A program made the position numbers and the translations under genes. This document shows, piece by piece, positions 1 to 64,000 of a stretch of DNA of 64,000 bases; within the stretch, counting starts at the first letter, position 1; each line of letters begins with the position of its first letter. Source of the stretch: Archangiaceae bacterium (GTDB lineage Bacteria; Myxococcota; Myxococcia; Myxococcales; Myxococcaceae); assembly GCA_016879935.1 (NCBI GenBank), contig JAACJQ010000221.1, forward strand, positions 1 through 64,000, written 5' to 3'. The notes beneath the pieces were generated by a model. That model saw only the letters and a list, made by a program, of their open reading frames with translations. It was not told the DNA's origin and did not search any database.

Positions 1-347
1 AGGAACTTCTCGGGAGCGAGCCCGACCGCCGCGTTCACGGCCTCTGCGCCCCAGTCGTGACCGACGAGGTGCAGTCGCTCCACGCCGAGCGCGGTGACGA
101 GCGCGCACACGTCGTCACCGAGGTCGCGCAGCGTCGTGTCTCGCTCGGGCGGTGAACCGGCGTAGCCGCGCAGAAACGGAGCGACGACGAAAGCGCCCGC
201 GTCGGCGAGCGCCTGACCGATGACGCCCCACCCGTGCGGCGTGTCGGGAAAGCCGTGCACCAGCATCACGGGAACGCCACCGCGCGCGCCCCACGTCAGC
301 GCCTTCACGCGCCGGCCCGCGGCCACGAGTTCGAGGTCGGTGAACAC
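1..347 (-). CDS. alpha/beta hydrolase, epoxide-hydrolase-like (partial, N-terminal part)
   Basis: The gene runs off the left edge, so only about 115 N-terminal residues are present. They show the alpha/beta-hydrolase pattern: an HGFPDTP oxyanion-hole turn after the first strands, and a GHDWGA nucleophile elbow, where the Asp at the nucleophile position is typical of epoxide hydrolases and haloalkane dehalogenases (family knowledge). The likely reaction is hydrolysis of an epoxide or ester in the cytoplasm; the substrate cannot be read. I chose the GTG at 347 because the HGFPD segment then sits at a normal distance from the N-terminus. It is transcribed divergently from the dehydrogenase at 412, with 64 bp between them. 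Confidence 0.8.
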   Translation of the reverse strand, partial: MFTDLELVAAGRRVKALTWGARGGVPVMLVHGFPDTPHGWGVIGQALADAGAFVVAPFLRGYAGSPPERDTTLRDLGDDVCALVTALGVERLHLVGHDWGAEAVNAAVGLAPEKF

Positions 348-411
348 GAGCTGGCTCTAGCAACGCACCCCGCCCCTTGCTCGTCCGAGCGCACGGGGCT
401 AACGCACCCGT

Positions 412-1212
412 ATGGATTTTCGAGGCAAGTGGGTTCTCGTCACGGGTGCATCGGCAGGTCTCGGCCAGGAGCTCGCGCGGCAGCTCGCCACCGAACACGG
501 CGCCAACCTCGTCATCTCGGCCCGGCGCGCAGCGAAGCTGGAGGAGCTGAAGGCCGAGCTCGAGCCGAAGGGTGTGCAGGTCGTCTGCGTCACCGGAGAC
601 ATGTCGAAGCCGGAAGACGTCGACCGCGTGCTGGCCGAGGCGATGGCTGGCCGGCAGCTCTACGGCGCCATCTTGAACGCCGGCGTCTCGCACTTCGGCC
701 ATCACCACGAGCTCGCGTGGGACGACTTTCTGTCGATGCTGCAGCTGAACGTGACGGCCAACGTGCGCATGGCGACCGAGCTCGTCTCGCACATGAAGGC
801 GCATAAGCTGGGCGGCGGCGTGATGCTCATCTCGTCGATGACGGGCGTGATGCCGGTGCCGTACCAGTCGGCGTACTCGGGCACGAAGGCGTTCCTGAAC
901 AGCTTCGGCACCGCGCTCGCGCACGAGCTCGAAGGGCACCCGCTGAGCATGACGGTGTTCGCGCCCGGTGGCATCGCGACCGAGATGACGTCGGGTGAGC
1001 GGTTCTCGACGCTGCGCAGCTGGCTGGCGCCGGTGGGAGAGACGGCGCGTGCGGCCATCAAGGCGATGAAGAACCGCGAACACCTCGCCGTGCCGGGCTT
1101 CGTGAATCAGCTGGGCATGCTGGCGTTCCGTTTCGTGCCGCGCCGGTTCGCGATGGGCCAGCTCGCGAGCACCTATCGCAAGGCGCTCGCGGCGTCGGCT
1201 GGCAAGAGCTGA
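412..1212 (+). CDS. short-chain dehydrogenase/reductase (SDR)
   Basis: A 266-residue classical SDR, probably an NAD(P)-dependent oxidoreductase in the cytoplasm. Seen: the TGASAGLG cofactor-binding loop near residue 11, the NAG motif (residue ~88), the catalytic Ser in LISSMTG and the YSGTK catalytic Tyr/Lys at about 155-159. Length fits the family (~250 residues). The C-terminus has an extra basic/hydrophobic tail, as seen in SDRs that act on lipidic substrates (inference only). Its TGA abuts the stop of the convergent gene (TGATCA at 1210-1215). The substrate is unknown. Confidence 0.9.
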   Translation: MDFRGKWVLVTGASAGLGQELARQLATEHGANLVISARRAAKLEELKAELEPKGVQVVCVTGDMSKPEDVDRVLAEAMAGRQLYGAILNAGVSHFGHHHELAWDDFLSMLQLNVTANVRMATELVSHMKAHKLGGGVMLISSMTGVMPVPYQSAYSGTKAFLNSFGTALAHELEGHPLSMTVFAPGGIATEMTSGERFSTLRSWLAPVGETARAAIKAMKNREHLAVPGFVNQLGMLAFRFVPRRFAMGQLASTYRKALAASAGKS

Positions 1213-2145
1213 TCAGTCGTCGTCGCGGTCCTGGCCCGGGTGACGAACCTCTGGGCCTCCACGATGCGGTTTCTGGAAGTACGCGGGTGGCGGCGTCGGC
1301 AATTTCGCGATGCACGCCTCGGAGCACGCGTTCACGAGCAGCGGCAACACGTCGGTGCCCACGCGATGCGAGAGCCACACGCGATGACGGCCCGAGTCCT
1401 CGAAGCGCGTCGAGCAGACACTGCAGGCGCGCTCGAACGAGTGCGTGAACGGCCGCAGCCGTGGGAACGGTGGCCAGTACTTGTTGTTGCCGTAGAGCGC
1501 GCGCGTGCTGACCGTGCTGCGCGTGTAGCCGATGTGCGTGAGCTCGAACGGAAACCAGTGCAGGCGATACGAGGTGTACGGATCGAACTCGCGCAGTGAC
1601 GTCATGCCCGCGACCTCGACGGGAAGGCGCACGAGCTGGCTGCCGTAAAGGAGCAGCTTCTTCACCGACTTCAGCTTCGCGATAGCGGGCGGCAGGGTGA
1701 CGATGTGCTCGCGCTCGAGCGGCGACAGCTCACGAAGCGGCGCGAACGTCTCGGGCTGCTCGACCGCGGCGCGTTCGACGAGGTCGACGAGCTTTCGCCA
1801 GGCATCGCACTCGGTGTCCTGCGGTTCGTTGTGCAGCTTCAGCGACGTCCGCGGCTGAGAGACACAACCGCAGCGAGCTGCCGTCTTCGTGAGCAGGTGT
1901 GCGCGCTCCGGTTCGACCTGCAGCAGCCACCCGGTGTCGAGGCCCTTGCGCGCACGGCTCAGGCGCTCTTCGAGACCGAGCCGTTCTGGATGATCAGGTG
2001 GAGCGCGTCGAACCATTGCCTGCGCTCGAAGGAACTCGGAGCGGACGTCTTCTCGTTCCTCCAACCAGTCGGCGTAGACCGCTCGAACGGCGTCATCGTC
2101 GGGGTTCGCGAGGAAACGAGAGAGGAGCTGCTGCTCAGTCACCAC
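1213..2145 (-). CDS. TIGR02996 domain protein with C-terminal Cys pairs
   Basis: 310 residues. The N-terminus (ANPDDDAVRAVYADWLEE, then a short helix) matches the TIGR02996 repeat-companion domain, found mainly in myxobacteria and planctomycetes, often beside leucine-rich-repeat-like segments. The middle (residues ~130-190) has LRR-like strands such as LPPAIAKL and LVRLPVEVAGM. The C-terminal part carries CSVC and CSEAC about 30 residues apart, which could bind zinc (inference). The start is the first of two tandem GTG codons and lies 11 bp inside the end of the upstream NADAR gene, so the two are probably translationally coupled. Molecular function is unknown. Confidence 0.8.
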   Translation of the reverse strand: MVTEQQLLSRFLANPDDDAVRAVYADWLEEREDVRSEFLRAQAMVRRAPPDHPERLGLEERLSRARKGLDTGWLLQVEPERAHLLTKTAARCGCVSQPRTSLKLHNEPQDTECDAWRKLVDLVERAAVEQPETFAPLRELSPLEREHIVTLPPAIAKLKSVKKLLLYGSQLVRLPVEVAGMTSLREFDPYTSYRLHWFPFELTHIGYTRSTVSTRALYGNNKYWPPFPRLRPFTHSFERACSVCSTRFEDSGRHRVWLSHRVGTDVLPLLVNACSEACIAKLPTPPPAYFQKPHRGGPEVRHPGQDRDDD

Positions 2146-2581
2146 GCGACGACCTTAGCCGCTCACGCAACTCGACGAGCAGACGACCGAGCTCGTTGCG
2201 ACCACGCCCGTCACTTCCGCAGCCCCAGAACACGTCTTCGTCGGTGTCTTCGATGAGCGCTTCAGTCCCCGTCGAGAGCAGCAGCACGCGCAGATCATCG
2301 TGCTGCTCGAACTTCGCGGCGAGGGCCTGTCGCATGACGTCGACCTTCACGGACTCCCAGTCGCGCCTCAGCGTGACGCGTCGCGAGCGCCCCAGCTTCG
2401 CGGCGATGGCTGGAGTTCGTGCGCGACGAATCAGCTCGGCCTGCTCGGTTCCGACGAACTTGTTCGCTTGAAAGAAGTGCTCGACCGTCGGCCAGCGAAC
2501 GCCTGCGACACGAATCGGGTGAAGTGAGAAGTTCGAGAACGCACCGAACTCGCCTGTCACCGAGAAGAAGCGAATGGCCAT
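2135..2581 (-). CDS. NADAR/YbiA-like family protein
   Basis: 148 residues, the usual size of the family. Recognisable features are FGAFSNFSLHPI at the N-terminus, WPTVEHFFQANKF in the middle, and the C-terminal D-EDVFWGCGSDGRGRN-LG signature. NADAR proteins are N-glycosidase-like enzymes acting on ADP-ribosyl or riboflavin-intermediate substrates. E. coli YbiA acts on riboflavin precursors, and some NADAR proteins reverse guanine ADP-ribosylation by DarT1 toxins (established knowledge). No DarT-like gene is visible beside it. The ATG at 2581 places the conserved F-x-N-F turn at residues 13-19. The 3' end overlaps the TIGR02996 gene by 11 bp, so the two form an operon. Confidence 0.85.
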   Translation of the reverse strand: MAIRFFSVTGEFGAFSNFSLHPIRVAGVRWPTVEHFFQANKFVGTEQAELIRRARTPAIAAKLGRSRRVTLRRDWESVKVDVMRQALAAKFEQHDDLRVLLLSTGTEALIEDTDEDVFWGCGSDGRGRNELGRLLVELRERLRSSRGD

Positions 2582-2617
2582 GATGGAGTCACGACGACTC
2601 CGGCTGGAGTCTCTGAC

Positions 2618-3466
2618 GTGAAGACGTTCCCCCGGCGCTTTGGGCCATACGAGCTGCACGCACGCATCGCCATCGGCGGGCTCTTCGAGGTGTTTCAGGC
2701 GACGCGCTCGAGCAGCACCCGCCGGCTCGCGCTGTGCCAGGTGCAATCGTTCGTCGACGAAGAGGTTCTCACCACGATGTTCGAAGACCTGAACCTCGCG
2801 GCGCAGGTGAGGCACCCGCACCTGCTTCGACTCGAAGACTTCGGCCAGCTCGAGGGCCACTCCTTCGTCTGCACCGAGTTCGTCGATGGCTTCGACGTGC
2901 GTCCCCGGAAGGTGAAGGCGTCGGCGGCGGTGGCGGCCGAGGTGTGCGCGCAGCTCTGTGATGCGCTCCAGGTCGCGCACGGCATGGGCGTCGTGCACGG
3001 TGACGTGCAGCCCGGCAACGTGATGATCAGCCGCGCCGGTGACGTGAAGCTCCGCGAGCTCGGCCTTGCCCGCTGCCGTCGCGGCGCCATGTCGCACCGC
3101 GGCGTGCTGGTCGTACCGCTTCACTATTTGTCGCCCGAGCAGCTCCGCGGAGTGCCGCAGACGTTCGCGACCGACGTGTTCTCGATGGGGCTCGTGCTGT
3201 TCGAGCTCGTCACCGGCCGCGGGCCCTTCGAGCGCGGCAGCGAGCTTGGCAGGCTGAAGGCGACGCTCCACGAGCCGGTCGCTCCAGAGGTGATGGCGCA
3301 GGTGCCGCCGCCGCTGGTGCCCATCGTCGAGCGGGCGCTCCAGAAGGACCCGCTGCGTCGCTTCGAGTCAGCGCAGGCGATGAGTGAAGCGTTGAGGGCG
3401 GCCGGTGGCCCCGTTCGCAAGGCGCAGCTCGCCGAGTGGGCCGCAACCCACGCTCGTCAGCCCTGA
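2618..3466 (+). CDS. Ser/Thr kinase-like pseudokinase
   Basis: 282 residues with a complete kinase fold outline but broken catalytic positions. The Gly-rich loop is IAIGGLFEVF (17-26). The VAIK position reads LALC, with Cys-40 instead of Lys. The catalytic loop is HGDVQPGN (127-134), where Asp-129 and Asn-134 remain but the Lys is Gln. The DFG motif is ELG (147-149), so the metal-binding Asp is lost. Later motifs are preserved: the APE-like LSPEQL, DVFSMGLVLFEL and a C-terminal Arg (RRFESAQAM). Losing the ATP-anchoring Lys and the Mg-binding Asp argues for a pseudokinase scaffold or binding protein. There is no membrane segment. It is divergent from the NADAR gene (36 bp) and overlaps the convergent rhomboid gene by 10 bp. 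Confidence 0.85.
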   Translation: MKTFPRRFGPYELHARIAIGGLFEVFQATRSSSTRRLALCQVQSFVDEEVLTTMFEDLNLAAQVRHPHLLRLEDFGQLEGHSFVCTEFVDGFDVRPRKVKASAAVAAEVCAQLCDALQVAHGMGVVHGDVQPGNVMISRAGDVKLRELGLARCRRGAMSHRGVLVVPLHYLSPEQLRGVPQTFATDVFSMGLVLFELVTGRGPFERGSELGRLKATLHEPVAPEVMAQVPPPLVPIVERALQKDPLRRFESAQAMSEALRAAGGPVRKAQLAEWAATHARQP

Positions 3467-5412
3467 GCGCGTCGCGCCCGGGTCGCCTGCTCGAACGCAT
3501 CGAGGCTCTCGGCCACGGGGAACGCGCCCTGCTCGAGTCGAGATGCATCGAAGAGCGGCTTCGAACCCCGGCTCAGCAGCTCGAGGAGGAACGAGCGGTA
3601 CAGCTCCTTCGCGTTGGCCGCCGTGCGGTGCGCCTGCAGGTTCGCCGTCGTGCTGACGAGCCTCAGCGGCGGAGCGACCGCGCTGAACAAATCGACGACG
3701 AGGGCCTTCGTGGTGCCGATGGGAACGACCGCGGCCGCGATCGCCTCGATGCCTCCGAGCGGCAGCTGGTATTCGCCCTTCGGGCTCTCCACCACGAGGT
3801 GCTCTGCGGTGAGGGCCTTCACGGTGACGGTCTCGACGGGCGGCGGCGGGGCGATGGGCGCTGGCTCGACCGGGGCCGCTTCTTCGAAGGCGTTCACCGC
3901 CGAGGGCGAGCGCCTCCAGTCGGCGAGGTCGAGCCCCGACGTGGTCTCGGGAGCCGGGAGGGCCGCGAGCTGCGCGCGCGCGTCGGCCGCCAGCGTCTCG
4001 GGCAGGCGCTCGACCTTCAGCACGCGCTCGAGCATCGCGCGCGCGGCGGTGGGGTCGTTGGCGTCTCGCTGGAGTCGCCGCGCCGCTTCGAGGCCGGCCC
4101 GCGCCCCCATCACGCCCGCTGCGTCGGCGCCACGCTCGTACAGCTTCAGCGAGCCACGACACAGCGGCTCTTCGGCCTCGTCGACGACCTGCGCCAGCTT
4201 GATGGCCTGCATCGGCGAGAGCGCGTCGGTGCCGAAGCGCATTCCATGCTCGTTCCACAACAGCACGGCGTGGTGCTTCGACTCTGCCTGCGCGCTCATC
4301 AGCGCCTTGACGAACTGCTGCCCGGCCAGCTCGCCCCGGCCCGGCGTCCCCAGCTCGAGGCCCGCCAGCATCACCCGCGCGTCGCTGTCGTTGGGGTCGG
4401 CGGCGAGGGCCTTGTCGAGCGTCGTGCGCGCCTTGTCGAACTCGCGCTCCGCGATGGCGGCCCGCGCCTGCTCGACGAGCGGAGAGACGAACCGCCGCGT
4501 GAGGTCGGTCGCAGACTCGTCGGTCGTGGTCAACGTTCGGTCGAGCCCCGCGCCCTTCATGCCGAGTGCGATGACGGCGCCGAACGCGAAGCCACCCAGG
4601 TGCGCTCCGACGGCCACGCCGCCCGTCTCGCCCATCAGGTAGTCCCAGGCTTGATCAGCGAACCAGAGCAACGCCGCGAACCACGCGGGCCAGTGCCAGA
4701 TGCCGCGCCACAGCTTCACCCCGAGGAAGACGAAATAGCCGACCGCAATCTTCCGCAGCGGAAAACGAACGGCGAACGCGCCCATCAAGCCGGCGATGGC
4801 TCCCGACGCGCCGGCCATGCTCGTGCTCGAGCCCGGGTCGATGAGGAAGTGCGCGATGCACGCGACGACGCCCGAGGCGACGTAGATGAGCGCGAACAGC
4901 CGTCTTCCCCACGCGTCTTCGAGCAGCGGCGCGCATAGCCAGAGGAAGAAGAGGTTGCCCAGCAGGTGCAGCCACCCGAAGTGGAGGAACATGGCCGTGA
5001 ACCAGCCGGGCTGCACCGAGCCCCGCGCCGGCACGAGCGAGAAGCGGCGCAGCGCCGTCTCACGGTCGAGCGCGACGGCGATGAGGCGATCGAGCTGTAC
5101 CTGCTGGCCGACCTCGACGGGGCCGCCGGGCCGAACGCGCTCGAGCTCGTCGCGGTGCTCCTTCACGGCCGCGTCGATTTCGGCCACGGCCTTGTGGCCC
5201 AGCGTCGTGCTCACGAAGTCACGGTCGAGCTCGAGCCAGGGGTGGTGGCTCCAGTACTGCAGCGCCTCGACGGTGCGCTCGCGGTTGAGCGGGTCTTTCG
5301 TCAGCACCCACGTCGGCACGAAGGCCAGCAGACACAGCAGCGCGATGGCGGCCGCCACGATGGGAATGCGAACGCGCGCTTCGCCGACGCCCAACGGAAA
5401 GAGGAAGAACAC
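3457..5412 (-). CDS. rhomboid intramembrane serine protease with long C-terminal extension
   Basis: 651 residues, far longer than a plain rhomboid (~200-280). The first membrane helix is at about 15-37, followed by a ~100-residue lumenal/periplasmic loop and the rhomboid core at ~135-290. Seen in the core: HFGWLHLLGN (144-153), the GASG nucleophile motif with Ser-203, and the TM6 motif AHLGGFAFG with catalytic His-271, so the Ser-His dyad looks intact. After the membrane domain, residues ~310-370 contain a TPR-like unit (FDKARTTLDKALAADPNDSDA). The rest is Ala-rich helices and then a Pro-rich hinge leading to a C-terminal beta-rich domain. The extension may recruit substrates (inference). The 3' end overlaps the pseudokinase gene. 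Confidence 0.9.
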   Translation of the reverse strand: MFFLFPLGVGEARVRIPIVAAAIALLCLLAFVPTWVLTKDPLNRERTVEALQYWSHHPWLELDRDFVSTTLGHKAVAEIDAAVKEHRDELERVRPGGPVEVGQQVQLDRLIAVALDRETALRRFSLVPARGSVQPGWFTAMFLHFGWLHLLGNLFFLWLCAPLLEDAWGRRLFALIYVASGVVACIAHFLIDPGSSTSMAGASGAIAGLMGAFAVRFPLRKIAVGYFVFLGVKLWRGIWHWPAWFAALLWFADQAWDYLMGETGGVAVGAHLGGFAFGAVIALGMKGAGLDRTLTTTDESATDLTRRFVSPLVEQARAAIAEREFDKARTTLDKALAADPNDSDARVMLAGLELGTPGRGELAGQQFVKALMSAQAESKHHAVLLWNEHGMRFGTDALSPMQAIKLAQVVDEAEEPLCRGSLKLYERGADAAGVMGARAGLEAARRLQRDANDPTAARAMLERVLKVERLPETLAADARAQLAALPAPETTSGLDLADWRRSPSAVNAFEEAAPVEPAPIAPPPPVETVTVKALTAEHLVVESPKGEYQLPLGGIEAIAAAVVPIGTTKALVVDLFSAVAPPLRLVSTTANLQAHRTAANAKELYRSFLLELLSRGSKPLFDASRLEQGAFPVAESLDAFEQATRARRAQG

Positions 5413-5488
5413 GCAGCGCCCCCGCAGAGGACGATGACACGAAGAGCGGCGATCTCAAACGCGGTCGCTCGTGCGACACTCACCGCGC

Positions 5489-6394
5489 ATGCGGCTCGTC
5501 CTGCTCGCAGCCATGGTCGTGCTTGGCCTGGTCAGCTGGCAGGTCGTCGGTGTCTTCTCGGCCAAAGCGCGTGTCGCGCGCCTCGCCGCCAGCCTCGTCG
5601 CAGCGCCCGACATCGCAGACGCCCAGACGTTCGCGCAGCGCCTGAGCGCCGACCTGCTCGAGCAGGGCATCACCGTCAGCGACCTCGTCGTCACGCTCTC
5701 GCCAACCGAGCCGTACGTGCTCGACGACGAGCGGGGCACCGCGCGCGCGGTCAGCGCAAAGCTGACGGGGCGCAAACGCATTCTCTTCGGCCTGTGGAGC
5801 CTGCCGGTGTCGGCCCTGGTTCAGGTGCGCGGCGCGGTCCCCGATGGTCCAACCCACCAGCGCTCACAGTGGCCCGCCGAGTCGGAGCCGCTCGCGCTCA
5901 AACAGCTCATTCCGAAAGACGCACCCGCCCCGGTCGAGAACGAGCCCACCGCGAGCCCCGGCACGTGGACGTCGTCGAGCCGCGACGGCGCGATGACGGT
6001 GTCGAGCAGCGAGACCTCGACCGGGTGCTCGGTGCGCTGCGAAGCCAAAGGCGAAGTGGTGTGGAGCGAGTCGTCACCCTGCCGTGTGACGAGGCAGCAC
6101 CTGCGCTTCGTGAGTGACGACTGCGAGCGGGTGATTGCCTTCGACCCCGCGGTCTTCGGCTCGAAGTCGTGGCAGACGCACCCCGTCGCCGTCGTGCTGA
6201 CGCGCTCGAGGCTCGCCTTCGAGGTGTCGGCGGTGACGGTGGTTCGCGACGTCGAGGTCGTTCGCCGGCGGCACGGCTGGCTGCGTGGCTTCTCCGACGT
6301 CGAGGGTGAAGGCCCGGTGTGGCGCGCTGACGGCAGCGCGGTGATGTTCACGACGGTCGAGGGGCAGCAGCACGAAATCTCGAGCCGGCGCTGA
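5489..6394 (+). CDS. membrane-anchored protein of unknown function
   Basis: 301 residues, family not recognised. One hydrophobic segment near the N-terminus (about residues 2-22) should anchor or export the protein. The following region is helical (VARLAASLVAAPDIADAQTF), and the C-terminal half is beta-rich with a possible disulphide pair around CSVRCEA and SPCRV. I prefer the ATG at 5489 over an upstream GTG at 5471 because it puts the hydrophobic helix directly at the N-terminus. It is divergent from the rhomboid gene (76 bp apart) and ends back-to-back with the convergent hemerythrin gene (TGATCA at 6392-6397). Confidence 0.6.
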   Translation: MRLVLLAAMVVLGLVSWQVVGVFSAKARVARLAASLVAAPDIADAQTFAQRLSADLLEQGITVSDLVVTLSPTEPYVLDDERGTARAVSAKLTGRKRILFGLWSLPVSALVQVRGAVPDGPTHQRSQWPAESEPLALKQLIPKDAPAPVENEPTASPGTWTSSSRDGAMTVSSSETSTGCSVRCEAKGEVVWSESSPCRVTRQHLRFVSDDCERVIAFDPAVFGSKSWQTHPVAVVLTRSRLAFEVSAVTVVRDVEVVRRRHGWLRGFSDVEGEGPVWRADGSAVMFTTVEGQQHEISSRR

Positions 6395-7027
6395 TCAACC
6401 CGCAGCTTCCGACAGCTCGACGCCCGGCGCGCGGCGCAGCGCCATCTCGGCCCGCATTTCTTCGACGTCTTGCCAGTCGAGCAGCCGGCGCACGGCGGGA
6501 AAGAGGAGCGACTCCTCGCGCGCCTGATGCGACTCGAGGCAGCGCCGCAGGTGCTCCACCGCGCCGCCCAGCTCGAAGCGCACCGTCATCAACCGCGTCG
6601 CGTCTCTCGCCACGAGCTGACAGAGGAACGCGACACGAGAGATGAGCGCGTGGAGCTGCACGTGCTCGAGCCGCATCGCGGCGATGGTCTGGTCGAGCAC
6701 CTTGTGACGGCCCGACAACCTCGGCGCGAGCGTCGACTCTTCATCGACGAAGTGCACCTCGAGGTGGTGGGTGAAGAACTCGGCCACCCGCTTCGCCGTG
6801 GCCGCCGTCGACTCGTCTGCCGGCGCCGCGCACAGCCGCTCGGCCAGAGACAGCATCGAGCGCGCGAAGGCGTGGCTCTGGAGGAAGGCCTCCACCACGT
6901 CGTCGGGCATCGGGGTTCGCGTCTCGAGCGGCAACATCTGAAGCGCAGCGGTGTACCAACCGGCGTCCGCCCCGTCACTCGGCGCACCGACGAATTCGTC
7001 GACACACCTCGGCGCCGCGTCACGCAC
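6395..7027 (-). CDS. hemerythrin-like (HHE) domain protein
   Basis: Up to 210 residues. An all-helical protein with the His/Glu spacing of hemerythrin: FTHHLEVHFVDEE, the RLEHVQLH segment, and ESHQAREESLLFP near the C-terminus (HxxxE ligands for a diiron or haem-linked site). Bacterial HHE proteins bind O2, NO or iron in the cytoplasm (family knowledge). Two starts are possible: GTG at 7027, which overlaps the end of the preceding small frame by 8 bp, or ATG at 6937, which begins just ahead of the conserved helices. The first ~30 residues from the GTG have no family character, so the shorter 180-residue form is also credible. Confidence 0.75.
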   Translation of the reverse strand: MRDAAPRCVDEFVGAPSDGADAGWYTAALQMLPLETRTPMPDDVVEAFLQSHAFARSMLSLAERLCAAPADESTAATAKRVAEFFTHHLEVHFVDEESTLAPRLSGRHKVLDQTIAAMRLEHVQLHALISRVAFLCQLVARDATRLMTVRFELGGAVEHLRRCLESHQAREESLLFPAVRRLLDWQDVEEMRAEMALRRAPGVELSEAAG

Positions 7028-7175
7028 ACGCGCGATGCGTCGACGCGTCGAGGTTGGCGTCGACGCCGGGCCCGTTGGGCAGGGTGCCGACCCAGAATAC
7101 CGGGTCGGTCTCGATGGAGAGCGTCCACGCAGGCTCGGGGTTGGCGCTGATCAACACGAGCAGCAGCGTCATCAT
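7020..7175 (-). pseudogene. 51-residue exported-protein fragment, probably truncated gene
   Basis: A short frame that starts ATG ATG at 7175 with a good ribosome site (GGGAG about 7 bases upstream) and encodes a clear signal peptide (MMTLLLVLISA) followed by a beta-like segment (TLSIETDPVFWVGTLPN) before stopping at 7020. The start overlaps the stop of the upstream dehydrogenase (ATGA), and the end overlaps the GTG of the hemerythrin gene. An exported protein this small is possible. The opening looks like the N-terminus of a larger outer-membrane or periplasmic protein whose remainder is missing, so I call it a truncated remnant with low certainty. Confidence 0.4.
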
Positions 7176-7984
7176 CTCGAGCTCCCTTCGGGGAGCGCCG
7201 GCGTCGAGCGCGGCTTCATCAGGTTCGCCGTCAGTCGCGCCGAGAGCTCGCGCGAGACGAAGCGGTTGGCCTGTGCCGTCCAGTAGTTGCCGAGGCCCGC
7301 GATGACGTGAGAGCGGTTCGACGCGAAGGACTTCATGGCGACCTCGACGACCGACTCCGGCGTCGCGCGGCTGCCCAGCGCAGCCTCTTCGGCGCCGACG
7401 CGCTCGAAGAAGGGCGTATCGGTGGCGCCCGGGCACAGGGCGAGCACCTTCACGCCGCGCGCCCGGTTCTCGGCCCACAAGGCCTCGCTGAACGAGAGCA
7501 CGAACGCCTTCGTCGCGCCGTAGACGGCCATGAAGGGCACCGGCTGGAAGGCGGCGGTCGAAGCGACGTGAATCACGCCTCCGCGGCGCGTGATGAGGTC
7601 GGGTAGGAACGCGTGCGTCAGCTCGACGAGCCCGCCGACGTTGAGGGCGAGTTCTTCACGCAGCGTCGCGAGCGGCTGCGTCTCGAATGCGCCATAGGTG
7701 GCGAAGCCCGCGTTGTTCACCAGCACGTCGCACTGCCAGCCGAGCGCGCGCACGGCCTTCAGAACCCGCTCGCCCGCGCCGGGGAGCGAGAGGTCTTCGG
7801 CGTGCGAATGCACCTCGACGCCGTGCTCCCGTCGCAGCCGCTCGGCCACCAACTCGAGCTTCGGCTGCGAGCGCGCCACCAGCGCCAATCGCGCGCCTTC
7901 CCTGGCGAAGCGCGCTGCGAACGCGGCTCCGATGCCTGTCGACCCACCGCTGATGACCACCGTCTTTCCTCGATACGCCGTCAT
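7172..7984 (-). CDS. short-chain dehydrogenase/reductase (SDR)
   Basis: 270 residues. Classical SDR signature: the SGGSTGIG cofactor loop at ~12-19, NNAG at ~90, the catalytic Ser in HVASTAAF and YGATK (Tyr/Lys) about 13 residues later. Likely an NADP-dependent oxidoreductase of the ketoreductase/acyl-reductase type; the substrate is unknown. The ATG at 7984 places the cofactor loop at the expected distance. It is divergent from a LysR regulator (81 bp), a common arrangement in which the regulator controls the enzyme gene (inference). Its stop overlaps the start of the small exported frame downstream. Confidence 0.9.
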   Translation of the reverse strand: MTAYRGKTVVISGGSTGIGAAFAARFAREGARLALVARSQPKLELVAERLRREHGVEVHSHAEDLSLPGAGERVLKAVRALGWQCDVLVNNAGFATYGAFETQPLATLREELALNVGGLVELTHAFLPDLITRRGGVIHVASTAAFQPVPFMAVYGATKAFVLSFSEALWAENRARGVKVLALCPGATDTPFFERVGAEEAALGSRATPESVVEVAMKSFASNRSHVIAGLGNYWTAQANRFVSRELSARLTANLMKPRSTPALPEGSSR

Positions 7985-8065
7985 GTGTTGCCTCCGTGGT
8001 GGCCACACAGTGCGCAGCAGGGGGCTTTGTGAGAATGGGCATCGATGGCACTCTGAGTTCCAGAA

Positions 8066-8950
8066 ATGAGAATTGACCCCGACCTCACCTGGGACGACCT
8101 GCGCGTGCTGCTCGCGGTGCATCGGCATCAGAGCTTCAAGGCGGCGGGTGACGTGCTGAGGCTCTCGACGTCGACGACGGCGCGGCGCATCGAGGCGCTC
8201 GAGGCGGCCGTGGGGCGCAGCCTGGTGGTGCGCACGCCCCGTGGAACGGTGCTCGACCCGGGCGCGCTGCCCTTCGTCGACCTCGCCGAGACGCTCGAGC
8301 TCGGTCTTCGCGCGGCCCAGCGCACCGAACAGGAGCTCGCCGGCGTCGTGCGCGTCTCGGCGGGCGATGGGTTCGCGGGCCCGCTCGTGCAGGTGCTGGC
8401 CGACCTTCGGCGGCGCACACCCGAGACGCAGGTCGAGCTCGTCAGTGAAGCGCGCCTCGCCGACGTGTCACGGCGTGAAGCCGACCTCGCGATTCGCACC
8501 GCGCGCACCACGTCGGCCGTGGTGGTCGAGCGCCCGCTCGGAGCGCTCTCGTTCGGGCTCTACGCCTCGAGAGACTACGTGGAGCGTCGCGTTCACGGCA
8601 CGTCACTCACGCCAGCCGACCTCGAGCGCCTCGACTTCGTGGGGTTCCTCGGCCTGCATGAGCAGCTGCCGCAGGCGAAGTGGCTGCACGGGCTTGGCGC
8701 CAGACGCTTCGGCTTTCGCGGCAACACCGACGCGCTCGTGCACGAGGCCGCGCGTCAGTCTCAGGGCATCGCCGTGCTCGCTGACCTGGTGGGAGACGCA
8801 GACCCGATGCTGCAGCGCCTCGAGGTCGCGTCGCGGCCGCCTCGAATTCCCGTCTGGCTCGTGTTTCACCGTGAGCTGCGGGCCGTGCCGCGCGTTCGGG
8901 CGGTCGCCCGGGCCATCGAGGTCGCGTTTCGCGCACGCCTGCCCCGATGA
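8066..8950 (+). CDS. LysR-family transcriptional regulator
   Basis: 294 residues, typical LysR length. An N-terminal winged helix-turn-helix (about 9-65) contains LAVHRHQSFKAAGDVLRLS, then TTARRIEALEAAVG. The linker helix and a periplasmic-binding-protein-like effector domain follow (from ~90, starting VVRVSAGDGF). It should bind DNA as a dimer or tetramer and respond to a small ligand. It faces the SDR gene across 81 bp, so the natural prediction is control of that SDR and of itself. The KirBac-like channel starts 18 bp downstream and may be co-transcribed. Confidence 0.9.
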   Translation: MRIDPDLTWDDLRVLLAVHRHQSFKAAGDVLRLSTSTTARRIEALEAAVGRSLVVRTPRGTVLDPGALPFVDLAETLELGLRAAQRTEQELAGVVRVSAGDGFAGPLVQVLADLRRRTPETQVELVSEARLADVSRREADLAIRTARTTSAVVVERPLGALSFGLYASRDYVERRVHGTSLTPADLERLDFVGFLGLHEQLPQAKWLHGLGARRFGFRGNTDALVHEAARQSQGIAVLADLVGDADPMLQRLEVASRPPRIPVWLVFHRELRAVPRVRAVARAIEVAFRARLPR

Positions 8951-8968
8951 GCGGCTAAGCATCAGCGC

Positions 8969-9865
8969 ATGAAGGGCAAGCGCGGCAAGGTTCCGCAAGA
9001 CGACTTCGTGGTGAGTGGTGTTCGCCGCACGCCGCTGCGCGACCTGTACCATCTGGTGTTGCGCGCGAGCTGGCCGGCGCTGCTGGCCGGGCTCGTGGCG
9101 TTCGTGCTCGTGTCGAACGCGCTGTTCGCGTTGCTCTACGTCGAGGTTGGCGGCATCGCGAACGCGCAGCCGGGCAACTTCACCGACGCGTTCTTCTTCA
9201 GCATTCAGACGATGGCCACCATCGGCTACGGCGCGATGTACCCGCAGACGGTGGCGGCGCACGTGGTGGTCGCCGTCGAGGCCATCGTCGGCTTGAGCGT
9301 GACGGCGCTGTCGACGGGGCTCGTCTTCACGCGCTTCTCACAGCCCCGCGCCGAGGTCGTGTTCGCGTCACGACTCTGCATCTCGCCCGTCGATGGCAAG
9401 CCGTCGCTGCAGTGCCGGCTCGGCAACGACCGCGACGACGTGCTCGTGGAGGCGCAGTTTCACGTCGACGTGTTTCGAACGACCGTCACGAAGGAGGGCA
9501 AGACCATCTACCGGGGCACCGAGCTGCAGTTGGTGAAGCAGCGGGCCTCGACGTTGTCGCGCACGTGGACGCTCATGCACGTCATCGACGAGCAGAGCCC
9601 GCTGTTCGGCTTGACGCCCGAGAGCGCCGCGAAGGTCGAGCTCGAGGTGCACCTCTCGGTCGTTGCCATCGACGACACCACGAACCAGACCGTGCACGCG
9701 CGCGCCCGCTACGCGACCGAGGAGATTGTCTGGGGTGCCCGACCCGGCGACGTCCTGTTCCCGAGGCCCGATGGCAAGTTGACGCTCGCGCTCGAGCGCT
9801 TCGACGAGATCGAGCCCACGCCGCCGACGCCGACGTTCCCGCACGAGTGGCGGCCGCGGAGCTGA
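8969..9865 (+). CDS. inward-rectifier K+ channel, KirBac type
   Basis: 298 residues, matching bacterial Kir channels (~300). Layout: an amphipathic slide-helix region (TPLRDLYHLVLRASW), outer helix at ~36-58, pore helix with selectivity filter TIGYG (84-88), inner helix at ~95-120 (VVVAVEAIVGLSVTALSTGL) ending in FTRFSQPRA, then an immunoglobulin-like cytosolic domain of ~180 residues. Phrases such as DVFRTTVTKEGKTIYR and ESPLFGLTPES-like text (here QSPLFGLTPESAA) are characteristic of Kir C-terminal domains. It should form a tetrameric K+ pore in the inner membrane. Its stop abuts the stop of the convergent lipoprotein gene (TGATCA at 9863-9868). Confidence 0.95.
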   Translation: MKGKRGKVPQDDFVVSGVRRTPLRDLYHLVLRASWPALLAGLVAFVLVSNALFALLYVEVGGIANAQPGNFTDAFFFSIQTMATIGYGAMYPQTVAAHVVVAVEAIVGLSVTALSTGLVFTRFSQPRAEVVFASRLCISPVDGKPSLQCRLGNDRDDVLVEAQFHVDVFRTTVTKEGKTIYRGTELQLVKQRASTLSRTWTLMHVIDEQSPLFGLTPESAAKVELEVHLSVVAIDDTTNQTVHARARYATEEIVWGARPGDVLFPRPDGKLTLALERFDEIEPTPPTPTFPHEWRPRS

Positions 9866-10450
9866 TCAGCGTTCGAAGGCCGCCCTCATACAGCGCTCGA
9901 CGGGCACCGAGACCGGCTCGTCTTCGACGTGATGCCTGAGCGGAACGCCGCGCACCGAGGTGGTGACGGTCTCCTGCAGCTGCCGCGTGCAGGTGTTGGC
10001 CGAAGCGTCGAAGCGCAGCACCTCGGTCAGCACCACACGAATGGAGACCTGCTCGACGCCCGGGTTGCCCTGCAGAATCGACTCGGGGCCGAAGGTGTCG
10101 GTGCAGGCACCTGCTGCGGCGCACGGAAGACCCAACACCGAAACGCGGTGGTTGAAGTGGGCGAGCTCGTCGAGCGCAGGCACCGAGACCTTGAGAAACG
10201 AGGCGCCGTAGCCGAGCGCCGAGCAGAAGACCGTCGTGTCGTCGAGCGTGAGCGTGGCGGGTGAGGTCACGTCTTTGAGTGGCCGCTGAAAGGTGCCCGA
10301 CTCGAGCAACCTCGCCGTCTCGACCTTCTTCTCGGGAATCACCGCCGTCACCACGGGTGCCTCGGTGGTGGGCGCTTCGACCCGCTGCTCGTCGACGGGT
10401 GAGAACCCGCACGCACTGCCCAGCACCATCAACGTCAGGACACTTCTCAT
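9866..10450 (-). CDS. lipoprotein of unknown function
   Basis: 194 residues. The ATG at 10450 gives a compact lipoprotein signal (MRSVLTLMVLGSAC, with Cys as the lipidated residue). After a short Thr/Pro/Val-rich spacer there is a ~140-residue beta-rich domain with four Cys (FCSAL, LPCAAAGACTD, NTCTRQ, ERCMRA) that could form disulphides. No family recognised. It is probably attached to a membrane on the periplasmic side. It diverges from the LysR gene at 10558 with a 107-bp shared upstream region. Confidence 0.65.
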   Translation of the reverse strand: MRSVLTLMVLGSACGFSPVDEQRVEAPTTEAPVVTAVIPEKKVETARLLESGTFQRPLKDVTSPATLTLDDTTVFCSALGYGASFLKVSVPALDELAHFNHRVSVLGLPCAAAGACTDTFGPESILQGNPGVEQVSIRVVLTEVLRFDASANTCTRQLQETVTTSVRGVPLRHHVEDEPVSVPVERCMRAAFER

Positions 10451-10536
10451 GAACCGGCTCCTTGCTTTGCCGCGCCTCATTGCGCGTCACGCCTTCGTAC
10501 CGGCCGGCCAGGCATTGCGATAATCGATGCCAACCA

Positions 10537-10560
10537 TCGGTGTCATAGTCGGTGTCAATG
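10537..10560. repeat. 12-bp tandem direct repeat at the start of the LysR gene
   Basis: Two adjacent copies of TCGGTGTCATAG / TCGGTGTCAATG match at 10 of 12 positions. The second copy contains the ATG start codon of the LysR gene at 10558. The location between divergent genes would suit an autoregulatory site, but a chance duplication is equally possible. Confidence 0.35.
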
Positions 10561-11427
10561 TCCATTCAGCAGCGGCACATCGGCGCGAACGACCTGTCGT
10601 ACTTCCTCGAGGTCTCGACGGTTGGCAGCATCACACGCGCGGCGGAGCGGCTGGGTATTCGGCAGCCCACCCTGAGCGTCGCGATTCAGCGGCTCGAGGC
10701 GCGGTTCGGCACCGAGCTGCTCATTCGCAACAAGTCGGGGGTCGAGCTGACGCGGGCAGGGCGGCAACTGGCGACGCGGGCGCGGGCCTTTCTCACCGAG
10801 TGGCAGAACCTCGAGCTCGACGTTTCACGGCACGACGACGAGCCGCGCGGGCGATTCACCATCGGCTGTCACGTCTCCATCGCCGCGCATTGGTTGCCCG
10901 GCACGTTGCCGTCGATGTTGTCGAAGTGGCCGGGGCTCGAGCTGCAGTTGGTGCACGAGCTCTCGCGAAAGGTGAACGACCTGGTGGTGAGCCACGAGCT
11001 CGACTTCGGCATCGTGGTGAACCCGGTGCGGCACCCCGACCTGGTCGTCATCGAGCTGGCCAAAGACGTCTTCACCGCGTGGGACCGCACGAACGCGCTG
11101 TCTGACACGGTGCTCTACGACCCGAACCTGTTGCAGGCGCAGTCGATTCTGGCGCGCATTCAGCGGCGTGGGTTCTCGTTCAAGCGCAGCGTCACGTCGT
11201 CGAGCCTCGAGGTGCTGGCGCGGCTGGCGGCCCAGGGTGGTGGCACGGCGTTGCTCCCCACACATCTGGCGGCGCAAGCGAGGCCGGTGCTGCGAATTCC
11301 GCGCGGGGACCAGCCCTCGGTCGTCGACTCGGTGTGCCTCGTCTATCGTGCCGATGCGCAGCGCTCACCTGCAGCCAGGGCGCTCGTCGCAGCGCTGAAG
11401 CACGTGACGCCGTCGAGCCGGCGCTGA
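10558..11427 (+). CDS. LysR-family transcriptional regulator
   Basis: 289 residues. The N-terminal helix-turn-helix (DLSYFLEVSTVGSITRAAERL, then TLSVAIQRLEARFG) is typical of LysR proteins. The effector domain starts near residue 95 (GRFTIGCHVSIAAHWLPG), and HELDFGIVVNPVRHPDL is the usual mid-domain segment. I start at the ATG at 10558; a GTG two codons earlier is also in frame. A tandem 12-bp repeat spans the start. Divergent orientation suggests regulation of the lipoprotein gene at 9866-10450 and of itself (inference). The ligand is unknown. Confidence 0.9.
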   Translation: MSIQQRHIGANDLSYFLEVSTVGSITRAAERLGIRQPTLSVAIQRLEARFGTELLIRNKSGVELTRAGRQLATRARAFLTEWQNLELDVSRHDDEPRGRFTIGCHVSIAAHWLPGTLPSMLSKWPGLELQLVHELSRKVNDLVVSHELDFGIVVNPVRHPDLVVIELAKDVFTAWDRTNALSDTVLYDPNLLQAQSILARIQRRGFSFKRSVTSSSLEVLARLAAQGGGTALLPTHLAAQARPVLRIPRGDQPSVVDSVCLVYRADAQRSPAARALVAALKHVTPSSRR

Positions 11428-11516
11428 GTTGCGGCTCACCAGGTGTTCGCAGATTCCGCGTGCCGGAGCCGAGAGGAGCAGCGCACGTCATCGGGCCGAG
11501 TGCGCCGGGTTGCCAT

Positions 11517-13262
11517 TCAACGCGGCACGAGCACGATGGCCGACTGCGCGGGCAGCTCGACTTCGAGCACGCCCCCAGCACCAACCGTGTAGGCAGGCCC
11601 CGGCGTGAGGGCATCGGCCAGCAACGTGCCCGCGGGCTTCGACGTCACCAGCCGCGTCTTCGACGTGTGCCGCCCATTCGTGTTGAGCACCACGAGCGCG
11701 TACGCCTCACCCGCGTCGCCGCCGCTGCGCTCGAAGGCGAACAGCCCCGCATCGTCTTCGGCCTGCGTGTTCTGCGTCGAGAACAGCACCTTCGTGTCGC
11801 CGCGCCGCAACGCCACGTGCTGCTTCCGGAGCGCGTTCAGTCGCGCGAGGTGTTGCCAGGTCTCTCCGCTCGCGTCGAAGCCCGTCGTCCACAACACCTC
11901 ACGGTTCGCCGGGTCGTTGCCGCCCGCGAAGTCGAGCTCGGTTCCGTAATACACACACGGCAGACCCTCTTCGGTCAGGAGCAGCGTCAGCGCATTGCGC
12001 AATGCCTTCACATCGCCCCGCGCGTTGTTGAGAAACCGCGCCGTGTCGTGATTGTCGATGAAGTTCACAGGCACCTTCGACGGCGCGAGCCCGATGCCGC
12101 CGGGCTGCGGCGTGTTGCTCCAGTTCGTCGGGCGCTGGTTCCACAGCCACGCAATCTGCGACGTGCCGCGCTGTGCGTTCGCGTCGTGGGCCTTCTCGAA
12201 CACGTCGGCGTACACGACGTACTTCTGGGAGAAGTAGAACACCGAGTCCATCTCGCCCGGCTTGGTGAAGCTGCCGAGCAGGTCGTCACGCCCGTCGAAC
12301 GCTTCACCGAACATGAGGAACTTCTGCTTGCCCTGGTCTGCGAGACGTTTGCGCACGGCCGGCGCGAAGTGCTGCCAGAAGCCGTGCTCGACGTGCTTCA
12401 CGGTGTCGATGCGGAAGCCGTCGAGGTCGGCCAGCTCGGCCCACCGCGCGTACGACTCCACCATCGCCTCACGCACCTCGGGCAATTCGGTCGCGACGTC
12501 TTTGAGGCCGCCGGGGAAGTCGCCCATGAGCAGCTGGTCGGGCCGCTCGTAGTCGAGCGTGCGGCCGAGCCCGTGGTACGCGTCGGCAGTGCCGAGCACG
12601 TCGGGCTTCGGGCGCTGCCGGTACGTCTCGGGCAAGTCGAAGAACGTGATGGGCGCGCGGCCCGCGACGCCGAGTGACGTGAACACCTGCACGCCGCGTG
12701 AATCCCAATCAGGGTCGTATTCGGTCGAGCGCGTGACGGGCGAGGTGCCGCCCGAGCCGCCGATGTACACGTCAGGTTTGCCATTGAGGTTCTGGTCGTA
12801 GAAGAAGACCTGCCCCATGTGGTTGGTGACGATGTCGAGCACCACTTTCAGCTTCTTCTCGTGTGCCGCTTTGACGAGGCTGCGCAACGCGGTGAGGTCG
12901 CCGAAGTGCGGGTTCGTCTCGGTCAAATCCTGCGCCCAGTAGCCGTGGTACGCGTCGAAGTCGGCGTCGGTCTCGACGTTGCGCACGACGGGCGAGATCC
13001 ACAGCGTCGTCACGCCGAGCCGCTCGAAGTAGTCGAGGTGGTTCTCGAGGCCGCGCCAGTCTCCGCCCTGGAAGCGCGCGAGGTGGCCGGCCTGCACCCC
13101 GAAGTCGTTATTCACGTCTCCGTTCGCGAAGCGGTCGACCAGCACCTGGTAGATGACCTCGTCACGCCAGTCGTCGACGTGGGTGGTGAGCGGAACCGCC
13201 TTCGCGTCGGGCGGCGGCGCGAGGCAGGCGGACGCGAAGAGGGCGAGCAGAAGGAAGCGCAT
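11517..13262 (-). CDS. GH13 alpha-amylase-family lipoprotein
   Basis: 581 residues, exported as a lipoprotein (MRFLLLALFASAC). The (beta/alpha)8 glycosidase begins at about residue 32 with DEVIYQVLVDRFANGD. All four GH13 regions are intact: DIVTNH (143-148), GFRIDTVKH with nucleophile Asp-286, FGEAFDG with acid/base Glu-320, and FIDNHD with Asp-406. A C-terminal beta domain ends in AIVLVPR. It hydrolyses alpha-1,4-glucan such as starch, glycogen or maltodextrin at the cell surface or in the periplasm. The ATG at 13262 has GAGGA about 8 bases upstream; another ATG at 13277 overlaps the stop of the porin gene (ATGA). Last gene of the porin/amylase operon. Confidence 0.95.
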   Translation of the reverse strand: MRFLLLALFASACLAPPPDAKAVPLTTHVDDWRDEVIYQVLVDRFANGDVNNDFGVQAGHLARFQGGDWRGLENHLDYFERLGVTTLWISPVVRNVETDADFDAYHGYWAQDLTETNPHFGDLTALRSLVKAAHEKKLKVVLDIVTNHMGQVFFYDQNLNGKPDVYIGGSGGTSPVTRSTEYDPDWDSRGVQVFTSLGVAGRAPITFFDLPETYRQRPKPDVLGTADAYHGLGRTLDYERPDQLLMGDFPGGLKDVATELPEVREAMVESYARWAELADLDGFRIDTVKHVEHGFWQHFAPAVRKRLADQGKQKFLMFGEAFDGRDDLLGSFTKPGEMDSVFYFSQKYVVYADVFEKAHDANAQRGTSQIAWLWNQRPTNWSNTPQPGGIGLAPSKVPVNFIDNHDTARFLNNARGDVKALRNALTLLLTEEGLPCVYYGTELDFAGGNDPANREVLWTTGFDASGETWQHLARLNALRKQHVALRRGDTKVLFSTQNTQAEDDAGLFAFERSGGDAGEAYALVVLNTNGRHTSKTRLVTSKPAGTLLADALTPGPAYTVGAGGVLEVELPAQSAIVLVPR

Positions 13263-13273
13263 GGTCGAGGTCC

Positions 13274-14629
13274 TCATCGCTGCGGGTACGTCGTGGCGTT
13301 GAACCACCACTCGACGCTGATGCCGGCGTAGTGCTCGACGCCGCGGCGCGAGAACGGGTCGTCGACGCCGTAGAAGGAGCGCGCTCCGGCATCACGCATC
13401 GACAGCGCGTAGACGAGGCGCAGCTGCGGCCGCTGGAAGAGCCCGTGCCCGAACGGTGAGAAGTACGGCATCACGCTGAGCTGCCCGACGGTGCCGCCAC
13501 GCAGCGAGCCCTGAGCGTCGACGAGGGCGTACACCCGGCGCTGCACGTTCGCTTCGACCGCCACGCCGAAGTACTTCGCCGCGTACCACTGCAGCCGCGC
13601 CGACAACGCGCCCTCGTCGTACTTGCCCGACGACGTCTCCGAGATGCCCGCGTCGCGCACGAAGTCGAGGTAGCCGCCGAGCATGATCCCGACGTGCGTC
13701 GCGTCCCAACCGCCGGCCATCGCCAGCCGCGTGGAGCGGGCTCCGCGGGTCGTCAGCTGATTGTTGAAGCGGGTCGGCATCGTCAGCTCGTCGGTCGTCG
13801 CGAGCCCGAGCGTCTGCCGCACCCACAGATGAGCGAACTGCTTCTCGTGCCACACCGTCGCCTGGCCGCCGAGCATCACGCCCCAGTCGGCCGGCAACAC
13901 GCTCTCGTCTCCCGTCACGGTGGAGCGCCGAACGCCCGCCGGCAGCTCGTGCGCCTCGGCATAGAGCGACACCCGCAGCCCTACGTCTCCCAGGCCCTCG
14001 AACTCGTGCGTCAGCTTCGCGCTCTCGATGAGCCGCGGCCGGTCGAGCCGCGGAACGCTCACGGTGCCGAAGTCGACGGGGTCGTTGTTCACCACGAGCT
14101 GGTACGTCGACGGCAGGTCGAGCCGCGCGAGCCCAGCGTGCAGCTTCAACTGTGTCTTGCCGAACCCGAACCGTACGCCGCCGCCGATGGTGTTGAGGTC
14201 GTCGAGCGGCCAGAAGTTGAGCAGATAGACGTCGTCGCCGCGGTACATGCGCGAGCCCGCCCAGGCCGAGAAGCCGTCACCCACCGACGCCTCTGCGTAC
14301 AGATTTCGCAGCCCGACGCTCTGCAGTGATTGTCCGTTGAAGTGAAAGAATGGCGGGAAGAAGGCAATCGTCGAGACGACGCGGCTCTTTACCGGGCCGA
14401 ACTCGTCTTCGCGGCGCAGCTCGAGCTCGGCGTACGGGTCTTCGATGAGGCGGGGCCCATGGCTGACGATGTTGGCGCTTCGGCCGGTCTGGCCGGAGAG
14501 GTCGGTGCCGATGCCCACGCGGCCGTAGGTGCCGAACTCGAAGCGGCCCTTCGAGAAGTCGACGACGGGCGCCGCGACCTCTTCGGCGAGGGCGACGCTG
14601 CTGAAGAGAGCGAAGAGGAGCGCGCGCAT
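13274..14629 (-). CDS. LamB-like maltoporin / carbohydrate porin
   Basis: 451 residues with a Sec signal peptide (cleavage probably after VALA, ~15). The mature start FEFGTYGRVGIGTDLSGQTG, then PRLIEDPYAELELR, follows the pattern of LamB (Y-G-R-x-G-I-G followed by PYAELEL). The length is close to LamB's ~446, with alternating beta strands to a C-terminal strand ending in aromatic residues (WWFNATTY). It probably forms a trimeric 18-stranded outer-membrane channel for maltodextrins. It lies between two GH13 genes: 3 bp after the second amylase and overlapping the alternative start of the first. This context strongly supports an alpha-glucan role, although sequence similarity by eye is modest. 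Confidence 0.8.
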   Translation of the reverse strand: MRALLFALFSSVALAEEVAAPVVDFSKGRFEFGTYGRVGIGTDLSGQTGRSANIVSHGPRLIEDPYAELELRREDEFGPVKSRVVSTIAFFPPFFHFNGQSLQSVGLRNLYAEASVGDGFSAWAGSRMYRGDDVYLLNFWPLDDLNTIGGGVRFGFGKTQLKLHAGLARLDLPSTYQLVVNNDPVDFGTVSVPRLDRPRLIESAKLTHEFEGLGDVGLRVSLYAEAHELPAGVRRSTVTGDESVLPADWGVMLGGQATVWHEKQFAHLWVRQTLGLATTDELTMPTRFNNQLTTRGARSTRLAMAGGWDATHVGIMLGGYLDFVRDAGISETSSGKYDEGALSARLQWYAAKYFGVAVEANVQRRVYALVDAQGSLRGGTVGQLSVMPYFSPFGHGLFQRPQLRLVYALSMRDAGARSFYGVDDPFSRRGVEHYAGISVEWWFNATTYPQR

Positions 14630-14632
14630 GGG

Positions 14633-16750
14633 TCACCGCACCACGAGAATTCGAACCTGCCGGCCAGGCACGGTGATGGAGCCACCTGCGTTCATCGACT
14701 GCTCGACCAGCTCGTCCATCGCCTGCGCGGGCAGCCCCGTCAGCGTCGCGCTCGCGTCGCCGCGGTTGATGGCCACGTAGACGGTCTCTTCCGTCGAGCG
14801 CATCGAGTACAGCCACGTGTCGTTGCCGACGTTGATGGTGGTGCGCGTGCCGCGACGGAGCGCCGGGTGTGCCTCACGAATCTTCCCGAGCCGCTTGAGC
14901 CGCGTCTGCAGCCACTGCTGGTTCGCGTCGAGGCCCGCCCACTGCATCACGCGGCGGTTGTCGGGGTCTCCGCAGCCGGGCAGGCCGACCTCGTCGCCGT
15001 AGTAGAGCAGCGGCGCCCCACGGCTCGTGTAGAGCACGCCGAACGCGACGGCCACGCGCTCGTACGCGTCGCGGGAGCCCACGGTGGCCGGTCCGCTCCA
15101 CGCGCAGTTGCCGCCATTGTCGTATTCACCCCACCGCGGCGGGCGCTCGGCCTGGTGAATGATTCGCCCGAGGTCGTGGTTCCCAATCCACGTGCTCATG
15201 ATGGCGTCGGCGCCGTAGAACGAATCATTTCCATCCATGAAGCCCTTCAAATTCGACATGGGCTCGGCGCCGCGCACGGTCGCCTGGAGCAGGATGCGCC
15301 GCAGCGGGAAGTCGAACTGCCCGTCGAGCTTCGTGCCCGGGTCGATGAACGAGCGCAGGTAGCCCTGGTTGCCGAAGTCGTAGGTCTCTCCGACCATGTA
15401 GAAGCGCTGCCGCGGTGACTGCGTCGCGTGCACCTCGGAGTCGAGGCGGGTGCGCAGCTCGGTCAGCCACGAGCCGTCGACGTGTTTGATGGCGTCGGCG
15501 CGAATGCCGTCGAAGCCCACGCGCTTGACCCAGTCGATGACGTTGCCCACCGAGTACGCGCGCGCGGCCGGCACCGTGTAGTTCCAGTGCGGCAGGTAGT
15601 TGGTGAACCAGCAGCGGTGGCCCTGCGTGTTCCAGGGACAGACGCCGGAGTCGTCGCAGATGCAGTTGCCACCGTTGAACTGCAGCGGCCAGAACCAGCC
15701 CGGGTTCTGCTGGAAGACGGTGGCCGTGTTGTGCACGTGCACCATCGCGTAATCGAGGAGCACCTTGATGTTCTGCGAGTGCGCCTCGGTGACGAGGTCC
15801 TTCAGGTCTTGCTCGGTGCCGAAGCAGCGCTCGGCGCGCGTGACGTCAGAGGGCCAGTAGCCGTGGTACGCGCTGTAGTTTCGGCCGTCGGAGCCCGCGC
15901 CCACGCCATCGAAGTTCTCCACCACGTCGGTGAGCAACAGCGTGTTGACGCCGAGGTCGCGGAAGTAGCCGGCGCGCAGCTTCTGGGTGACGCCCTTCCA
16001 GTCGCCGCCCGAGTAGTTCGCGAGCGTCGGCACACCCGCCACGTTGCAGTTGTTGGAGGCGTCGCCGTCGAAGAAGCGGTCGACGAACACGGAGTAGATG
16101 ACCGAGTCACGCCAGTCGAACACACCCGTCGGCAGCGTCGTGGTCGCGCAGGTGTAGGTCGTCGGGCAGGTCGTCGCCGCGCGCAGGCTGTTGGTGGTGC
16201 CGTTCGTCTGCCCGGTGGAAGGATTGGCCGGGTCGAGCAGCCAGGCTCCGTCAGCGAGGAACTTGTATTGAATTGGCTGGCCCCACGGCGCCTGCACGGT
16301 GCCGCGCCACTGATTGCCCGACTTCGTGAGCGCGACGCCGCGTGACCAGCCGTCGTCGGCGAAGTCTCCACGCACCTCGACGCTGGCCTCGTTGCCGGCC
16401 GCGAAGGTGAACTCGACGGCGCAGCGCTTCAGCGCGTCGGCGCAGACGGGCAGCGCCGTGCCTCCAGCGCTCGAGGTTCCGCCCCCAGTCGTGACAGCGC
16501 CGCCTCCCGTCGACGACGAGCCACCGCCGAAGACCGTGCCAGCACCGGTGCCTGCTCCAGTTCCCGCTCCTGTTCCTGCGCCAGTGCCTGCGCCCGTTCC
16601 AGCTCCAGCGCCCGTGCCCGTTCCGCCCCCCGCGCCGTCGTGCGCGCAGTCAGGGGTGAAGGTGCGAGGCGAGGTGAGTGACGGACGAGTCGTGGTGTCT
16701 CCGCAAGCGAAGACGAGGGCGACAAGGGCGAGCGGCAAACGACGGGACAT
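14633..16750 (-). CDS. GH13 alpha-amylase-family lipoprotein with N-terminal glycogen-binding-like domain
   Basis: 705 residues. Lipoprotein signal ending VFAC (Cys-16), a Gly/Thr/Ala repeat linker (43-72), a second Gly/Ser/Thr linker, then an E-set/CBM48-like domain (~105-195: VEVRGDFADDGWSRG, APWGQPIQYKFLADGAW, LDPAN). The GH13 barrel starts at ~212 (WRDSVIYSVFVDRFFDGD). Region I reads DYAMVH, with Val-337 where Asn is usual; region II is GIRADAIKH (nucleophile Asp-419); region III is VGETYD (acid/base Glu-455); region IV is IGNHD (Asp-526). Many Cys in the barrel suggest disulphides. First gene of the operon; GGAGG sits upstream of ATG 16750. The exact product specificity is unclear. Confidence 0.92.
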   Translation of the reverse strand: MSRRLPLALVALVFACGDTTTRPSLTSPRTFTPDCAHDGAGGGTGTGAGAGTGAGTGAGTGAGTGAGTGAGTVFGGGSSSTGGGAVTTGGGTSSAGGTALPVCADALKRCAVEFTFAAGNEASVEVRGDFADDGWSRGVALTKSGNQWRGTVQAPWGQPIQYKFLADGAWLLDPANPSTGQTNGTTNSLRAATTCPTTYTCATTTLPTGVFDWRDSVIYSVFVDRFFDGDASNNCNVAGVPTLANYSGGDWKGVTQKLRAGYFRDLGVNTLLLTDVVENFDGVGAGSDGRNYSAYHGYWPSDVTRAERCFGTEQDLKDLVTEAHSQNIKVLLDYAMVHVHNTATVFQQNPGWFWPLQFNGGNCICDDSGVCPWNTQGHRCWFTNYLPHWNYTVPAARAYSVGNVIDWVKRVGFDGIRADAIKHVDGSWLTELRTRLDSEVHATQSPRQRFYMVGETYDFGNQGYLRSFIDPGTKLDGQFDFPLRRILLQATVRGAEPMSNLKGFMDGNDSFYGADAIMSTWIGNHDLGRIIHQAERPPRWGEYDNGGNCAWSGPATVGSRDAYERVAVAFGVLYTSRGAPLLYYGDEVGLPGCGDPDNRRVMQWAGLDANQQWLQTRLKRLGKIREAHPALRRGTRTTINVGNDTWLYSMRSTEETVYVAINRGDASATLTGLPAQAMDELVEQSMNAGGSITVPGRQVRILVVR
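16535..16624 (-). repeat. Gly-Thr-Gly-Ala repeat tract within the second amylase
   Basis: About 90 bp encode a run of GTGA/GAGT units (residues 43-72) directly after the lipoprotein Cys region. The DNA is a near-periodic 12-bp pattern with synonymous variation, so it may change length by slippage. It probably serves as a flexible tether. Confidence 0.8.
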
Positions 16751-16770
16751 GAGACCTCCGCCCCGCCGCA

Positions 16771-16798
16771 TGGCACTCGTTGTGCCAGCTGATCAGCT
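16771..16798. promoter_or_regulatory. candidate operator: adjacent inverted repeat and palindrome upstream of the glycan operon
   Basis: TGGCAC-5 nt-GTGCCA (16771-16787) is a perfect 6-bp inverted repeat. It is followed at once by the perfect 12-bp palindrome AGCTGATCAGCT (16787-16798). Both lie 21-48 bp upstream of the second amylase start, where a repressor or activator site would be expected. The function is inferred from position and symmetry only. Confidence 0.35.
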
Positions 16799-16872
16799 CG
16801 CCAACCCCTCGATTTCGATGGCGCGAGGCCGGGGCGAACAGGCCACGAGGACGCTTGTCCTCCCGACGTGGC

Positions 16873-17307
16873 TCAGCCGACCGAGCGAGGCGGCGCTCGC
16901 CTCGCGGCCCAGACCATCGCGGGCTGGGCGACGAACATCATCACCAGCGACGTGCCCAGCGCCGCGAGGAGCAGCTTCGCGTTGCCATCGAGCGCGGCAG
17001 GGTCGGGAAGGAGCTCGGCGAGGTTGTCCCGCTCCCAGGCGCGGAAAATCAGCAACCGGTTCGCGACGCAGACCGAGAGCGTGGCCAGGAACACGAGCAA
17101 CCCCAGCCGCCACCGGCTCGCCCCGACCGCTGGTGAGACGGGAAAGAGAAACACCGCCGCGAGAAACGAGGGCACTCCGACGCTCAGCGCGAGGCCAGAG
17201 AGCCGCGACTGCCGCTCCTCGACGAGCAGCATCATCGCCACCTGCGCACCCACGACCGCCAACACGGCCACGGTGCTGCCCTGAATCAGCTTTTGCAGCA
17301 GCCGCAT
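16873..17307 (-). CDS. small integral membrane protein of unknown function
   Basis: 144 residues with about four hydrophobic helices (near 10-30, 38-57, 66-88 and 112-134). No conserved motif recognised. The gene begins 4 bp after the stop of the VIT/vWA gene, so it is almost certainly in the same operon and may be a membrane partner of that exported protein (inference). It ends 122 bp before the start region of the glycan operon. Confidence 0.6.
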   Translation of the reverse strand: MRLLQKLIQGSTVAVLAVVGAQVAMMLLVEERQSRLSGLALSVGVPSFLAAVFLFPVSPAVGASRWRLGLLVFLATLSVCVANRLLIFRAWERDNLAELLPDPAALDGNAKLLLAALGTSLVMMFVAQPAMVWAARRAPPRSVG

Positions 17308-17311
17308 CGGC

Positions 17312-20212
17312 TCAATCCTTCACTTCGCCGAGCTCGACGTACGCCTGATTCACCATCACCACGTAGGGCCGCTGCTCGAAGCGCAGGCCACCTTTGCCGT
17401 CGTGCTCGATGATCTCCAACTTGCCCATGCCAGCGCCCATGGGCCCGATGGAGTAGTAGTGCGCCTGCAAGTGGTACGGAGCGGCGCGTTTGCCTTTGGG
17501 CAGGCGAATGGTGAAGCACTCCGGGCCGTAGCCGGTCGTCACGTCGGCATAGAGCTCTCCGCCCGAGGGCAGCGACTTCTGCGAATAGAAGGCGTGCCCG
17601 CCCTTCGAGTCGGTGATGTGAAAGTCGACGTCGTTGGCGTCGGTCTCCCAGTTGAGGACGAAGCGCAGCGACGGTGCGCTCTCGGCGATGCCGCCGCTCT
17701 TCTTGAGGCGCGCTTCGATCTCTCCGCGGCGGTTGGGCTCGGCCTTCATCCACGCGGCAGCAATGAGGCCGGCGTCTTCGCGAAGAATCTGGTCGACGCC
17801 CGCGAAGCGCCCCGAGGGGTACGACTGTGCGAGCCCGACCTCGATGGCCGCGAAGGCCTTCTCGGGCCTGCCGGCGCGCAGCAGCGAGAACGCGAGCAGG
17901 CGGTGACTCGCGGGGTGGTCGGGGCGCTGCTCGGCCGCCTTGGCGAAGGTGTCGACGGCGAGCTCCTGCGCGGCGGCAATGCGCTCGAGCCGAACACCTG
18001 CGAAGCGGCGCAGGTCGGCACGCGCAGGGAAGAGGTCGATGATGCTGCCGTAGCAGCGCGCGGCGGTGCCCGGGTCTCCGGCGGCCTCGAGCACCTCGCC
18101 CATCGCGACGAGCGCGAGCAGGTCACCAGGTTGCTCTTCGTGCCAGCCGCTCGCGAGCGCGACCGCCTTCGCCTTGTCGGTCTTCAGCGCGTCCATCACC
18201 TTCTTGAAGGTGCCGGTGTACGGGTCGACCTGCGAGAGCTTCGCGGGCTCGGCGCGACGCTCGCGCACATTCTCAGACGGGCGCTCGTCCTGTGAGACCC
18301 GGCTCGCCGATGGCGGCCTCGGGGCCTGGCGCGAAGGTGATTCTGCCGCAGCGACCGGTTCAGGACTCGGGGGCGGTGGTGGTGCAGCGGGAGCTCCAGA
18401 CGCGGGCCTCGATTCGACCGGCTTCGGCGCCTCCTCCTCCGCCTGGCCTTCGTCGGCCTTGCCGGCCATCGCCTTCGCCTCGTCTCTCTCGTTCCGGTCC
18501 GCCTTCGGCTTCTCCTTCGCCTCGGCCTTCTTCGTCGTCGTGTCGGGCGGCGGCGTCTTCACCGTTGCGACCGTCACCACCTCGGTGCGCTTGAGCCGCG
18601 TCACCTGCCCCTTCTGAACGGTGAGAATGTCGGCGAGCGCGCGGCGGTCGATGGCGAAGCGCGCGTAGTCAGCCTCGGTCTCGAGCACGAGCAGCGCGGT
18701 GAGCGGGCAGAGCACGCGACTCCTCGTCGAGAGCTCGACCATCTGCTTCTTCACGGCCTCTCGCTGCGGCGCTCCGTCGGCGGCGTCGAGCTGCGCCTGA
18801 AGAAGCTCGAGCTTTGCCTTCGCCCACGCGCGCTCGAGCAGCGGCCGCTCGATGCTGGTGAGCTGCGAGTCGTTGACCGACACCGCGCGCCCACCGATGG
18901 AGCCCTTGAACGCCGTGCCCTGCGGGAGCTGCGCGTACACGAGCACCGCGTCGCCCGCCTGAACGCCAGCGAGCGTCTTCGGCCACACGGCGATGGCCCC
19001 ATCGACCTTCACCTCGAGCTTCGACTTCGTGGCGAGCCCGAGCCGGCGCGCGACCTCGGTGGCTCCGAGCGCGCCGTCGAGCACCGCGCCGTCACGCTCG
19101 AGCGACCCGGTGGTGAGCCGAGTGAGCGCGCCGACGTCACGCAGACCGCCCAGCGCAATCGCGTCGAGCCGTTTCACACCGGCGGCTTTGAGCTTCAGCA
19201 GCTTCGCGGTGAGGTTCGGCCCTTCGATGACGCCGGCCGTGAAGACGCCGTCGCCGATGAGCACCACGCGCGCGGTGGGCTTGTTCTGCAACGACTCGAG
19301 CGCGAGCTCGATGTTCGAGGCGCCCAGGGCACGACGCGCTCGCAGCGTCTTGAGCTGCGCGTCTCCGAAGCCCGACGCCGGCCCGCTGTAGAGCGGCGCG
19401 ACCTCCTGGTCGAAGGCGACGACGTTCACGGTGGCCGAGGGCATGGCCGCGAGCAGGTCTTTCACGAGCGCGGTCTGCTGCTGCCAGCCGAGGGCGCGAC
19501 TGCCCGACGAGTCGACGAGCACCGTGAGCTGCGTGACGGGGTCTGCCGCGCTCGCCTCGACGGGCACCACGCGCGCCACCACGAGGTCTCCCGAGCGCGC
19601 TCCGAGTTGATTGCGTTTCGGCGTGGCCACGAAGTCGGACGTGGGCACGAAGCTCTTCCGCTTGAGCACGCCTTCGCCCGTGACGCCCGAGACCTCGACG
19701 TCGAGCTCGCCGACCTGCGGCAGGCCCTTGAGCGGCAACACGAAGTCGGCGGTCTGCTGCACGAGCTCGTGCGAGTACGAGATGACGAGCTCCTTCACGC
19801 CCCTGGCGGGAATCGGAAAGACGCGCGCGGTGAACTCGGTGCCGCCGCTCTGCTCGAGCAGGGCCGGGTCTTGCCGGCGGTGGAGGAAGTCTTCGTACGC
19901 GCGCCGCGCCGCCTGCTTCTCGACGACTTCACCTTCCTGCCACTGCTCGTTCAGCTTCATCGCGAAGCGGCTCACCGTCGCACCCTGCGGCAGCGTCACC
20001 TTGAACTGGCCTTCGAGCACGCGGTCGAGCGGGTTCTGGAAGGTGAGGGTGAGTTCGGTGAACGCGAGCGGGTCGGTCACCACGGCGCGCGCCTGCAGCT
20101 TCACCAGCTGCAGCCCGGTGCCATCTGAGGCGGTCAGCGACACGGGCGCGTCTTCGGCCGCGAGCGCGTGGAGTGACGTCAGGCACAGCAGCGGCAGCAG
20201 CAGACGGCTCAT
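17312..20212 (-). CDS. VIT and vWA domain protein with TPR-like region and DUF2135-like C-terminus
   Basis: 966 residues. A Sec signal peptide (cleavage after ALAA, ~19) is followed by a VIT domain (~22-150: FTELTLTFQNPLDRVLEGQF, QAARRAYEDFLHRRQDPALLE) and a vWA domain with a MIDAS-like DSSGS at 234-238. Then comes a highly charged Pro/Ala/Glu/Lys linker (~545-665), TPR-like helices (~665-850), and a C-terminal beta domain (FVLNWETDANDVDFHITDSKG, YADVTTGYGPECFTI) like DUF2135. This architecture resembles inter-alpha-trypsin-inhibitor heavy-chain-like bacterial proteins that mediate metal-dependent protein binding (family knowledge). It is periplasmic or surface-exposed. A sigma factor gene lies 105 bp upstream on the same strand and a membrane protein 4 bp downstream. 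Confidence 0.85.
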   Translation of the reverse strand: MSRLLLPLLCLTSLHALAAEDAPVSLTASDGTGLQLVKLQARAVVTDPLAFTELTLTFQNPLDRVLEGQFKVTLPQGATVSRFAMKLNEQWQEGEVVEKQAARRAYEDFLHRRQDPALLEQSGGTEFTARVFPIPARGVKELVISYSHELVQQTADFVLPLKGLPQVGELDVEVSGVTGEGVLKRKSFVPTSDFVATPKRNQLGARSGDLVVARVVPVEASAADPVTQLTVLVDSSGSRALGWQQQTALVKDLLAAMPSATVNVVAFDQEVAPLYSGPASGFGDAQLKTLRARRALGASNIELALESLQNKPTARVVLIGDGVFTAGVIEGPNLTAKLLKLKAAGVKRLDAIALGGLRDVGALTRLTTGSLERDGAVLDGALGATEVARRLGLATKSKLEVKVDGAIAVWPKTLAGVQAGDAVLVYAQLPQGTAFKGSIGGRAVSVNDSQLTSIERPLLERAWAKAKLELLQAQLDAADGAPQREAVKKQMVELSTRSRVLCPLTALLVLETEADYARFAIDRRALADILTVQKGQVTRLKRTEVVTVATVKTPPPDTTTKKAEAKEKPKADRNERDEAKAMAGKADEGQAEEEAPKPVESRPASGAPAAPPPPPSPEPVAAAESPSRQAPRPPSASRVSQDERPSENVRERRAEPAKLSQVDPYTGTFKKVMDALKTDKAKAVALASGWHEEQPGDLLALVAMGEVLEAAGDPGTAARCYGSIIDLFPARADLRRFAGVRLERIAAAQELAVDTFAKAAEQRPDHPASHRLLAFSLLRAGRPEKAFAAIEVGLAQSYPSGRFAGVDQILREDAGLIAAAWMKAEPNRRGEIEARLKKSGGIAESAPSLRFVLNWETDANDVDFHITDSKGGHAFYSQKSLPSGGELYADVTTGYGPECFTIRLPKGKRAAPYHLQAHYYSIGPMGAGMGKLEIIEHDGKGGLRFEQRPYVVMVNQAYVELGEVKD

Positions 20213-20317
20213 GAGTGGCCTCGCAGGCGTGGAGCGACGTCGAGACAGACGCCGGGAGGCGCGACGTTGTTCCGACGAGTGGGCAGGAGCAAGGCATCTG
20301 CAGCGTCGCGTGCCGCC

Positions 20318-21022
20318 TCAGCGCTCGAAGAAGCGACGGAGCGAGCTGTCGAGACGCAGGCCGAGCGCGTTCATGAAGGTGTCGAACTCGACGGGCGACA
20401 GGTCGAGGTCGCTGGACATGACTCGACGGAGGTTGGTCGCCAACTGCTGCCGCGCCGCTGCCACCCAGCGCGCAGCCGAGTCTCTGTGAGTGCCGTACAC
20501 GACGGCGATTCGGTGCATCGAGAGCCCGTCGTCGAAGGCGAGTTTGAGCAGGCTCTGGTCGCGTGCGCTCAAGGTGGACAACGCGCGAACGAGCGCGCGG
20601 TTCATGGCAGGTCTGTGGCGTTCCTGCAGGTAAAGCAGCGCGAGAGTCGACGAGGAGAGCCTGGCGTCGGTCAGCCCAGCGCTCGGACGCGCGAGGTCGA
20701 CCATCAACCGTGTCGCGATGCTCTTCACCCACAGCCAGAGCGGCGTGTCACCGCGGTACTCGCTCAGGCGTGCGGGCCGGGCGCCAGTCGCAAGCAGGAG
20801 GCTGGCGCGAAGCTGTCGGCACACCTCGTCGACGGCCTCGGGTCTTTGGTCGATGCGTCTGAGGGCGGGCAGCACGCGCGCGACGACCACCCGCTCGAAG
20901 GTCTCGAGCGCGAGTCGCTCTCCTCGAACACAGGCGCACGCGAGCAAGAGGTCGGCTGCGCGCGTCGGGTCTGGCCGCCGCACCCTGAACTCGCGGAGCG
21001 GGGTCGTCAGGTCAGGAGTCAC
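20318..21022 (-). CDS. sigma-70-like factor, Sig-70_gmx1 type, short N-terminus
   Basis: 234 residues from the GTG at 21022. It is a clear paralogue of the protein at 29590-30441, sharing AADLLLACAC, LSEYRGD-PLWLWVKS, LMVDLAR, L-LAF-DGLS--RI--VYGT and AARWVAAAR. The last of these is the helix-turn-helix of sigma region 4. Such factors belong to a myxobacterial family (TIGR03001, recalled from knowledge). Compared with the paralogue it lacks about 45 N-terminal residues; an in-frame TTG at 21043 adds 7. It may direct RNA polymerase to the downstream VIT/vWA operon, 105 bp away on the same strand (inference). Confidence 0.8.
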   Translation of the reverse strand: MTPDLTTPLREFRVRRPDPTRAADLLLACACVRGERLALETFERVVVARVLPALRRIDQRPEAVDEVCRQLRASLLLATGARPARLSEYRGDTPLWLWVKSIATRLMVDLARPSAGLTDARLSSSTLALLYLQERHRPAMNRALVRALSTLSARDQSLLKLAFDDGLSMHRIAVVYGTHRDSAARWVAAARQQLATNLRRVMSSDLDLSPVEFDTFMNALGLRLDSSLRRFFER

Positions 21023-21092
21023 GTGACGATGCAGGCCGTGCAAGAAGAGAAGAGACTCACATTCGCCCGAGACATCGCCTCCACGGAGAGGG

Positions 21093-21476
21093 TCAAGGGA
21101 GGGGCTCCTTCGTCCACTCAGAGGCCACCTGACTCGCCTGGAGCGAACTCACCGCGTAGCCGAGCGACAGCAGCACGTCGAAGATCGCATTCGACATGAG
21201 CACGACGGGGAGAACACCGAACTGGTTGGTGCGGTTGACCTCGAGTGCCGCCGCCGTTGCGAACGCGACTGCCGAGCCCGCGAGCGCGATGGACAAGGTG
21301 CTCGCGACACTGCCGGCGCTTCGGGCCTGCCATTCGAAGTTCCGCGCCTGGAGACGCGAGACGGTCTCGCCTTGTGGGCGCTCCGATGCCCGAAAGAACG
21401 TCACGCACCCCGACATGAGCGCCAAAGACAGTACAAGGATGGCGCCGATGGGCTGTCGAGTGGAAATGCGGTTCAT
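21093..21476 (-). CDS. small lipoprotein with two hydrophobic stretches
   Basis: 127 residues from the ATG at 21476. The signal ends LALMSGC, a canonical lipobox. Two further hydrophobic segments (~60-83 and ~88-113) follow a polar region, so the protein may be a lipid-anchored membrane protein. No family recognised. It lies just upstream of the sigma factor gene on the same strand (70 bp) and diverges from the lipoprotein gene at 21567 (90 bp). Confidence 0.6.
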   Translation of the reverse strand: MNRISTRQPIGAILVLSLALMSGCVTFFRASERPQGETVSRLQARNFEWQARSAGSVASTLSIALAGSAVAFATAAALEVNRTNQFGVLPVVLMSNAIFDVLLSLGYAVSSLQASQVASEWTKEPLP

Positions 21477-21566
21477 CGCATGGAGGACGTGACGAGTCTG
21501 GTTTGGTCTCAAGACGAGTCGGCGCGATGCGTGAGACGGTTCGCGGCACGCTGCGTCTTCTGGGAA

Positions 21567-21908
21567 ATGTCTCTTCTTTTCCGCTCTCTGGTGTCTCTGC
21601 TGCTCCTCTCGTTGGCTGGTTGCGGAGGAGGTGCCGACTGCACCGGCCCGCAGTTCACCGACGCTCAGTTGTGCTCGCTCAAGTGTGGTGAGTCGACGTA
21701 CGACCAGGCCAAAGCGCTGCTCGGCGCGCCGTCGGCTTCAGGGTCGCAGTTCCTCGACTACCGGGCGACCTGCGCCGGCGGAAGCGAGCTGCTCGCCATC
21801 ACCCTGACCTTCGACTCCGCCAATCGGCTCTCGAAGGTCGGCCGGCTCGCCGTCGGAGCGCGGTTCTCGGGCGGGTCGCTGCCGTCGTGTCTCGCCGCGT
21901 GCCAGTGA
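21567..21908 (+). CDS. small lipoprotein with BamE/SmpA-like pattern
   Basis: 113 residues. Lipoprotein signal LLLLSLAGC, then CTGPQFTDAQLCSLKCGESTYDQAKALLGAPS, which resembles the G-x-S/T-x-x-x-x-x-x-LLG-x-P element of BamE/SmpA-fold lipoproteins, followed by strands (LLAITLTFDSANRLSKVGRL). Four Cys after the lipidated one could pair. BamE proteins sit in the outer-membrane assembly complex, but this fold is reused widely, so the role here is uncertain. Start at ATG 21567; the next gene begins 19 bp downstream. Confidence 0.6.
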   Translation: MSLLFRSLVSLLLLSLAGCGGGADCTGPQFTDAQLCSLKCGESTYDQAKALLGAPSASGSQFLDYRATCAGGSELLAITLTFDSANRLSKVGRLAVGARFSGGSLPSCLAACQ

Positions 21909-21927
21909 GTTCAGCCAGGCAACCCTC

Positions 21928-22509
21928 ATGAGTTGGCACTTTCACTACCGGATCAAGCTCGAGCGGGAGTTGCTCGCCGCCGAGCATGCCGCGCTCGAGG
22001 CCGTCTGCCAGCGTCATGGCCTCTTCCTGAAGAAGGTCGTGCGCGGCGTCGACTGGCTCGACCAGTGGAAGGGTCTGGTCGAAGAACAAGAACTCGCGCG
22101 AACGAGGCGGCTCTATGTCAACAGACCTGCCTCAGCCTCAGACTGGTACGACTACGCAGACCACCTTCCGGTTCGGAGCGTCAAACAACTCATTCGGCTG
22201 GTGCGCTGGCTGGGTGACGTCGAGGCACTCTTGCCGTTCGACGCGTTCGAGGTCGGCGACGACTATTACATCCATCGACTCAGGCCTTCGCAGGTCGACC
22301 TGCCCCTGCTCGAGCGTGAGGCGAAGGACGAGCCTCGCAAGAAGAGCGCAACACCAACCCGACAGCAGAAGGCGATGATGAAGTGGGCGCGCGAAGTGGT
22401 CGAGTCGATCGAAGGCGAGGTCGAAGCCGAACTCGAACCGCTGGAGCGCGACCTCGAAGAAGCCCGGCGCCAGTTCTCGCGGTGGAAGGCAAGAAGCCAG
22501 GCGAGCTGA
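21928..22509 (+). CDS. cytoplasmic protein of unknown function with C-terminal coiled coil
   Basis: 193 residues without signal or membrane segments; family not recognised. The N-terminal ~120 residues are rich in Trp, Tyr and His (MSWHFHYRIK, SASDWYDYADHLP). The C-terminus (~145-190) is a strongly charged helix (VESIEGEVEAELEPLERDLEEAR) likely to form a coiled coil. It follows the small lipoprotein by 19 bp. It converges with the 358-residue gene at 22512, the two stops being separated by 2 bp (TGACGTCA). Confidence 0.6.
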   Translation: MSWHFHYRIKLERELLAAEHAALEAVCQRHGLFLKKVVRGVDWLDQWKGLVEEQELARTRRLYVNRPASASDWYDYADHLPVRSVKQLIRLVRWLGDVEALLPFDAFEVGDDYYIHRLRPSQVDLPLLEREAKDEPRKKSATPTRQQKAMMKWAREVVESIEGEVEAELEPLERDLEEARRQFSRWKARSQAS

Positions 22510-22511
22510 CG

Positions 22512-23588
22512 TCAGCGTTTGATGAAGTCCGAGAAGCTGCCTCTGAAACCCGTCGACTTCGCGTCGAGGTAATCGACGAACGATGGGTGCGAGACCATCT
22601 CGAGCGGTGTCATGGAATTGGGCTTGCTGCCGCCTCTTCCGAGCTGCGGGCGAGGTCTCACCGTCTCGGTCGAGAACCACTCGGCGCCACGCCCGCCGAC
22701 GCCGCCTGGGCCTGCGAGCTCTGCCAGATCAGCGCGGTCGAGCATGTCCTGCATCGCGCTCCAGAAGGCGTGGTCGATGTGCCGCTCGTTGTCGGCCTGC
22801 TCCCTCGAGTAGTCGGCCAGCGTGCCGCGCGGGTTCTTCTCGAACCAGCTCGTCATCGTCGCGACCTCACGTTCGAGCTCGGCACGGCGCTGCGCACCGT
22901 CGCGGGTCAACTTCGGGAGGAGCGGCGCAACCGTGTTCAGCTTGTCTGGCTCAGGCATCGACTCCCATGCGGCGAGCGACATTCGCTTCTGCTCCTTCGA
23001 CTTCAGGGACTCGGGCAGGTGTCGACCGCTCTGCGGAAGAACGCGCACCCGCGAGAGCGGAACGCCCGCCGCGAGGGCGAGCCGTTTGACCACCGCGAGC
23101 GCCACCGGCCTGGGCACGTAGTTGAGCTCGACCTCGTCGAGACCCGACGACAGTCGCGCTTTCACCTGGACGAGCATCTCGCCCCGGAGCTTCTGGAGGG
23201 CGCCGTTCTTCGTACCCTTCGACAGCTCGAGGAAGCGCGCTTGAGCGCGGAGCAGCTGCGGGTCGCTCCGATTGTTCCAGCTGTCCCAGAGCGGGTTCGA
23301 CGCCCCGTCGAAGAGGCGCCACGAAACCTCGCTTCCCGGCCGGCCCTTCGAGACGAGCTCGGCATCGGTGAAGAGGTATCGCGTGTTCAGCACGTGGCGC
23401 GTCTCGCCGTGCCACTCGAACGGCGTCAACTCAGCGGTCACTGGGCCAGGTCGTTCTGGAGCAACGCCTCGGGGCGTCTCGGCGGCGGGTGCGTGACGGC
23501 TGACTCGACTCGGCGGGCGAACGGGCATGCCGAAGAGACGGTCTCGCCACCGCTTCGTCTCACCGCGCGAGGCCCTGAGACGAATCAT
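22512..23588 (-). CDS. protein of unknown function, possible secreted effector-like
   Basis: 358 residues (or 338 from an ATG at 23528). The first ~55 residues are Arg/Pro/Ala-rich and disordered-looking (PPSRVSRHAPAAETPRGV). The rest is a mixed alpha/beta globular region with many charged helices (RAQARFLELSKGTKNGALQKLRGEML, AQRRAELEREVATMTSWF) and a Gly-rich loop (AGPGGVGGRG). No signal peptide, membrane helix or catalytic motif recognised. The disordered head followed by a large domain resembles some secreted effectors, but this is only an impression. It diverges from the 117-residue gene at 23627. Confidence 0.6.
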   Translation of the reverse strand: MIRLRASRGETKRWRDRLFGMPVRPPSRVSRHAPAAETPRGVAPERPGPVTAELTPFEWHGETRHVLNTRYLFTDAELVSKGRPGSEVSWRLFDGASNPLWDSWNNRSDPQLLRAQARFLELSKGTKNGALQKLRGEMLVQVKARLSSGLDEVELNYVPRPVALAVVKRLALAAGVPLSRVRVLPQSGRHLPESLKSKEQKRMSLAAWESMPEPDKLNTVAPLLPKLTRDGAQRRAELEREVATMTSWFEKNPRGTLADYSREQADNERHIDHAFWSAMQDMLDRADLAELAGPGGVGGRGAEWFSTETVRPRPQLGRGGSKPNSMTPLEMVSHPSFVDYLDAKSTGFRGSFSDFIKR

Positions 23589-23626
23589 GGGTGGAGACGT
23601 CTCTGAGAAACCCCTCAGGAGGCCTC

Positions 23627-23980
23627 ATGGTCGTCTCGCTCACGCGCGCTCGCACCACCACCCACCGGCCGGCGACACCGGCGCGCACGTTCGCCGTTTC
23701 GTCGACCGACCCGGGTCTGCAGGTCAAGCAAGACGGCCCCATGTCGTTCACCGTTCGCGGCGTCGCGCGCAGCGCCTCCTCGGTCGTGGTCGTGAACGTT
23801 GGCGCTCGAACGATTCGCGTGCCCCTTCGAAGCGGCATGGCGCCAGAAGAGCTCGCTGCCTCGCTTCGACGGTCGCTTCATCGAACGTACGAGGTGAAGG
23901 TCGAGGGCCTCGCCTATCGTCCCGGGCCGGGACAACGAATGCCGTTTCGAGTGAGCCTCTCTCCACGCGAACCCCGATGA
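23627..23980 (+). CDS. 117-residue protein of unknown function
   Basis: The ATG at 23627 has a strong ribosome site (AGGAGG, 4 bases upstream), which fixes the start over an earlier ATG at 23591. The first 40 residues are Thr/Arg/Pro-rich. The rest looks like a small alternating beta domain (FTVRGVARSASSVVVVNVGARTIRVPL) with one helix (PEELAASLRRSLHR). No signal peptide seen. The stop overlaps the start of the next gene (ATGA at 23977), so the two are translationally coupled. Confidence 0.65.
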   Translation: MVVSLTRARTTTHRPATPARTFAVSSTDPGLQVKQDGPMSFTVRGVARSASSVVVVNVGARTIRVPLRSGMAPEELAASLRRSLHRTYEVKVEGLAYRPGPGQRMPFRVSLSPREPR

Positions 23981-24810
23981 ACCAAGACATGGCTGCAGTT
24001 CCGCTTCGAATGGCCCTCGTTCTGCTCACGGGGTGCACACACGTCGCGACCGCGTCTTCGGCGGCCGCGTTCAAGACCGTGAACGTTCCAGTGATGAACG
24101 ACGGCGTTCCGGGCGAATCGCGATTGACGTCGGCTGAACGGGCACGGTGGTGCCAACGGCTCACCGACGAGGCGCTCACGCGCATTCCACTGGCGGGTGA
24201 CGAGGCGCGACGTATCGACGACTGCGCTGTTCAGCTTCAGCCAGCTCCGGGCCGGCAGCTCGTGCCGGGCGTGCGAGTGGTGTTCAGCGTCGACGCTTTC
24301 GCGCGAAGACCGTTCGCAGCGGCGTCGTACGACGAGGCCACCCGCACCCTCTACCTGCCGCTCGGAGCGCTCGACGCACCGTGGAGCGACGTTCAAGCCA
24401 CCCGTCACGAATGGCGTCACGCCAGAATCGACGCGTCGGCCGACGATGCGGCGCTGCGGTCTCGAGCGGTCGGGCCGCGGTTCAAACCAGACAGCTTCGT
24501 GTTCGACGAGCTGCTGGTGAACACGTGCGACCTGGTCGACGCCGAAGCGGCTGGCGTGGCCCCACCGCCCTGGCAGCGCCCGATGGTCGAGTCGATGCTC
24601 GCCCAGGCAGTGGAAATTCTGGGCGAAGCGAGACGAGCGCCAATCGCAGCGCACCTGTCACTTGGAGGTGGCACGACCCTCGAGCTGCGTGGAGCTCCCG
24701 CAGACAGCCTCGCTCGGCTGACGCAACTCGAGCATGAGGTGCGTGAGGGGTTGGCGCACCTTCAGTCGCTTCGGCCTCGATGTGAGGCGCTCCTCGGCGC
24801 GCGTCCCTGA
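23977..24810 (+). CDS. putative HExxH metalloprotease lipoprotein
   Basis: 277 residues. The N-terminus ends VLLTGC, a lipobox (Cys-20). Around residue 141, ATRHEWRHARID contains HEWRH (144-148), the zinc-binding HExxH pattern, and FDELL with Glu-178 could supply the third ligand, as in gluzincins. The protein is therefore a candidate zinc peptidase tethered on the periplasmic side. Family not named; the motif could also be coincidental. Translation is coupled to the upstream 117-residue gene through an ATGA overlap. The RDD-domain gene starts 10 bp downstream. Confidence 0.65.
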   Translation: MNQDMAAVPLRMALVLLTGCTHVATASSAAAFKTVNVPVMNDGVPGESRLTSAERARWCQRLTDEALTRIPLAGDEARRIDDCAVQLQPAPGRQLVPGVRVVFSVDAFARRPFAAASYDEATRTLYLPLGALDAPWSDVQATRHEWRHARIDASADDAALRSRAVGPRFKPDSFVFDELLVNTCDLVDAEAAGVAPPPWQRPMVESMLAQAVEILGEARRAPIAAHLSLGGGTTLELRGAPADSLARLTQLEHEVREGLAHLQSLRPRCEALLGARP

Positions 24811-24820
24811 GCCGCTACAC

Positions 24821-25366
24821 ATGAATTGCTCCTTTCATCCGACGCGGCCCTCGACCACCCAGTGCCCGCGATGTCGAACTCCGCTGTGCGGCCCGTGTGG
24901 CGACGTCGTGCTCTCGAGGGGCGCCACTTGTCCGAGGTGTCCCCATCATGAACGGCCGCCAGCGGCGCTGTCGCGACGACTGCTCGCGCATCTGGTCGAC
25001 AGCGCGCTGCTGGCAGTTGGCGTGATGTCGCTGCCGCTCCTGGTGCGATTCGCAGTGCCGTGGGCCGGCGTCATCAGCTTGATGCTGGTCTGCGCCGCGC
25101 TCGCTGTGGAGTTCGGCTGGCAGCTTGGCCACGGCCGCTCCGTGGGGAAGTGGCTCATCGGGCTTCGAGTCGTCATGGACTCGGGCGAGCCTGCCGACCT
25201 GCTTCGCGTCATCGTCTTGAGAAACGTGCTCCCGCTCGTGCTCTCTGCCGTCTGTGGAGTTCGGTTCTTCGTCGACCTCTACTACCTGGTGACGCCGCCA
25301 CATCGTCGGCTTGGTGACCGCCTGGCTGCCACGAGAGTGGTCGAAGACCCACGCCTCGAGCGGTAG
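24821..25366 (+). CDS. RDD-family membrane protein with N-terminal zinc-binding (B-box-like) head
   Basis: 181 residues. The first 40 residues carry ordered Cys/His (C3, H6, C15, C18, C23, C26, C37, C40) as in a B-box-type zinc finger. Next comes an RDD membrane domain beginning SRRLLAHLVDSALLAVG, with helices at ~58-75, ~80-100 and ~130-150, and the RDD-like GRSVGKWLIGLRVV and PPHRRLGDRLAATRVV segments. RDD proteins are small inner-membrane proteins, some linked to ion transport (family knowledge). It sits 10 bp after the metalloprotease-like gene, so it is likely co-transcribed. Confidence 0.85.
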   Translation: MNCSFHPTRPSTTQCPRCRTPLCGPCGDVVLSRGATCPRCPHHERPPAALSRRLLAHLVDSALLAVGVMSLPLLVRFAVPWAGVISLMLVCAALAVEFGWQLGHGRSVGKWLIGLRVVMDSGEPADLLRVIVLRNVLPLVLSAVCGVRFFVDLYYLVTPPHRRLGDRLAATRVVEDPRLER

Positions 25367-25482
25367 CCAGTTCATGTCGACGCGCCACTGTTGAGACGAA
25401 TTCTGCACACGACCGTCTTCACTGCGTCGCTCACCGCCGGTGGGCGAGTCCATCAATCAACGCAGAACGGTACGAGAGAACG

Positions 25483-26358
25483 ATGCAACGATTCGTGGTG
25501 GCAGTGGTCAGTGTGCTGGCTTCGGTATCCTCCGCGCAGAGCGCGAGCGGAACGGCGCCGTGTCCCGCATGTACGGTGGAACAAGAGAAGGCGCTCGCGC
25601 AGTCGCTCGGTGCGGGCCACTGGTTGGTCTACGACGTTCCGTCGCTGGGCCTCAGTTATTGGTCGGTCACGAACGGCCGCACCTTTCGAGATCGCGAGAC
25701 TGGCCAGTACGAAGTGACCCCGGGAACGGTGGAGCCGTTGACGGTTCCGGCGGAGACGCTCGCTGCCTTCAAGACGGCGGTGACGGGCCCGACGCAGACC
25801 TCAGTCACCTTCACTCCAGGTGGGCCGGCGGCGCCGCAGTTTCCCGACCTGCCGAACCCTGTCTACACGTTGGACTACAATTTCAGTGCGTTCACCCACG
25901 CCGCCAACCCAGACCTTCGGTCTCGTGTCGAGTCGATCCTCACTTCATGGATGTATGGCAGTGCCTCGCAGGGTGGCGAGGTCTACAATCTGATTCGGTC
26001 GATCATTGCCGAGATTGCCGGAAATCGAATCATCACCGTCACCATCGTGTACGCGGATGGCTCCCGCGAGCAGTACCAGCTCAATCGGTTCAGTACGAAT
26101 GGCTACACGAATGCGCACTACGTGCCCGGGTCGGCCACCGACCACAATGGAAACCCGGTTCCCGACGCTGCGGTGATCAACGACCCCGACACGGGCGGGG
26201 TCTACGAGGGCGTCTTCGAGTTTTCGACCTCGTACGAGCTGACGGCGTGGATCGAAGCGATGGAGAGCATGGGTGTTCCAGTCACCGGAGCGTGCCGCAC
26301 GCGCGTTGGTTGCGCGCGCGTCGGGAGTGGCCCGCTCGAGTGCCGTTGTCCCCCCTGA
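25483..26358 (+). CDS. exported protein of unknown function
   Basis: 291 residues with a Sec signal peptide (cleavage about ASVSSA|QS, 18). The mature part starts with a CPAC motif and has a Thr/Pro-rich middle, then a mixed domain with many Asn/Tyr (MYGSASQGGEVYNLIRSIIAEI, RITVTIVYADGSREQYQLN). It ends in a Cys-rich tail (ACRTRVGCARV, LECRCPP) that may form disulphides. Family not recognised. Codons are somewhat less GC-biased than in the surrounding genes. A second exported or anchored orphan starts 38 bp downstream on the same strand. Confidence 0.65.
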   Translation: MQRFVVAVVSVLASVSSAQSASGTAPCPACTVEQEKALAQSLGAGHWLVYDVPSLGLSYWSVTNGRTFRDRETGQYEVTPGTVEPLTVPAETLAAFKTAVTGPTQTSVTFTPGGPAAPQFPDLPNPVYTLDYNFSAFTHAANPDLRSRVESILTSWMYGSASQGGEVYNLIRSIIAEIAGNRIITVTIVYADGSREQYQLNRFSTNGYTNAHYVPGSATDHNGNPVPDAAVINDPDTGGVYEGVFEFSTSYELTAWIEAMESMGVPVTGACRTRVGCARVGSGPLECRCPP

Positions 26359-26396
26359 CGCACTTCGCGTCGCGTCGGTCGACTCACGAGAGCGCC

Positions 26397-27104
26397 ATGC
26401 ACAGGTACGTCACCGCCCTGTCGATACTCCTGGTCTCCTTCGTTGCGATGTTCCTCTGGTTCAAGTCGCGAGCGCGTCATGAAGCGCACGGGCGGCGAGA
26501 GGTTCGAGGCGACGAGGTCGCCCAGTTCTGGCGCTGGTTTGCGACCAACGAGGTGTCCTTCGAGCGGGTCAGTCGCGGAGGAGACCCCGTCGCCATCGGC
26601 GCCCTGATCGTCGAACCGGCGTCGGCAAGACTCAGCCGTCTGTGTTCTGGGTTGTCAGGCGAAGTCAGTTTGCCGACCGCCGACGGCGCTCGACCGCAGT
26701 TCACCATCACGGCGAACGGAGACGTCGATCGGTTCAGCTGTGTCGAGTCGATCGTCGCTGCCGCACCGCCGTTACGGTTCTGGTCCATCGCGGCGCTTCG
26801 TCAGCGCCGCGACCCGGACTGGACTCTGGTTGCGCGAGGGAGGGTTCTTGCTCCGTCCGAGATCCGGTTTCGAGAGAAGGCCCATCGAGGGGCATTGGTC
26901 GACATCGTGGTGCTCGTTCCCGACTTCACCGAGTCAGAGCGTGACGGTGTGTTCGATGCGCTCTTCCCGCTCCTCGATTCACTCGTCGGAGAGCGGGATG
27001 TGGAGCTCCGGCTCGGCGAGATCTCGCTCGCACGCTTCTCGCCCACCACCGACGTCGATGCGAAGCCTCTCTCGGAGCTGCCGATGCTCCTCGATTCGTT
27101 GTGA
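26397..27104 (+). CDS. membrane-anchored protein of unknown function
   Basis: 235 residues. One N-terminal hydrophobic helix (about 4-22: YVTALSILLVSFVAMFLWF) followed by a basic patch. The remainder is soluble alpha/beta with repeated charged strands (RVSRGGDPVAIGALIVEP, WTLVARGRVLAPSEIRFREK). No family recognised. It follows the exported gene at 25483 by 38 bp and may form a functional pair with it. Convergent with the kinase gene: 6 bp between stops. Confidence 0.6.
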   Translation: MHRYVTALSILLVSFVAMFLWFKSRARHEAHGRREVRGDEVAQFWRWFATNEVSFERVSRGGDPVAIGALIVEPASARLSRLCSGLSGEVSLPTADGARPQFTITANGDVDRFSCVESIVAAAPPLRFWSIAALRQRRDPDWTLVARGRVLAPSEIRFREKAHRGALVDIVVLVPDFTESERDGVFDALFPLLDSLVGERDVELRLGEISLARFSPTTDVDAKPLSELPMLLDSL

Positions 27105-27110
27105 GGGACT

Positions 27111-29582
27111 CTACGGGGCGCGCTCCACCGCTCGAAGCAGGTCCTCCGTGGCCGCGATTCGAAACGCGCTGTCGGCGTTGCTGCGGCGAAGGCCGAGCGC
27201 GCGGGTGAGCATCGCCCGCGCTTCGTCTTTCGACCCCCGAGCTGCTCGAACGAGGGCGAGCTCTTCGAGTGGTTCGACGAGATCGAAGTGGTCGGCGCCC
27301 CGCTCGCGCTGAACCGACTCGAGTACCTCGGTCAGGAGCGTCTCGGCGAGGTCGAGCCGGCCGAGCTGCCGCTCTGCTGCGCCGAGGTTCAGCTGGACTG
27401 CCATCGTGCCGTAGTTCTTCGGGCCGAGGGTGCGCGACCGAACGCGGAGAACGGCCTCGGCCAGTGCCCGCGCCTCTTCGAGTTTGCCGACCTTTCGCGC
27501 CAGCAGTGATTGGTTGTTTCGCACCACGAGCGTCGCCGGGTGCTCGTCACCCATCGTTCGCGTCATCACCTCGAGCAACGCGGCGTTCTCGGCGTAGGCC
27601 TCGGCGAAGTGGCCCAGCAGCGCGTGCTTCATGGCGACGTAGCTGCGAATCGTGAGCACGTGATGGTGCTCGCTGCCGGCGGTCTTCGTGAGCCGCGCGA
27701 CCGCGTCGCTCGCAATCTGCAACGAGCGTTCGTGATTGCCCTCGACGCGCGCGACATGAATCGAGGCAATCGTCAGGTTCACGTCGGCCCGGAGCGATGG
27801 CGGCTCGCGTACCGACAATGCCTGCGCGAGGTCCAACGCTGCGCGCGCCGCGAGTGGTTGGCGCTCTCGCAACGACATGGTGATGGCGACGGCGCTGAGA
27901 CACTCCGCAGCGATGCCGTCTTCACGAACCTCGAGCGCACGGCGAGCACAGTCTCTCGCCCGGGCCGTGGCGTTCGACTCGTAGTGGCGAATCGCGGCTT
28001 GTGCGTCGAGCCAACCGAGCTCGGCCTGGGCGACGCCCGCATCGAGCGACTGCACCTGAGACCGGAGCCGTTCGATGCCTGCCCGCACCTCGGCCGGCCG
28101 GCCAATCGCCACCAGGTGCCTCAGCGAGGCGATCTCGAGACGCACCGCTCGCTCCGCCGAGTTGGCCTCGGTGAGGTCGACGCGCTGGCACGACTCCAGG
28201 TCACGAAGCCCAAGCACGGCCGCGGGCGCTTCGACGACCATCTCGGGCGTGGGTGCCGACAGGCTCGTGACGAGCGACTCCACCTCGCGTCGACGCAGGT
28301 CGAGGCACTCGCGAATGGAGGCTCCGCGCGCCGCCGAAATGCTGCGCTCGCGCTTCTCGGCATGACACGTCTCCAGAGAGAGTCGCTTCCAATGCCCGAC
28401 GTACTCGGCGAGCAGACGGTTCGTCTCGGCCGCGGCGAGCGTGGCGAACGAGGTGCGCGTCGTGTCGAAGGCCGCCTCTCGCGCGGCGCGGCGCTCCGAG
28501 GTGACCTGACTGTCGAGGTCGACTCCAACGTCGCGACACGGGTCTTGCGTCAGCCCGACGTAGCCGAGCGGCGTCAGCGTCAACGCGACGGTGCAGGCGG
28601 CGAGCACCCAGGGCCAGCGCGGAGGCCCGGCCGCGAGCGCCTTCGCAAAGGCAGCCATCGTCGGAAAGCGCGCCGAGGGCTCTGGCGAGAGGCCACGACG
28701 AACGACGCGCTCGAGCCAGCGTGGAAACGGGCGACCTGCAGGCTTCGTCGGCTCCTGCTGTTGGGCGGCGCGCAGCTGGGCGAGCGTCGAAGCGCGAAAG
28801 GGCCGCTCTCCTGCGATGGCCTCCCAGAGCGAGACACTCAGCGCGAACTGGTCTGCGCTCGCGTCACCGGGGCGCCCGTCGAGCTGTGCGGGCGCGAGGT
28901 ACGCCGGCGTTCCCACCAGCTGCGGCGCCGCTGCATTGGCCGTCGCGAGCGTGCCGAGCCCGAAGTCGCTCAGGCGTGCCCGCCCATTCACGTCGATGAG
29001 CACGTTGTCTGGTTTGAAGTCGCGGTGCACGACGCCGGCGTCATGAGCCGCCGCGAGCGCCTCGGCGAGCTGGGTGAAGACCTCGACGATGGCGGGGAGC
29101 GCGGGGCGAGTCGCCAGCCACTCCCGAAGCGTGCCCCCGTTCACCAGCTCCATCACCAACACCAGCCGGCCCTGCCACTCGGCGACCTCGTGCACCGTCA
29201 CGATGTTCGGGTGCGTGAGCTTGGCCATCAGCCTCGCCTCTTCGCGCAGCGAGGCCGAGTCGGAGTGCAGCACCTTCAACGCGACTTGCCGCTCGAGGCG
29301 AGGGTCCCACGCTGCGAACACCGTGCCCATGGAGCCCGCGCCGAGCAGCTTCACGAGGTGGTACGGCCCGAGAATGACGCCGGGCTCGAGCGAGCGCGGG
29401 AGCTGCGAGGGCGCCGTGTCACCGAGGCTGGTGGTGCTCACCGACGCGACCATCGAGGCGGCCGTTCGCCGGCATCGCTCGCACTCCTCGATGTGCGCCA
29501 GCAGCTCGGCCCGCTCGGTGTTCGAGAGGTCGTTGGTCGCCAGTCGCGCGAAGAGCGCCTCGTCGGGGCAGTACCCGGTCAC
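27111..29582 (-). CDS. zinc-finger / Ser-Thr kinase / TPR receptor
   Basis: 823 residues. The N-terminus has an anti-sigma-like zinc finger (HIEECERC, ~30). The kinase domain (~67-320) shows GAGSMGTV, VALKVL (ATP Lys), HRDFKPDN and SDFGLG, so it is catalytically intact. One membrane helix follows (WPWVLAACTVALTLTPLGYVGL, ~335-357), then ~460 residues of helical repeats with TPR-like spacing. The kinase is cytoplasmic and the TPR part exported or periplasmic. The GTG at 29582 is 7 bp after the sigma-factor stop. A zf-HC2-like head directly behind a sigma factor suggests the kinase controls that factor by binding or phosphorylation (inference; such pairs are common in myxobacteria). Confidence 0.92.
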   Translation of the reverse strand: MTGYCPDEALFARLATNDLSNTERAELLAHIEECERCRRTAASMVASVSTTSLGDTAPSQLPRSLEPGVILGPYHLVKLLGAGSMGTVFAAWDPRLERQVALKVLHSDSASLREEARLMAKLTHPNIVTVHEVAEWQGRLVLVMELVNGGTLREWLATRPALPAIVEVFTQLAEALAAAHDAGVVHRDFKPDNVLIDVNGRARLSDFGLGTLATANAAAPQLVGTPAYLAPAQLDGRPGDASADQFALSVSLWEAIAGERPFRASTLAQLRAAQQQEPTKPAGRPFPRWLERVVRRGLSPEPSARFPTMAAFAKALAAGPPRWPWVLAACTVALTLTPLGYVGLTQDPCRDVGVDLDSQVTSERRAAREAAFDTTRTSFATLAAAETNRLLAEYVGHWKRLSLETCHAEKRERSISAARGASIRECLDLRRREVESLVTSLSAPTPEMVVEAPAAVLGLRDLESCQRVDLTEANSAERAVRLEIASLRHLVAIGRPAEVRAGIERLRSQVQSLDAGVAQAELGWLDAQAAIRHYESNATARARDCARRALEVREDGIAAECLSAVAITMSLRERQPLAARAALDLAQALSVREPPSLRADVNLTIASIHVARVEGNHERSLQIASDAVARLTKTAGSEHHHVLTIRSYVAMKHALLGHFAEAYAENAALLEVMTRTMGDEHPATLVVRNNQSLLARKVGKLEEARALAEAVLRVRSRTLGPKNYGTMAVQLNLGAAERQLGRLDLAETLLTEVLESVQRERGADHFDLVEPLEELALVRAARGSKDEARAMLTRALGLRRSNADSAFRIAATEDLLRAVERAP

Positions 29583-29589
29583 GTCGTGC

Positions 29590-30441
29590 TCACGTTGATT
29601 CGAAGAAGACGCGCAGCGAGCGGTCGAGGCTGAACTCGAGTGACGTGAAGAATGACTCGAGCTCTTCGGGAGACAGCTCGAGCCGGGTGGCGACGAGCGC
29701 ACGAACCTGCGTCTTCAACCCTTCGCGAGCAGCGGCGACCCAGCGCGCTGCGGTCGCACGACTGGTGCCGTAGACGAGGCCGATTCGGTCGACCGACAGG
29801 CCGTCGACGAAGGCGAGCTTCAACAGGTTCTGCTCGCGAGTGTTCAGCATCGAGAGTGCCTCGACGAGGGCGTGACTGACGACGGCGTGGTGCCGCTCCC
29901 GGAAGAGCGCGACGTCGAGCGCACCAGACGACACGAGGCGCGCCTCGAGCGCTGCAGCGTCGGCGGGAGTGTGGCGCTGCGTGGCACGGGCGAGGTCCAC
30001 CATCACGCGAACCGCGACGCTCTTGACCCACAGCCAGAGCGGCGCGTCTCCCCGGTACTCGCTCAACCGTGCGCGGCGGCCGCCCTCGGCGACGAGCAGC
30101 TTGGCGCGGGTCAGTTGACAGGCTTCGTCGACGACCTCGGGTCGCGGGTCGACTCTCGAGAGCGCGGGAACCAGCCGAGCCACCACGTCGCGCTCGAAGA
30201 GCTCGAGCGCGGTCGGGTCTTGAAGCAGACACGCGCACGCCAGCAGCAGGTCGGCGGCTCGGGCCGCCTCGACACGGCGAACCCCGAGGTCTCGTATCGT
30301 CTTGAAGAAGGCCTGCGCGTCGAGGGAGAGCTCAGGCCAACAGGTCTGCGCCGCTTCCCAGAATTGCACAACCTCGGGGTCAGCCTGGAGCCCAACGGAC
30401 GCCGCGAAGTTCTCGGCGGTGACTTCCGACCACCTTCCCAT
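29590..30441 (-). CDS. sigma-70-like factor, Sig-70_gmx1 type
   Basis: 283 residues. A helical N-terminus (~1-65) is followed by the shared core AADLLLACAC, LSEYRGDAPLWLWVKSVAVRVMVDLARA and a region-4-like helix-turn-helix (GLSVDRIGLVYGTSRATAARWVAAAR). It matches the myxobacterial sigma family recalled as TIGR03001. It directs RNA polymerase to an unknown regulon. The zinc-finger kinase starts 7 bp downstream and is likely its regulator. Start: the ATG at 30441 leaves a complete N-terminal helix; the shorter paralogue in this window is at 20318. Confidence 0.88.
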   Translation of the reverse strand: MGRWSEVTAENFAASVGLQADPEVVQFWEAAQTCWPELSLDAQAFFKTIRDLGVRRVEAARAADLLLACACLLQDPTALELFERDVVARLVPALSRVDPRPEVVDEACQLTRAKLLVAEGGRRARLSEYRGDAPLWLWVKSVAVRVMVDLARATQRHTPADAAALEARLVSSGALDVALFRERHHAVVSHALVEALSMLNTREQNLLKLAFVDGLSVDRIGLVYGTSRATAARWVAAAREGLKTQVRALVATRLELSPEELESFFTSLEFSLDRSLRVFFEST

Positions 30442-30507
30442 TGAGCGGCATCGTACACGCGCGGCCATGTGCTCGCGAGCGTCGATTGGGCAGGGGTTCG
30501 GCCTCGT

Positions 30508-31278
30508 TCATTCGAGCGCGGCTCGCACCCCCTCGATGATGGCCTCGGGCTTCTCGATGGGGATGGCGTGCCCACTGTCGACCCAGACCTCGGTGGCGTT
30601 CGGGTAGCGCTTCACGAGATCAGCTCGCTTCTCGTTCCAGTACCGAACCGTGGGGGTCGACATGTCTTTCATGGGCTGTTGCGCGCTGAGCACGACGACC
30701 TTTCCGGTGTACGTGGGGAGCGCCAACACGTCTCTCCCGGTCTGGTCGAGCGCATCGAACTCAGCGCGCGTGACTTTGGGCAACGAGTCGAGGCTCTTCT
30801 TCGCTTCGGCCGGCCAGAACTCGACCGAGCCGTCGCCCTGCATCTGTTCGGGGTGGGTGGAGTCGACGAGCACGAGCCCGGCGACTTCGTCTGGGTAGCG
30901 GCGTGCAAACCATTGCATGTACAGCCCGCCCAGAGAGTGGCCGACGAGGACATAGGGCGGCTCGACGTTCTTCTCCTTCAAGACGCGGCGAAGCGCCTCG
31001 ACGACGGTCGCGCCATCGCGTGGGCCGTCGACATCGGCAGAGTTTCCCTGCCCGGCCCGGCTGTAGGCGAACGCGGTGTTTTTCCGCGAGACCTCGGGAA
31101 ACACCTTGCCCCACCACTCGAGGCTGCCGCCCAGGCCGGCCTCGAAGACGACCGCGGGGGTGCCGCCTCGCGCGAGCGCCAGCTCCACACGTCGTCCGTC
31201 GACGGTTTCGACCTGCGCTCCCGGCAATGACAGACAGCCGGCACCAAGCATCGTCAGAATGACACACGCAATTCGCAT
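30508..31278 (-). CDS. alpha/beta hydrolase lipoprotein
   Basis: 256 residues. Lipoprotein signal MRIACVILTMLGAGC. The hydrolase domain has the oxyanion region VVFEAGLGGS, the nucleophile elbow VGHSLGGLY (Ser), a likely acid near LVLVDS and the catalytic His in DSGHAIPIEKPE. It is an esterase- or lipase-type enzyme exposed on the periplasmic or outer surface; the substrate is unknown. It is 66 bp upstream of the sigma gene region on the same strand order but reads as an independent unit. Confidence 0.85.
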   Translation of the reverse strand: MRIACVILTMLGAGCLSLPGAQVETVDGRRVELALARGGTPAVVFEAGLGGSLEWWGKVFPEVSRKNTAFAYSRAGQGNSADVDGPRDGATVVEALRRVLKEKNVEPPYVLVGHSLGGLYMQWFARRYPDEVAGLVLVDSTHPEQMQGDGSVEFWPAEAKKSLDSLPKVTRAEFDALDQTGRDVLALPTYTGKVVVLSAQQPMKDMSTPTVRYWNEKRADLVKRYPNATEVWVDSGHAIPIEKPEAIIEGVRAALE

Positions 31279-31343
31279 CACTGCTCCAGAGGTTCGGGGT
31301 GTCGGAGCAACGGGCCGCCGCCGGTTTGATTGCGCGGCGCCCA

Positions 31344-32228
31344 TCACCAGGCGACCGACGGGCTCACTCCTTTGTAGATGAGATAGCTGGCGAGCGAGGC
31401 CTCGAACACGAACTGTGGAATCGCCAGCAGCGCGGGGAGCACGGCGTACTGCGGGAGCACACCCGTCAGCGTGGCCGTCGCGCTGCCGAAGACGAGCGGG
31501 CCGCCGATGAGCCCGAGAATCGCGATCCACCTGGGAACGTGGTTCGACTTCGCGAGCAATGCAGAGACGAAGACCGTGTTCAGACCACTCGTGAACCCGG
31601 GCCCCATCAAGAAGGTGGCGTTGTGAAATGCGGTCAACCCTCTCCCGGTGGCGACGAGCGCGGCTGGGTCTCCAGCCATGCCCGCCTGGTTCTGCTGCCG
31701 GAGCGTCGAGATGGCGAGCAGGCTGACGACGCCGGCGGTGATGACGGCGGCCTCGAGCGTTCGGAGCCCGACGTAGCCCATGGCCACCCCTTCGTTCTCT
31801 TCCTTGAGGAGCGGATACAGCGACACGGCCGTGCCGATGTTCGTGAAGGCGACGAGCAGGTCGAGCAGGCAGCTCACCATCAGAGCGGGGTCGGGGCCCT
31901 GACCGACGATGTAGTTCGGGTCTTTCAGCACCTGCTGCCGGAGCGCGAGGCCGCCGAACGACGCGAAGTCGCTCAGGAGAAACGAGATGCCGCCAGCCAG
32001 CGCGAGGTGCTTCTTCCGCAGGCGCTCGTCGTTCGACGCGTCGTCGACGAGGTGGTGTTCGCCCGCGACTTCGCTCGCCGTGGGCGACGAGGCGCCCATC
32101 ACCGTGTCGGCGCCCGGCAGGCGAATGGTCTCCGGTGTGGTGTCTGGTTCGGCAGCCGCGGTGCCCGCCAGCAGGCAGGACAACAGAACGAGAGAGCGCG
32201 TGAAGGAATGGAGACGAGGGGTGGCCAT
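31344..32228 (-). CDS. DUF4386-family membrane protein
   Basis: 294 residues. An N-terminal hydrophobic signal-like stretch is followed by six or so helices. Family phrases of DUF4386 are visible: TNIGTAVSLYPLLKEENEGVAMGYVGLRTLEAA, FHNATFLMGPGFTSGLN and PRWIAILGLIGGP. These are inner-membrane proteins of unknown activity. The upstream AraC-family gene on the same strand ends 70 bp away and may control it. Confidence 0.85.
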   Translation of the reverse strand: MATPRLHSFTRSLVLLSCLLAGTAAAEPDTTPETIRLPGADTVMGASSPTASEVAGEHHLVDDASNDERLRKKHLALAGGISFLLSDFASFGGLALRQQVLKDPNYIVGQGPDPALMVSCLLDLLVAFTNIGTAVSLYPLLKEENEGVAMGYVGLRTLEAAVITAGVVSLLAISTLRQQNQAGMAGDPAALVATGRGLTAFHNATFLMGPGFTSGLNTVFVSALLAKSNHVPRWIAILGLIGGPLVFGSATATLTGVLPQYAVLPALLAIPQFVFEASLASYLIYKGVSPSVAW

Positions 32229-32298
32229 GGTGGCGCCCTCAAACCATTCGCTCCGCGTGACGGCCGCTCCGCGCCAGCAGAGTTCAGCTCCGCGGCAG

Positions 32299-33291
32299 CT
32301 ACGCCTCTTCTTCCGTGTCGACCGGTGGCCGTGGGCCGAGCGCCGACGGGCTCGTGTCGAACTGGCGACGAAACGCCGCGGCGAACTTGCTCGGGTTGGA
32401 GTACCCCACCCGCAGCGCTGCTTCGGTGACGTTCAGGTGCTCGTCGACGATCAACCGTCGCGCCTCCTCCATTCGCAGCTGGCGAAGATGGGCGAACAGC
32501 GAGGTTCCAAAGCGCGCCTTGAAGGCGACCCTCAGCCTCGTCTCACTGAACCCGACGGCGGCGGCCAGCTCGGCGTGAGTCGGGGTGTGCTCGAGCCGCT
32601 CGATGAGCGAGCGCCGAAGCCGCTCGAGTCGCTCGACGTCGGTCGCAGTGAGCCTCGCCGGGAGTCCGCGGGCTCCGTCTTCGAGCTCGTCCGTCATCAA
32701 CCCCAGCAGCTCGAGGCTCTTCGCTTGATGCCACAAGCGGCGCGACACCCCCTTGATGTCGGCGTTCGCAATCTCCTCGAGTCCACGAAAGAGCGCCGGC
32801 GTCATCGCGCGCGACACCGCGGGCGCAGGCCCATCGTGGCCGAGCACCAGGCGCAATGACGGTGGCGGCTCGGTGACTCCCAGCAGCTGGAGCAGGAGCG
32901 CGGGCCGCAGCGACAGGGTCACGGCCTGGCCAACCTCGCTGCCGGTCGGCGCCACCTTCAGCTGAAGCGGCCGTCTGAAGGCGCCCACCTCGAAGGTGTT
33001 GCCGAGGCGCTCGTAGCGGAGCTCACCGCACTCCACGCGCACCGCAGCGCCTTTGCTCACGACGAACTCGAGCTCGGCTGGCGGCTGCTCCACCGCGAAC
33101 GAGAAGGACGGCTCGAACCGGCTCGTGCTCACGTCCATTCTGAGCCCGCCCGCGAACGCGAAGTGGTTCGAACGAGACCAGGAGTCGCCAATTCTGAACA
33201 GGTCGGCACGTTCGGAGCCGTCGGGGGAGACGTTCGACTCGATGCTGCCTGGGTCAACCAGCACGTTCGCGCGCGTGGCTCGCTCTGACAT
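32299..33291 (-). CDS. AraC-family transcriptional regulator
   Basis: 330 residues. The N-terminal ~220 residues form a sensor domain with many beta strands. The C-terminal ~100 residues hold two helix-turn-helix motifs: THAELAAAVGFSETRLRVAFKARFGTSLFAHLRQLRMEEARRL, then LNVTEAALRVGYSNPSKFAAAFRRQFDTSPS, the standard AraC/XylS signature. It acts as an effector-responsive DNA-binding protein. Its nearest target candidate is the DUF4386 gene 70 bp downstream (inference). Divergent from the exported protein at 33392. Confidence 0.92.
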   Translation of the reverse strand: MSERATRANVLVDPGSIESNVSPDGSERADLFRIGDSWSRSNHFAFAGGLRMDVSTSRFEPSFSFAVEQPPAELEFVVSKGAAVRVECGELRYERLGNTFEVGAFRRPLQLKVAPTGSEVGQAVTLSLRPALLLQLLGVTEPPPSLRLVLGHDGPAPAVSRAMTPALFRGLEEIANADIKGVSRRLWHQAKSLELLGLMTDELEDGARGLPARLTATDVERLERLRRSLIERLEHTPTHAELAAAVGFSETRLRVAFKARFGTSLFAHLRQLRMEEARRLIVDEHLNVTEAALRVGYSNPSKFAAAFRRQFDTSPSALGPRPPVDTEEEA

Positions 33292-33391
33292 GAGGTGACT
33301 CTAACCGCTCGAGTTTCGTCGGGCTGGGTTCCGCGCAGGGCCCACTGGCCGAGCGGTGAGACGCCGGCCGGGAGCGACCGTCTCTGAGCTG

Positions 33392-35044
33392 ATGCGAAAC
33401 CACAGCTCCAACGCCGCGTGTTCGCTCGCCGCTGCGTTCGTCCTCTGGGCGGCACAGGGGCACGCGCAGGCTGGTGGGCTCGACCCGGCACGTGTCGAGC
33501 GGGTGCGGGCGAAGGTGGTGCGCGAACTCGAGAAGCTCACCGTCGACGAGGAAGCAACCTTCGACGTCACCGTCCCCGACGGCGGGCTCGAGCTCGGGCC
33601 TCGTGCCTGGCCTGAAGCTCCCGTCGTCGCCGGCATGCGTTTGAACCCGCGCGCCGCGGAGGATGAGGCGACCCAGCGCCAGTGCTTCGAACTCTCGCGG
33701 CTGACGAGTGAACAGCTCGCGCGCGCGCCGGGATTGCTCGACGTCTTTTCACAAGTGCTCCCGACTGCCGCCCGGCTGCCTTCCGAGAATCACGCTCGCC
33801 TGCTGCTGGCGCTCGACTCACGGCTGAAGCCCACGGCCAGGGCGCGCGAGCCCGCAGACGAGCGGCGGCGCCGGGCGTTTGCGGTGGGAATGTGGCTCGA
33901 AAGCGACCGCGACGTCGACGCCACGCTGGAGGCGCTCCAGGTGATGAAGGCGAAGGCCATGCGGGCGGCGCTCGGCAAGGCACGGAGCGCGTACGCGACC
34001 TACGCGAAGACCGAAGACGACACCGCCGCAGAACAGAAGACCGCGGCCGCGTTCGCCTCCACGCTGCAGACGCTCGTCGCGATCGAGCCGAAGTTTCGCA
34101 CCGACCTCGAGCAGTGGCTGCGCTCGGAGGTGCGCGCGAAGCGGCTGGGGCTGCCGCCGCCGGTCGTTCCTCCACAGGGCGTGTTGCTGCAACACCACTC
34201 CCGGCTCAGCGAGCTGCGGCCCACGGCCGATGGGCTCGTCTTCTTCTCCTGGGAGACCGTGTTCCGCCGCTCGCTCGAGCGACTCGACGAGAAGGGTCAA
34301 CGGCAACTCATCGCCACGAACCTCGACGCCGCGCATGGACTGGCGCCGTGGAAGGCGGGCTGGGCCTGGGTCGACCACGACGGCGTGCTGCAGCAGCTCG
34401 TGCCGGGCGAGGCGACGCCGAAGGTGTTGCTGTCGTTCGCGCGCTTCTCGATTAAGCGTTGGCTGCCGGCTGATGGCGGCGCGCTCCTGTTCCTGCAGCG
34501 TCGTCGTGAGGCCCCGGTGGACGGTGATGCGTGGGTGTTGGCCTCGTGGAGGGACGGCGAGTCGCCTCGTGCCCTCCTGCGAGGCTCCGGGTCGGTGTGG
34601 TTGATGGGCGCCGAGGGTGACACGGCCGTGCTGCAAACGAAGGACCAGGTGCTCCTTGTGAACGTCTCGCGTGGTGGCGAGCCGGTGAAGGTGCCGTGGG
34701 TCGGACGCGCCTTCTGGAGCCGGACGCGTGGCTTCTACGCGCTCCGTGACGAGCGCAAGCCGACCGCGCGACTCGAGCGCTTCGACCTCGCGAGCCGAAC
34801 CTTCACGCCTGTCGCCGACGTGCCGGGCCTCGAGCTGCTCGAAACGGGAGAGGAGCTGGTGCTCAGGAGTGGCTTCGAACCGCAGTCGGCCACGTGGGTG
34901 TCTCCTGAGGGCGTGCTCCGACCGCTGGGCGACTGGCCGTTCATTCAGTCGGTCGAGCGCAAGGGGCAGTCGCTCCTCGTCTCGTGGTTCGAGGTGCGGC
35001 GCCAGTTCGGGGGCGTGACGCGGGTCTTGAGCGAGGGGCCCTGA
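33392..35044 (+). CDS. exported protein of unknown function, propeller-like C-terminus
   Basis: 550 residues from the ATG at 33392, which gives a clean Sec signal peptide (SLAAAFVLWAAQGHA|QA). The N-terminal third is helical and charged. From about residue 260 onward short beta segments repeat (LRPTADGLVFFSWETVFR, KAGWAWVDHDGVLQQL, VWLMGAEGDTAVLQTKDQVLLV), as in beta-propellers. No catalytic motif recognised. A GTG at 33356 is a longer alternative start. The gene stands alone, with a Cys-rich lipoprotein 73 bp downstream. Confidence 0.65.
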   Translation: MRNHSSNAACSLAAAFVLWAAQGHAQAGGLDPARVERVRAKVVRELEKLTVDEEATFDVTVPDGGLELGPRAWPEAPVVAGMRLNPRAAEDEATQRQCFELSRLTSEQLARAPGLLDVFSQVLPTAARLPSENHARLLLALDSRLKPTARAREPADERRRRAFAVGMWLESDRDVDATLEALQVMKAKAMRAALGKARSAYATYAKTEDDTAAEQKTAAAFASTLQTLVAIEPKFRTDLEQWLRSEVRAKRLGLPPPVVPPQGVLLQHHSRLSELRPTADGLVFFSWETVFRRSLERLDEKGQRQLIATNLDAAHGLAPWKAGWAWVDHDGVLQQLVPGEATPKVLLSFARFSIKRWLPADGGALLFLQRRREAPVDGDAWVLASWRDGESPRALLRGSGSVWLMGAEGDTAVLQTKDQVLLVNVSRGGEPVKVPWVGRAFWSRTRGFYALRDERKPTARLERFDLASRTFTPVADVPGLELLETGEELVLRSGFEPQSATWVSPEGVLRPLGDWPFIQSVERKGQSLLVSWFEVRRQFGGVTRVLSEGP

Positions 35045-35117
35045 AGGCCCGAGGGCTGGCTGGAATCAGGCGGTTGGGCGGCCGTGAGACATCGGTCGCC
35101 TCGAGCCGTCTGTGGGC

Positions 35118-37478
35118 ATGGCGACTCTCCCAACCTCACTGCGCACGCCCCTGGTGATGACCCTGCTGGTGTTGTGGCTGGGCCTCTCTGCCTGCGGTGT
35201 GGTGCGCGCGACCGAGTGCAGCCCGGCCAACTGCGGAGGCTGCTGCGACTCGAACGGCTCCTGCGTCGCGGGTGTGCTCTCGGAGTCGTGTGGCCTCGGT
35301 GGCGCGGCGTGCGCGCGGTGCGATGTCGCCTCGAGCTGTCTGCAGGGGGCCTGTCGCGCCAGCGGCTGCTTCGGCTGTCAGGGCGCGAACGGGTGTGTCG
35401 GCGGCTCCGACGCCGCGGCCTGCGGGAAGAACGGCCTCGCATGTGACGTGTGTGGTGCGGGTGAACGCTGTGTGAACGGCAGCTGTGTGATGAGCGCGTC
35501 AGGCGGCGGCTCGGCCGGAGGTGGAGCGGCCGGCGGTGTGGCGAGCGCTGGTGGCGTGGCGACGGCAGGCGGCTTCGTCTCCGCTGGTGGCGCGAGCGGG
35601 GGCGGCGTCGCGATGGGCGGCGGGTCGGCTGGCGGCACGGCGAGCGCGGGCGGCCTCGCTGGCGGCGGTGCAGCCGGTGGCGCAGCGGTTGGTGGCGGTG
35701 CAGCGGGTGGCGCCACGGCCGGTGGAGGCGCAGCTGGTGGAGGCTCCGCGGTCTGCGCATCGGGAGATGCCTGTACGGCGGGGTTCACGAACGGCGGCTG
35801 CTGCACTGGCTACCCCTTCTGTCGCGGCTCGCCTGGCGCTCCGGCGACGCGCTGCCGGGCCTCGTGTGGTGCCGACCAGGTCGCCTGCACCGCGTCGAGT
35901 GATTGTTGTGCAGGGCTCTCGTGTCTCGGCGGCGTCTGCAGCACGGGTCCACTCGGTGGCGGCGCTGCGGGTGGCGGGAGCGCGACGGGCGGCGGAGCAG
36001 CCGACCCGTGTGCAGCCAACACCGCGTGCGGCACGTGCACGGCGGCCAACAGCTGCGGCTGGTGCAACGGCAGCTGCCGCACGGGAACGGCGACGGGCTC
36101 GAACGACGGCGTCTGCGCTGCGTCGGCGGGCACCTGGGTCTGGGTTCCCGACGACTGCAGCGGCGGCACCTGCGCGGGGCAGACTTGTACTTCATACACA
36201 CAATGCTGCAGTGGCATGAATTACTGCCGCGGCACGAGCGCCGGCGCGCCTCCGACCTGCCAGTCCACGCCCGGCCCCGCGGGTGTGCGCTGCACCACGC
36301 ACAGCGAATGCGTGAGCCCACTGCTCTGCACCAATGGCGTGTGCACCGGGAGCAGCTCGTGCACGCCCACCAACGGCACCTGCACGTCACATGGCGACTG
36401 CTGCTCGGGAAACATCTGCTCGCTCGGTCGCTGCTCGGCCGGTTCGTGCGGCGGCGCGGGCAGCGGCTGCATCTTCGGAGACGAGTGTTGTGCCGGCCTG
36501 ACCTGCAACGCCAACGGCCTGTGCCAGACCGCGCAGACGGGGTGCGGGCAGCTGTACGCAGCGTGCTCTGCGTCATCGCCGTGCTGCACCTCGAGCGGCC
36601 TCGCCTGCATCTCGGGCCAGTGCCGCTACCCGACGTCATGCCTGCCCTCGGGTGACAGCTGCACCTCGTCGACGCAGTGTTGCTCCGGTCTGTCGTGCAA
36701 CGGCGGGGTCTGCTCGAGCGGGCCGGTGTGTCGCAGCTCGGGCCAGTCGTGCTCCTCCTCGTCGCCGTGCTGCAGCGGGCTCAGCTGCTCGGGTGGCGTC
36801 TGCGCGAGTGGGCCGGTGTGTCGCAGCTCGGGGCAGTCGTGCTCCTCCGCGTCGCCGTGCTGTAGCGGGCTCAGCTGCAACGCGGGCACCTGCGCGGCAC
36901 CTCCGACGTGCCGGCTGAACGGAGACTCGTGCTCGAGCGCGAGCCCGTGCTGCAGCGGGCTCTCGTGCCTCTCGGGCTTCTGCGGAGTCGCGCCCACGTG
37001 CCTCTCGTCGGGCGTTGCGTGTGGCTCCGCGACGACGCCGTGCTGCTCGAGCGCCCCCTATTGTGTCGGCAGCTCGACGAGCGCTGCGCTCGCCTGTCGC
37101 TCCACCTGTGCAAGCAATGGCGTCGCTGCCCGGAGCGCGTCGGAGTGCTGTGCGGGCCTGGTGCGCAACTCGTCAGGCCTCTGTGTGCAGCCGTGCGTGG
37201 GAACAGGAGGCTCGTGCGGCGGTTCCGCGAGCTGTTGCAGCGGGCTGACGTGCAACGCGTCGGGGACGTGCGCCGTGCCGCCCACGTGCAAGTCGGCCGG
37301 CACCACCTGCAGCGCGAGGTCGGAGTGCTGCTCGAGCGCGCCCGTCTGCGGCTCTGACGCGAGCAACCAGCTCCAGCGTTGCCGCACCACCTGCGTGCCG
37401 CACCTCGGCGCCGCGTCGTCGACCGCCGATTGTTGCGCCGGGCTCTACCGGAACAGCCTCGGTTGGTGCGCGATGTGA
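35118..37478 (+). CDS. large Cys-rich surface lipoprotein with Gly/Ala linker and tandem Cys repeats
   Basis: 786 residues. Lipoprotein signal LGLSACG (Cys-26). Residues 33-124 hold a first Cys-rich region. 127-211 is an almost pure Gly/Ala/Ser/Val linker. From 212 there are about 17 Cys-rich units of 25-40 residues with a C-x6-C-x4/5-CC-x3-C-x6-C spacing, similar to Dickkopf-type cysteine-rich folds, plus one PSI-like unit near residue 295-345 (CGTCTAANSCGWCNGSC). Two consecutive units (36720-36809 and 36810-36899) are nearly identical at DNA level. Probably an outer-surface adhesion or matrix protein; every repeat should be disulphide-bonded. ATG 35118 is preferred over a GTG two codons earlier. 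Confidence 0.85.
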   Translation: MATLPTSLRTPLVMTLLVLWLGLSACGVVRATECSPANCGGCCDSNGSCVAGVLSESCGLGGAACARCDVASSCLQGACRASGCFGCQGANGCVGGSDAAACGKNGLACDVCGAGERCVNGSCVMSASGGGSAGGGAAGGVASAGGVATAGGFVSAGGASGGGVAMGGGSAGGTASAGGLAGGGAAGGAAVGGGAAGGATAGGGAAGGGSAVCASGDACTAGFTNGGCCTGYPFCRGSPGAPATRCRASCGADQVACTASSDCCAGLSCLGGVCSTGPLGGGAAGGGSATGGGAADPCAANTACGTCTAANSCGWCNGSCRTGTATGSNDGVCAASAGTWVWVPDDCSGGTCAGQTCTSYTQCCSGMNYCRGTSAGAPPTCQSTPGPAGVRCTTHSECVSPLLCTNGVCTGSSSCTPTNGTCTSHGDCCSGNICSLGRCSAGSCGGAGSGCIFGDECCAGLTCNANGLCQTAQTGCGQLYAACSASSPCCTSSGLACISGQCRYPTSCLPSGDSCTSSTQCCSGLSCNGGVCSSGPVCRSSGQSCSSSSPCCSGLSCSGGVCASGPVCRSSGQSCSSASPCCSGLSCNAGTCAAPPTCRLNGDSCSSASPCCSGLSCLSGFCGVAPTCLSSGVACGSATTPCCSSAPYCVGSSTSAALACRSTCASNGVAARSASECCAGLVRNSSGLCVQPCVGTGGSCGGSASCCSGLTCNASGTCAVPPTCKSAGTTCSARSECCSSAPVCGSDASNQLQRCRTTCVPHLGAASSTADCCAGLYRNSLGWCAM
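35496..35750 (+). repeat. Gly/Ala-rich coding repeat (linker of the 786-residue lipoprotein)
   Basis: About 255 bp encode short GGGSAGG-, AGGGAAGG- and SAGGVATAGG-like units with little else. The tract separates the first Cys-rich region from the repeat array and is a likely site of length variation. Confidence 0.75.
36720..36899 (+). repeat. 90-bp tandem duplication inside the Cys-rich lipoprotein gene
   Basis: Two head-to-tail 90-bp copies, each encoding a 30-residue Cys unit that begins GPVCRSSGQSCSS. The copies differ at only a few bases, mostly in the second half. Flanking units are more diverged versions of the same module, so this looks like a recent duplication within an older array. 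Confidence 0.85.
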
Positions 37479-37486
37479 CGACCGCT

Positions 37487-37858
37487 TCATTGCGTCTCGG
37501 TCGGCACGCGCTGCGGCTGGGTCGGGCTCGCGAACACGTTCGCCACGGAGTCGAAGAACTTCGCGAGCGGCGCGCGCTCGTGACGACCGAACGGCGTCAT
37601 CAGCCACGTCGCCACGTACACCCAGAACGCCAGCCCGCCCGTCACCGCGAGGCTCGCGATGAAGACGACGCGCATCACCGTCACGTCCCAGTTGAAGTGG
37701 TGTGCCAGCGCCGAGCACACGCCGCCGATGACCTTGCCGGGCACGTCGCGTGACAGCACGACATCGCTCTGGCGCTGCGTGCACTTCGGGCAACGGCTCG
37801 CGTTGGCGTCGATGGCGGTGAGGCAGGCGGGGCAGGTCTTGGTGAGCGTGTCGGTCAT
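37487..37858 (-). CDS. PspC-domain protein with N-terminal zinc ribbon
   Basis: 123 residues. The N-terminus has CPAC and CPKC (10-27), a zinc-ribbon pair. The PspC domain follows (VLSRDVPGKVIGGVCSALAHHFNWDVTVMRVVFIASLAVTGGLAFWVYVATWLMTP), with one or two membrane helices. PspC proteins take part in envelope-stress sensing (family knowledge); no other psp gene is nearby. Convergent with the Cys-rich lipoprotein gene (8 bp between stops) and divergent from the CBM-like lipoprotein (60 bp). Confidence 0.9.
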   Translation of the reverse strand: MTDTLTKTCPACLTAIDANASRCPKCTQRQSDVVLSRDVPGKVIGGVCSALAHHFNWDVTVMRVVFIASLAVTGGLAFWVYVATWLMTPFGRHERAPLAKFFDSVANVFASPTQPQRVPTETQ

Positions 37859-37918
37859 GTCGGACAGAACGGGCGTGGCGCCACGCGATTGCAGGGCCTG
37901 CTAGAACGGGGGCTCCCG

Positions 37919-38314
37919 ATGCGCTGGTTGCCGCTGCTGCTGATCATCTCGTGCTCGCTGACGCCGATTCCCGACGTCACCTCGAACTACGTCGAGCCCT
38001 GTGACACGGCCCAGCGTGTGTGCCCGGTCGCGTTCACCCTGAAGGCCGTCATGGAGCGCTCGGTCGAGCTGCGCGGCGACTTCCGTGACGCTGGCTGGAG
38101 CGACGGCGTGGCCATGGAGCGCGTCAACGACGCCTGGAACGCGACGCTGCAGGTCCCGTGGGGCGCGACCGTCCAGTACAAGTACTTCATCGACGGCAAC
38201 CGGTGGATTCTCGACCCCGCGAACACGCAGTCGGTGCCCGACGGAAAAGGGAACACCAACAGCATCGTGCGCAACGTGACGTGCGCGAAGTGGGCCTGCA
38301 CGTCGGCACAGTGA
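37919..38314 (+). CDS. stand-alone glycogen-binding-like (E-set/CBM48-like) lipoprotein
   Basis: 131 residues. Lipobox LIISC (Cys ~12), then a single ~100-residue domain: CPVAFTLKAVMERSVELRGDFRDAGWSDGVAM, WNATLQVPWGATVQYKYFIDG, WILDPAN. This matches the N-terminal domain of the GH13 lipoprotein at 14633-16750 almost motif by motif (VELRGDF versus VEVRGDF; PWG-QYK-DG-W-LDPAN). The domain type binds alpha-glucans in AMPK-beta and CBM48 proteins. No catalytic part follows, so it may be a glycan-binding surface lipoprotein. Its stop overlaps the start of the next gene (TGATG), indicating coupling. Confidence 0.8.
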   Translation: MRWLPLLLIISCSLTPIPDVTSNYVEPCDTAQRVCPVAFTLKAVMERSVELRGDFRDAGWSDGVAMERVNDAWNATLQVPWGATVQYKYFIDGNRWILDPANTQSVPDGKGNTNSIVRNVTCAKWACTSAQ

Positions 38315-39072
38315 TGAAGACCGACTGGGTGCGCGACGTGAGTGAGGCCGACCGCGCGCGCGTCGACGTCGACCCGTGGGAGGTGCGGCTCCAGACGGGC
38401 TATCACCCGCTCTACGACTACGAGCGCAGCGACACGGTGACGCACGCGGAGTGGCCAGGCAGCGCGCTCCGGGAGGCAACCGTGAAAGCGCTCGGCGCCG
38501 AAGCGGCCGCCGAAATCGACGCCACCGTCGCGAACGCGCACTCGGTTCCTTCACTCGAGAAGCGCCGCCTCGCCGACGCCACGCTCGCCGCCGCCTGGCG
38601 CGCGATTCCTTTCGAGCCGCTCACCTCGACGCCCGTTCACGGGCCTCGCATTCAATACGGCTCATCCTTCGAGGTTGGCGGCGTTCGGGTGACCTGGGCT
38701 GCGGGCGCGAGGCCGATTGACGTCTGGGAGCACGTCGCCGCGTTTCCGCGCGGCCCGCTGCGAGTCGGCACCGTCACGTTCGCTGCGTCTTCGGGCGCCG
38801 CGTTCGTCTTCGCGCGCGAGCAGACGCTGCCCGTCGTGGCCAGCGCCGACGGACGGCGGCTCGACGCGTTCGACCTGCAGGCGCCCTCGCTCGGCATGAC
38901 GCCCGGCGCGTTCTCGACCGTATTCGTCAGCTCGGTCGCGATGGTGAACGACCAGTTCTTCCTGCGCTGTCACTCGCACGCGCACGCGCGCGGAGAGGCG
39001 TTTGAAGTGACGAGCGGCAACTGGTGGTCGCGGCTCGACCCCGAGCGGGGCCTCGTCGCTCGGTCGCGGTGA
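38314..39072 (+). CDS. protein of unknown function coupled to the CBM-like lipoprotein
   Basis: 252 residues, no signal peptide or membrane helix. Mixed alpha/beta composition. A helical segment at ~45-95 (SALREATVKALGAEAAAEIDATVANAH) is followed by beta-rich sequence with RTLP-like turns and a His-rich stretch (LRCHSHAHARGEAF) near the C-terminus that could bind metal. Family not recognised. The ATG at 38314 overlaps the TGA of the upstream lipoprotein gene. Convergent with the gene at 39077 (4 bp between stops). Confidence 0.65.
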   Translation: MKTDWVRDVSEADRARVDVDPWEVRLQTGYHPLYDYERSDTVTHAEWPGSALREATVKALGAEAAAEIDATVANAHSVPSLEKRRLADATLAAAWRAIPFEPLTSTPVHGPRIQYGSSFEVGGVRVTWAAGARPIDVWEHVAAFPRGPLRVGTVTFAASSGAAFVFAREQTLPVVASADGRRLDAFDLQAPSLGMTPGAFSTVFVSSVAMVNDQFFLRCHSHAHARGEAFEVTSGNWWSRLDPERGLVARSR

Positions 39073-39076
39073 GGGC

Positions 39077-40033
39077 TCAGAGCCGAACGAACAGCTCCCG
39101 GTTGAGCAAGACGAGCTCGGCCGTCAGCATCACCCGTTCTGCGAGCCCGAGGAGCTTCTTCGAACTCAGAATGCGCTCCTCGGCGCGCGCGAGGCGTTTG
39201 CCCGCCAGGCTCCACTTCTCGACCGACACCTCTTCGATGTTGCCGTTCATGTCGCGGCCCATCGACAGTCGGACGAACGCGTCCGCTCCGAGCGGATGAA
39301 GGCGCACCTCGTCGGTCAGCGTGTCGAGCTCGAGGCCCTTCGAGGGTGGCACCTTCACCGCGCCGACGCGTTTGCCCTTCACGAGGTCGAAACAGAACAC
39401 CTGCTCGTCGAGCACCCCGAGCGCGAAGGCCCCATCGTCAGAGACGGCGTGGAGCCTCACCTCGGGTGAACACGCCACCTCGAGCGACGCCGACGTGAAG
39501 GGCGCCCGCCACACGCCGAACCCCTTCGCCGTGGGAATGAGCACGACGTCTTTGCCGAAGGCGACGGGGCCGCTCGCCTTGATGGTCTTGCGCCGCTCGA
39601 GCGTCGCGCGCGCATGCAACGAGACCTCGTAGCTCGTCTTGCCTTTCGAGTACGTCGAGACGCTCAACGCGACCAGCTCGTCGCTGAACGCTGCGCCGGC
39701 GTGCGGGTTGAGCTGCTTGCGCACCATCTTCCCGAGCTTTCGTTTCGCGAGGTCGACGGGCATCAGACGCACCCAGCCGTCGCCGTCGCAGACCACCACC
39801 GCGTCACCGCTCTTCGACGACGCGGCGAAGCGCACGTACTTGCCTGGAGCTTGCTCGAGGTCGGTGCGCGCTCCGGTCGTCAGGTCGAGCAGCTCGCAGC
39901 TGCTGCTGTGCGCCCAGAAGGCCAGCCCGCCGGTGAGCGGCGCGAAGTGGCCGCCTCGAAAGAACGTGCCGTACCGCTTCTTCTTCTCCTCGGACGACAG
40001 CTTGAAGCGTTGGAGCGCGAGCGTGGTGGCCAT
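39077..40033 (-). CDS. cytoplasmic protein of unknown function, propeller-like
   Basis: 318 residues, no export signal. A basic N-terminus (LSSEEKKKRYGTFF) is followed by repeating four-strand-like blocks (GGLAFWAHSSSCELLDLTTGA, DAVVVCDGDGWVRLMPVDL, AFALGVLDEQVFCFDLVKGKRVG), which suggest a beta-propeller. No WD signature strong enough to name. It is the last gene of a possible minus-strand set with the thioesterase and DUF1636 gene, 43 bp away. Confidence 0.6.
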   Translation of the reverse strand: MATTLALQRFKLSSEEKKKRYGTFFRGGHFAPLTGGLAFWAHSSSCELLDLTTGARTDLEQAPGKYVRFAASSKSGDAVVVCDGDGWVRLMPVDLAKRKLGKMVRKQLNPHAGAAFSDELVALSVSTYSKGKTSYEVSLHARATLERRKTIKASGPVAFGKDVVLIPTAKGFGVWRAPFTSASLEVACSPEVRLHAVSDDGAFALGVLDEQVFCFDLVKGKRVGAVKVPPSKGLELDTLTDEVRLHPLGADAFVRLSMGRDMNGNIEEVSVEKWSLAGKRLARAEERILSSKKLLGLAERVMLTAELVLLNRELFVRL

Positions 40034-40076
40034 GAAGGCCTGACCCCGCGGCGTGGTTCGCAGTGCAACGCGACGG

Positions 40077-40388
40077 TCACTCGAGCGACGAGCCGGGCAG
40101 CTTCAGCTCCGAGAGCTCCTGGCCCGGTGACAGCGCCGCGTAGTCACAGGCCGCCTGCACCAACGCCTCGACGTCACGCTTCGGGTCGAGCTCACTGCGC
40201 ACGTAGGTCGAGCGCTTCTTCCCCTCGAGCTGCGCGTTGCACGGCCAGCTGCACAGATGCAGACAGCTCGTCTCGTCGACCTTGAAGACCTCTTTCAGGT
40301 CGCGCGCCTTGCGCAGCTTTCGAACGCGCTCGTACAGCGCTTCGCCGCCGTCACAGCCGGTGCAGATGGTGAGCGTGGGTCGAGGCAT
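40077..40388 (-). CDS. DUF1636-like (2Fe-2S) ferredoxin-fold protein
   Basis: 103 residues. CTGC near the N-terminus and CLHLCSWPC around residue 43 resemble the Cys pattern of DUF1636/thioredoxin-like ferredoxins (C-x2-C ... C-x3-C-x3-C), followed by YVRSELDPKRDVEALVQAACDYAALSPGQ, which matches the family's C-terminal half. It may bind an Fe-S cluster or metal; the partner is unknown. It starts 4 bp after the thioesterase stop, so the two are in one operon. Confidence 0.75.
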   Translation of the reverse strand: MPRPTLTICTGCDGGEALYERVRKLRKARDLKEVFKVDETSCLHLCSWPCNAQLEGKKRSTYVRSELDPKRDVEALVQAACDYAALSPGQELSELKLPGSSLE

Positions 40389-40392
40389 GGAG

Positions 40393-40836
40393 TCAGTCGG
40401 CGCGGACGAGCAGGTGCACGGTGGCGACGGCGATGGGGGTCGACGGGTCGTCTTGAAACGCGCGCGCCTGCACCGTCGCCACGCGCCGACCGTGTTTGAG
40501 CACCTCGGCCACCGCGAAGGTGTCGACCGGTTTCCCCGAGCGCAAATAGTCGATGGTGAGGGTGATGGTCTTCGGCAGCACGGCAGACTCGGCGCGATGG
40601 AGCAGCTCGCACTGCGCCACCGCTTCGAGCAGCGCGCCCAGCGTTCCACCGTGCAGCGCGGGCAGCGTCGGGTTGCCCACGAGGTGCTCGGCGTACGTCA
40701 TCGTCGCGGTGAGCCTGCCCTCCTTCACGGCGAGCCCGATGCCCATGAAGCGGAAGTAGGGCACCGTCTCGAGCACCGGCCTCCAGTCGCCCGAAGCGCG
40801 CGCGGTGGAGATGAGCGTCTGAAGGGGCGTCGTCAC
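40393..40836 (-). CDS. PaaI-like hotdog-fold thioesterase
   Basis: 147 residues, the normal size. The helix-containing hotdog core has TLPALHGGTLGALLEAVAQC, the conserved HGG-x-x-x-x-x-x-E region of PaaI/DUF4442-type acyl-CoA thioesterases, and TITLTIDYLRSGK as the next conserved strand. Expected to cleave acyl-CoA in the cytoplasm; substrate chain length unknown. First gene of the pair with the DUF1636 protein. Confidence 0.88.
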   Translation of the reverse strand: MTTPLQTLISTARASGDWRPVLETVPYFRFMGIGLAVKEGRLTATMTYAEHLVGNPTLPALHGGTLGALLEAVAQCELLHRAESAVLPKTITLTIDYLRSGKPVDTFAVAEVLKHGRRVATVQARAFQDDPSTPIAVATVHLLVRAD

Positions 40837-40893
40837 GAAGAGACCTCGGCCCGCCGTTTCCCGCTTCGGCGACGAGGCGTCAACGGCCGTGCG

Positions 40894-42069
40894 TCAGGGG
40901 CACTTCTGGAAACGCACGGCGCCGAAGGTGAAGCGCGGCGCTGCGTACGAGCCGCCGCCCGAATACGTCTCGTGGGCGGTGAACTCGCGGTACTCGCACC
41001 ACTTGCCCGGAGCCTTCGCGAGCACGGCGCCGGTGCGATAGCGCTCCGTGGGCACGCCCAGCGCGTTCTTGTCGATGGTGGCGTGCTCGTAGAGCATTCC
41101 CGACTTCACCACCGCGCGGCCGGGGTACTGCTTCGCGAGCGCGCCCTTCGCGCCAGCCTCGAGCGAGCCGTCGTGGTGCGGCGCCTCGAACGCCCACGTG
41201 AGAGCGAGCCGGTCGATCTCCGCAGCGAACGCGTCGAGCGCCTCGTCGAGCTTCTCGAACGGCTTCTCGGGCATCGGCTGCCCAGCGGCGTCGAGCGAGG
41301 CCTTGAGCTGTTTCTCGAGCTTCGCCTTGCCGCCCGCGCGGTCCTGGAGCAGCTGGTACGGGCGCTCGTCGACGCCGACGTGACCGTGGTTCTTCGCGAG
41401 GTCTCGCTTCGCCTCGACGACGTCGGCGACGACGCGGTCGAGCGACGCCGCCGCGCCCGCGCTGATGGCCGAGTTCGCGATGGCGTCTGCCTTCGCCGCC
41501 GTCGCGCACCAGGTGCCGGGCTCGATGTTCAACTGAAACGACAGCTTCGGGTCATCGGCGATGCCCGGGTACTTCGACTTGCAGAGCGCATCGAGCTTCG
41601 CGAGCTGCGCGGCCGCCGCCTTGAGGTCTTGCGGGCTGCCCTGCGGCCCATACCGAAACGCGGTGACCGCGGCCTGGTACGGCTTCGTCTCTTCACGGAA
41701 CTCGCGGAACAGCTTGTCGTGCGCCGCGCTCGTCGCAGCGCCGCCCTCGATGGCCTTCTTCAGGTCGTCGCGGAACGCCTGAAACTCGGTCAGCTTCGCC
41801 GACAGCTCAGCCACCGCCGGGTCGGCCTTGTCGGCGTCGGGAATGCCGCCGAGCTCGCGCTCTCCACGCTGGCAGGCGGTGTCGAGGTCGCGCAGCAGGT
41901 TCTTCGCGGTCTGCTCCTTGCCGGGAGGCACCGCGTTTCGAAGCTCGGGCAGCAGCGTCACCGAGCCGAACACCGAGTTCAGGTTGCGAATGGCGCGCTG
42001 CGTGGCGGGCGTCGCCGCCGCCACCGAGATGGACACGACGAGGCCACAGAGGCCGACGAGACGATGCAT
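40894..42069 (-). CDS. exported helical protein of unknown function
   Basis: 391 residues. Sec signal MHRLVGLCGLVVSISVAAA. The mature protein is rich in Ala/Lys/Glu/Asp helices, with a Cys every ~100 residues (TACQRG, ALCKSKY, GTWCAT, KWCEY, FQKCP) that may pair. The C-terminal ~100 residues become beta-rich (YRTGAVLAKAPGKWCEYREFTAHETYSGGG). No family recognised. Likely periplasmic or outer-membrane associated. It stands alone, with a long (about 490 bp) gap on its 5' side. Confidence 0.65.
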   Translation of the reverse strand: MHRLVGLCGLVVSISVAAATPATQRAIRNLNSVFGSVTLLPELRNAVPPGKEQTAKNLLRDLDTACQRGERELGGIPDADKADPAVAELSAKLTEFQAFRDDLKKAIEGGAATSAAHDKLFREFREETKPYQAAVTAFRYGPQGSPQDLKAAAAQLAKLDALCKSKYPGIADDPKLSFQLNIEPGTWCATAAKADAIANSAISAGAAASLDRVVADVVEAKRDLAKNHGHVGVDERPYQLLQDRAGGKAKLEKQLKASLDAAGQPMPEKPFEKLDEALDAFAAEIDRLALTWAFEAPHHDGSLEAGAKGALAKQYPGRAVVKSGMLYEHATIDKNALGVPTERYRTGAVLAKAPGKWCEYREFTAHETYSGGGSYAAPRFTFGAVRFQKCP

Positions 42070-42557
42070 GAACGAGTTCCCCCCTCGAGATTCTGAAACG
42101 TGTGGTGCGGCCGCTGGCGCGGCAACGAAAAGTGCTGATCAGCGCTCCCATCGCTGACACGTCGATGTCAGGTGGGCGCGTGCGTTTGTTGTCACCTCGT
42201 CACGGTGCCCCGGCGCGGTGGGCGGCGAAGCCCCGTCATCTTCAGCGGTTGGAGCCCGGCATGTGCCTTGCGAATGGGCCGTTCGCATGAAGCGGTTGAA
42301 CCCCGTCAACGCGAAGAAGGAGGTGCATGGAACGACCGCGGCCTGAGCTCCACCGCACCCACCACCGCAACGTGTCCCATGACCGGCCAGTCGCCTGTGA
42401 TGCTGCCGCACCCGCTCCCGGTGTGGTGTCGTCGTCACGGGCAGGCGCGCTGCGAGGGTGACCCACGATGCGTCGACCTCGCGAGCCCGCTTTCTCTCTT
42501 TGATGGGTGCTCGCCCACCTGGCGTCGACGCGTCGTGGCTCTGATTTTTCGTCGGCT
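42070..42557. other. 488-bp gap containing a structured-looking leader and two tiny frames
   Basis: No convincing gene fills this stretch between the minus-strand genes at 40894 and 42558. On the plus strand it contains a 6-bp hairpin (TGCGAA...TTCGCA around 42269-42287) and a 5-bp hairpin (GTTGA...TCAAC, 42295-42309). A strong ribosome site (AAGGAGG) sits before an ATG at 42327. Two overlapping small frames exist: 42287-42346 (19 codons) and 42327-42461 (44 codons). Neither resembles a known product. The GC-rich part at 42190-42260 has riboswitch-like GGGCGGCGAAGCCCC base-pairing potential, but no known riboswitch fits. Confidence 0.35.
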
Positions 42558-42971
42558 TCACGCGGCCTGACGATGCTGGAGCGCGGCCGCCAGCCGCTTC
42601 TCCCACGCCTCTTTCCCCACTGCCGACATGGGCGCGCGCGAGATGAGCGAGGCCGTGTTGATGGCCAGCGCGATGACCGCCGAGCGCTGGAGGAAGAGAA
42701 TCTCGGCGTACTTCTCTTTGTTCGCCTTCACGAAGTTCTGCGACGCCGATGCGTAGGCCGGCTCGACCGTGCGCACGGCCGACGCGTCGCGAAAGATGCG
42801 CAGCTTCGGCACCTCTTTGTGGAGCGCCTCGTAGAAGGGCACCTGCGGCGGCCAGAGGTCGTGCGTGATGAAGCCCTCGCTCACCGCCACCACCACGTCA
42901 GGCAGCGGCCGGTACAGCACCACCCGCCCGTTCTCGTTCTTCACCTCGAGCACCGCTTTGCCGAAGTTCAT
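42558..42971 (-). CDS. small cytoplasmic protein, STAS/SpoIIAA-like candidate
   Basis: 137 residues. ATG at 42971 with GGAGG five bases upstream. A short beta/alpha protein (GRVVLYRPLPDVVVAVSEGFITHDLWPP, KLRIFRDASAVRTVEPAYASA, KYAEILFLQRSAVIALAINTASLISR) whose central D-A-S-x-V-x-x-V-x-P turn recalls STAS/SpoIIAA folds. Family not certain. The divergent neighbour at 43213 has the same overall pattern (short beta strand, D-S/A-S turn at ~65, helix, hydrophobic strand, S-A/V-I/V-x), so they may be distant paralogues. Confidence 0.6.
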   Translation of the reverse strand: MNFGKAVLEVKNENGRVVLYRPLPDVVVAVSEGFITHDLWPPQVPFYEALHKEVPKLRIFRDASAVRTVEPAYASASQNFVKANKEKYAEILFLQRSAVIALAINTASLISRAPMSAVGKEAWEKRLAAALQHRQAA

Positions 42972-43212
42972 CGCGCCTCCCGCGCGCGAGCGGTGCAAGG
43001 CGCTCTCCATGCGGATGATCAGCGAACCCCGCGCGACCAGACCCGCGCCGTGAGTCGGCTGCTTCACCTGAGTCGGGCGCGACTTCGGTTCGGCGTGGCG
43101 TGCGAGATCGCAACGTCTCCTCAACCTGTTGACCGTTCGATCGTGGCGTGAGCTGGCGCAATGCCTGACATTCGAAATCGTTGTTGGAATATCAATTGCT
43201 GTACACGCGGCC

Positions 43213-43641
43213 ATGACCCCTGTTCATGAAATCCCCGGGAAGCTGACCGTGCAGTACGAGCCTTCGCTCAAGACCGTCGTCGACACGTGGACGAGCTACT
43301 TCGTCACGCTCGACGAGTTCAAAGACGCGGTGCTGGTGAAGGGGCTTGGCTATGGCCACCCGCGCGGCGTGCAGGCGTGGGTCGTCGACTCGTCGCGGGC
43401 GAAGGGCGCGTTCTCGCCCGAGTGTCAGGCCTTCATCGCCTCCGACATCTTCCCGACGTTCGCGAAGCAGGGCGTGAAGTACTTCATCACCATCAACGCC
43501 GAGAGCGCGGTGACGAAGATGACGGTGCGTGAGTACCAGTCGAAGGCGGGCCCGCACGGCCTGAAGCTGGTCGAGGTGAAGAACCTCGCCGACGCGCTGG
43601 AGTGGCTGCGGCGCGAGCTGGGCCACAAGCGCGCGGCGTGA
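43213..43641 (+). CDS. small cytoplasmic protein, STAS/SpoIIAA-like candidate
   Basis: 142 residues. ATG 43213 begins MTPVHEIPGKLTVQYE; the body is beta/alpha (YFVTLDEFKDAVLVKGLG, VQAWVVDSSRAKGAFSPECQAFIAS, GVKYFITINAESAVTKM, GLKLVEVKNLADALEWLRREL). The VVDSSRAKGAFSP turn and C-terminal helix suggest a STAS-like fold without a clear family name. It shares its 242-bp upstream region with the divergent gene ending at 42558. That region is A/T-richer than the coding DNA around it, fitting a two-way promoter. Convergent with the PrsW gene (2 bp between stops). Confidence 0.6.
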   Translation: MTPVHEIPGKLTVQYEPSLKTVVDTWTSYFVTLDEFKDAVLVKGLGYGHPRGVQAWVVDSSRAKGAFSPECQAFIASDIFPTFAKQGVKYFITINAESAVTKMTVREYQSKAGPHGLKLVEVKNLADALEWLRRELGHKRAA

Positions 43642-43643
43642 GC

Positions 43644-44870
43644 TCAGAGCCAGGGCGGGCGGGGCTGGCCCGGAGTCGGCCGCCACGGCTCGGGTTGCGG
43701 CAGGGGCCGGCCGAGCGCGCGGCTCATCTCGTCACGGCGCTGCCTGAGCTCTTTGCGCAGCGGCGCGACGAAGGCGCCGCTGATGGTCTGCGAGTGCCCC
43801 TGCGCCGCACGCCGCGAGTGCCACTTCGACAAGGCGAGCCGTGACGCCGCTTCGACGAAGCGCCGCGCCGAGGGCCCGCCCCAGGTGAACGTCGCCTTCC
43901 ACCAGCTCCACACGCTCGTCACCAGCTCGAGCTCGGCCGGCGTCATGTGGCCCGTCAGCACTTCGTCTTTGAGGTGCTCGCCGATGATGCGGCCCTTGCG
44001 CCGAACGAGCAGCACCACCATCACGAAGAAGCCCGTCACGAAGAGCAGCCACAACGGCAGCATCACCAGCACCAACATGCCCGAGGCGGTCGCGGCGGTG
44101 TTCCACACGGAGTGGAGGAAGACGGCGGTGCAGTAGCCACCGACGGGCGCGAAGAACTTCACCCACCCCTTCGTCGTCTCGCGCGCGAGCCCGAAGCCCA
44201 GGCCGGTGAACGAGGTGAAGAGCGGGTGAATCCACGGAGTCATCAGCCCGCGCATGAAGAACGTGCCCATGAGCGCGCTCGCTTCTTTCGTCGAGCTCAT
44301 GTCGGCCATGGCGGCGCGGCCGTAATAGATGATGTTCTCGACGCCCGCGAAGCCGAGGGCGACGAAGGCCGCGTAGATGATGCCGTCGACGACGCCGTCG
44401 AACTCACGCTTCAGGAAGTACGCGATGCCGAAGACGCCCAGGCCCTTGAAGAGCTCTTCGAAGATGGGCGCGCTCACGCACGCCGAGAGGAAGTTGCCTG
44501 CCTCGGGCCCTGCGACCTCGGTGCCGAACGCGCCGATGGCGGAGTTGATGACGGCCGAGAAGCCGCACGCCGCGATGGCGCCCCAGCCCAGCGCGCCGGC
44601 CAGCGTCCACACGGGCTCGGGGTCGAAGCGGTCGACGATCCACGGAATCCACACGTAGAGGAACAGCGCGGGCAGGGCGAGCAGGGCGCCGGTGAACATG
44701 CCGCCGAGCTCCATGCCGGGGTGGTCGCCGAAGAGCGCGGGCACGAAGAACGTCAGCAGCAACAGCCCGGCGCCGAAGAGCATGCCGAGGCCATAGAGAA
44801 GACAGCCTGCGGTGCGACGGCCGGAGTCGAGCGCGGCCGGATTCACCGGCGCCGTTGGCTGAGGAGTCAC
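43644..44870 (-). CDS. PrsW-family intramembrane metalloprotease
   Basis: 408 residues, GTG start at 44870. Eight or so membrane helices. The PrsW motifs are APIFEELFKGLG (EE pair), FDGVVDGIIYAAFVALGFAGVENIIYY (E in the second motif), HPLFTSFTGLGFG (His) and a final FLHSVWN (His). PrsW cleaves anti-sigma factors or other membrane substrates (family knowledge). The C-terminal ~90 residues form a soluble Arg/Pro-rich tail (LPQPEPWRPTPGQPRPPWL). Divergent from the cytochrome gene at 44931. Its substrate here is unknown. Confidence 0.9.
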   Translation of the reverse strand: MTPQPTAPVNPAALDSGRRTAGCLLYGLGMLFGAGLLLLTFFVPALFGDHPGMELGGMFTGALLALPALFLYVWIPWIVDRFDPEPVWTLAGALGWGAIAACGFSAVINSAIGAFGTEVAGPEAGNFLSACVSAPIFEELFKGLGVFGIAYFLKREFDGVVDGIIYAAFVALGFAGVENIIYYGRAAMADMSSTKEASALMGTFFMRGLMTPWIHPLFTSFTGLGFGLARETTKGWVKFFAPVGGYCTAVFLHSVWNTAATASGMLVLVMLPLWLLFVTGFFVMVVLLVRRKGRIIGEHLKDEVLTGHMTPAELELVTSVWSWWKATFTWGGPSARRFVEAASRLALSKWHSRRAAQGHSQTISGAFVAPLRKELRQRRDEMSRALGRPLPQPEPWRPTPGQPRPPWL

Positions 44871-44930
44871 GGTGACGACGCTACACCTGCCCGCTCGAAT
44901 ATCGAGGTCGTTCGACGGTACACAGGGCCC

Positions 44931-46310
44931 ATGAAACGACTGGTGGGAGCCGTGCTGGGCCTCTCGTTGTGCGCGTGCCCGGGCGCGATGGTGACGAGCG
45001 ACGCCGGTGTGCCGGTGGTCGATGCGGGAGAGACGCTCTCAGACCCGTTCGACGCCGGCTCGTGTCTTGCGCCCATCGTCGTCGACGCGGCGAAGGCCGA
45101 TGCGGGCCACGCGTTTCTCTTCACCGGGCCGGTGGGCGGGCAGTTGGTGCCGCGGCTCGCGTTCGACAACCTGTGGCGCGTGTGGGCGACGACTCCGCCG
45201 AGCGACGTGCCGGCCGCGATTCGGGAGCGCTACGGGTTTGCGCGAGCGCTCACGCCAAACGACGGGCTGCCGATGGGCTTTCGCACCGACGGCTCGTACG
45301 TGCGGGTCGATTGTCTCGTGTGTCACGCGGGTGAAGTCGCAGGCCAGACGGTGGTGGGCGCGGGCAACAACCGCGTCGACCTCGAGCTCTTCGTCGACGA
45401 CTTGAAGTCGCTCGCGCGCTCGTTCGGGTTCACGCCTCCGAACCCTCCCGCGCTGCGCACGGGGGCGAAGGGCGTCTCTGACATCATCGGCATGACGCTG
45501 CAGCTCGGCCTGCGAACGATGCAGCCGCCGTTTCCGGTGAACACCGAGATTGGCTACCAGGACGCGCCCGCGTGGTGGACGCTGGCCGACAAGACGCGCG
45601 TGTACACCGACGGCAGCGGGCCGCAGGCGGCGCACCGCACGATGATGGCGACGCAGCTCGCGTTCGGCACCACGCAGGCCGAGCTCGAGCGGCTCGAGCC
45701 CGAGTACATCGCGCTGCGGGAATACCTGCTGACGTTGAAGGCGCCTGCGTGGCCGTTCACTGCGCCGTCGAGTGACGCGGTGGCTCGCGGTCGCGCGCTG
45801 TTTCGTCAGCAGTGCACCATCTGTCATCGCGACGACCGATGCGAACGGCAGGAATCGAACATCGTGCCGAAAGAGACGGTGGGCACCGACCCCGAGCGCA
45901 GCGTGAAGTACGGCATGAACGAGGTCGCGCTCATCAACAACACGTGGTTCGGCGCGACCGACCAGCATCGCGCGAGTGGCGGCTACACGGCGCCGTCGTT
46001 GCGTGGCGTGTGGGCGAGCGCGCCGTACTTTCACAACGCGTCGGTGCCGACGGTCGAAGCGGTGCTCGACTCGACGAAGCGGCCGAAGTTCTTTCGCGTG
46101 CTGGGCACGTCGCGCGCCGACTACGACGAGCAGGCGGTCGGGCTCAAAGTCGAGGTGCTGACGGCGGCTCCCACGAATCCCTCACGTGGCGACCGTGCGG
46201 CCGTCTACGACACGACGAAGGTCGGCCTCGGCAATCAGGGGCACCTGTTCGGAGACGCGCTCACCCCGGCGCAGCGCGCTGATGTGCTCGCGTACCTGAA
46301 GACGCTCTGA
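44931..46310 (+). CDS. di-haem c-type cytochrome lipoprotein
   Basis: 459 residues. Lipoprotein signal (MKRLVGAVLGLSLCAC, Cys ~14-16), followed by a short DAG-rich spacer (SDAGVPVVDAG). Two haem-binding motifs, CLVCH (~128-132) and CTICH (~303-307), indicate two c-type haems. The second sits after ARGRALFRQQ, as in cytochrome c peroxidase/MauG-like and thiosulphate-type diheme proteins; later text includes GGYTAPSLRGVWASAPYFHN, a common cytochrome ligand loop. It is an electron carrier or peroxidase on the periplasmic face. No redox partner gene is adjacent. Confidence 0.85.
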   Translation: MKRLVGAVLGLSLCACPGAMVTSDAGVPVVDAGETLSDPFDAGSCLAPIVVDAAKADAGHAFLFTGPVGGQLVPRLAFDNLWRVWATTPPSDVPAAIRERYGFARALTPNDGLPMGFRTDGSYVRVDCLVCHAGEVAGQTVVGAGNNRVDLELFVDDLKSLARSFGFTPPNPPALRTGAKGVSDIIGMTLQLGLRTMQPPFPVNTEIGYQDAPAWWTLADKTRVYTDGSGPQAAHRTMMATQLAFGTTQAELERLEPEYIALREYLLTLKAPAWPFTAPSSDAVARGRALFRQQCTICHRDDRCERQESNIVPKETVGTDPERSVKYGMNEVALINNTWFGATDQHRASGGYTAPSLRGVWASAPYFHNASVPTVEAVLDSTKRPKFFRVLGTSRADYDEQAVGLKVEVLTAAPTNPSRGDRAAVYDTTKVGLGNQGHLFGDALTPAQRADVLAYLKTL

Positions 46311-46383
46311 AGGGGAGCGCGAGCACGGTGCGACAGATTCGAAGTGGCGGCGTCTTCAAACGTCACTCGATCCTGGAGCCTCC

Positions 46384-46504
46384 ATGTCGAAGTCTGGTCT
46401 GTCGATTGCGGTCCGTCGGCCAAGACCCCGCGGCCCGCGCCATCACCGACCTTCAGAAGGCCTGCTACACGTCCCTGACGAACAGCATTCCGATGGGGAA
46501 GTAG
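46384..46504 (+). pseudogene. possible frameshifted remnant of a small protein gene
   Basis: ATG at 46384 (MSKSGLSI, with GGAG upstream) soon enters non-protein-like sequence in its own frame. The neighbouring frame carries a plausible C-terminus: AARAITDLQKACYTSLTNS ending at TAG 46502-46504. Joining the two frames with one indel near 46410-46425 would make a ~40-residue protein. Low certainty; nothing else occupies 46311-46516. Confidence 0.25.
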
Positions 46505-46516
46505 TCGGCCTCGAAC

Positions 46517-47035
46517 TCAGCCCGAGAACAGCTCGTGCTCGAACATCGCGCTGGCCATCACCCGCATCGTGCGCGCGTCGGTCACCGTCAGCCGAAACAC
46601 GATGTCGGTCTCGGCGCTGAGCCACACGGGCCCGACCTTCGCGCCCAGGCCCATGCTGATGCCGAACACGTGCTGCGGCATCGGCGCGACGAGCGACGAC
46701 ACGCCGTAGGCGAGACCCATGGTCATGCGCAGCCACTCGATGAAGCGCACACCCAGCGTCATGCTGCCGAAGCCATCGGTGTGCGGCGCCCCGAAGTCGT
46801 GACGAACCTCGAAGGCCGGCATCAGCGAGAAGCGCCCGCTTCCCTGCGACAGGCGCGGGAGCGTGAACGCGAGCCCCACGCGCGCGCCGAGCGAGAAGCC
46901 ACCCCGCCCGCCATTCACGAGCGAGCGGTCACGGTCGACGACGGCAGCTCCGACGAGCGGTCCGCCGAAGAAGGTGAGCGAGGAGGGCTCTTCGGGTTCG
47001 GTCGCGGCGAGCGCGGCGCACACCAGGCTGATCAA
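46517..47035 (-). CDS. exported beta-rich protein, possibly outer membrane
   Basis: 172 residues if started at TTG 47035, which has AAGGAGG about 8 bases upstream and gives a proper signal peptide (LISLVCAALAATEP). The mature part has alternating strands with Gly turns (SLTFFGGPLVGAAVVDRDRS, GGRGGFSLGARVGLAFTLPRL, MTMGLAYGVSSLV, VFGISMGLGAKVGPVWLSAETDIVF), as in small outer-membrane barrels. In-frame ATG or GTG codons further upstream exist but would destroy the signal peptide. Divergent from the Rieske oxygenase gene by 100 bp. Confidence 0.6.
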   Translation of the reverse strand: MISLVCAALAATEPEEPSSLTFFGGPLVGAAVVDRDRSLVNGGRGGFSLGARVGLAFTLPRLSQGSGRFSLMPAFEVRHDFGAPHTDGFGSMTLGVRFIEWLRMTMGLAYGVSSLVAPMPQHVFGISMGLGAKVGPVWLSAETDIVFRLTVTDARTMRVMASAMFEHELFSG

Positions 47036-47135
47036 CAGACGCGCCTCCTTCGCGGGAACGAGCCGAGAACACCACGTTGGCCAGTGTCGTTGAAGCGTTG
47101 CTCCCCTGCTCGTGCGGCGCGAGAGTGCTGCACCC

Positions 47136-48320
47136 ATGACCGACCGGCCGAAAGTCAGCGCCGACCTCTCCAACGCCAACCGCATCGACCTCGAGGCTGA
47201 AGCCGACCTCGCTCGTTGCGGCGCGCTGAAGGACTATTGGTACGTCGCCTGTCTCTCGACCGAGCTCACCGCGAAGAAGCCGCTCTCGCGCACGCTCTTC
47301 GCCACGCCGCTGGTGCTCTTCCGCGACGCGAGTGGAAAACCCGCCGCGCTCTTCGACCGCTGCCTGCACCGCAACGCGCGCCTCTCGGCCGGAGACACCT
47401 TCGACGGCAAGCTCGGCTGCCCGTACCACGGCTGGGTCTACGACCAGACCGGCGCGTGCGTCGAGATTCCCTCGCTGGGGCCTTCGCACCAGGGCGCGCT
47501 CCTCAGCGAAGACGGTCACGCCCGCGCGGGCCTGTGTCTGCGGCCGTGCGACGTCGGCAAGGTGCGCTCCTTCGCCACGCTCGAGCAAGACGGGCTCGTC
47601 TTCGTCTTCCTCGGCGACGACGTCTCGAAGGCGCGCAAACCTCCGTTCCGCGTGCCGAAGTACGGCGAGCCCGATTGGACGACGTACTTCATGGTGACGC
47701 GCTTCCCGAACGGGGTGACGAACCTCGTCGAGAACTTCATGGACGTGCCGCACACGGTGTTCGTGCACAAAGGCTGGTTCCGCAATCGCAAGCGCACGCA
47801 GGTGCCCGCGACGGTGCACCGCACGAACGGCAGCGTGCTCGTCACCTACGAGCAGGAGAACGACCAGCTCACCGGCGCCGGCTTCTTGATGAACCCCTCA
47901 GGCGAGCCGATGAAGCACACCGACAACTACTACGTGCCGAACGTCACGCGCGTCGACTACCTCTGGGGCGAGCGCAGCGGCTACGTCATCTCGAGCCAGG
48001 TCGCGCCCATCGGCCCGCTCGACAGCCTCGTCTACACGTCCATCTCGTACCGGCTGCCGTTCGACCTGCCGAAGAACCTCGCCGCGCGCGCGCTCCGACG
48101 CTTCATGAAGTGGTACACGACGCAGGTCATCGGGCAAGACGTCGACATCATGCGCGTGCAACACGAAGGGCTGACGAGCGCTCCAGGTGGGCTCGACTTC
48201 CGCTCCACCGAGGCCGACCTGCTGCACGCCGACATCGAGGCGTACCGCGCGTGGCTGCGTGATGGCGGGCATGGTGAAGGCCCCGAAGACGCGAAGCGCC
48301 GCATCTCGTTCTGGATTTGA
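47136..48320 (+). CDS. Rieske non-haem iron oxygenase (alpha subunit)
   Basis: 394 residues. The Rieske [2Fe-2S] site is CLHRNARLS with CPYHGW about 20 residues later (~80-103). The mononuclear Fe site is NLVENFMDVPHTVFVH (two His and an Asp). The arrangement is that of phthalate/vanillate/carbazole-type oxygenases, needing an electron donor reductase not found in the window. The role could be aromatic ring, sterol or amine oxidation. It is followed 6 bp later by a kinase gene on the same strand. Confidence 0.92.
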   Translation: MTDRPKVSADLSNANRIDLEAEADLARCGALKDYWYVACLSTELTAKKPLSRTLFATPLVLFRDASGKPAALFDRCLHRNARLSAGDTFDGKLGCPYHGWVYDQTGACVEIPSLGPSHQGALLSEDGHARAGLCLRPCDVGKVRSFATLEQDGLVFVFLGDDVSKARKPPFRVPKYGEPDWTTYFMVTRFPNGVTNLVENFMDVPHTVFVHKGWFRNRKRTQVPATVHRTNGSVLVTYEQENDQLTGAGFLMNPSGEPMKHTDNYYVPNVTRVDYLWGERSGYVISSQVAPIGPLDSLVYTSISYRLPFDLPKNLAARALRRFMKWYTTQVIGQDVDIMRVQHEGLTSAPGGLDFRSTEADLLHADIEAYRAWLRDGGHGEGPEDAKRRISFWI

Positions 48321-48326
48321 GGGCAC

Positions 48327-49802
48327 GTGGACGGACAGCTTCAGCCAGGTGTGCAGTTGCTCGGGAAGCTCCGCGTCGTGCGGCTGCTCGGCGCCGGTGG
48401 CCTGGGCGCGGTCTACGAGGTCGAGCACGAGCTGACGAAGCACCGGCGCGCGCTCAAGCTGCTGCACCCGCGGCATCGCGAGAACACCGAGGTCGTGCAG
48501 CGCTTTCTGCGTGAGGCGTCGGCTGCCGGCCACATCGGTGACCCGCACATCGTCGAGACCTTCGACGCGGGCGAACTGCCCAGCGGAGAGCCGTTCCTCC
48601 TCATGGAGATGCTCGAGGGTCAGCCGCTCGCGAACCTGTTTCGCGACACGGGCCGGTTGCCCATCGCGCTCGCGTGCGACCTCGTCAGTCAGGCCGCCGA
48701 GGCCGTCGACGCCGCCCACCGCGCGGGCATCGTTCACCGCGACCTCAAGCCCGACAACCTCTTCGTCACCCAGCGCGCGGGCAAGCCCTTCATCAAGGTG
48801 CTCGACTTCGGCATCTCGAAGTTCGACTCGCAGCAGACCGGCGCGCTGACGGTGACGTCGGCCGGCGCGGCCATGGGCACACCGCTGTACATGGCGCCGG
48901 AGCAGATGCGGGGCGCACACGACGTCGACGCCCGCGCCGATGTCTATGCATTGGGTGTGGTGCTCTACGAGGCGCTCACCGGTGGCGTGCCGTTCTACGC
49001 CGAGAACTTCGCCGAGCTCGCCGCGCTCGTGCTCGGTGGCAACGCGCCATCGCTGCGTGAGCGCCGCGCCGGAGTGCCGGTCGAGCTCGCCGAGGTGGTG
49101 CACCAGGCCCTGCGAGTCTCGCCGGCCGCGCGCCCTGCCACCGCGTCGGCGTTCGCGCTGCAGCTGCGCCCATTCTGTGACTTCGTCGAGGTCGAGTCGG
49201 CGAATGCGAAGCCCTCGGCCGAGCCCATCATTCGGGAGCGCGCGACGCCTGGCCTCGCCCAGCAGTCAGTCGCCGCGTCAGACCCCGCGCTCGACTCGAC
49301 GATTCCGCGAGCGCCCGAGGCGCCGAAGCCCGACGCGCAGCCCACGCCCATCGTGCTGCAGAAGGCGCCGCCCGAGGCGCAGCCGACGCCCATCATCGAG
49401 CGCGCGCAGCCACCGCCCGCCGTCCCCGCTCCTGCGCCGCAGCGCTCGTCGTCGACCGTCGTGACGGCCGTCGTCGTCACCGCCGCCGTCATCGTGGGCG
49501 GGCTCGTCGTGCGCTCCATGGGCCCCTCGCGCTCGGGGCCAGACGCCGTCGTCGATGCTGGCCGTGCTCCCCTCGACACGGTCGTCGTTCCGGTGCGCCT
49601 GCCCCCGCTCGTCGAAGACGCAGGTGTGGTCGACGCTGGAGTGCTGGGTGACACGGGGAGCGTCGATGCAGGCGCGCCAGTGCCCGCAATGGTCGACGCG
49701 GGCGCCGTCGATGCCGGCACGAAACCGAAGCCGAAGCCTGCGAAGAAGAAAGACGCTGGTGGCGCGAGCGGGCTCAGCCACGACTTCGACGAGGGCACCT
49801 GA
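48327..49802 (+). CDS. Ser/Thr kinase with VDAG-rich exported tail
   Basis: 491 residues from a GTG at 48327. The kinase domain (~16-275) is intact: GAGGLGAV, RALKLL, HRDLKPDN, LDFGIS and APEQMR. Then a Pro/Ala/Gln-rich segment (~295-370), one membrane helix (VVTAVVVTAAVIVGGLVV, ~378-395) and a periplasmic tail of about 95 residues dominated by DAG/VDAG units (residues ~405-470) and a Lys/Pro run (KPKPKPAKKK). The kinase is cytoplasmic. The tail probably contacts envelope material. The stop overlaps the next gene (TGATG at 49800-49804), coupling it to a PEGA protein. Confidence 0.93.
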   Translation: MDGQLQPGVQLLGKLRVVRLLGAGGLGAVYEVEHELTKHRRALKLLHPRHRENTEVVQRFLREASAAGHIGDPHIVETFDAGELPSGEPFLLMEMLEGQPLANLFRDTGRLPIALACDLVSQAAEAVDAAHRAGIVHRDLKPDNLFVTQRAGKPFIKVLDFGISKFDSQQTGALTVTSAGAAMGTPLYMAPEQMRGAHDVDARADVYALGVVLYEALTGGVPFYAENFAELAALVLGGNAPSLRERRAGVPVELAEVVHQALRVSPAARPATASAFALQLRPFCDFVEVESANAKPSAEPIIRERATPGLAQQSVAASDPALDSTIPRAPEAPKPDAQPTPIVLQKAPPEAQPTPIIERAQPPPAVPAPAPQRSSSTVVTAVVVTAAVIVGGLVVRSMGPSRSGPDAVVDAGRAPLDTVVVPVRLPPLVEDAGVVDAGVLGDTGSVDAGAPVPAMVDAGAVDAGTKPKPKPAKKKDAGGASGLSHDFDEGT

Positions 49803-51265
49803 TGCGCGGGGGAACGACGATGACACGCTGGAGTCTGGTGCTGATGCTGGCCTGTGCCTTCGCGGCGCTCGCGCAGCCGGAGTCGAGAGAGACCGAAGCC
49901 AAGCGGCGCTTCGAGCTCGCCGCTCGCCTCTATGCGCAGGGCAACAAGCAGCAGGCCCTCGACGAGTTCGAGCGGGTGCGCGCCCTCGTGGAGCGGCCCG
50001 CCGTGCTGCTCAACCTCGTCATCGTGCACGCCGAGCTCGGGCACGCCCAGGCCGCCGTCACCCTCGCCGACCAGCTGCTCGCGATGAAGACGTCGCTCGA
50101 CGAGAAGCGGCTCGAGCGGGTGCGCACCATTCGGGCCGAGCAGCGCGCGAAGCTCGGTGAGGTGCGGCTCACGGCACCGGTGGCGGGCGTGGAGCTGACG
50201 CTCGATGGCAAGCCGCTGGGGCTCTCTCCGCTCGCGGGGCCGGTGCTGGCCATGGCGGGCAACCTCGTGCTCGCGGCGCGCGCGCCGAAGTTCGAGCCGC
50301 TCTACCAGCAGGTCACGGTGCCTCCCGGTGGCGCCATCGACGTGGCCCTCGAGCTCACTCCTACCAACCTGAACGCCGGTGCCATTCGCGTGCGCTGCGA
50401 CCTGCCCGGCGCCGACCTCTTCGTCGATGGCCAGCGCGTGGGCACCACGCCCGACGTGGTGAAGGTGATGGTGTTGCCCGGCACGCGCACCATCTCGGCG
50501 AGACGCGAGGGCTACCGCAGCGCCGAGAAGAGCGTCGTGCTTCGTGAAGGCGGAGAGGTCGAGGTCGAGCTCGTGCCCGTCGTCGACGAGAGCGCCACTT
50601 CGTTCGCCGAGGTCTCGGTGAAGGCGTCGGAGGAGCAGGTGACGGCGACGGCCGACGGACAGCGCCTGGGGTTGCTCGGCAGCAGCGCGCTGAAGCTGCC
50701 GCCCGGCCCGCACCTGCTCACCTTCGAGCGCGGCGGCTTCTACCCGGTGAAGCGCGCGCTCTCGTTGTCACCCAACGCCTCGGAGCACCTCGAGCTCGTC
50801 TTCGAGCCCACGCCCGAGCTGCGCGCCGAGCTCACCTCGTCGGTGGGCTGGCATCGCCTGCTGGGGTGGGTTGGCGTCGGCATCGGCGCGGCGGGCGCTG
50901 CGGGGAGCGCCGCGTACACGTTCGGCTACCTCGCCTCGACGCGCGCCACGGTGCTGGCCGAGTACAACTCGCTCAACGAGCAGGCCGACCGGAGAATGGG
51001 CTGCTTCCTCGACAGCGCCGGCTGCCAGGGCGCCATCATGAACGCGCAGGCGCAGCTTCGTCAGGTCGACTCGTTGTACGCGGTGGGTGTGGCCGGCTTC
51101 GTCGTCTCGGGCCTCGCGCTCACCGGTGGCCTCATCTTGTTGTTCACCACGCCAGACCTCGGCCGATACGACCGCCAGCCCTCGAACGGAGATTTTCTGC
51201 AGCAGCTCGGGCTCGCGCCGCTGCCCGGTGGTGGGTTCGCGTTCGCCGCGTCTGGCCAGTTCTGA
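49802..51265 (+). CDS. PEGA-domain exported protein
   Basis: 487 residues. Sec signal (LVLMLACAFAALA|QP, ~24) then TPR-like helices (~28-100), three or four PEGA-type beta units with the P/L-G-E/x-V-x-L and DG--LG--P patterns (ELTLDGKPLGLSPLAG, DLFVDGQRVGTTPDVVKV), and two membrane-like helices near the C-terminus (~365-390, ~425-450) that probably anchor it. PEGA domains are surface/S-layer-associated modules. Its start overlaps the stop of the upstream kinase gene, a kinase/PEGA pairing seen in Myxococcota (inference). An ATG at 49820 is an alternative start. Confidence 0.85.
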   Translation: MRGGTTMTRWSLVLMLACAFAALAQPESRETEAKRRFELAARLYAQGNKQQALDEFERVRALVERPAVLLNLVIVHAELGHAQAAVTLADQLLAMKTSLDEKRLERVRTIRAEQRAKLGEVRLTAPVAGVELTLDGKPLGLSPLAGPVLAMAGNLVLAARAPKFEPLYQQVTVPPGGAIDVALELTPTNLNAGAIRVRCDLPGADLFVDGQRVGTTPDVVKVMVLPGTRTISARREGYRSAEKSVVLREGGEVEVELVPVVDESATSFAEVSVKASEEQVTATADGQRLGLLGSSALKLPPGPHLLTFERGGFYPVKRALSLSPNASEHLELVFEPTPELRAELTSSVGWHRLLGWVGVGIGAAGAAGSAAYTFGYLASTRATVLAEYNSLNEQADRRMGCFLDSAGCQGAIMNAQAQLRQVDSLYAVGVAGFVVSGLALTGGLILLFTTPDLGRYDRQPSNGDFLQQLGLAPLPGGGFAFAASGQF

Positions 51266-51286
51266 CGCGCGATGGCTGCGCTCACC

Positions 51287-54200
51287 TCAGGGTGAACACT
51301 CGAAGATGGTCTTGCGCAGGTCGCCGTCCGTCCACACCACGCCGACGCTCGACGAACTCAGCGGCGTCACCGCGAAGTCCGTGCGCTGGTTGGTGGCCTG
51401 GCCGAGGTTGACGTCGGTGTTCTGCATGGGCCCGGCGTCGGGCGACAGCAGGCCGTACTTCACGCGCACGTAGGTGTCCTTGTTGAACACGCCGATGAGG
51501 CCCGCTCCGGGGAAGGCGACGCCCGTGCCGCCTGGCGCCGAGTAGCCGTCGTTGGTGCCGCTGATGGGGTTGTTCACGTCTTCGAGCGAGCGCGTGCTCT
51601 GCAGCACCCCGTCTTCGTCGATGAAGAGCACCTTGGTGTCGTCGGTGCCGAGCGTGGTGGTGGCCGAGGTGACGACGACGCGGAAGACCTGCCCGTCGAA
51701 CGTCGCGGCGTCGAGGCGCGGGCGGCGGCCATTGGCAGGCGTCGTCTGGCTGTTGAAGCCCCACATGGCGGGCATGGGCAGCGACGGCGCGGTGAGGGCG
51801 GTGTCGTACGTCATCCACCGGATGTGGGTGGTGTTGTTGAGCGGCGCCATCAAGTCATTCACCCAGACGAAGAGCACGCTGCGGCTGCCGACGGCCACGT
51901 GCGAGGGCGCGTTGTTGTTCGGGTCCGAGAGGTTGAAGCTGGCGCGCGCCTCGTTGGGCGTGATGTTGAAGACGGGCCGCGCGCCGTTGATGCCACCGTC
52001 GGGGTTCACGGTGGAGAACTTCAACGTCCACGGCGGGGTGCCGACGCCGACGTTGTCCCACCACGTCGCAATCCACGTCGAGGTGGTGGGGTTCCACGCC
52101 ATCGCGGGGCGAATGGTGCGGTTGCCGGTGGTGCCGCCGGCGGAGTTCGTCAGGTCGGTGCAGCCGGAGATGGTCGACGACGCCAGCGTGCCCGTGGTGA
52201 CGGGCCCGAACGAGGTGCTGATGAGGCCGAAGGCCGAGCGCAGCGTGTGGGTGTCGGAGCTGCAGCACGTGGCCTGCGGGTTCTGCTGCGAGCCGGTGAT
52301 GGCGCTCACCGCGAGCGTGGTGCCGTTCGACGCCAGCATCGGGCGGGCGACCTGCTTGCCGTAGATGACTTGCGGCGAGTTGCAGACGCTCCACGACGTC
52401 GTCGACGACACCACGGGCACCGGGCCCGAGACGAGGCTGAAGTCGGAGCCGTTCAGCTTGAAGAGGTCGACGGTGCCGTTCACCGCGTGGCTGGCGGCGG
52501 CGACGAAGATGTCGGTGCCTACCCGCAGCATGGCGGGCGCTCCGGCGCGCGGGGAGTACTGGTTGCCAGTGCTGAGCACGCCGCGCGCGCCCGGCTTCTC
52601 GCGCCACAGGCCCTCGTCCACGACGCCGTTGCAATTATTGTCCTTCCAATCACACAACTCGGGCGCGGCCGGGAAGATGGTGTTGTCATTGTCGTCGCAG
52701 TCGTCGGCCGTGCCGCCACAGGCACGTGGGTAGCGGCCGTCTCCGTCGAAGTCGACCGCGATGGTCTGGTAGCTGCATTGACGCGACGCCGCGCTGCAGG
52801 TGTCGCGGGTACAGGGGTTGTTGTCTTCACAGGGGTTGATGCCTGCGATGCAGCGACCGGCACGGCAGGCCTCGGTGCCGTTGCAGAAGTCGTTGTCGAT
52901 GCAGTCGATGTCGGCGCGGCAACCGCCGTCGAGGGGAGACGTGCCGGCATCGCGCACACCCGCGTCGTTGCCACCCGTGCACAGGCTCGCTCCGCGGCAG
53001 TGGCTCTGCTGGCAGCACTGGCCCTGCGAGGTGAGGCAGTCGACGTCGCCGAAACACTCGACGACGCACACGCCCGAAGCGCCACAGACGAGGTTGTACG
53101 GAGCGCACGCCGACTGCACCGTGCACGGCGCGCCGTAGCCCGTGGGCAGCCCCGCGTCGGCTGGCAGCCCCTGCGGAATGCACAGGTTCTGTCGGCAGGT
53201 GTAGCTGATGGGGCAGTCGCGGTCGTTGAGGCACTCGGGAATGCAGACGCCCTGGTTCGAGCAGCGCTCGCCGAAGGGGCACTGGCTGTTGAAGACGCAA
53301 CGTGCGCCGCCATCGCTGATGGAGCCGCCGTCGAAGGGCGGGAACACGCAGGCGCCGTTGACGTCACAGACGTAGCTGGCCGGGCAGTCGCGCGTCGCGG
53401 TGCATTCGGGAATGCAGAGGCCCTGCGGGCCGCACTTCTCTCCGAGGCGGCACTGGCTGTTGTACACGCAGCGGGTGCCGGTGCCGGCGTCGAGGCCCGC
53501 GCCACCGTCGGCCGTGGGGAGCACACATTCTCCTCGCGAATTGCAGACAAAGCCGAAGGCACAGTCACGGCTCTGGGCACACTCGGCGATGCACAGCGAT
53601 TGAGTACATTTCTGACCGACGGCGCACTGACTGGTGAAGGTGCACGCCGAGCTTCCGCCGTCGACCGCGCCGGGAACGCAGGCGCCCGCGTCGGAGCAGG
53701 CGAACCCCGCGGCACAGTCTCGCGCGCCCAGACACTCGGGAGCGCAGCGGCCATTGGTGCAGCGCTCGTTCAGCAGGCACTCGCTGTTGAGGCGGCAGGT
53801 GCCTCCGATGGTGGGCCGGCGGCATTCCCCCTGTTCGCAGACCGTGTCGGCGCCGAAGCTGGCGCAGTCGCGCGTCTCACGGCACTGCTCGACGCAGGTT
53901 CCGAGCGAGGAGCACGTCAGCGGCGTGGGGCACTCCGAGGTGTAGCGGCACTCGCGGCCGAGGCCACCGTCGCTCGCACGAGGAGCGCAGACGCCGCGGT
54001 CGCATACCTGGCTCGAGGCACAGTCTCTGCCCGAGATGCACTGCGGCCCACACAGCCCGCCGATGCAGTAGGCGCCTGCGCCCGCGTCGGCGCACTGGGA
54101 GTTGTAGTCGCAGCGCGTGCCCGTTGGAGGCGTGACGCCGTTGGTGAGGCAGCGACCGAAGGAGCACGTCGCGTTCGAAGGGCAGTCGACCTGCGCGAAG

Positions 54201-54685
54201 CACTCGGGCGCGCAGGAGCCGGCGCGGCAGGCGAGGAAGAGGCCTCCGTCGACCTGCGGGCACTCGCTGTTGCGCTGGCACGTTTGACGCGCGGGAGGAA
54301 AGCCACCATCGACGGTGACGTTCTCGGGCCACACGCACTGGTTCGAGACGCAGCGCTGGCCTTCCGCGCAGTCGGACACACCGAGGCAGCCACGGCGGCA
54401 GGTGAAGTCGTCTCCGCAGAGCATGCCGGCCGGGCAGGGCAGGTCGCGACACGACGTCTGCGTGCACACGAGGTTCGGTGGGTCGCCCTGGGCCTGACAG
54501 TCACTCCCCATGGGGCAGTCGCGGGCGGTGGTGCATGGCTGGTGACAGCGACGGAACACGCAGACGAGCGGCGCCTCGCAGTCGGAGTTCAGCAGACAGC
54601 CTTCGGCCAGCTTCGACGGCGCGCGCTCGTCACGAGTCACACAGCCAGCGAACGCGAGAAGGAACAGGACGAGCAGTGAACGCAC
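51287..54685 (-). CDS. large Cys-rich lipoprotein with MopE-type motif and C-terminal propeller-like region
   Basis: 1132 residues. Lipobox LLAFAGC (Cys-15). Residues ~28-640 hold roughly twenty Cys modules (C-x4/5-S-x-C pairs, e.g. CEAPLVCVFRRC, CPMGSDCQAQ), each of about 25-35 residues, separated by DGG/DAG-rich spacers. Residues 645-693 contain the MopE-type Ca/metal motif (DFDGDGRYPRACGGTADDCDDNDNTIFPAAPELC, then NNCNGVVDEGL). The last ~440 residues are beta-strand-rich, like a propeller, with few Cys. Probably an outer-surface metal-binding or adhesion lipoprotein. Convergent with the PEGA gene (21 bp between stops). Confidence 0.88.
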   Translation of the reverse strand: MRSLLVLFLLAFAGCVTRDERAPSKLAEGCLLNSDCEAPLVCVFRRCHQPCTTARDCPMGSDCQAQGDPPNLVCTQTSCRDLPCPAGMLCGDDFTCRRGCLGVSDCAEGQRCVSNQCVWPENVTVDGGFPPARQTCQRNSECPQVDGGLFLACRAGSCAPECFAQVDCPSNATCSFGRCLTNGVTPPTGTRCDYNSQCADAGAGAYCIGGLCGPQCISGRDCASSQVCDRGVCAPRASDGGLGRECRYTSECPTPLTCSSLGTCVEQCRETRDCASFGADTVCEQGECRRPTIGGTCRLNSECLLNERCTNGRCAPECLGARDCAAGFACSDAGACVPGAVDGGSSACTFTSQCAVGQKCTQSLCIAECAQSRDCAFGFVCNSRGECVLPTADGGAGLDAGTGTRCVYNSQCRLGEKCGPQGLCIPECTATRDCPASYVCDVNGACVFPPFDGGSISDGGARCVFNSQCPFGERCSNQGVCIPECLNDRDCPISYTCRQNLCIPQGLPADAGLPTGYGAPCTVQSACAPYNLVCGASGVCVVECFGDVDCLTSQGQCCQQSHCRGASLCTGGNDAGVRDAGTSPLDGGCRADIDCIDNDFCNGTEACRAGRCIAGINPCEDNNPCTRDTCSAASRQCSYQTIAVDFDGDGRYPRACGGTADDCDDNDNTIFPAAPELCDWKDNNCNGVVDEGLWREKPGARGVLSTGNQYSPRAGAPAMLRVGTDIFVAAASHAVNGTVDLFKLNGSDFSLVSGPVPVVSSTTSWSVCNSPQVIYGKQVARPMLASNGTTLAVSAITGSQQNPQATCCSSDTHTLRSAFGLISTSFGPVTTGTLASSTISGCTDLTNSAGGTTGNRTIRPAMAWNPTTSTWIATWWDNVGVGTPPWTLKFSTVNPDGGINGARPVFNITPNEARASFNLSDPNNNAPSHVAVGSRSVLFVWVNDLMAPLNNTTHIRWMTYDTALTAPSLPMPAMWGFNSQTTPANGRRPRLDAATFDGQVFRVVVTSATTTLGTDDTKVLFIDEDGVLQSTRSLEDVNNPISGTNDGYSAPGGTGVAFPGAGLIGVFNKDTYVRVKYGLLSPDAGPMQNTDVNLGQATNQRTDFAVTPLSSSSVGVVWTDGDLRKTIFECSP

Positions 54686-54728
54686 GAAGCCCCCGGGTGA
54701 GAGACGCCATCTCGTAGCATGCAGCGCT

Positions 54729-55313
54729 TCAGGATCGAGCGCGGCGCCGGCGACGCAGACGAGAGAGGTAGACGGGCGTGATGCCCAGGTACGAGGCGAT
54801 GTGACGCAACTGCACGAGCTTCTCGACGTCGGGCACCTGAGCGAGCAGCGCGTCGTAGCGGTGGCCGGCGCTCATGGTGAGCAGCTCGAACTCGCGGTCG
54901 CTCTTGCGCACGTAGAGCCGCTCGGCGACGAGGCGCAGCGCGTGCTGCAGGTCGGGGGCGTGCGCTTCCACCTTGCGCAGCTCCTTCACGTCGAAGCAGC
55001 GAACGCGGGCGGGCACGAGCGCTTCGACGCGGGTGCGAGACGGGCGCCTGGCGAGCACGTCGGCCCACGCGCCCACGAAGTCACCGGTGAAGCTGAAGCC
55101 GCGCGTGCGCTCTTCGCCATGTTCGTCGACGTAGACCTCTCGCAGCGTGCCCTCGAGCACGAGCCCCGCGATGGTCACCTCGTCACCGACCTCGAGCAGC
55201 GCGTCACCTTCGGCGAGTGAGACGACGCGGGCGGTGGCCTCGAGCGCGGCGCGGGTCTTTGGGGTGAGCGCGGCGAGCACGGACGACGCGGGCGTGAGGA
55301 AGTGAGTCGCCAT
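54729..55313 (-). CDS. Crp/Fnr-family transcriptional regulator
   Basis: 194 residues, ATG at 55313. The cyclic-nucleotide-like sensor domain runs from ~20 (VSLAEGDALLEVGDEVTIAGLVLEGTLREVYVD, GDFVGAWADVLARRPS). A helix follows, then a short C-terminal DNA-binding stretch with HTH-like LVQLRHIASYLGITPVYLSRLRRRRR. The usual cAMP-contact residues cannot be confirmed by eye. It may sense a small molecule. Divergent from the PhoD gene, across a 122-bp intergenic region. Confidence 0.82.
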   Translation of the reverse strand: MATHFLTPASSVLAALTPKTRAALEATARVVSLAEGDALLEVGDEVTIAGLVLEGTLREVYVDEHGEERTRGFSFTGDFVGAWADVLARRPSRTRVEALVPARVRCFDVKELRKVEAHAPDLQHALRLVAERLYVRKSDREFELLTMSAGHRYDALLAQVPDVEKLVQLRHIASYLGITPVYLSRLRRRRRARS

Positions 55314-55435
55314 CGCCTCGAGCGTCGCATGAAACGTGGAGCGTGGAATGACCAGCTCGACGGAGGTCTGAGCGTGCTCGGTGACGATGGGAAGGCGGAA
55401 CCTGAACAGCCCCTCGAGGTGATACGTCGCGGCGC

Positions 55436-56944
55436 ATGACGACTGTCTCTCGGCGAACGGCGCTGGCGGGTGGAGTCGCGTTGGCGGCGTGTGGCCCGAC
55501 GTCGGTCGTGGCGCCGCGCGTGAAAGTTCCTGGAGCGAGCTTCGGTGTCTCTCCGTTCTCGTTCGGTGTCGCGTCTGGCGATCCGCTCTCTGACGCGGTG
55601 GTGCTGTGGACGGCGCTCGAGCTCGACGAGGGGCGCGCGGGTGAAGACGTCTCCGTCGGCTACGAGGTCGCGGCCGACGCGTTCTTCGATCGCATCTTGC
55701 GCTCGGGCGTGACGACCGCGCGCGTCGACGCGGGCCACACGGTGAAAGTCGACGTCACTGGGTTGCCGGCGGCGACGACGCTGCACTACCGCTTCGTGGT
55801 GCCGGGGCAGACGAGCCCCATCGGCAAGACGAAGACCTTGCCTGCGCCGGGAGCCACGCCAGAGCAGTTCCGCTTCGGCATCGGCTCCTGTCAGGACTTT
55901 CGTGACGGGCTCTTCACCGCGCACCGGCACGCGGCGGCCGAGAACTTCGACGCGTTCTTCTTTCTCGGCGACTTCATCTACGAGAAGAACACCGCAGGCG
56001 TTCGACAGCACGACACGCCCGAGCCGCTCGACCTGGCTGGCTATCGAGCACGCTACCGTCAGTACCGGAGAGACGCCGACCTGCAGGCCAGCCTCGCGTC
56101 GTGTCCGTGGGTGATGACGTGGGACGACCACGAGGTGGTGAACGACTACGGGGGCCTCGAGACTCCGGCCGGCGTCGTGGCGGGTTTCTCCGAGCGTCGT
56201 GCCGCGGCCTATCGCGTGTATTCGGAGTGGACGCCGATTCGTGCTGCCCCCGCCGATGATTCGAGCCTGCTGCTGTATCGCGCGTTCACCGTCGGACAAT
56301 TGCTCGACGTCACGGTGCTCGACACGCGGCAGTACCGGTCGCGGCTCGTGTGTGGCGGGCGCTCCGGCCCCGCGTGTGCCGACCGTGGGCGTGACGACGA
56401 CAGCATTCTCGGTGTGGCGCAGCGTGAGTGGCTGTTCGAGCGGCTACGGGCGTCGACGGCGAGCTGGAACGTGATGGCGCAGCAGGTCGTGTTCTCTGAC
56501 TTCGATATCGCGAACGGCGCGTTCCTCAATCACGACCAGTGGGATGGTTACCCCGCCGAGCGGAACCGGGTGCTCGACGTGCTCGATGCGTTGCCATCAC
56601 GCCACACGGTGCTGCTCACTGGAGACATTCACCTCGGAGCGTTGAGCCGGGTGCTGCGAAAGGGCACGAGCCGCGCGTCGGCGGTGGAGATCGTCACGAA
56701 CTCCATCAGCAGTGGCGGCTCGAAGGGCTCGGGCAATGGCGCCGTCATCGAGGGGCTCGTCGGGAGCGTGCCGGGCTTCCTGTACGCGTACGAAGGCGCG
56801 CGCGGCTACACGGCGTGCACGGTGACGGCACAGGCGTGGCAGGTCGACTACCGAACGGTGGATCAGATCGACTCGGCGGGTGGCGCACTCAGTACGCACG
56901 CGTCGTTCGAGGTTCAGCGCGAGCTGCTGGTGCGGCGGCGCTGA
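55436..56944 (+). CDS. PhoD-like alkaline phosphatase/phosphodiesterase
   Basis: 502 residues. Tat-type signal (SRRTALAGGVALAACG, twin Arg plus a lipobox-like AAC). PhoD motifs: the N-terminal Ig-like domain (FSFGVASGDPLSDAVVLWT), then FGIGSCQD, FFLGDFIYEKN (metal ligands), WDDHEVVNDY and GDIHLGAL. It hydrolyses phosphodiesters or phosphomonoesters in the periplasm, typically Ca/Fe-dependent (family knowledge). Divergent from a Crp-like regulator, which may control it. Stop 3 bp from the convergent hydrolase gene. Confidence 0.95.
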   Translation: MTTVSRRTALAGGVALAACGPTSVVAPRVKVPGASFGVSPFSFGVASGDPLSDAVVLWTALELDEGRAGEDVSVGYEVAADAFFDRILRSGVTTARVDAGHTVKVDVTGLPAATTLHYRFVVPGQTSPIGKTKTLPAPGATPEQFRFGIGSCQDFRDGLFTAHRHAAAENFDAFFFLGDFIYEKNTAGVRQHDTPEPLDLAGYRARYRQYRRDADLQASLASCPWVMTWDDHEVVNDYGGLETPAGVVAGFSERRAAAYRVYSEWTPIRAAPADDSSLLLYRAFTVGQLLDVTVLDTRQYRSRLVCGGRSGPACADRGRDDDSILGVAQREWLFERLRASTASWNVMAQQVVFSDFDIANGAFLNHDQWDGYPAERNRVLDVLDALPSRHTVLLTGDIHLGALSRVLRKGTSRASAVEIVTNSISSGGSKGSGNGAVIEGLVGSVPGFLYAYEGARGYTACTVTAQAWQVDYRTVDQIDSAGGALSTHASFEVQRELLVRRR

Positions 56945-56947
56945 GCC

Positions 56948-57871
56948 TCATGGCAGGTGCGAGAGAAACGGGCGCACGCTGGTGATGAAGGCCTCGGGTG
57001 TCTCGAGGAACGGCGCGTGGCCCGCTTCGAACTGAACGACCTTCACGTGGGGAATCGCCTCGACGGCCTCACGGTTGCGGCTCCATTGAATGAGCTCGTC
57101 CTTCGCGGCCCAGGCGACGAACACCGGCATCGGCAACGCCTTCGCCTTCGCACGCAGGTCGGCCTCGGGCTGCGCGAAGCTGTGCCACGCCTGCTCGAGA
57201 ATCGGAGCTGACTCCCAGGCCGCGTCGACGATGAGCGCCTTGCGGGCCTTCGCCGCGTCGGTGACGAGAATGCCGTCGTAGTACTTCGTGAACCATGGCT
57301 TGAACGACGCGACGCCTTCGACACCGTCGTGAAAGTGCGCCTCGAGGTTGCCGATGAAGAGCCGCGCGATGAACCCGCCCGGGTCGAGGCCGCCGGGGTT
57401 CGCGACGATGAGGGCCCGCACCTCACTCGGGTGGCGTGACGCGTACTCGATGGCCGCCGCGCCGCCGATGGAGTTGCCCAGCAGCACCACCTTCGTCACG
57501 CCCAATTGCTGGACGACGCCCTCGAGCAGCGTCGTGTATCGAACAGCGCTCGCGGGCTGTGCGTCGTCGCCCGATGCGCCCTGCCCCGGCCAGTCGAGGG
57601 TGATGACGCGAAAGTCGTTCGAGAACGCAGCGACGACCGCCGCGAAGTCACCGCCCCCGTGCCCGATGGCGTGCAGACACAGCAGCACCGGCTTGGCGGA
57701 GTCGGGCGCCGAGTCGTGCAGCGCGAGCGTGACGCCGTCGACGACGAGCGTTCGTCTCGGCTCCATCGAGGCGAGCGCGAGGCGGCGGGGTGGGGTGCTG
57801 CGGCGCTCCGTTTCGGAGACACGCGCGGTGGCGCAGGACAGCAGGGGAAGCATGACGAGCAGTCGTCTCAT
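56948..57871 (-). CDS. alpha/beta hydrolase lipoprotein
   Basis: 307 residues. Lipoprotein signal LLVMLPLLSC. Hydrolase fold: LCLHAIGHGGGDF oxyanion region, nucleophile elbow LLGNSIGG (Ser), Asp near AAKDELIQ and catalytic His in EAGHAPFLETPEAF. Similar to monoacylglycerol-lipase or meta-cleavage-product hydrolases; the substrate is unknown. Divergent from the coiled-coil membrane protein at 57961. Confidence 0.88.
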   Translation of the reverse strand: MRRLLVMLPLLSCATARVSETERRSTPPRRLALASMEPRRTLVVDGVTLALHDSAPDSAKPVLLCLHAIGHGGGDFAAVVAAFSNDFRVITLDWPGQGASGDDAQPASAVRYTTLLEGVVQQLGVTKVVLLGNSIGGAAAIEYASRHPSEVRALIVANPGGLDPGGFIARLFIGNLEAHFHDGVEGVASFKPWFTKYYDGILVTDAAKARKALIVDAAWESAPILEQAWHSFAQPEADLRAKAKALPMPVFVAWAAKDELIQWSRNREAVEAIPHVKVVQFEAGHAPFLETPEAFITSVRPFLSHLP

Positions 57872-57960
57872 GCCTGCTTCGTGACAGACCGCGCGACCAA
57901 ACGAATGAACCTGGGTTCAGCGTCGTAGAGCCCGACTCGGCTTCGTGCTCTCGTTTGCGC

Positions 57961-58635
57961 ATGAGTCAGGACCTCGCGACGACCGTGGAGCAGCTGCGCA
58001 GCGAACTCGCCGACTTGAAGCGCCAGAGCCGCCGCCGGCGCATGGCGGTGCTGATGACCCTCGTGGGCGTTGGCTCCATCTGGGCCGCATCTGCCCTCGG
58101 TGCCGTCGAGGTCGGCTGTGCGCAGGCCTTGCCGCTGAGCCTCTTCTGCTTCCGCTCCGACGAACCTGCGTACGCAGGCCAGGTGAACGGCAACTTCAAG
58201 GCGCTCGCCGACGAAATCGCCGCGGCCGAGGTGAGACAGCAGAACCTGCTCTCGGGCCAGCTCGCCGCGACGACGGCGCGCCTCGCCGCGCTCGAGCTGC
58301 AGGTGAACGGAGACGGCGGCGTCATCGCCGGCACCACGCAACGCACCGGCCTCGTCGGGCGTGAGCGGGTGCTCTCGGGCTCCGTCATCGGAGGCAACGT
58401 GAGCTCGCCCGGAATCTGCGGGCAGAGCCATGCCGGCGCGTGCAGCGTCACCTTCCCCGCGGGCTACTTCTCGACGACGCCACGGTGCGTGGCCATGGCG
58501 CGGGCGCCCGACACCACGGGCTACAGCGAGAACGTGGTGATGACCGTCGTGAGCGCGAGCGGCATCTCGTTCTGGGAGGGCCAGTACGTCGCGGGCTCCA
58601 ACCTCGTGTTCGATTGGATTTGCGTCGGGAGCTGA
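57961..58635 (+). CDS. membrane-anchored coiled-coil protein with beta-rich C-terminus
   Basis: 224 residues, ATG 57961. N-terminal ~25 residues form a coiled coil (TTVEQLRSELADLKRQSRRR). One membrane helix follows (MAVLMTLVGVGSIWAASALGAV, 28-50). Then a helical stretch (~75-115), a Gly/Val-rich beta region (GGVIAGTTQRTGLVGRERVLSGSVIGG) and a compact Cys-containing domain near the C-terminus (GICGQSHAGACSVTFPAGYF, RCVAMARAP, FDWICVG) that resembles tail-fibre or lectin-like ends in layout. Family not recognised. Confidence 0.6.
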   Translation: MSQDLATTVEQLRSELADLKRQSRRRRMAVLMTLVGVGSIWAASALGAVEVGCAQALPLSLFCFRSDEPAYAGQVNGNFKALADEIAAAEVRQQNLLSGQLAATTARLAALELQVNGDGGVIAGTTQRTGLVGRERVLSGSVIGGNVSSPGICGQSHAGACSVTFPAGYFSTTPRCVAMARAPDTTGYSENVVMTVVSASGISFWEGQYVAGSNLVFDWICVGS

Positions 58636-58639
58636 CGAG

Positions 58640-59656
58640 ATGAACGCGAAGGAGGCGAACCGGAAGCTCGCGAAGCCTCCGTACGGCGACCGCGTCATTC
58701 CCATTCTGAAGGCGCTGCCGCCGGGCACCAACCCGCGCTTCGCCGCTGCTGCGACGCTCGACCTCTTCTCTGCCATTCCGTGGAAGCTGTGCCGCTTCGC
58801 CCAGTCGTTGCCCGACGACGTCGTGCGGCTCGTCCTCCCGAAGCTCGACGACGAGCACGCCGAAGCGCCGTTCCTTCAGGCGCTCGTGAAGGCCGACGAC
58901 CTGAAGCAGACCTGGGTGCGCGCGCTCGAAGGCGTGGCCGCGCTCAACACGACATACGCGTGGGGCTCGAAGAAGCACGTCGAGAAGCTGCGCTCGGTGG
59001 CGAAGCAGCGTGACTTTCTCGAGGCTGTGCAGCTGGCCGTCGTCACGACGAAGGAGCCGCGGGAAGACTTCCTCGGCGTGCTCGCGCTCGATGGCTCGGA
59101 GGCGTCGGTCGATGCGTTGATGCCGCACTTCGTCGCCGCGATGCAGGCGGGAGACGACGGCCTCGACCAGTTGGCGAAGCTGAAGAAGTACGCCGCTGAC
59201 ACGAAGGCGATGCGCGCGCTCGTCTCGCAAGCCGAGACTGCCCGCTCGAAGCGCAACACCACCTCGGGTGCGCTCGCGTTCGCGCAGTCGTTGGGTCTCG
59301 GTGAGCTGAAGTCCTTCGGGTGGGGCCAGTTCGTTCGCGTCGCCGATGCCAGGAAGCGGGAGGTCGAGCTCAGCATCGACGTCGACAGCAAGAGCGGCCC
59401 GTGGTTCTCGGTGCACGTCGCGCGCGCAACCGACAAGCCGAAGTACCGGCTCGAGGTCACCGCGTTCAACTCGAGCCGCAAGGCCGAACGTGACGAACTG
59501 AAGTTGGGGCGCTGCGAGCCGCACGAGCTCCCCGCCTTCGTCGCGCGCGTGCAGAAGAAGCTCGGCGTGAACTGGCAGCTCGCGAAGACGACGCCGTTCA
59601 CCAACGTGAAGGGTGACAAGGCGAAGCGGCTGACCGCATGGCTCTCGAACGGGTGA
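58640..59656 (+). CDS. cytoplasmic protein of unknown function
   Basis: 338 residues, no export signal. N-terminal Lys-rich start (MNAKEANRKLAKPPYGDR), then helical repeats (KALPPGTNPRFAAAATLDLFSAIPWKL, EAVQLAVVTTKEPREDFLGVLAL, DQLAKLKKYAADTKAMRALVSQAE), suggesting a HEAT/armadillo-like or TPR-like solenoid. The C-terminal ~100 residues are beta-containing (VELSIDVDSKSGPWFSVHVARAT, RLEVTAFNSSRKAERDEL). No family named. It starts 4 bp after the preceding gene, so is likely in its operon, and converges with the PhnD-like gene (12 bp). Confidence 0.65.
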   Translation: MNAKEANRKLAKPPYGDRVIPILKALPPGTNPRFAAAATLDLFSAIPWKLCRFAQSLPDDVVRLVLPKLDDEHAEAPFLQALVKADDLKQTWVRALEGVAALNTTYAWGSKKHVEKLRSVAKQRDFLEAVQLAVVTTKEPREDFLGVLALDGSEASVDALMPHFVAAMQAGDDGLDQLAKLKKYAADTKAMRALVSQAETARSKRNTTSGALAFAQSLGLGELKSFGWGQFVRVADARKREVELSIDVDSKSGPWFSVHVARATDKPKYRLEVTAFNSSRKAERDELKLGRCEPHELPAFVARVQKKLGVNWQLAKTTPFTNVKGDKAKRLTAWLSNG

Positions 59657-59668
59657 GCCCGCCCGTGT

Positions 59669-60706
59669 TCACGGTTTTCCGCGCGACGACTCTGCGTCTT
59701 CGAGCGCGATGACTTCCCGCAGCGCGGCGTAGTCGCGAGGGCTCGGCTCGATGAAGGTCGTCGCCCGCTCGATGGAGCCGCTCTCGTCGGCCGCCGGCTT
59801 GAACGCGAACAGCGCGGCCTTCAGCGCGTCGACCTCCTTCGCAGGCGCGCCCGGCCCGGCGACGATGGTGTCTTGCGGTGAACGCCCCGTGATGGCGATT
59901 TGCCGAAGCTGCGACACGTCGATGCCCTGGGTGACGGCGTTGACGAAGGCTCCAGAGTACGTGCCTCCGGCCTGACAGCGTTTGCTGGCGAGGTCTCGCA
60001 GCACCTGCAGGTGGTTGCCGCTCTTCACCACGGTGACGTCCTTCTCCCAGTCGAGCCCGGCCTTGCGCGCCGCCATGCGGGGAAAGAGGAGGCCCGTCGT
60101 CGAGTCGTCGTCGGGCACGCACACCGTCTTGCCCTTGAGGTCGGCGATGGTGACGATGTCGGTGCCCTCGGCTGCGAGCAGCACGCCGTCGATGCCCGAG
60201 GCGCCACCAATCAACTTCAGCGCCACCGGCTTCACCCGCGGGTCTTGCCGCTCGGTGCGCACGAAGAGGGTCGGAGGCAGCGACGCGTACTGCACGCCGC
60301 CGTCGAGCAGCAGCGTCGACAGCTCGTGGTAGCTCGACGTGTACAGGAATTGAACTGGCCGCCCCGTGCGCCTCTCGAGGTGACGGCGCAGCGGCTCGAG
60401 GTCGGCGGCCAGCACCACCGCGTCGACCGTCGGTGGCCAACCCACCAGCAGCGGCGGCCCACTCGGTGGCGGGCGCAGCACGCGAAACGCCAGCGCGCCT
60501 CCGAGCACCGTCGCCACCAGCGCGAGGCCGACCGCGAGCGCGAGCTCCTTCACCGAGAGCCCCGTGCGCTTCGATGCTCGCACGCTCAACGAGGCCCGCG
60601 GCAACGTCTCGCCGGTGTTCGGCGCTCGTCCGCCCGGCTCGTCCCACGCCGTCTTGTCGTCGTCTTTGAAGCCTTCGACCTTCGCGCGCGCGACCGCGGC
60701 CTTCAC
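59669..60706 (-). CDS. PhnD/SsuA-like substrate-binding domain, membrane anchored, probable C-terminal half of a split kinase receptor
   Basis: 345 residues from a GTG at 60706. About 48 cytosolic-looking residues, one membrane helix (~50-77: LALAVGLALVATVLGGALAF), then a PhnD-like periplasmic binding domain: EPLRRHLERRTGRPVQFLYTSSYHELSTLLLDGGVQYASLPP, LKGKTVCVPDDDSTTGLLFPRMAAR, KSGNHLQVLRDLASKRCQAGGTYSGAF. Substrates of this family are phosphonates, phosphite or related anions (family knowledge). The gene is in the same frame as the kinase upstream, separated from its last codon only by TAG (60707-60709). I therefore suspect that it is the sensor half of one receptor rather than a free transporter component. 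Confidence 0.8.
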   Translation of the reverse strand: MKAAVARAKVEGFKDDDKTAWDEPGGRAPNTGETLPRASLSVRASKRTGLSVKELALAVGLALVATVLGGALAFRVLRPPPSGPPLLVGWPPTVDAVVLAADLEPLRRHLERRTGRPVQFLYTSSYHELSTLLLDGGVQYASLPPTLFVRTERQDPRVKPVALKLIGGASGIDGVLLAAEGTDIVTIADLKGKTVCVPDDDSTTGLLFPRMAARKAGLDWEKDVTVVKSGNHLQVLRDLASKRCQAGGTYSGAFVNAVTQGIDVSQLRQIAITGRSPQDTIVAGPGAPAKEVDALKAALFAFKPAADESGSIERATTFIEPSPRDYAALREVIALEDAESSRGKP

Positions 60707-61672
60707 CTAGTTCTCGTTCGCGCGCAGCACGTCGCCGTGCACCACTTCGACGAAGGCGGCGAGCTGGTCGGGCTGGTGCTTGAGGCCCAGCGCGTCGGCG
60801 GCGGCCTCGAGCTCGCGGCGAAACTCGTCGGCCGTGGCCCAGCGCTGCGCCTTGTCGAGCGAGAGCGCGCGCATCACCACCTGCGAGAGCGGCTCGGGCA
60901 GGTCGGCGCGGAACTCGGTCGGGCGCCACGTGTCGGCGGTGATGATGGCCTGCATCGTCTCGAGGTCGGTGTCGCGCTTGAAGAGGCGGCGTGAGGTGAA
61001 GAGCTCCCAGGCGACGATGCCGAGCGCGAAGACGTCGCTGCGCCGGTCGAGCTTCTGCTGCTGCACCTGCTCCGGCGACATGTAGTGCAGCTTGCCCTTG
61101 AGGCTGCCTTCGCGCGTGGTGTCGACGCCGAGCTGCGTGGCCTTGGCGATGCCGAAGTCGAGCAGCTTCACGTGCCCGCCCGCCGAGACCATGACGTTGT
61201 GCGGAGAGATGTCGCGGTGCACGAGGCCGAGCGGCGCGCCCGAGGGGTCGTTCAGCTCGTGGGCCGCGTGCGCTCCGGCACACGCCTGCGCCACCAGCCC
61301 GACGACGACCCCGAGCGGAAATGGACGGCCCTGCGAAATCGCCGCGCGCAGGAGGTCGCGCAGGCTGACGCCCAGCACGTGCTCCATCGCGATGAAGGGG
61401 CTGCCGTCGGCGTCACCCAACTCGTGAATCTGCACGATGTTCGGGTGCGTGAGCCGCGCCACCCAGCGGGCCTCCTGCAGGAACATCTCGCGGAAGGCGG
61501 GCTGCGAGGCGAGGTGCGGCAGCGCGCGCTTGATGACGACGAGGCGCTCGAAGCCATGCGGGCCGTGCTCGAGGGCGAGGAAGATTTCGGCCATGCCTCC
61601 GATGTCGAGCCGGTGCACGAGCTCGTAGCGGCCCAGGTGTCGGCGCTGAAAGTCGGGGGCGGCCTCGGCCAT
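60707..61672 (-). CDS. Ser/Thr kinase, ends at an in-frame amber codon before a PhnD-like domain
   Basis: 321 residues. Intact kinase (~15-285): the Gly-rich loop is degenerate (DIGGMAEI), but the VAIK-like VIKRAL, HRDISPHN, LDFGIAK and SPEQVQ motifs are present. HRDISPHN is a normal variant. There is no membrane helix before its end (...VVHGDVLRANEN, then TAG). The next codon (60706) is the GTG of the PhnD-like gene in the same frame, and removing the TAG gives one ~667-residue protein with the usual kinase / membrane helix / sensor order. Divergent from the GNAT gene at 61742 by 69 bp. Confidence 0.9.
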   Translation of the reverse strand: MAEAAPDFQRRHLGRYELVHRLDIGGMAEIFLALEHGPHGFERLVVIKRALPHLASQPAFREMFLQEARWVARLTHPNIVQIHELGDADGSPFIAMEHVLGVSLRDLLRAAISQGRPFPLGVVVGLVAQACAGAHAAHELNDPSGAPLGLVHRDISPHNVMVSAGGHVKLLDFGIAKATQLGVDTTREGSLKGKLHYMSPEQVQQQKLDRRSDVFALGIVAWELFTSRRLFKRDTDLETMQAIITADTWRPTEFRADLPEPLSQVVMRALSLDKAQRWATADEFRRELEAAADALGLKHQPDQLAAFVEVVHGDVLRANEN

Positions 61673-61741
61673 CTGCCTGGCAGCCTACTCGCCATGTGTC
61701 GCCGAGAGCGGTTTCCGTCACGGCGCCGCTCGGCTATTCCC

Positions 61742-62959
61742 ATGCCCGTGAGCGACGCGCCGCCGAAGAAGCCGCCGACCCGCCGGGGCCGCCCGTCGAA
61801 GGCGCTGCGTGTGCCGCGGTTCGCCGCCGCTGCCACCGACGTCACCATCGAGGAGTGCACGTCACAGGCGCAGCGCGACGAGTTCGTGCGCTTCCCGCTC
61901 ACGCACTACCTGAACGACCCCGTCTTCGTTCAGCCCATCGTCGCGGAGCGGCGCGACTTCATCGACCCGCGCGCGAACCCCTTCTTCGAGGCCGCGCGCG
62001 CCACCTACTTCGTCGCCCGCCGCCAGGGCCGTGTCGTCGGCCGCATCGCCGCCTGCGTCGACAGCCGCTTCAACCGCTTTCACGGCACGCGTGAAGGCTT
62101 CGTCGGGCTCTTCGAGTCACAGAACGACCCCGGCCTCGCCGCGGCGCTGTTTCAACCGGCGTGCGAGTGGCTTCGCCAGCAGGGCATGACGCGCGTCATC
62201 GGCCCGGTGAACCTCGCCTTTCATCACGACGTCGGCGTGCTCATCGACGGCTTCGACCAGCCGCACTCGATGATGAATGCGTACAACCATCGCTTCTACG
62301 CGGGCCTCTTCGAGGCGAACGGCTTCGAGGCCTACAAAGACCTCGTCAGCTACGAGGTGAACGCGCTCTCGGGCATGCCCGACAAGGTGGTGCGTCTCGC
62401 CAACCGCGTGCGCGCGTCGGGGCAGGTGAAGATTCGGCAGGTCGACACGAGCGACCCCGAGGCCGAGCTTCGCCGCATCAAGGCCATCAGCGAGTCGATG
62501 CTCAAACCGGGAGCGTTCGGCCTGTCACCCATGAGCGAAGCCGAGCTCGAGCACATCGTTCGCAAGCTCAAGCCGCTCATCCTCTTCCGGCCCGAGCTCT
62601 GCCTCGTCGCCGAGGTGAACGATGAGCCCGTCGCCTTCTGCATCACGGTGCCCGACACGAACTCGGCGGTGAAAGAGGCCGCGGGCCTGCTGTTCCCCTT
62701 CGGGCTCGCGCGCATGTTGTGGGCCGCGCGCAAGCTGCAACGGCTCAAGGTGCTGCTCTTCGGCATCAAGTCGGGCTTTCGCCGCCGCGGCATCGACGCG
62801 CTCATGGCGCACGAGACGTTCCTGGGGGCCGTGCGCCTCGGCTACACGACGGCCGAGGTGGGGTGGATGCCGGAGGACGACAAGCTGCTCACCCGCATGG
62901 TGCAGGCCGCCGGTGGCAAACGCATCAAGACGTACCGCGTGTTCGAACGGCCGCTGTGA
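61742..62959 (+). CDS. GNAT-like acyltransferase family protein
   Basis: 405 residues. A Pro/Arg-rich start (PKKPPTRRGRPSKALRVPRF) is followed by two GNAT-type halves: ~60-170 (TYFVARRQGRVVGRIAACVDSRFNR, VGLFESQNDPGLAAALFQPACEWLRQQGM) and ~250-400 (PVAFCITVPDTNSA, GFRRRGIDALMAHETFLGAVRLGYTTAEVGWMPEDDKLL). The last segment carries an acetyl-CoA-loop-like GFRRRGID. Bacterial homologues of this double-domain type are annotated as N-acyltransferases. Substrate unknown; cytoplasmic. Transcribed away from the kinase. Confidence 0.75.
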   Translation: MPVSDAPPKKPPTRRGRPSKALRVPRFAAAATDVTIEECTSQAQRDEFVRFPLTHYLNDPVFVQPIVAERRDFIDPRANPFFEAARATYFVARRQGRVVGRIAACVDSRFNRFHGTREGFVGLFESQNDPGLAAALFQPACEWLRQQGMTRVIGPVNLAFHHDVGVLIDGFDQPHSMMNAYNHRFYAGLFEANGFEAYKDLVSYEVNALSGMPDKVVRLANRVRASGQVKIRQVDTSDPEAELRRIKAISESMLKPGAFGLSPMSEAELEHIVRKLKPLILFRPELCLVAEVNDEPVAFCITVPDTNSAVKEAAGLLFPFGLARMLWAARKLQRLKVLLFGIKSGFRRRGIDALMAHETFLGAVRLGYTTAEVGWMPEDDKLLTRMVQAAGGKRIKTYRVFERPL

Positions 62960-63041
62960 CTCACGCGAGTTTGCCAATTCGCGTGCGTCGGCATTCGACG
63001 CTGCTAGATGGCGCGCGTCGGCTCACCCGGAGGAACACACC

Positions 63042-63968
63042 ATGAAGAAGCTGCTCGCCGCCGTCAGCGCCCTCGCGCTGGTTGCCTGCACCGAAGACCT
63101 CGCACCCATCACCAAGACGTGGACGGAGTCGCTCGCCGCGCTCACCACGCAGATTGGAGACCTCTCGAAGGTCGCCACCGAGCTCAAGGCCCGCACCGCC
63201 GGCTTCGTGCCCAACGCCGATGACAAGGAAGGCACCGAACTGAAGGGCAAGCTCGACGGCGTCTTCGCGAACATCGACAAGGGCCTCACCGACGCGCAGG
63301 GCCTCATCACCAGCGGCACCACGTCGGTGAACGACGCGCTCACCAAGGGCAAGGTCGCGGGCGTGCAGACGGCCATCGACAAGGTGAAGGCCGACGTCGG
63401 CGCCGCCATCGAGAAGGTGAAGCCCGAGCTGAAGTCGGCGCAGGAGCTCATCGACGCCGCCGCGAAGCACACCGCCGAAATGGCCGAGAAGGCGAAGGCT
63501 GCTGCTGCGGCGGCTGCGGCTGCGGCGCCTCCGACGGTCGACGCGACGAAGGCTGGCGAGGCCGACTTCGAGGCGCTCGACTTCAAGAATGGCTCCGACG
63601 AGCTCGCGCTCGACAAGGCCGGCACGAAGGCCAACCTCGACTCGCTCATCGCGCTGATGAACTCGTGCAAGGAGATCGTCGTCGAGGTCGAGGGCCACAC
63701 CTCGAAGGTCGGCGACGCGAAGGCGAACAAGGAGCTCTCGGCCAAGCGCGCGCAGGCCGTGACGCGTCACCTCATCAACGAGGGCAAGGTGAGCCCGTCG
63801 AAGATCAAGAAGACCTACGGCTACGGCAGCGAGAAGCCGGCGATGGAAGAGCCCGACGTGGGCAGCGAGGCCGAGAAGGCGATGGAGCCCGCGAAGCTCG
63901 CGTCCGTGCGTGAGCGCAACGAGCGCATTCACCTGCGCATTCTCAAGCCCTGCCCCGCCGCGAAGTAA
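63042..63968 (+). CDS. OmpA-family lipoprotein
   Basis: 308 residues. Lipobox LALVAC (Cys-16), SD GGAGGA 7 bases upstream of ATG 63042. The mid-region (~20-165) is Lys/Ala/Asp-rich and helical, likely coiled coil, followed by an Ala run (~163-172). The C-terminal OmpA-like domain (~185-305) has FKNGSDELALDKAGTKANLDSL, VEVEGHTSKVGDAKANKELSAKRAQAVTRHLI and KIKKTYGYGSEKP, the peptidoglycan-binding pattern. It probably tethers the outer membrane to the cell wall. Last gene; 32 bp remain to the window edge. Confidence 0.93.
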   Translation: MKKLLAAVSALALVACTEDLAPITKTWTESLAALTTQIGDLSKVATELKARTAGFVPNADDKEGTELKGKLDGVFANIDKGLTDAQGLITSGTTSVNDALTKGKVAGVQTAIDKVKADVGAAIEKVKPELKSAQELIDAAAKHTAEMAEKAKAAAAAAAAAAPPTVDATKAGEADFEALDFKNGSDELALDKAGTKANLDSLIALMNSCKEIVVEVEGHTSKVGDAKANKELSAKRAQAVTRHLINEGKVSPSKIKKTYGYGSEKPAMEEPDVGSEAEKAMEPAKLASVRERNERIHLRILKPCPAAK

Positions 63969-64000
63969 TCGGCGGAGTCGTCGAACGCGGCCGTTGGTGC

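Follow-up and report, generated by a model that had tools for sequence, protein, structure and literature searches.

PhnD-like sensor domains have been counted in 838 sensor kinases in UniProtKB (PMC5408782). In TtrS and ThsS (tetrathionate, thiosulfate), a PhnD-like periplasmic sensor is carried by a membrane sensor kinase, as in the receptor family analyzed here. The GlnH-GlnX-PknG system of mycobacteria likewise has a periplasmic binding protein that controls a Ser/Thr kinase (PMC6069109). The stimuli of bacterial Ser/Thr kinases have been described as an outstanding question (PMC6069109), and an open-access literature search yielded no description of Ser/Thr kinases with a PhnD domain, which is a weak sign of novelty.

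We analyzed a stretch of 64,000 nt from an Archangiaceae bacterium, in the following called the window. It belongs to a metagenome-type assembly of 9.53 Mb in 445 contigs, and its kin are Myxococcota, mostly Myxococcaceae and Archangium metagenome assemblies. On its minus strand, an earlier note had described a kinase ORF and a PhnD-like ORF that are separated by a single in-frame amber codon.

Results

The minus-strand frame at 59669..61672 contains TAG as codon 322 (60707..60709) and continues with GTG as the next codon (codon 323, 60704..60706), the apparent start of a second ORF. The N-terminal ORF of 321 amino acids (60707..61672, minus strand) is predicted to encode a Hanks-type Ser/Thr kinase, based on the Pfam match (PF00069, E 1.3e-31; residues 21-280, 60833..61612) and on the catalytic motifs GGMAE, VIKR, HRDISPHN, DFG, and SPEQ. 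The C-terminal ORF of 345 amino acids (59669..60706, minus strand) is composed of a linker, a membrane helix, and a PhnD-like domain (Phosphonate-bd, PF12974, E 2.8e-42). Coordinates and Pfam matches confirmed the arrangement proposed by the earlier note, i.e. a 321-residue kinase ending in TAG, an in-frame GTG, and a PhnD-like ORF. A stretch ahead of the helix was also found as claimed; its length had been given as about 48 residues, and the distance from stop to helix turned out to be about 53. The single membrane helix (joined residues about 376-398, 60479..60547) reaches a hydropathy of 2.33 over 19 residues and is preceded by Arg and Lys residues. A full-length structure model placed it at residues 374-398; the mean pLDDT of this model was poor (64.9), and it served as a secondary check only. 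The basic residues ahead of the helix suggest, by the positive-inside rule, that the kinase resides inside the cell and the binding domain outside.

When the joined frame served as the query, full-length unbroken proteins were retrieved from three genomes nearby in the phylogeny (84, 75, and 60% identity); a fourth copy is partial, because it is cut by a contig edge, and still spans the junction. Over its whole length, the joined frame could be aligned with single ORFs of relatives, and those at 84%, 75%, 66%, and about 60% identity were continuous across the exact junction. In a second collection of relatives, kinase and PhnD domain were also contained in one ORF in the copies that have both halves on the contig, i.e. 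L102 (84% identical), L103 (about 74-75%), L104, L105, L107, L108, L109, L111, L113, and L114; the two collections overlap, and some copies stem from identical genomes. None of the relatives compared kept two separate genes. The two-ORF arrangement is not a product of chance, because relatives encode both parts in an uninterrupted protein that runs through the very same junction. Judged from these comparisons of sequences, the kinase ORF and the PhnD-like ORF are one gene that has been broken once, not two genes, and the ancestral single gene (59669..61672, minus strand) encoded a receptor Ser/Thr kinase. It had been predicted that removal of the TAG would yield a classic receptor kinase with one membrane span, and a search with the joined protein had been suggested as the check. 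The relatives carry exactly this protein, kinase, helix, and PhnD domain in full length, as a single gene.

The codon alignment revealed GAG at codon 322 in the three nearest relatives (L002, L003, L005), GCA in another genus (L004), and TAG in the window alone. In the phylogenetic tree, the window grouped with L102 (99/99) and then with L103 (100/99), inside the intact copies. Because the window is nested within intact copies, the stop is derived, and GAG in the three nearest relatives indicates that a single G>T substitution on the branch leading to the window gave rise to TAG. The locus thus has the hallmark of a nonsense-mutated gene, an in-frame stop that is derived relative to intact orthologues. 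Close relatives of the sensor domain were found in 11 of 145 genomes of the order. In none of the other ten was a stop detected inside the match, aside from a TGA in one genome (G038) that is located where the match overruns the protein's own end (618-residue ORF) and is not internal. A second copy with an in-frame TAG was present neither among the relatives with a readable junction nor in the order-wide search of the 145 genomes.

The dN/dS values between the window and L102 were 0.16 for the kinase, 0.287 for the linker, and 0.193 for helix plus sensor, similar to those of the intact pair L105-L111 (0.159, 0.308, and 0.199, respectively). Both halves thus appear to be under purifying selection, with no sign of long decay, and because both are still selected, the stop should be recent or an error. 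The window side exhibited somewhat more amino-acid changes than the L102 side (17 vs 11 before the stop, 23 vs 15 after it), its branch was about twice as long (0.13 vs 0.061), and at three columns that are otherwise invariant the window alone carried a change (L160V, E180Q, and G639T), while L102 had none. The extra changes and the longer branch hint at a slight relaxation on the window branch.

The locus is thus very probably one receptor kinase gene with a recent nonsense mutation, an assembly or consensus error, or a strain variant, and not a new translation trick. Within this explanation a real recent nonsense mutation is favoured, and we regard it as probable in its own right. A counterpoint is that a nonsense mutation predicts eventual decay, of which only mild signs have appeared so far. 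More tentatively, and with clearly lower probability, the TAG may be an assembly or consensus error or a minority strain variant, so that the gene of the living organism would be intact. The distribution of the genome over 445 contigs, the metagenome origin of the named kin, and the selection on both halves are in line with this possibility, and many apparent pseudogenes in assemblies are known to be artefacts of errors (PMC11017572). However, an internal stop was found in 0 of the 150 kinase-domain matches listed (about 151 in the genome), so that stops are not a general problem of the assembly, even if one wrong base could have occurred, and the slightly higher number of amino-acid changes in the window lineage than in its sister also speaks against an error. 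Comparison of the window with the contig of the closest relative yielded a good match in only two blocks and hence no estimate of a nonsense rate. Among the four explanations that the earlier note had listed, nonsense mutation and sequencing or assembly error remain as the likely ones, and readthrough and a true split do not.

Low-level readthrough of the TAG, which would yield mostly free kinase and some full-length receptor, is very unlikely. In-frame stops with dN/dS below 1 are reportedly common across prokaryotes, and suppression of such stops may occur (PMC7918605); the low dN/dS values in both halves of the window gene would fit; however, a very recent mutation accounts for these values equally well. 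Amber reassignment or suppression was rejected, because RF1 is encoded in the genome and none of the 55 tRNA genes found in it has the amber-suppressor anticodon CTA, all anticodons being ordinary. Moreover, TAG is a normal gene end in 6 of 52 crudely called ORFs of the window and also terminates the intact L102 copy. The locus also does not qualify as a gene with programmed stop codon readthrough, because the in-frame stop is conserved in no relative. The earlier proposal of real readthrough thus found no positive support.

A true split, in which translation ends at the TAG and starts anew at the adjacent GTG to yield a separate anchored sensor that pairs with the free kinase, is highly improbable. 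The GTG does follow the TAG directly and in frame, the downstream ORF is intact, and its helix could serve as an uncleaved membrane anchor. However, at this position the nearest intact relative has an ordinary codon for Val, and another relative has one for Leu. The ribosome-binding score of the GTG (-3.0, pairing with the 16S tail) ranked 27th of 45 in-frame start-like codons, a value typical of internal codons. A distinctive ribosome-binding site was therefore rejected, and together with the lack of a two-gene version among the relatives this contradicts the split with reinitiation that had been considered before. Some reinitiation at the GTG could nevertheless occur. There is hardly any probability for a maintained switch, in which mostly free, uncoupled kinase is made, with a small amount of sensor coming from leaky readthrough or from reinitiation at the GTG; if true, an oxyanion receptor kinase would have been converted in this strain into a system with two products.

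The sensor domain (59729..60445, minus strand) belongs to the PhnD/PtxB-like family PF12974 by both profile match and fold. Its structure model (pLDDT 91.9) matched PtxB best (5o2j, Z 31.0, rmsd 2.1 over 254 residues), followed by AioX, ArrX, PhnD, and HtxB; the fold match in the model would by itself leave the ligand unfixed. The anion-binding motif S524-T525-T526 (60095..60103) aligns with S130-T131-S132 of PtxB and S127-T128-S129 of E. coli PhnD (PMC5700983), H554 (60011..60013) with H160 and H157, and Y448 (60329..60331) with Y55 and Y47, respectively. H554 and Y448 are invariant in all 12 sequences compared, and the motif is kept as well, save for a Leu in place of T525 in L108. The pocket cap is formed by D601 (59870..59872), kept in 11 of 12 sequences, which corresponds to Tyr208 in PtxB and Asp205 in E. 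coli PhnD, and its partner T415 (60428..60430), which corresponds to Asp22 and Thr14, respectively. Of the three cap residues of E. coli PhnD, a 2-aminoethylphosphonate-type binding protein, Asp205 and Thr14 have their equivalents in the window, and the position of Glu177 is occupied by Ala (A575).

The phosphite specificity of PtxB is given by Y208 and D22 (PMC5700983). Because Asp601 and Thr415 replace this pair, the phosphite-specific PtxB type was rejected. The score for the NCBIfam PhnD equivalog TIGR03431 was 62.1 bits, below the cut-off of 261.1. Phosphite is disfavoured as a ligand, since the predicted cap resembles that of E. coli PhnD and not that of PtxB, and the best inference from the pocket residues is a phosphonate-like or other larger oxyanion. 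The earlier suggestion of a phosphonate or phosphite sensor thus holds with respect to the anion site and fits phosphonate-like compounds better, whereas its phosphite part conflicts with the exchanged cap.

The only two cysteines of the sensor domain, C518 (60119-60121) and C566 (59975-59977), are invariant in 12 of 12 kinase-PhnD sequences and may form a conserved disulfide or have a thiol role. No transporter genes were found beside the receptor gene among the nearby frames tested in relatives; these frames were unrelated and not conserved, and transporter neighbours were thus rejected as a hint to the ligand. In one metagenome-assembled genome (L104, MAG Bin_62_4), a stand-alone PhnD-type binding protein is encoded at 4712-5518 (minus strand), convergent beside the kinase-PhnD gene, and no ABC permease or ATPase gene adjoins it.

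Elsewhere in the window, three more protein-kinase domains are encoded (2648-3385, 28656-29363, and 48375-49151). The protein encoded at 51287-54685 (minus strand) has 1132 residues, with numerous cysteine-rich repeats and a DCDDNDNTIFPAAPELCDWKDNNCNGVVDEG stretch, and its sequence suggests a repeat protein that is located at the surface or binds metal. The region 11515-16821 is 81% identical, in inverted orientation, to 19521-24824 of the contig that bears an intact receptor kinase (G003:C224); most other window DNA is not collinear with that contig.

Discussion

The ancestral protein would have been a single-pass receptor Ser/Thr kinase, with a cytosolic Hanks-type kinase, a signalling linker, one helix, and an external PhnD/PtxB-like clamshell. 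Its residues suggest that the clamshell closes on a small oxyanion, probably a phosphonate-like one. By analogy with TtrS (PMC5408782), AioX/AioS (PMC5908839), and GlnH-PknG (PMC6069109), closure on the ligand may be relayed inward to the kinase via helix and linker. In the window, Glu codon 322 has become TAG by a single G>T substitution. Translation would stop there, and the expected product of the window allele is a soluble kinase, consisting of the kinase domain and about 40 further residues, that is cut off from sensor and membrane anchor. The sensor half would be made little or not at all, and the coupling between ligand and kinase would be lost. How the receptor signals, which class of ligand it binds, and what becomes of the truncated product are all inferred. 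An annotation should merge both ORFs into one interrupted gene for a receptor kinase and should not list a kinase and an independent binding protein. Since the pocket is conserved, the sensor domain of a relative could be used to test the ligand directly.

The sensor has the fold of PtxB, HtxB, and PhnD, the binding proteins of ABC transporters, and the anion ligands Y, STS/STT, and H in common with them; in contrast to these proteins, it is tethered to the membrane and fused to a kinase. Its cap, D601/T415, is that of E. coli PhnD (D205/T14) and differs from that of PtxB (Y208/D22). The same binding-protein fold is used for signalling, not transport, in AioX/AioS and ArrX (Z 29.1 for AioX and 29.0 for ArrX; PMC5908839). 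However, AioX and ArrX are separate periplasmic subunits that act on a histidine kinase, whereas the window family is a fusion to a Ser/Thr kinase. The arsenite ligand Cys106 corresponds to Gly65 of PhnD, and the invariant cysteines of the window sensor lie elsewhere, at 518 and 566. TtrS/ThsS have a histidine kinase and a response regulator as their output, in contrast to the Hanks-type Ser/Thr kinase with a C-terminal sensor of the window family. GlnH-GlnX-PknG consists of three proteins with an amino-acid binding protein, whereas the myxobacterial receptor consists of a single polypeptide. The family of intact receptors is a modest variant of the known PhnD-sensor kinases, set apart by its Ser/Thr kinase output, and it is this tie between a PhnD-type oxyanion sensor and a Ser/Thr kinase that makes the family notable.
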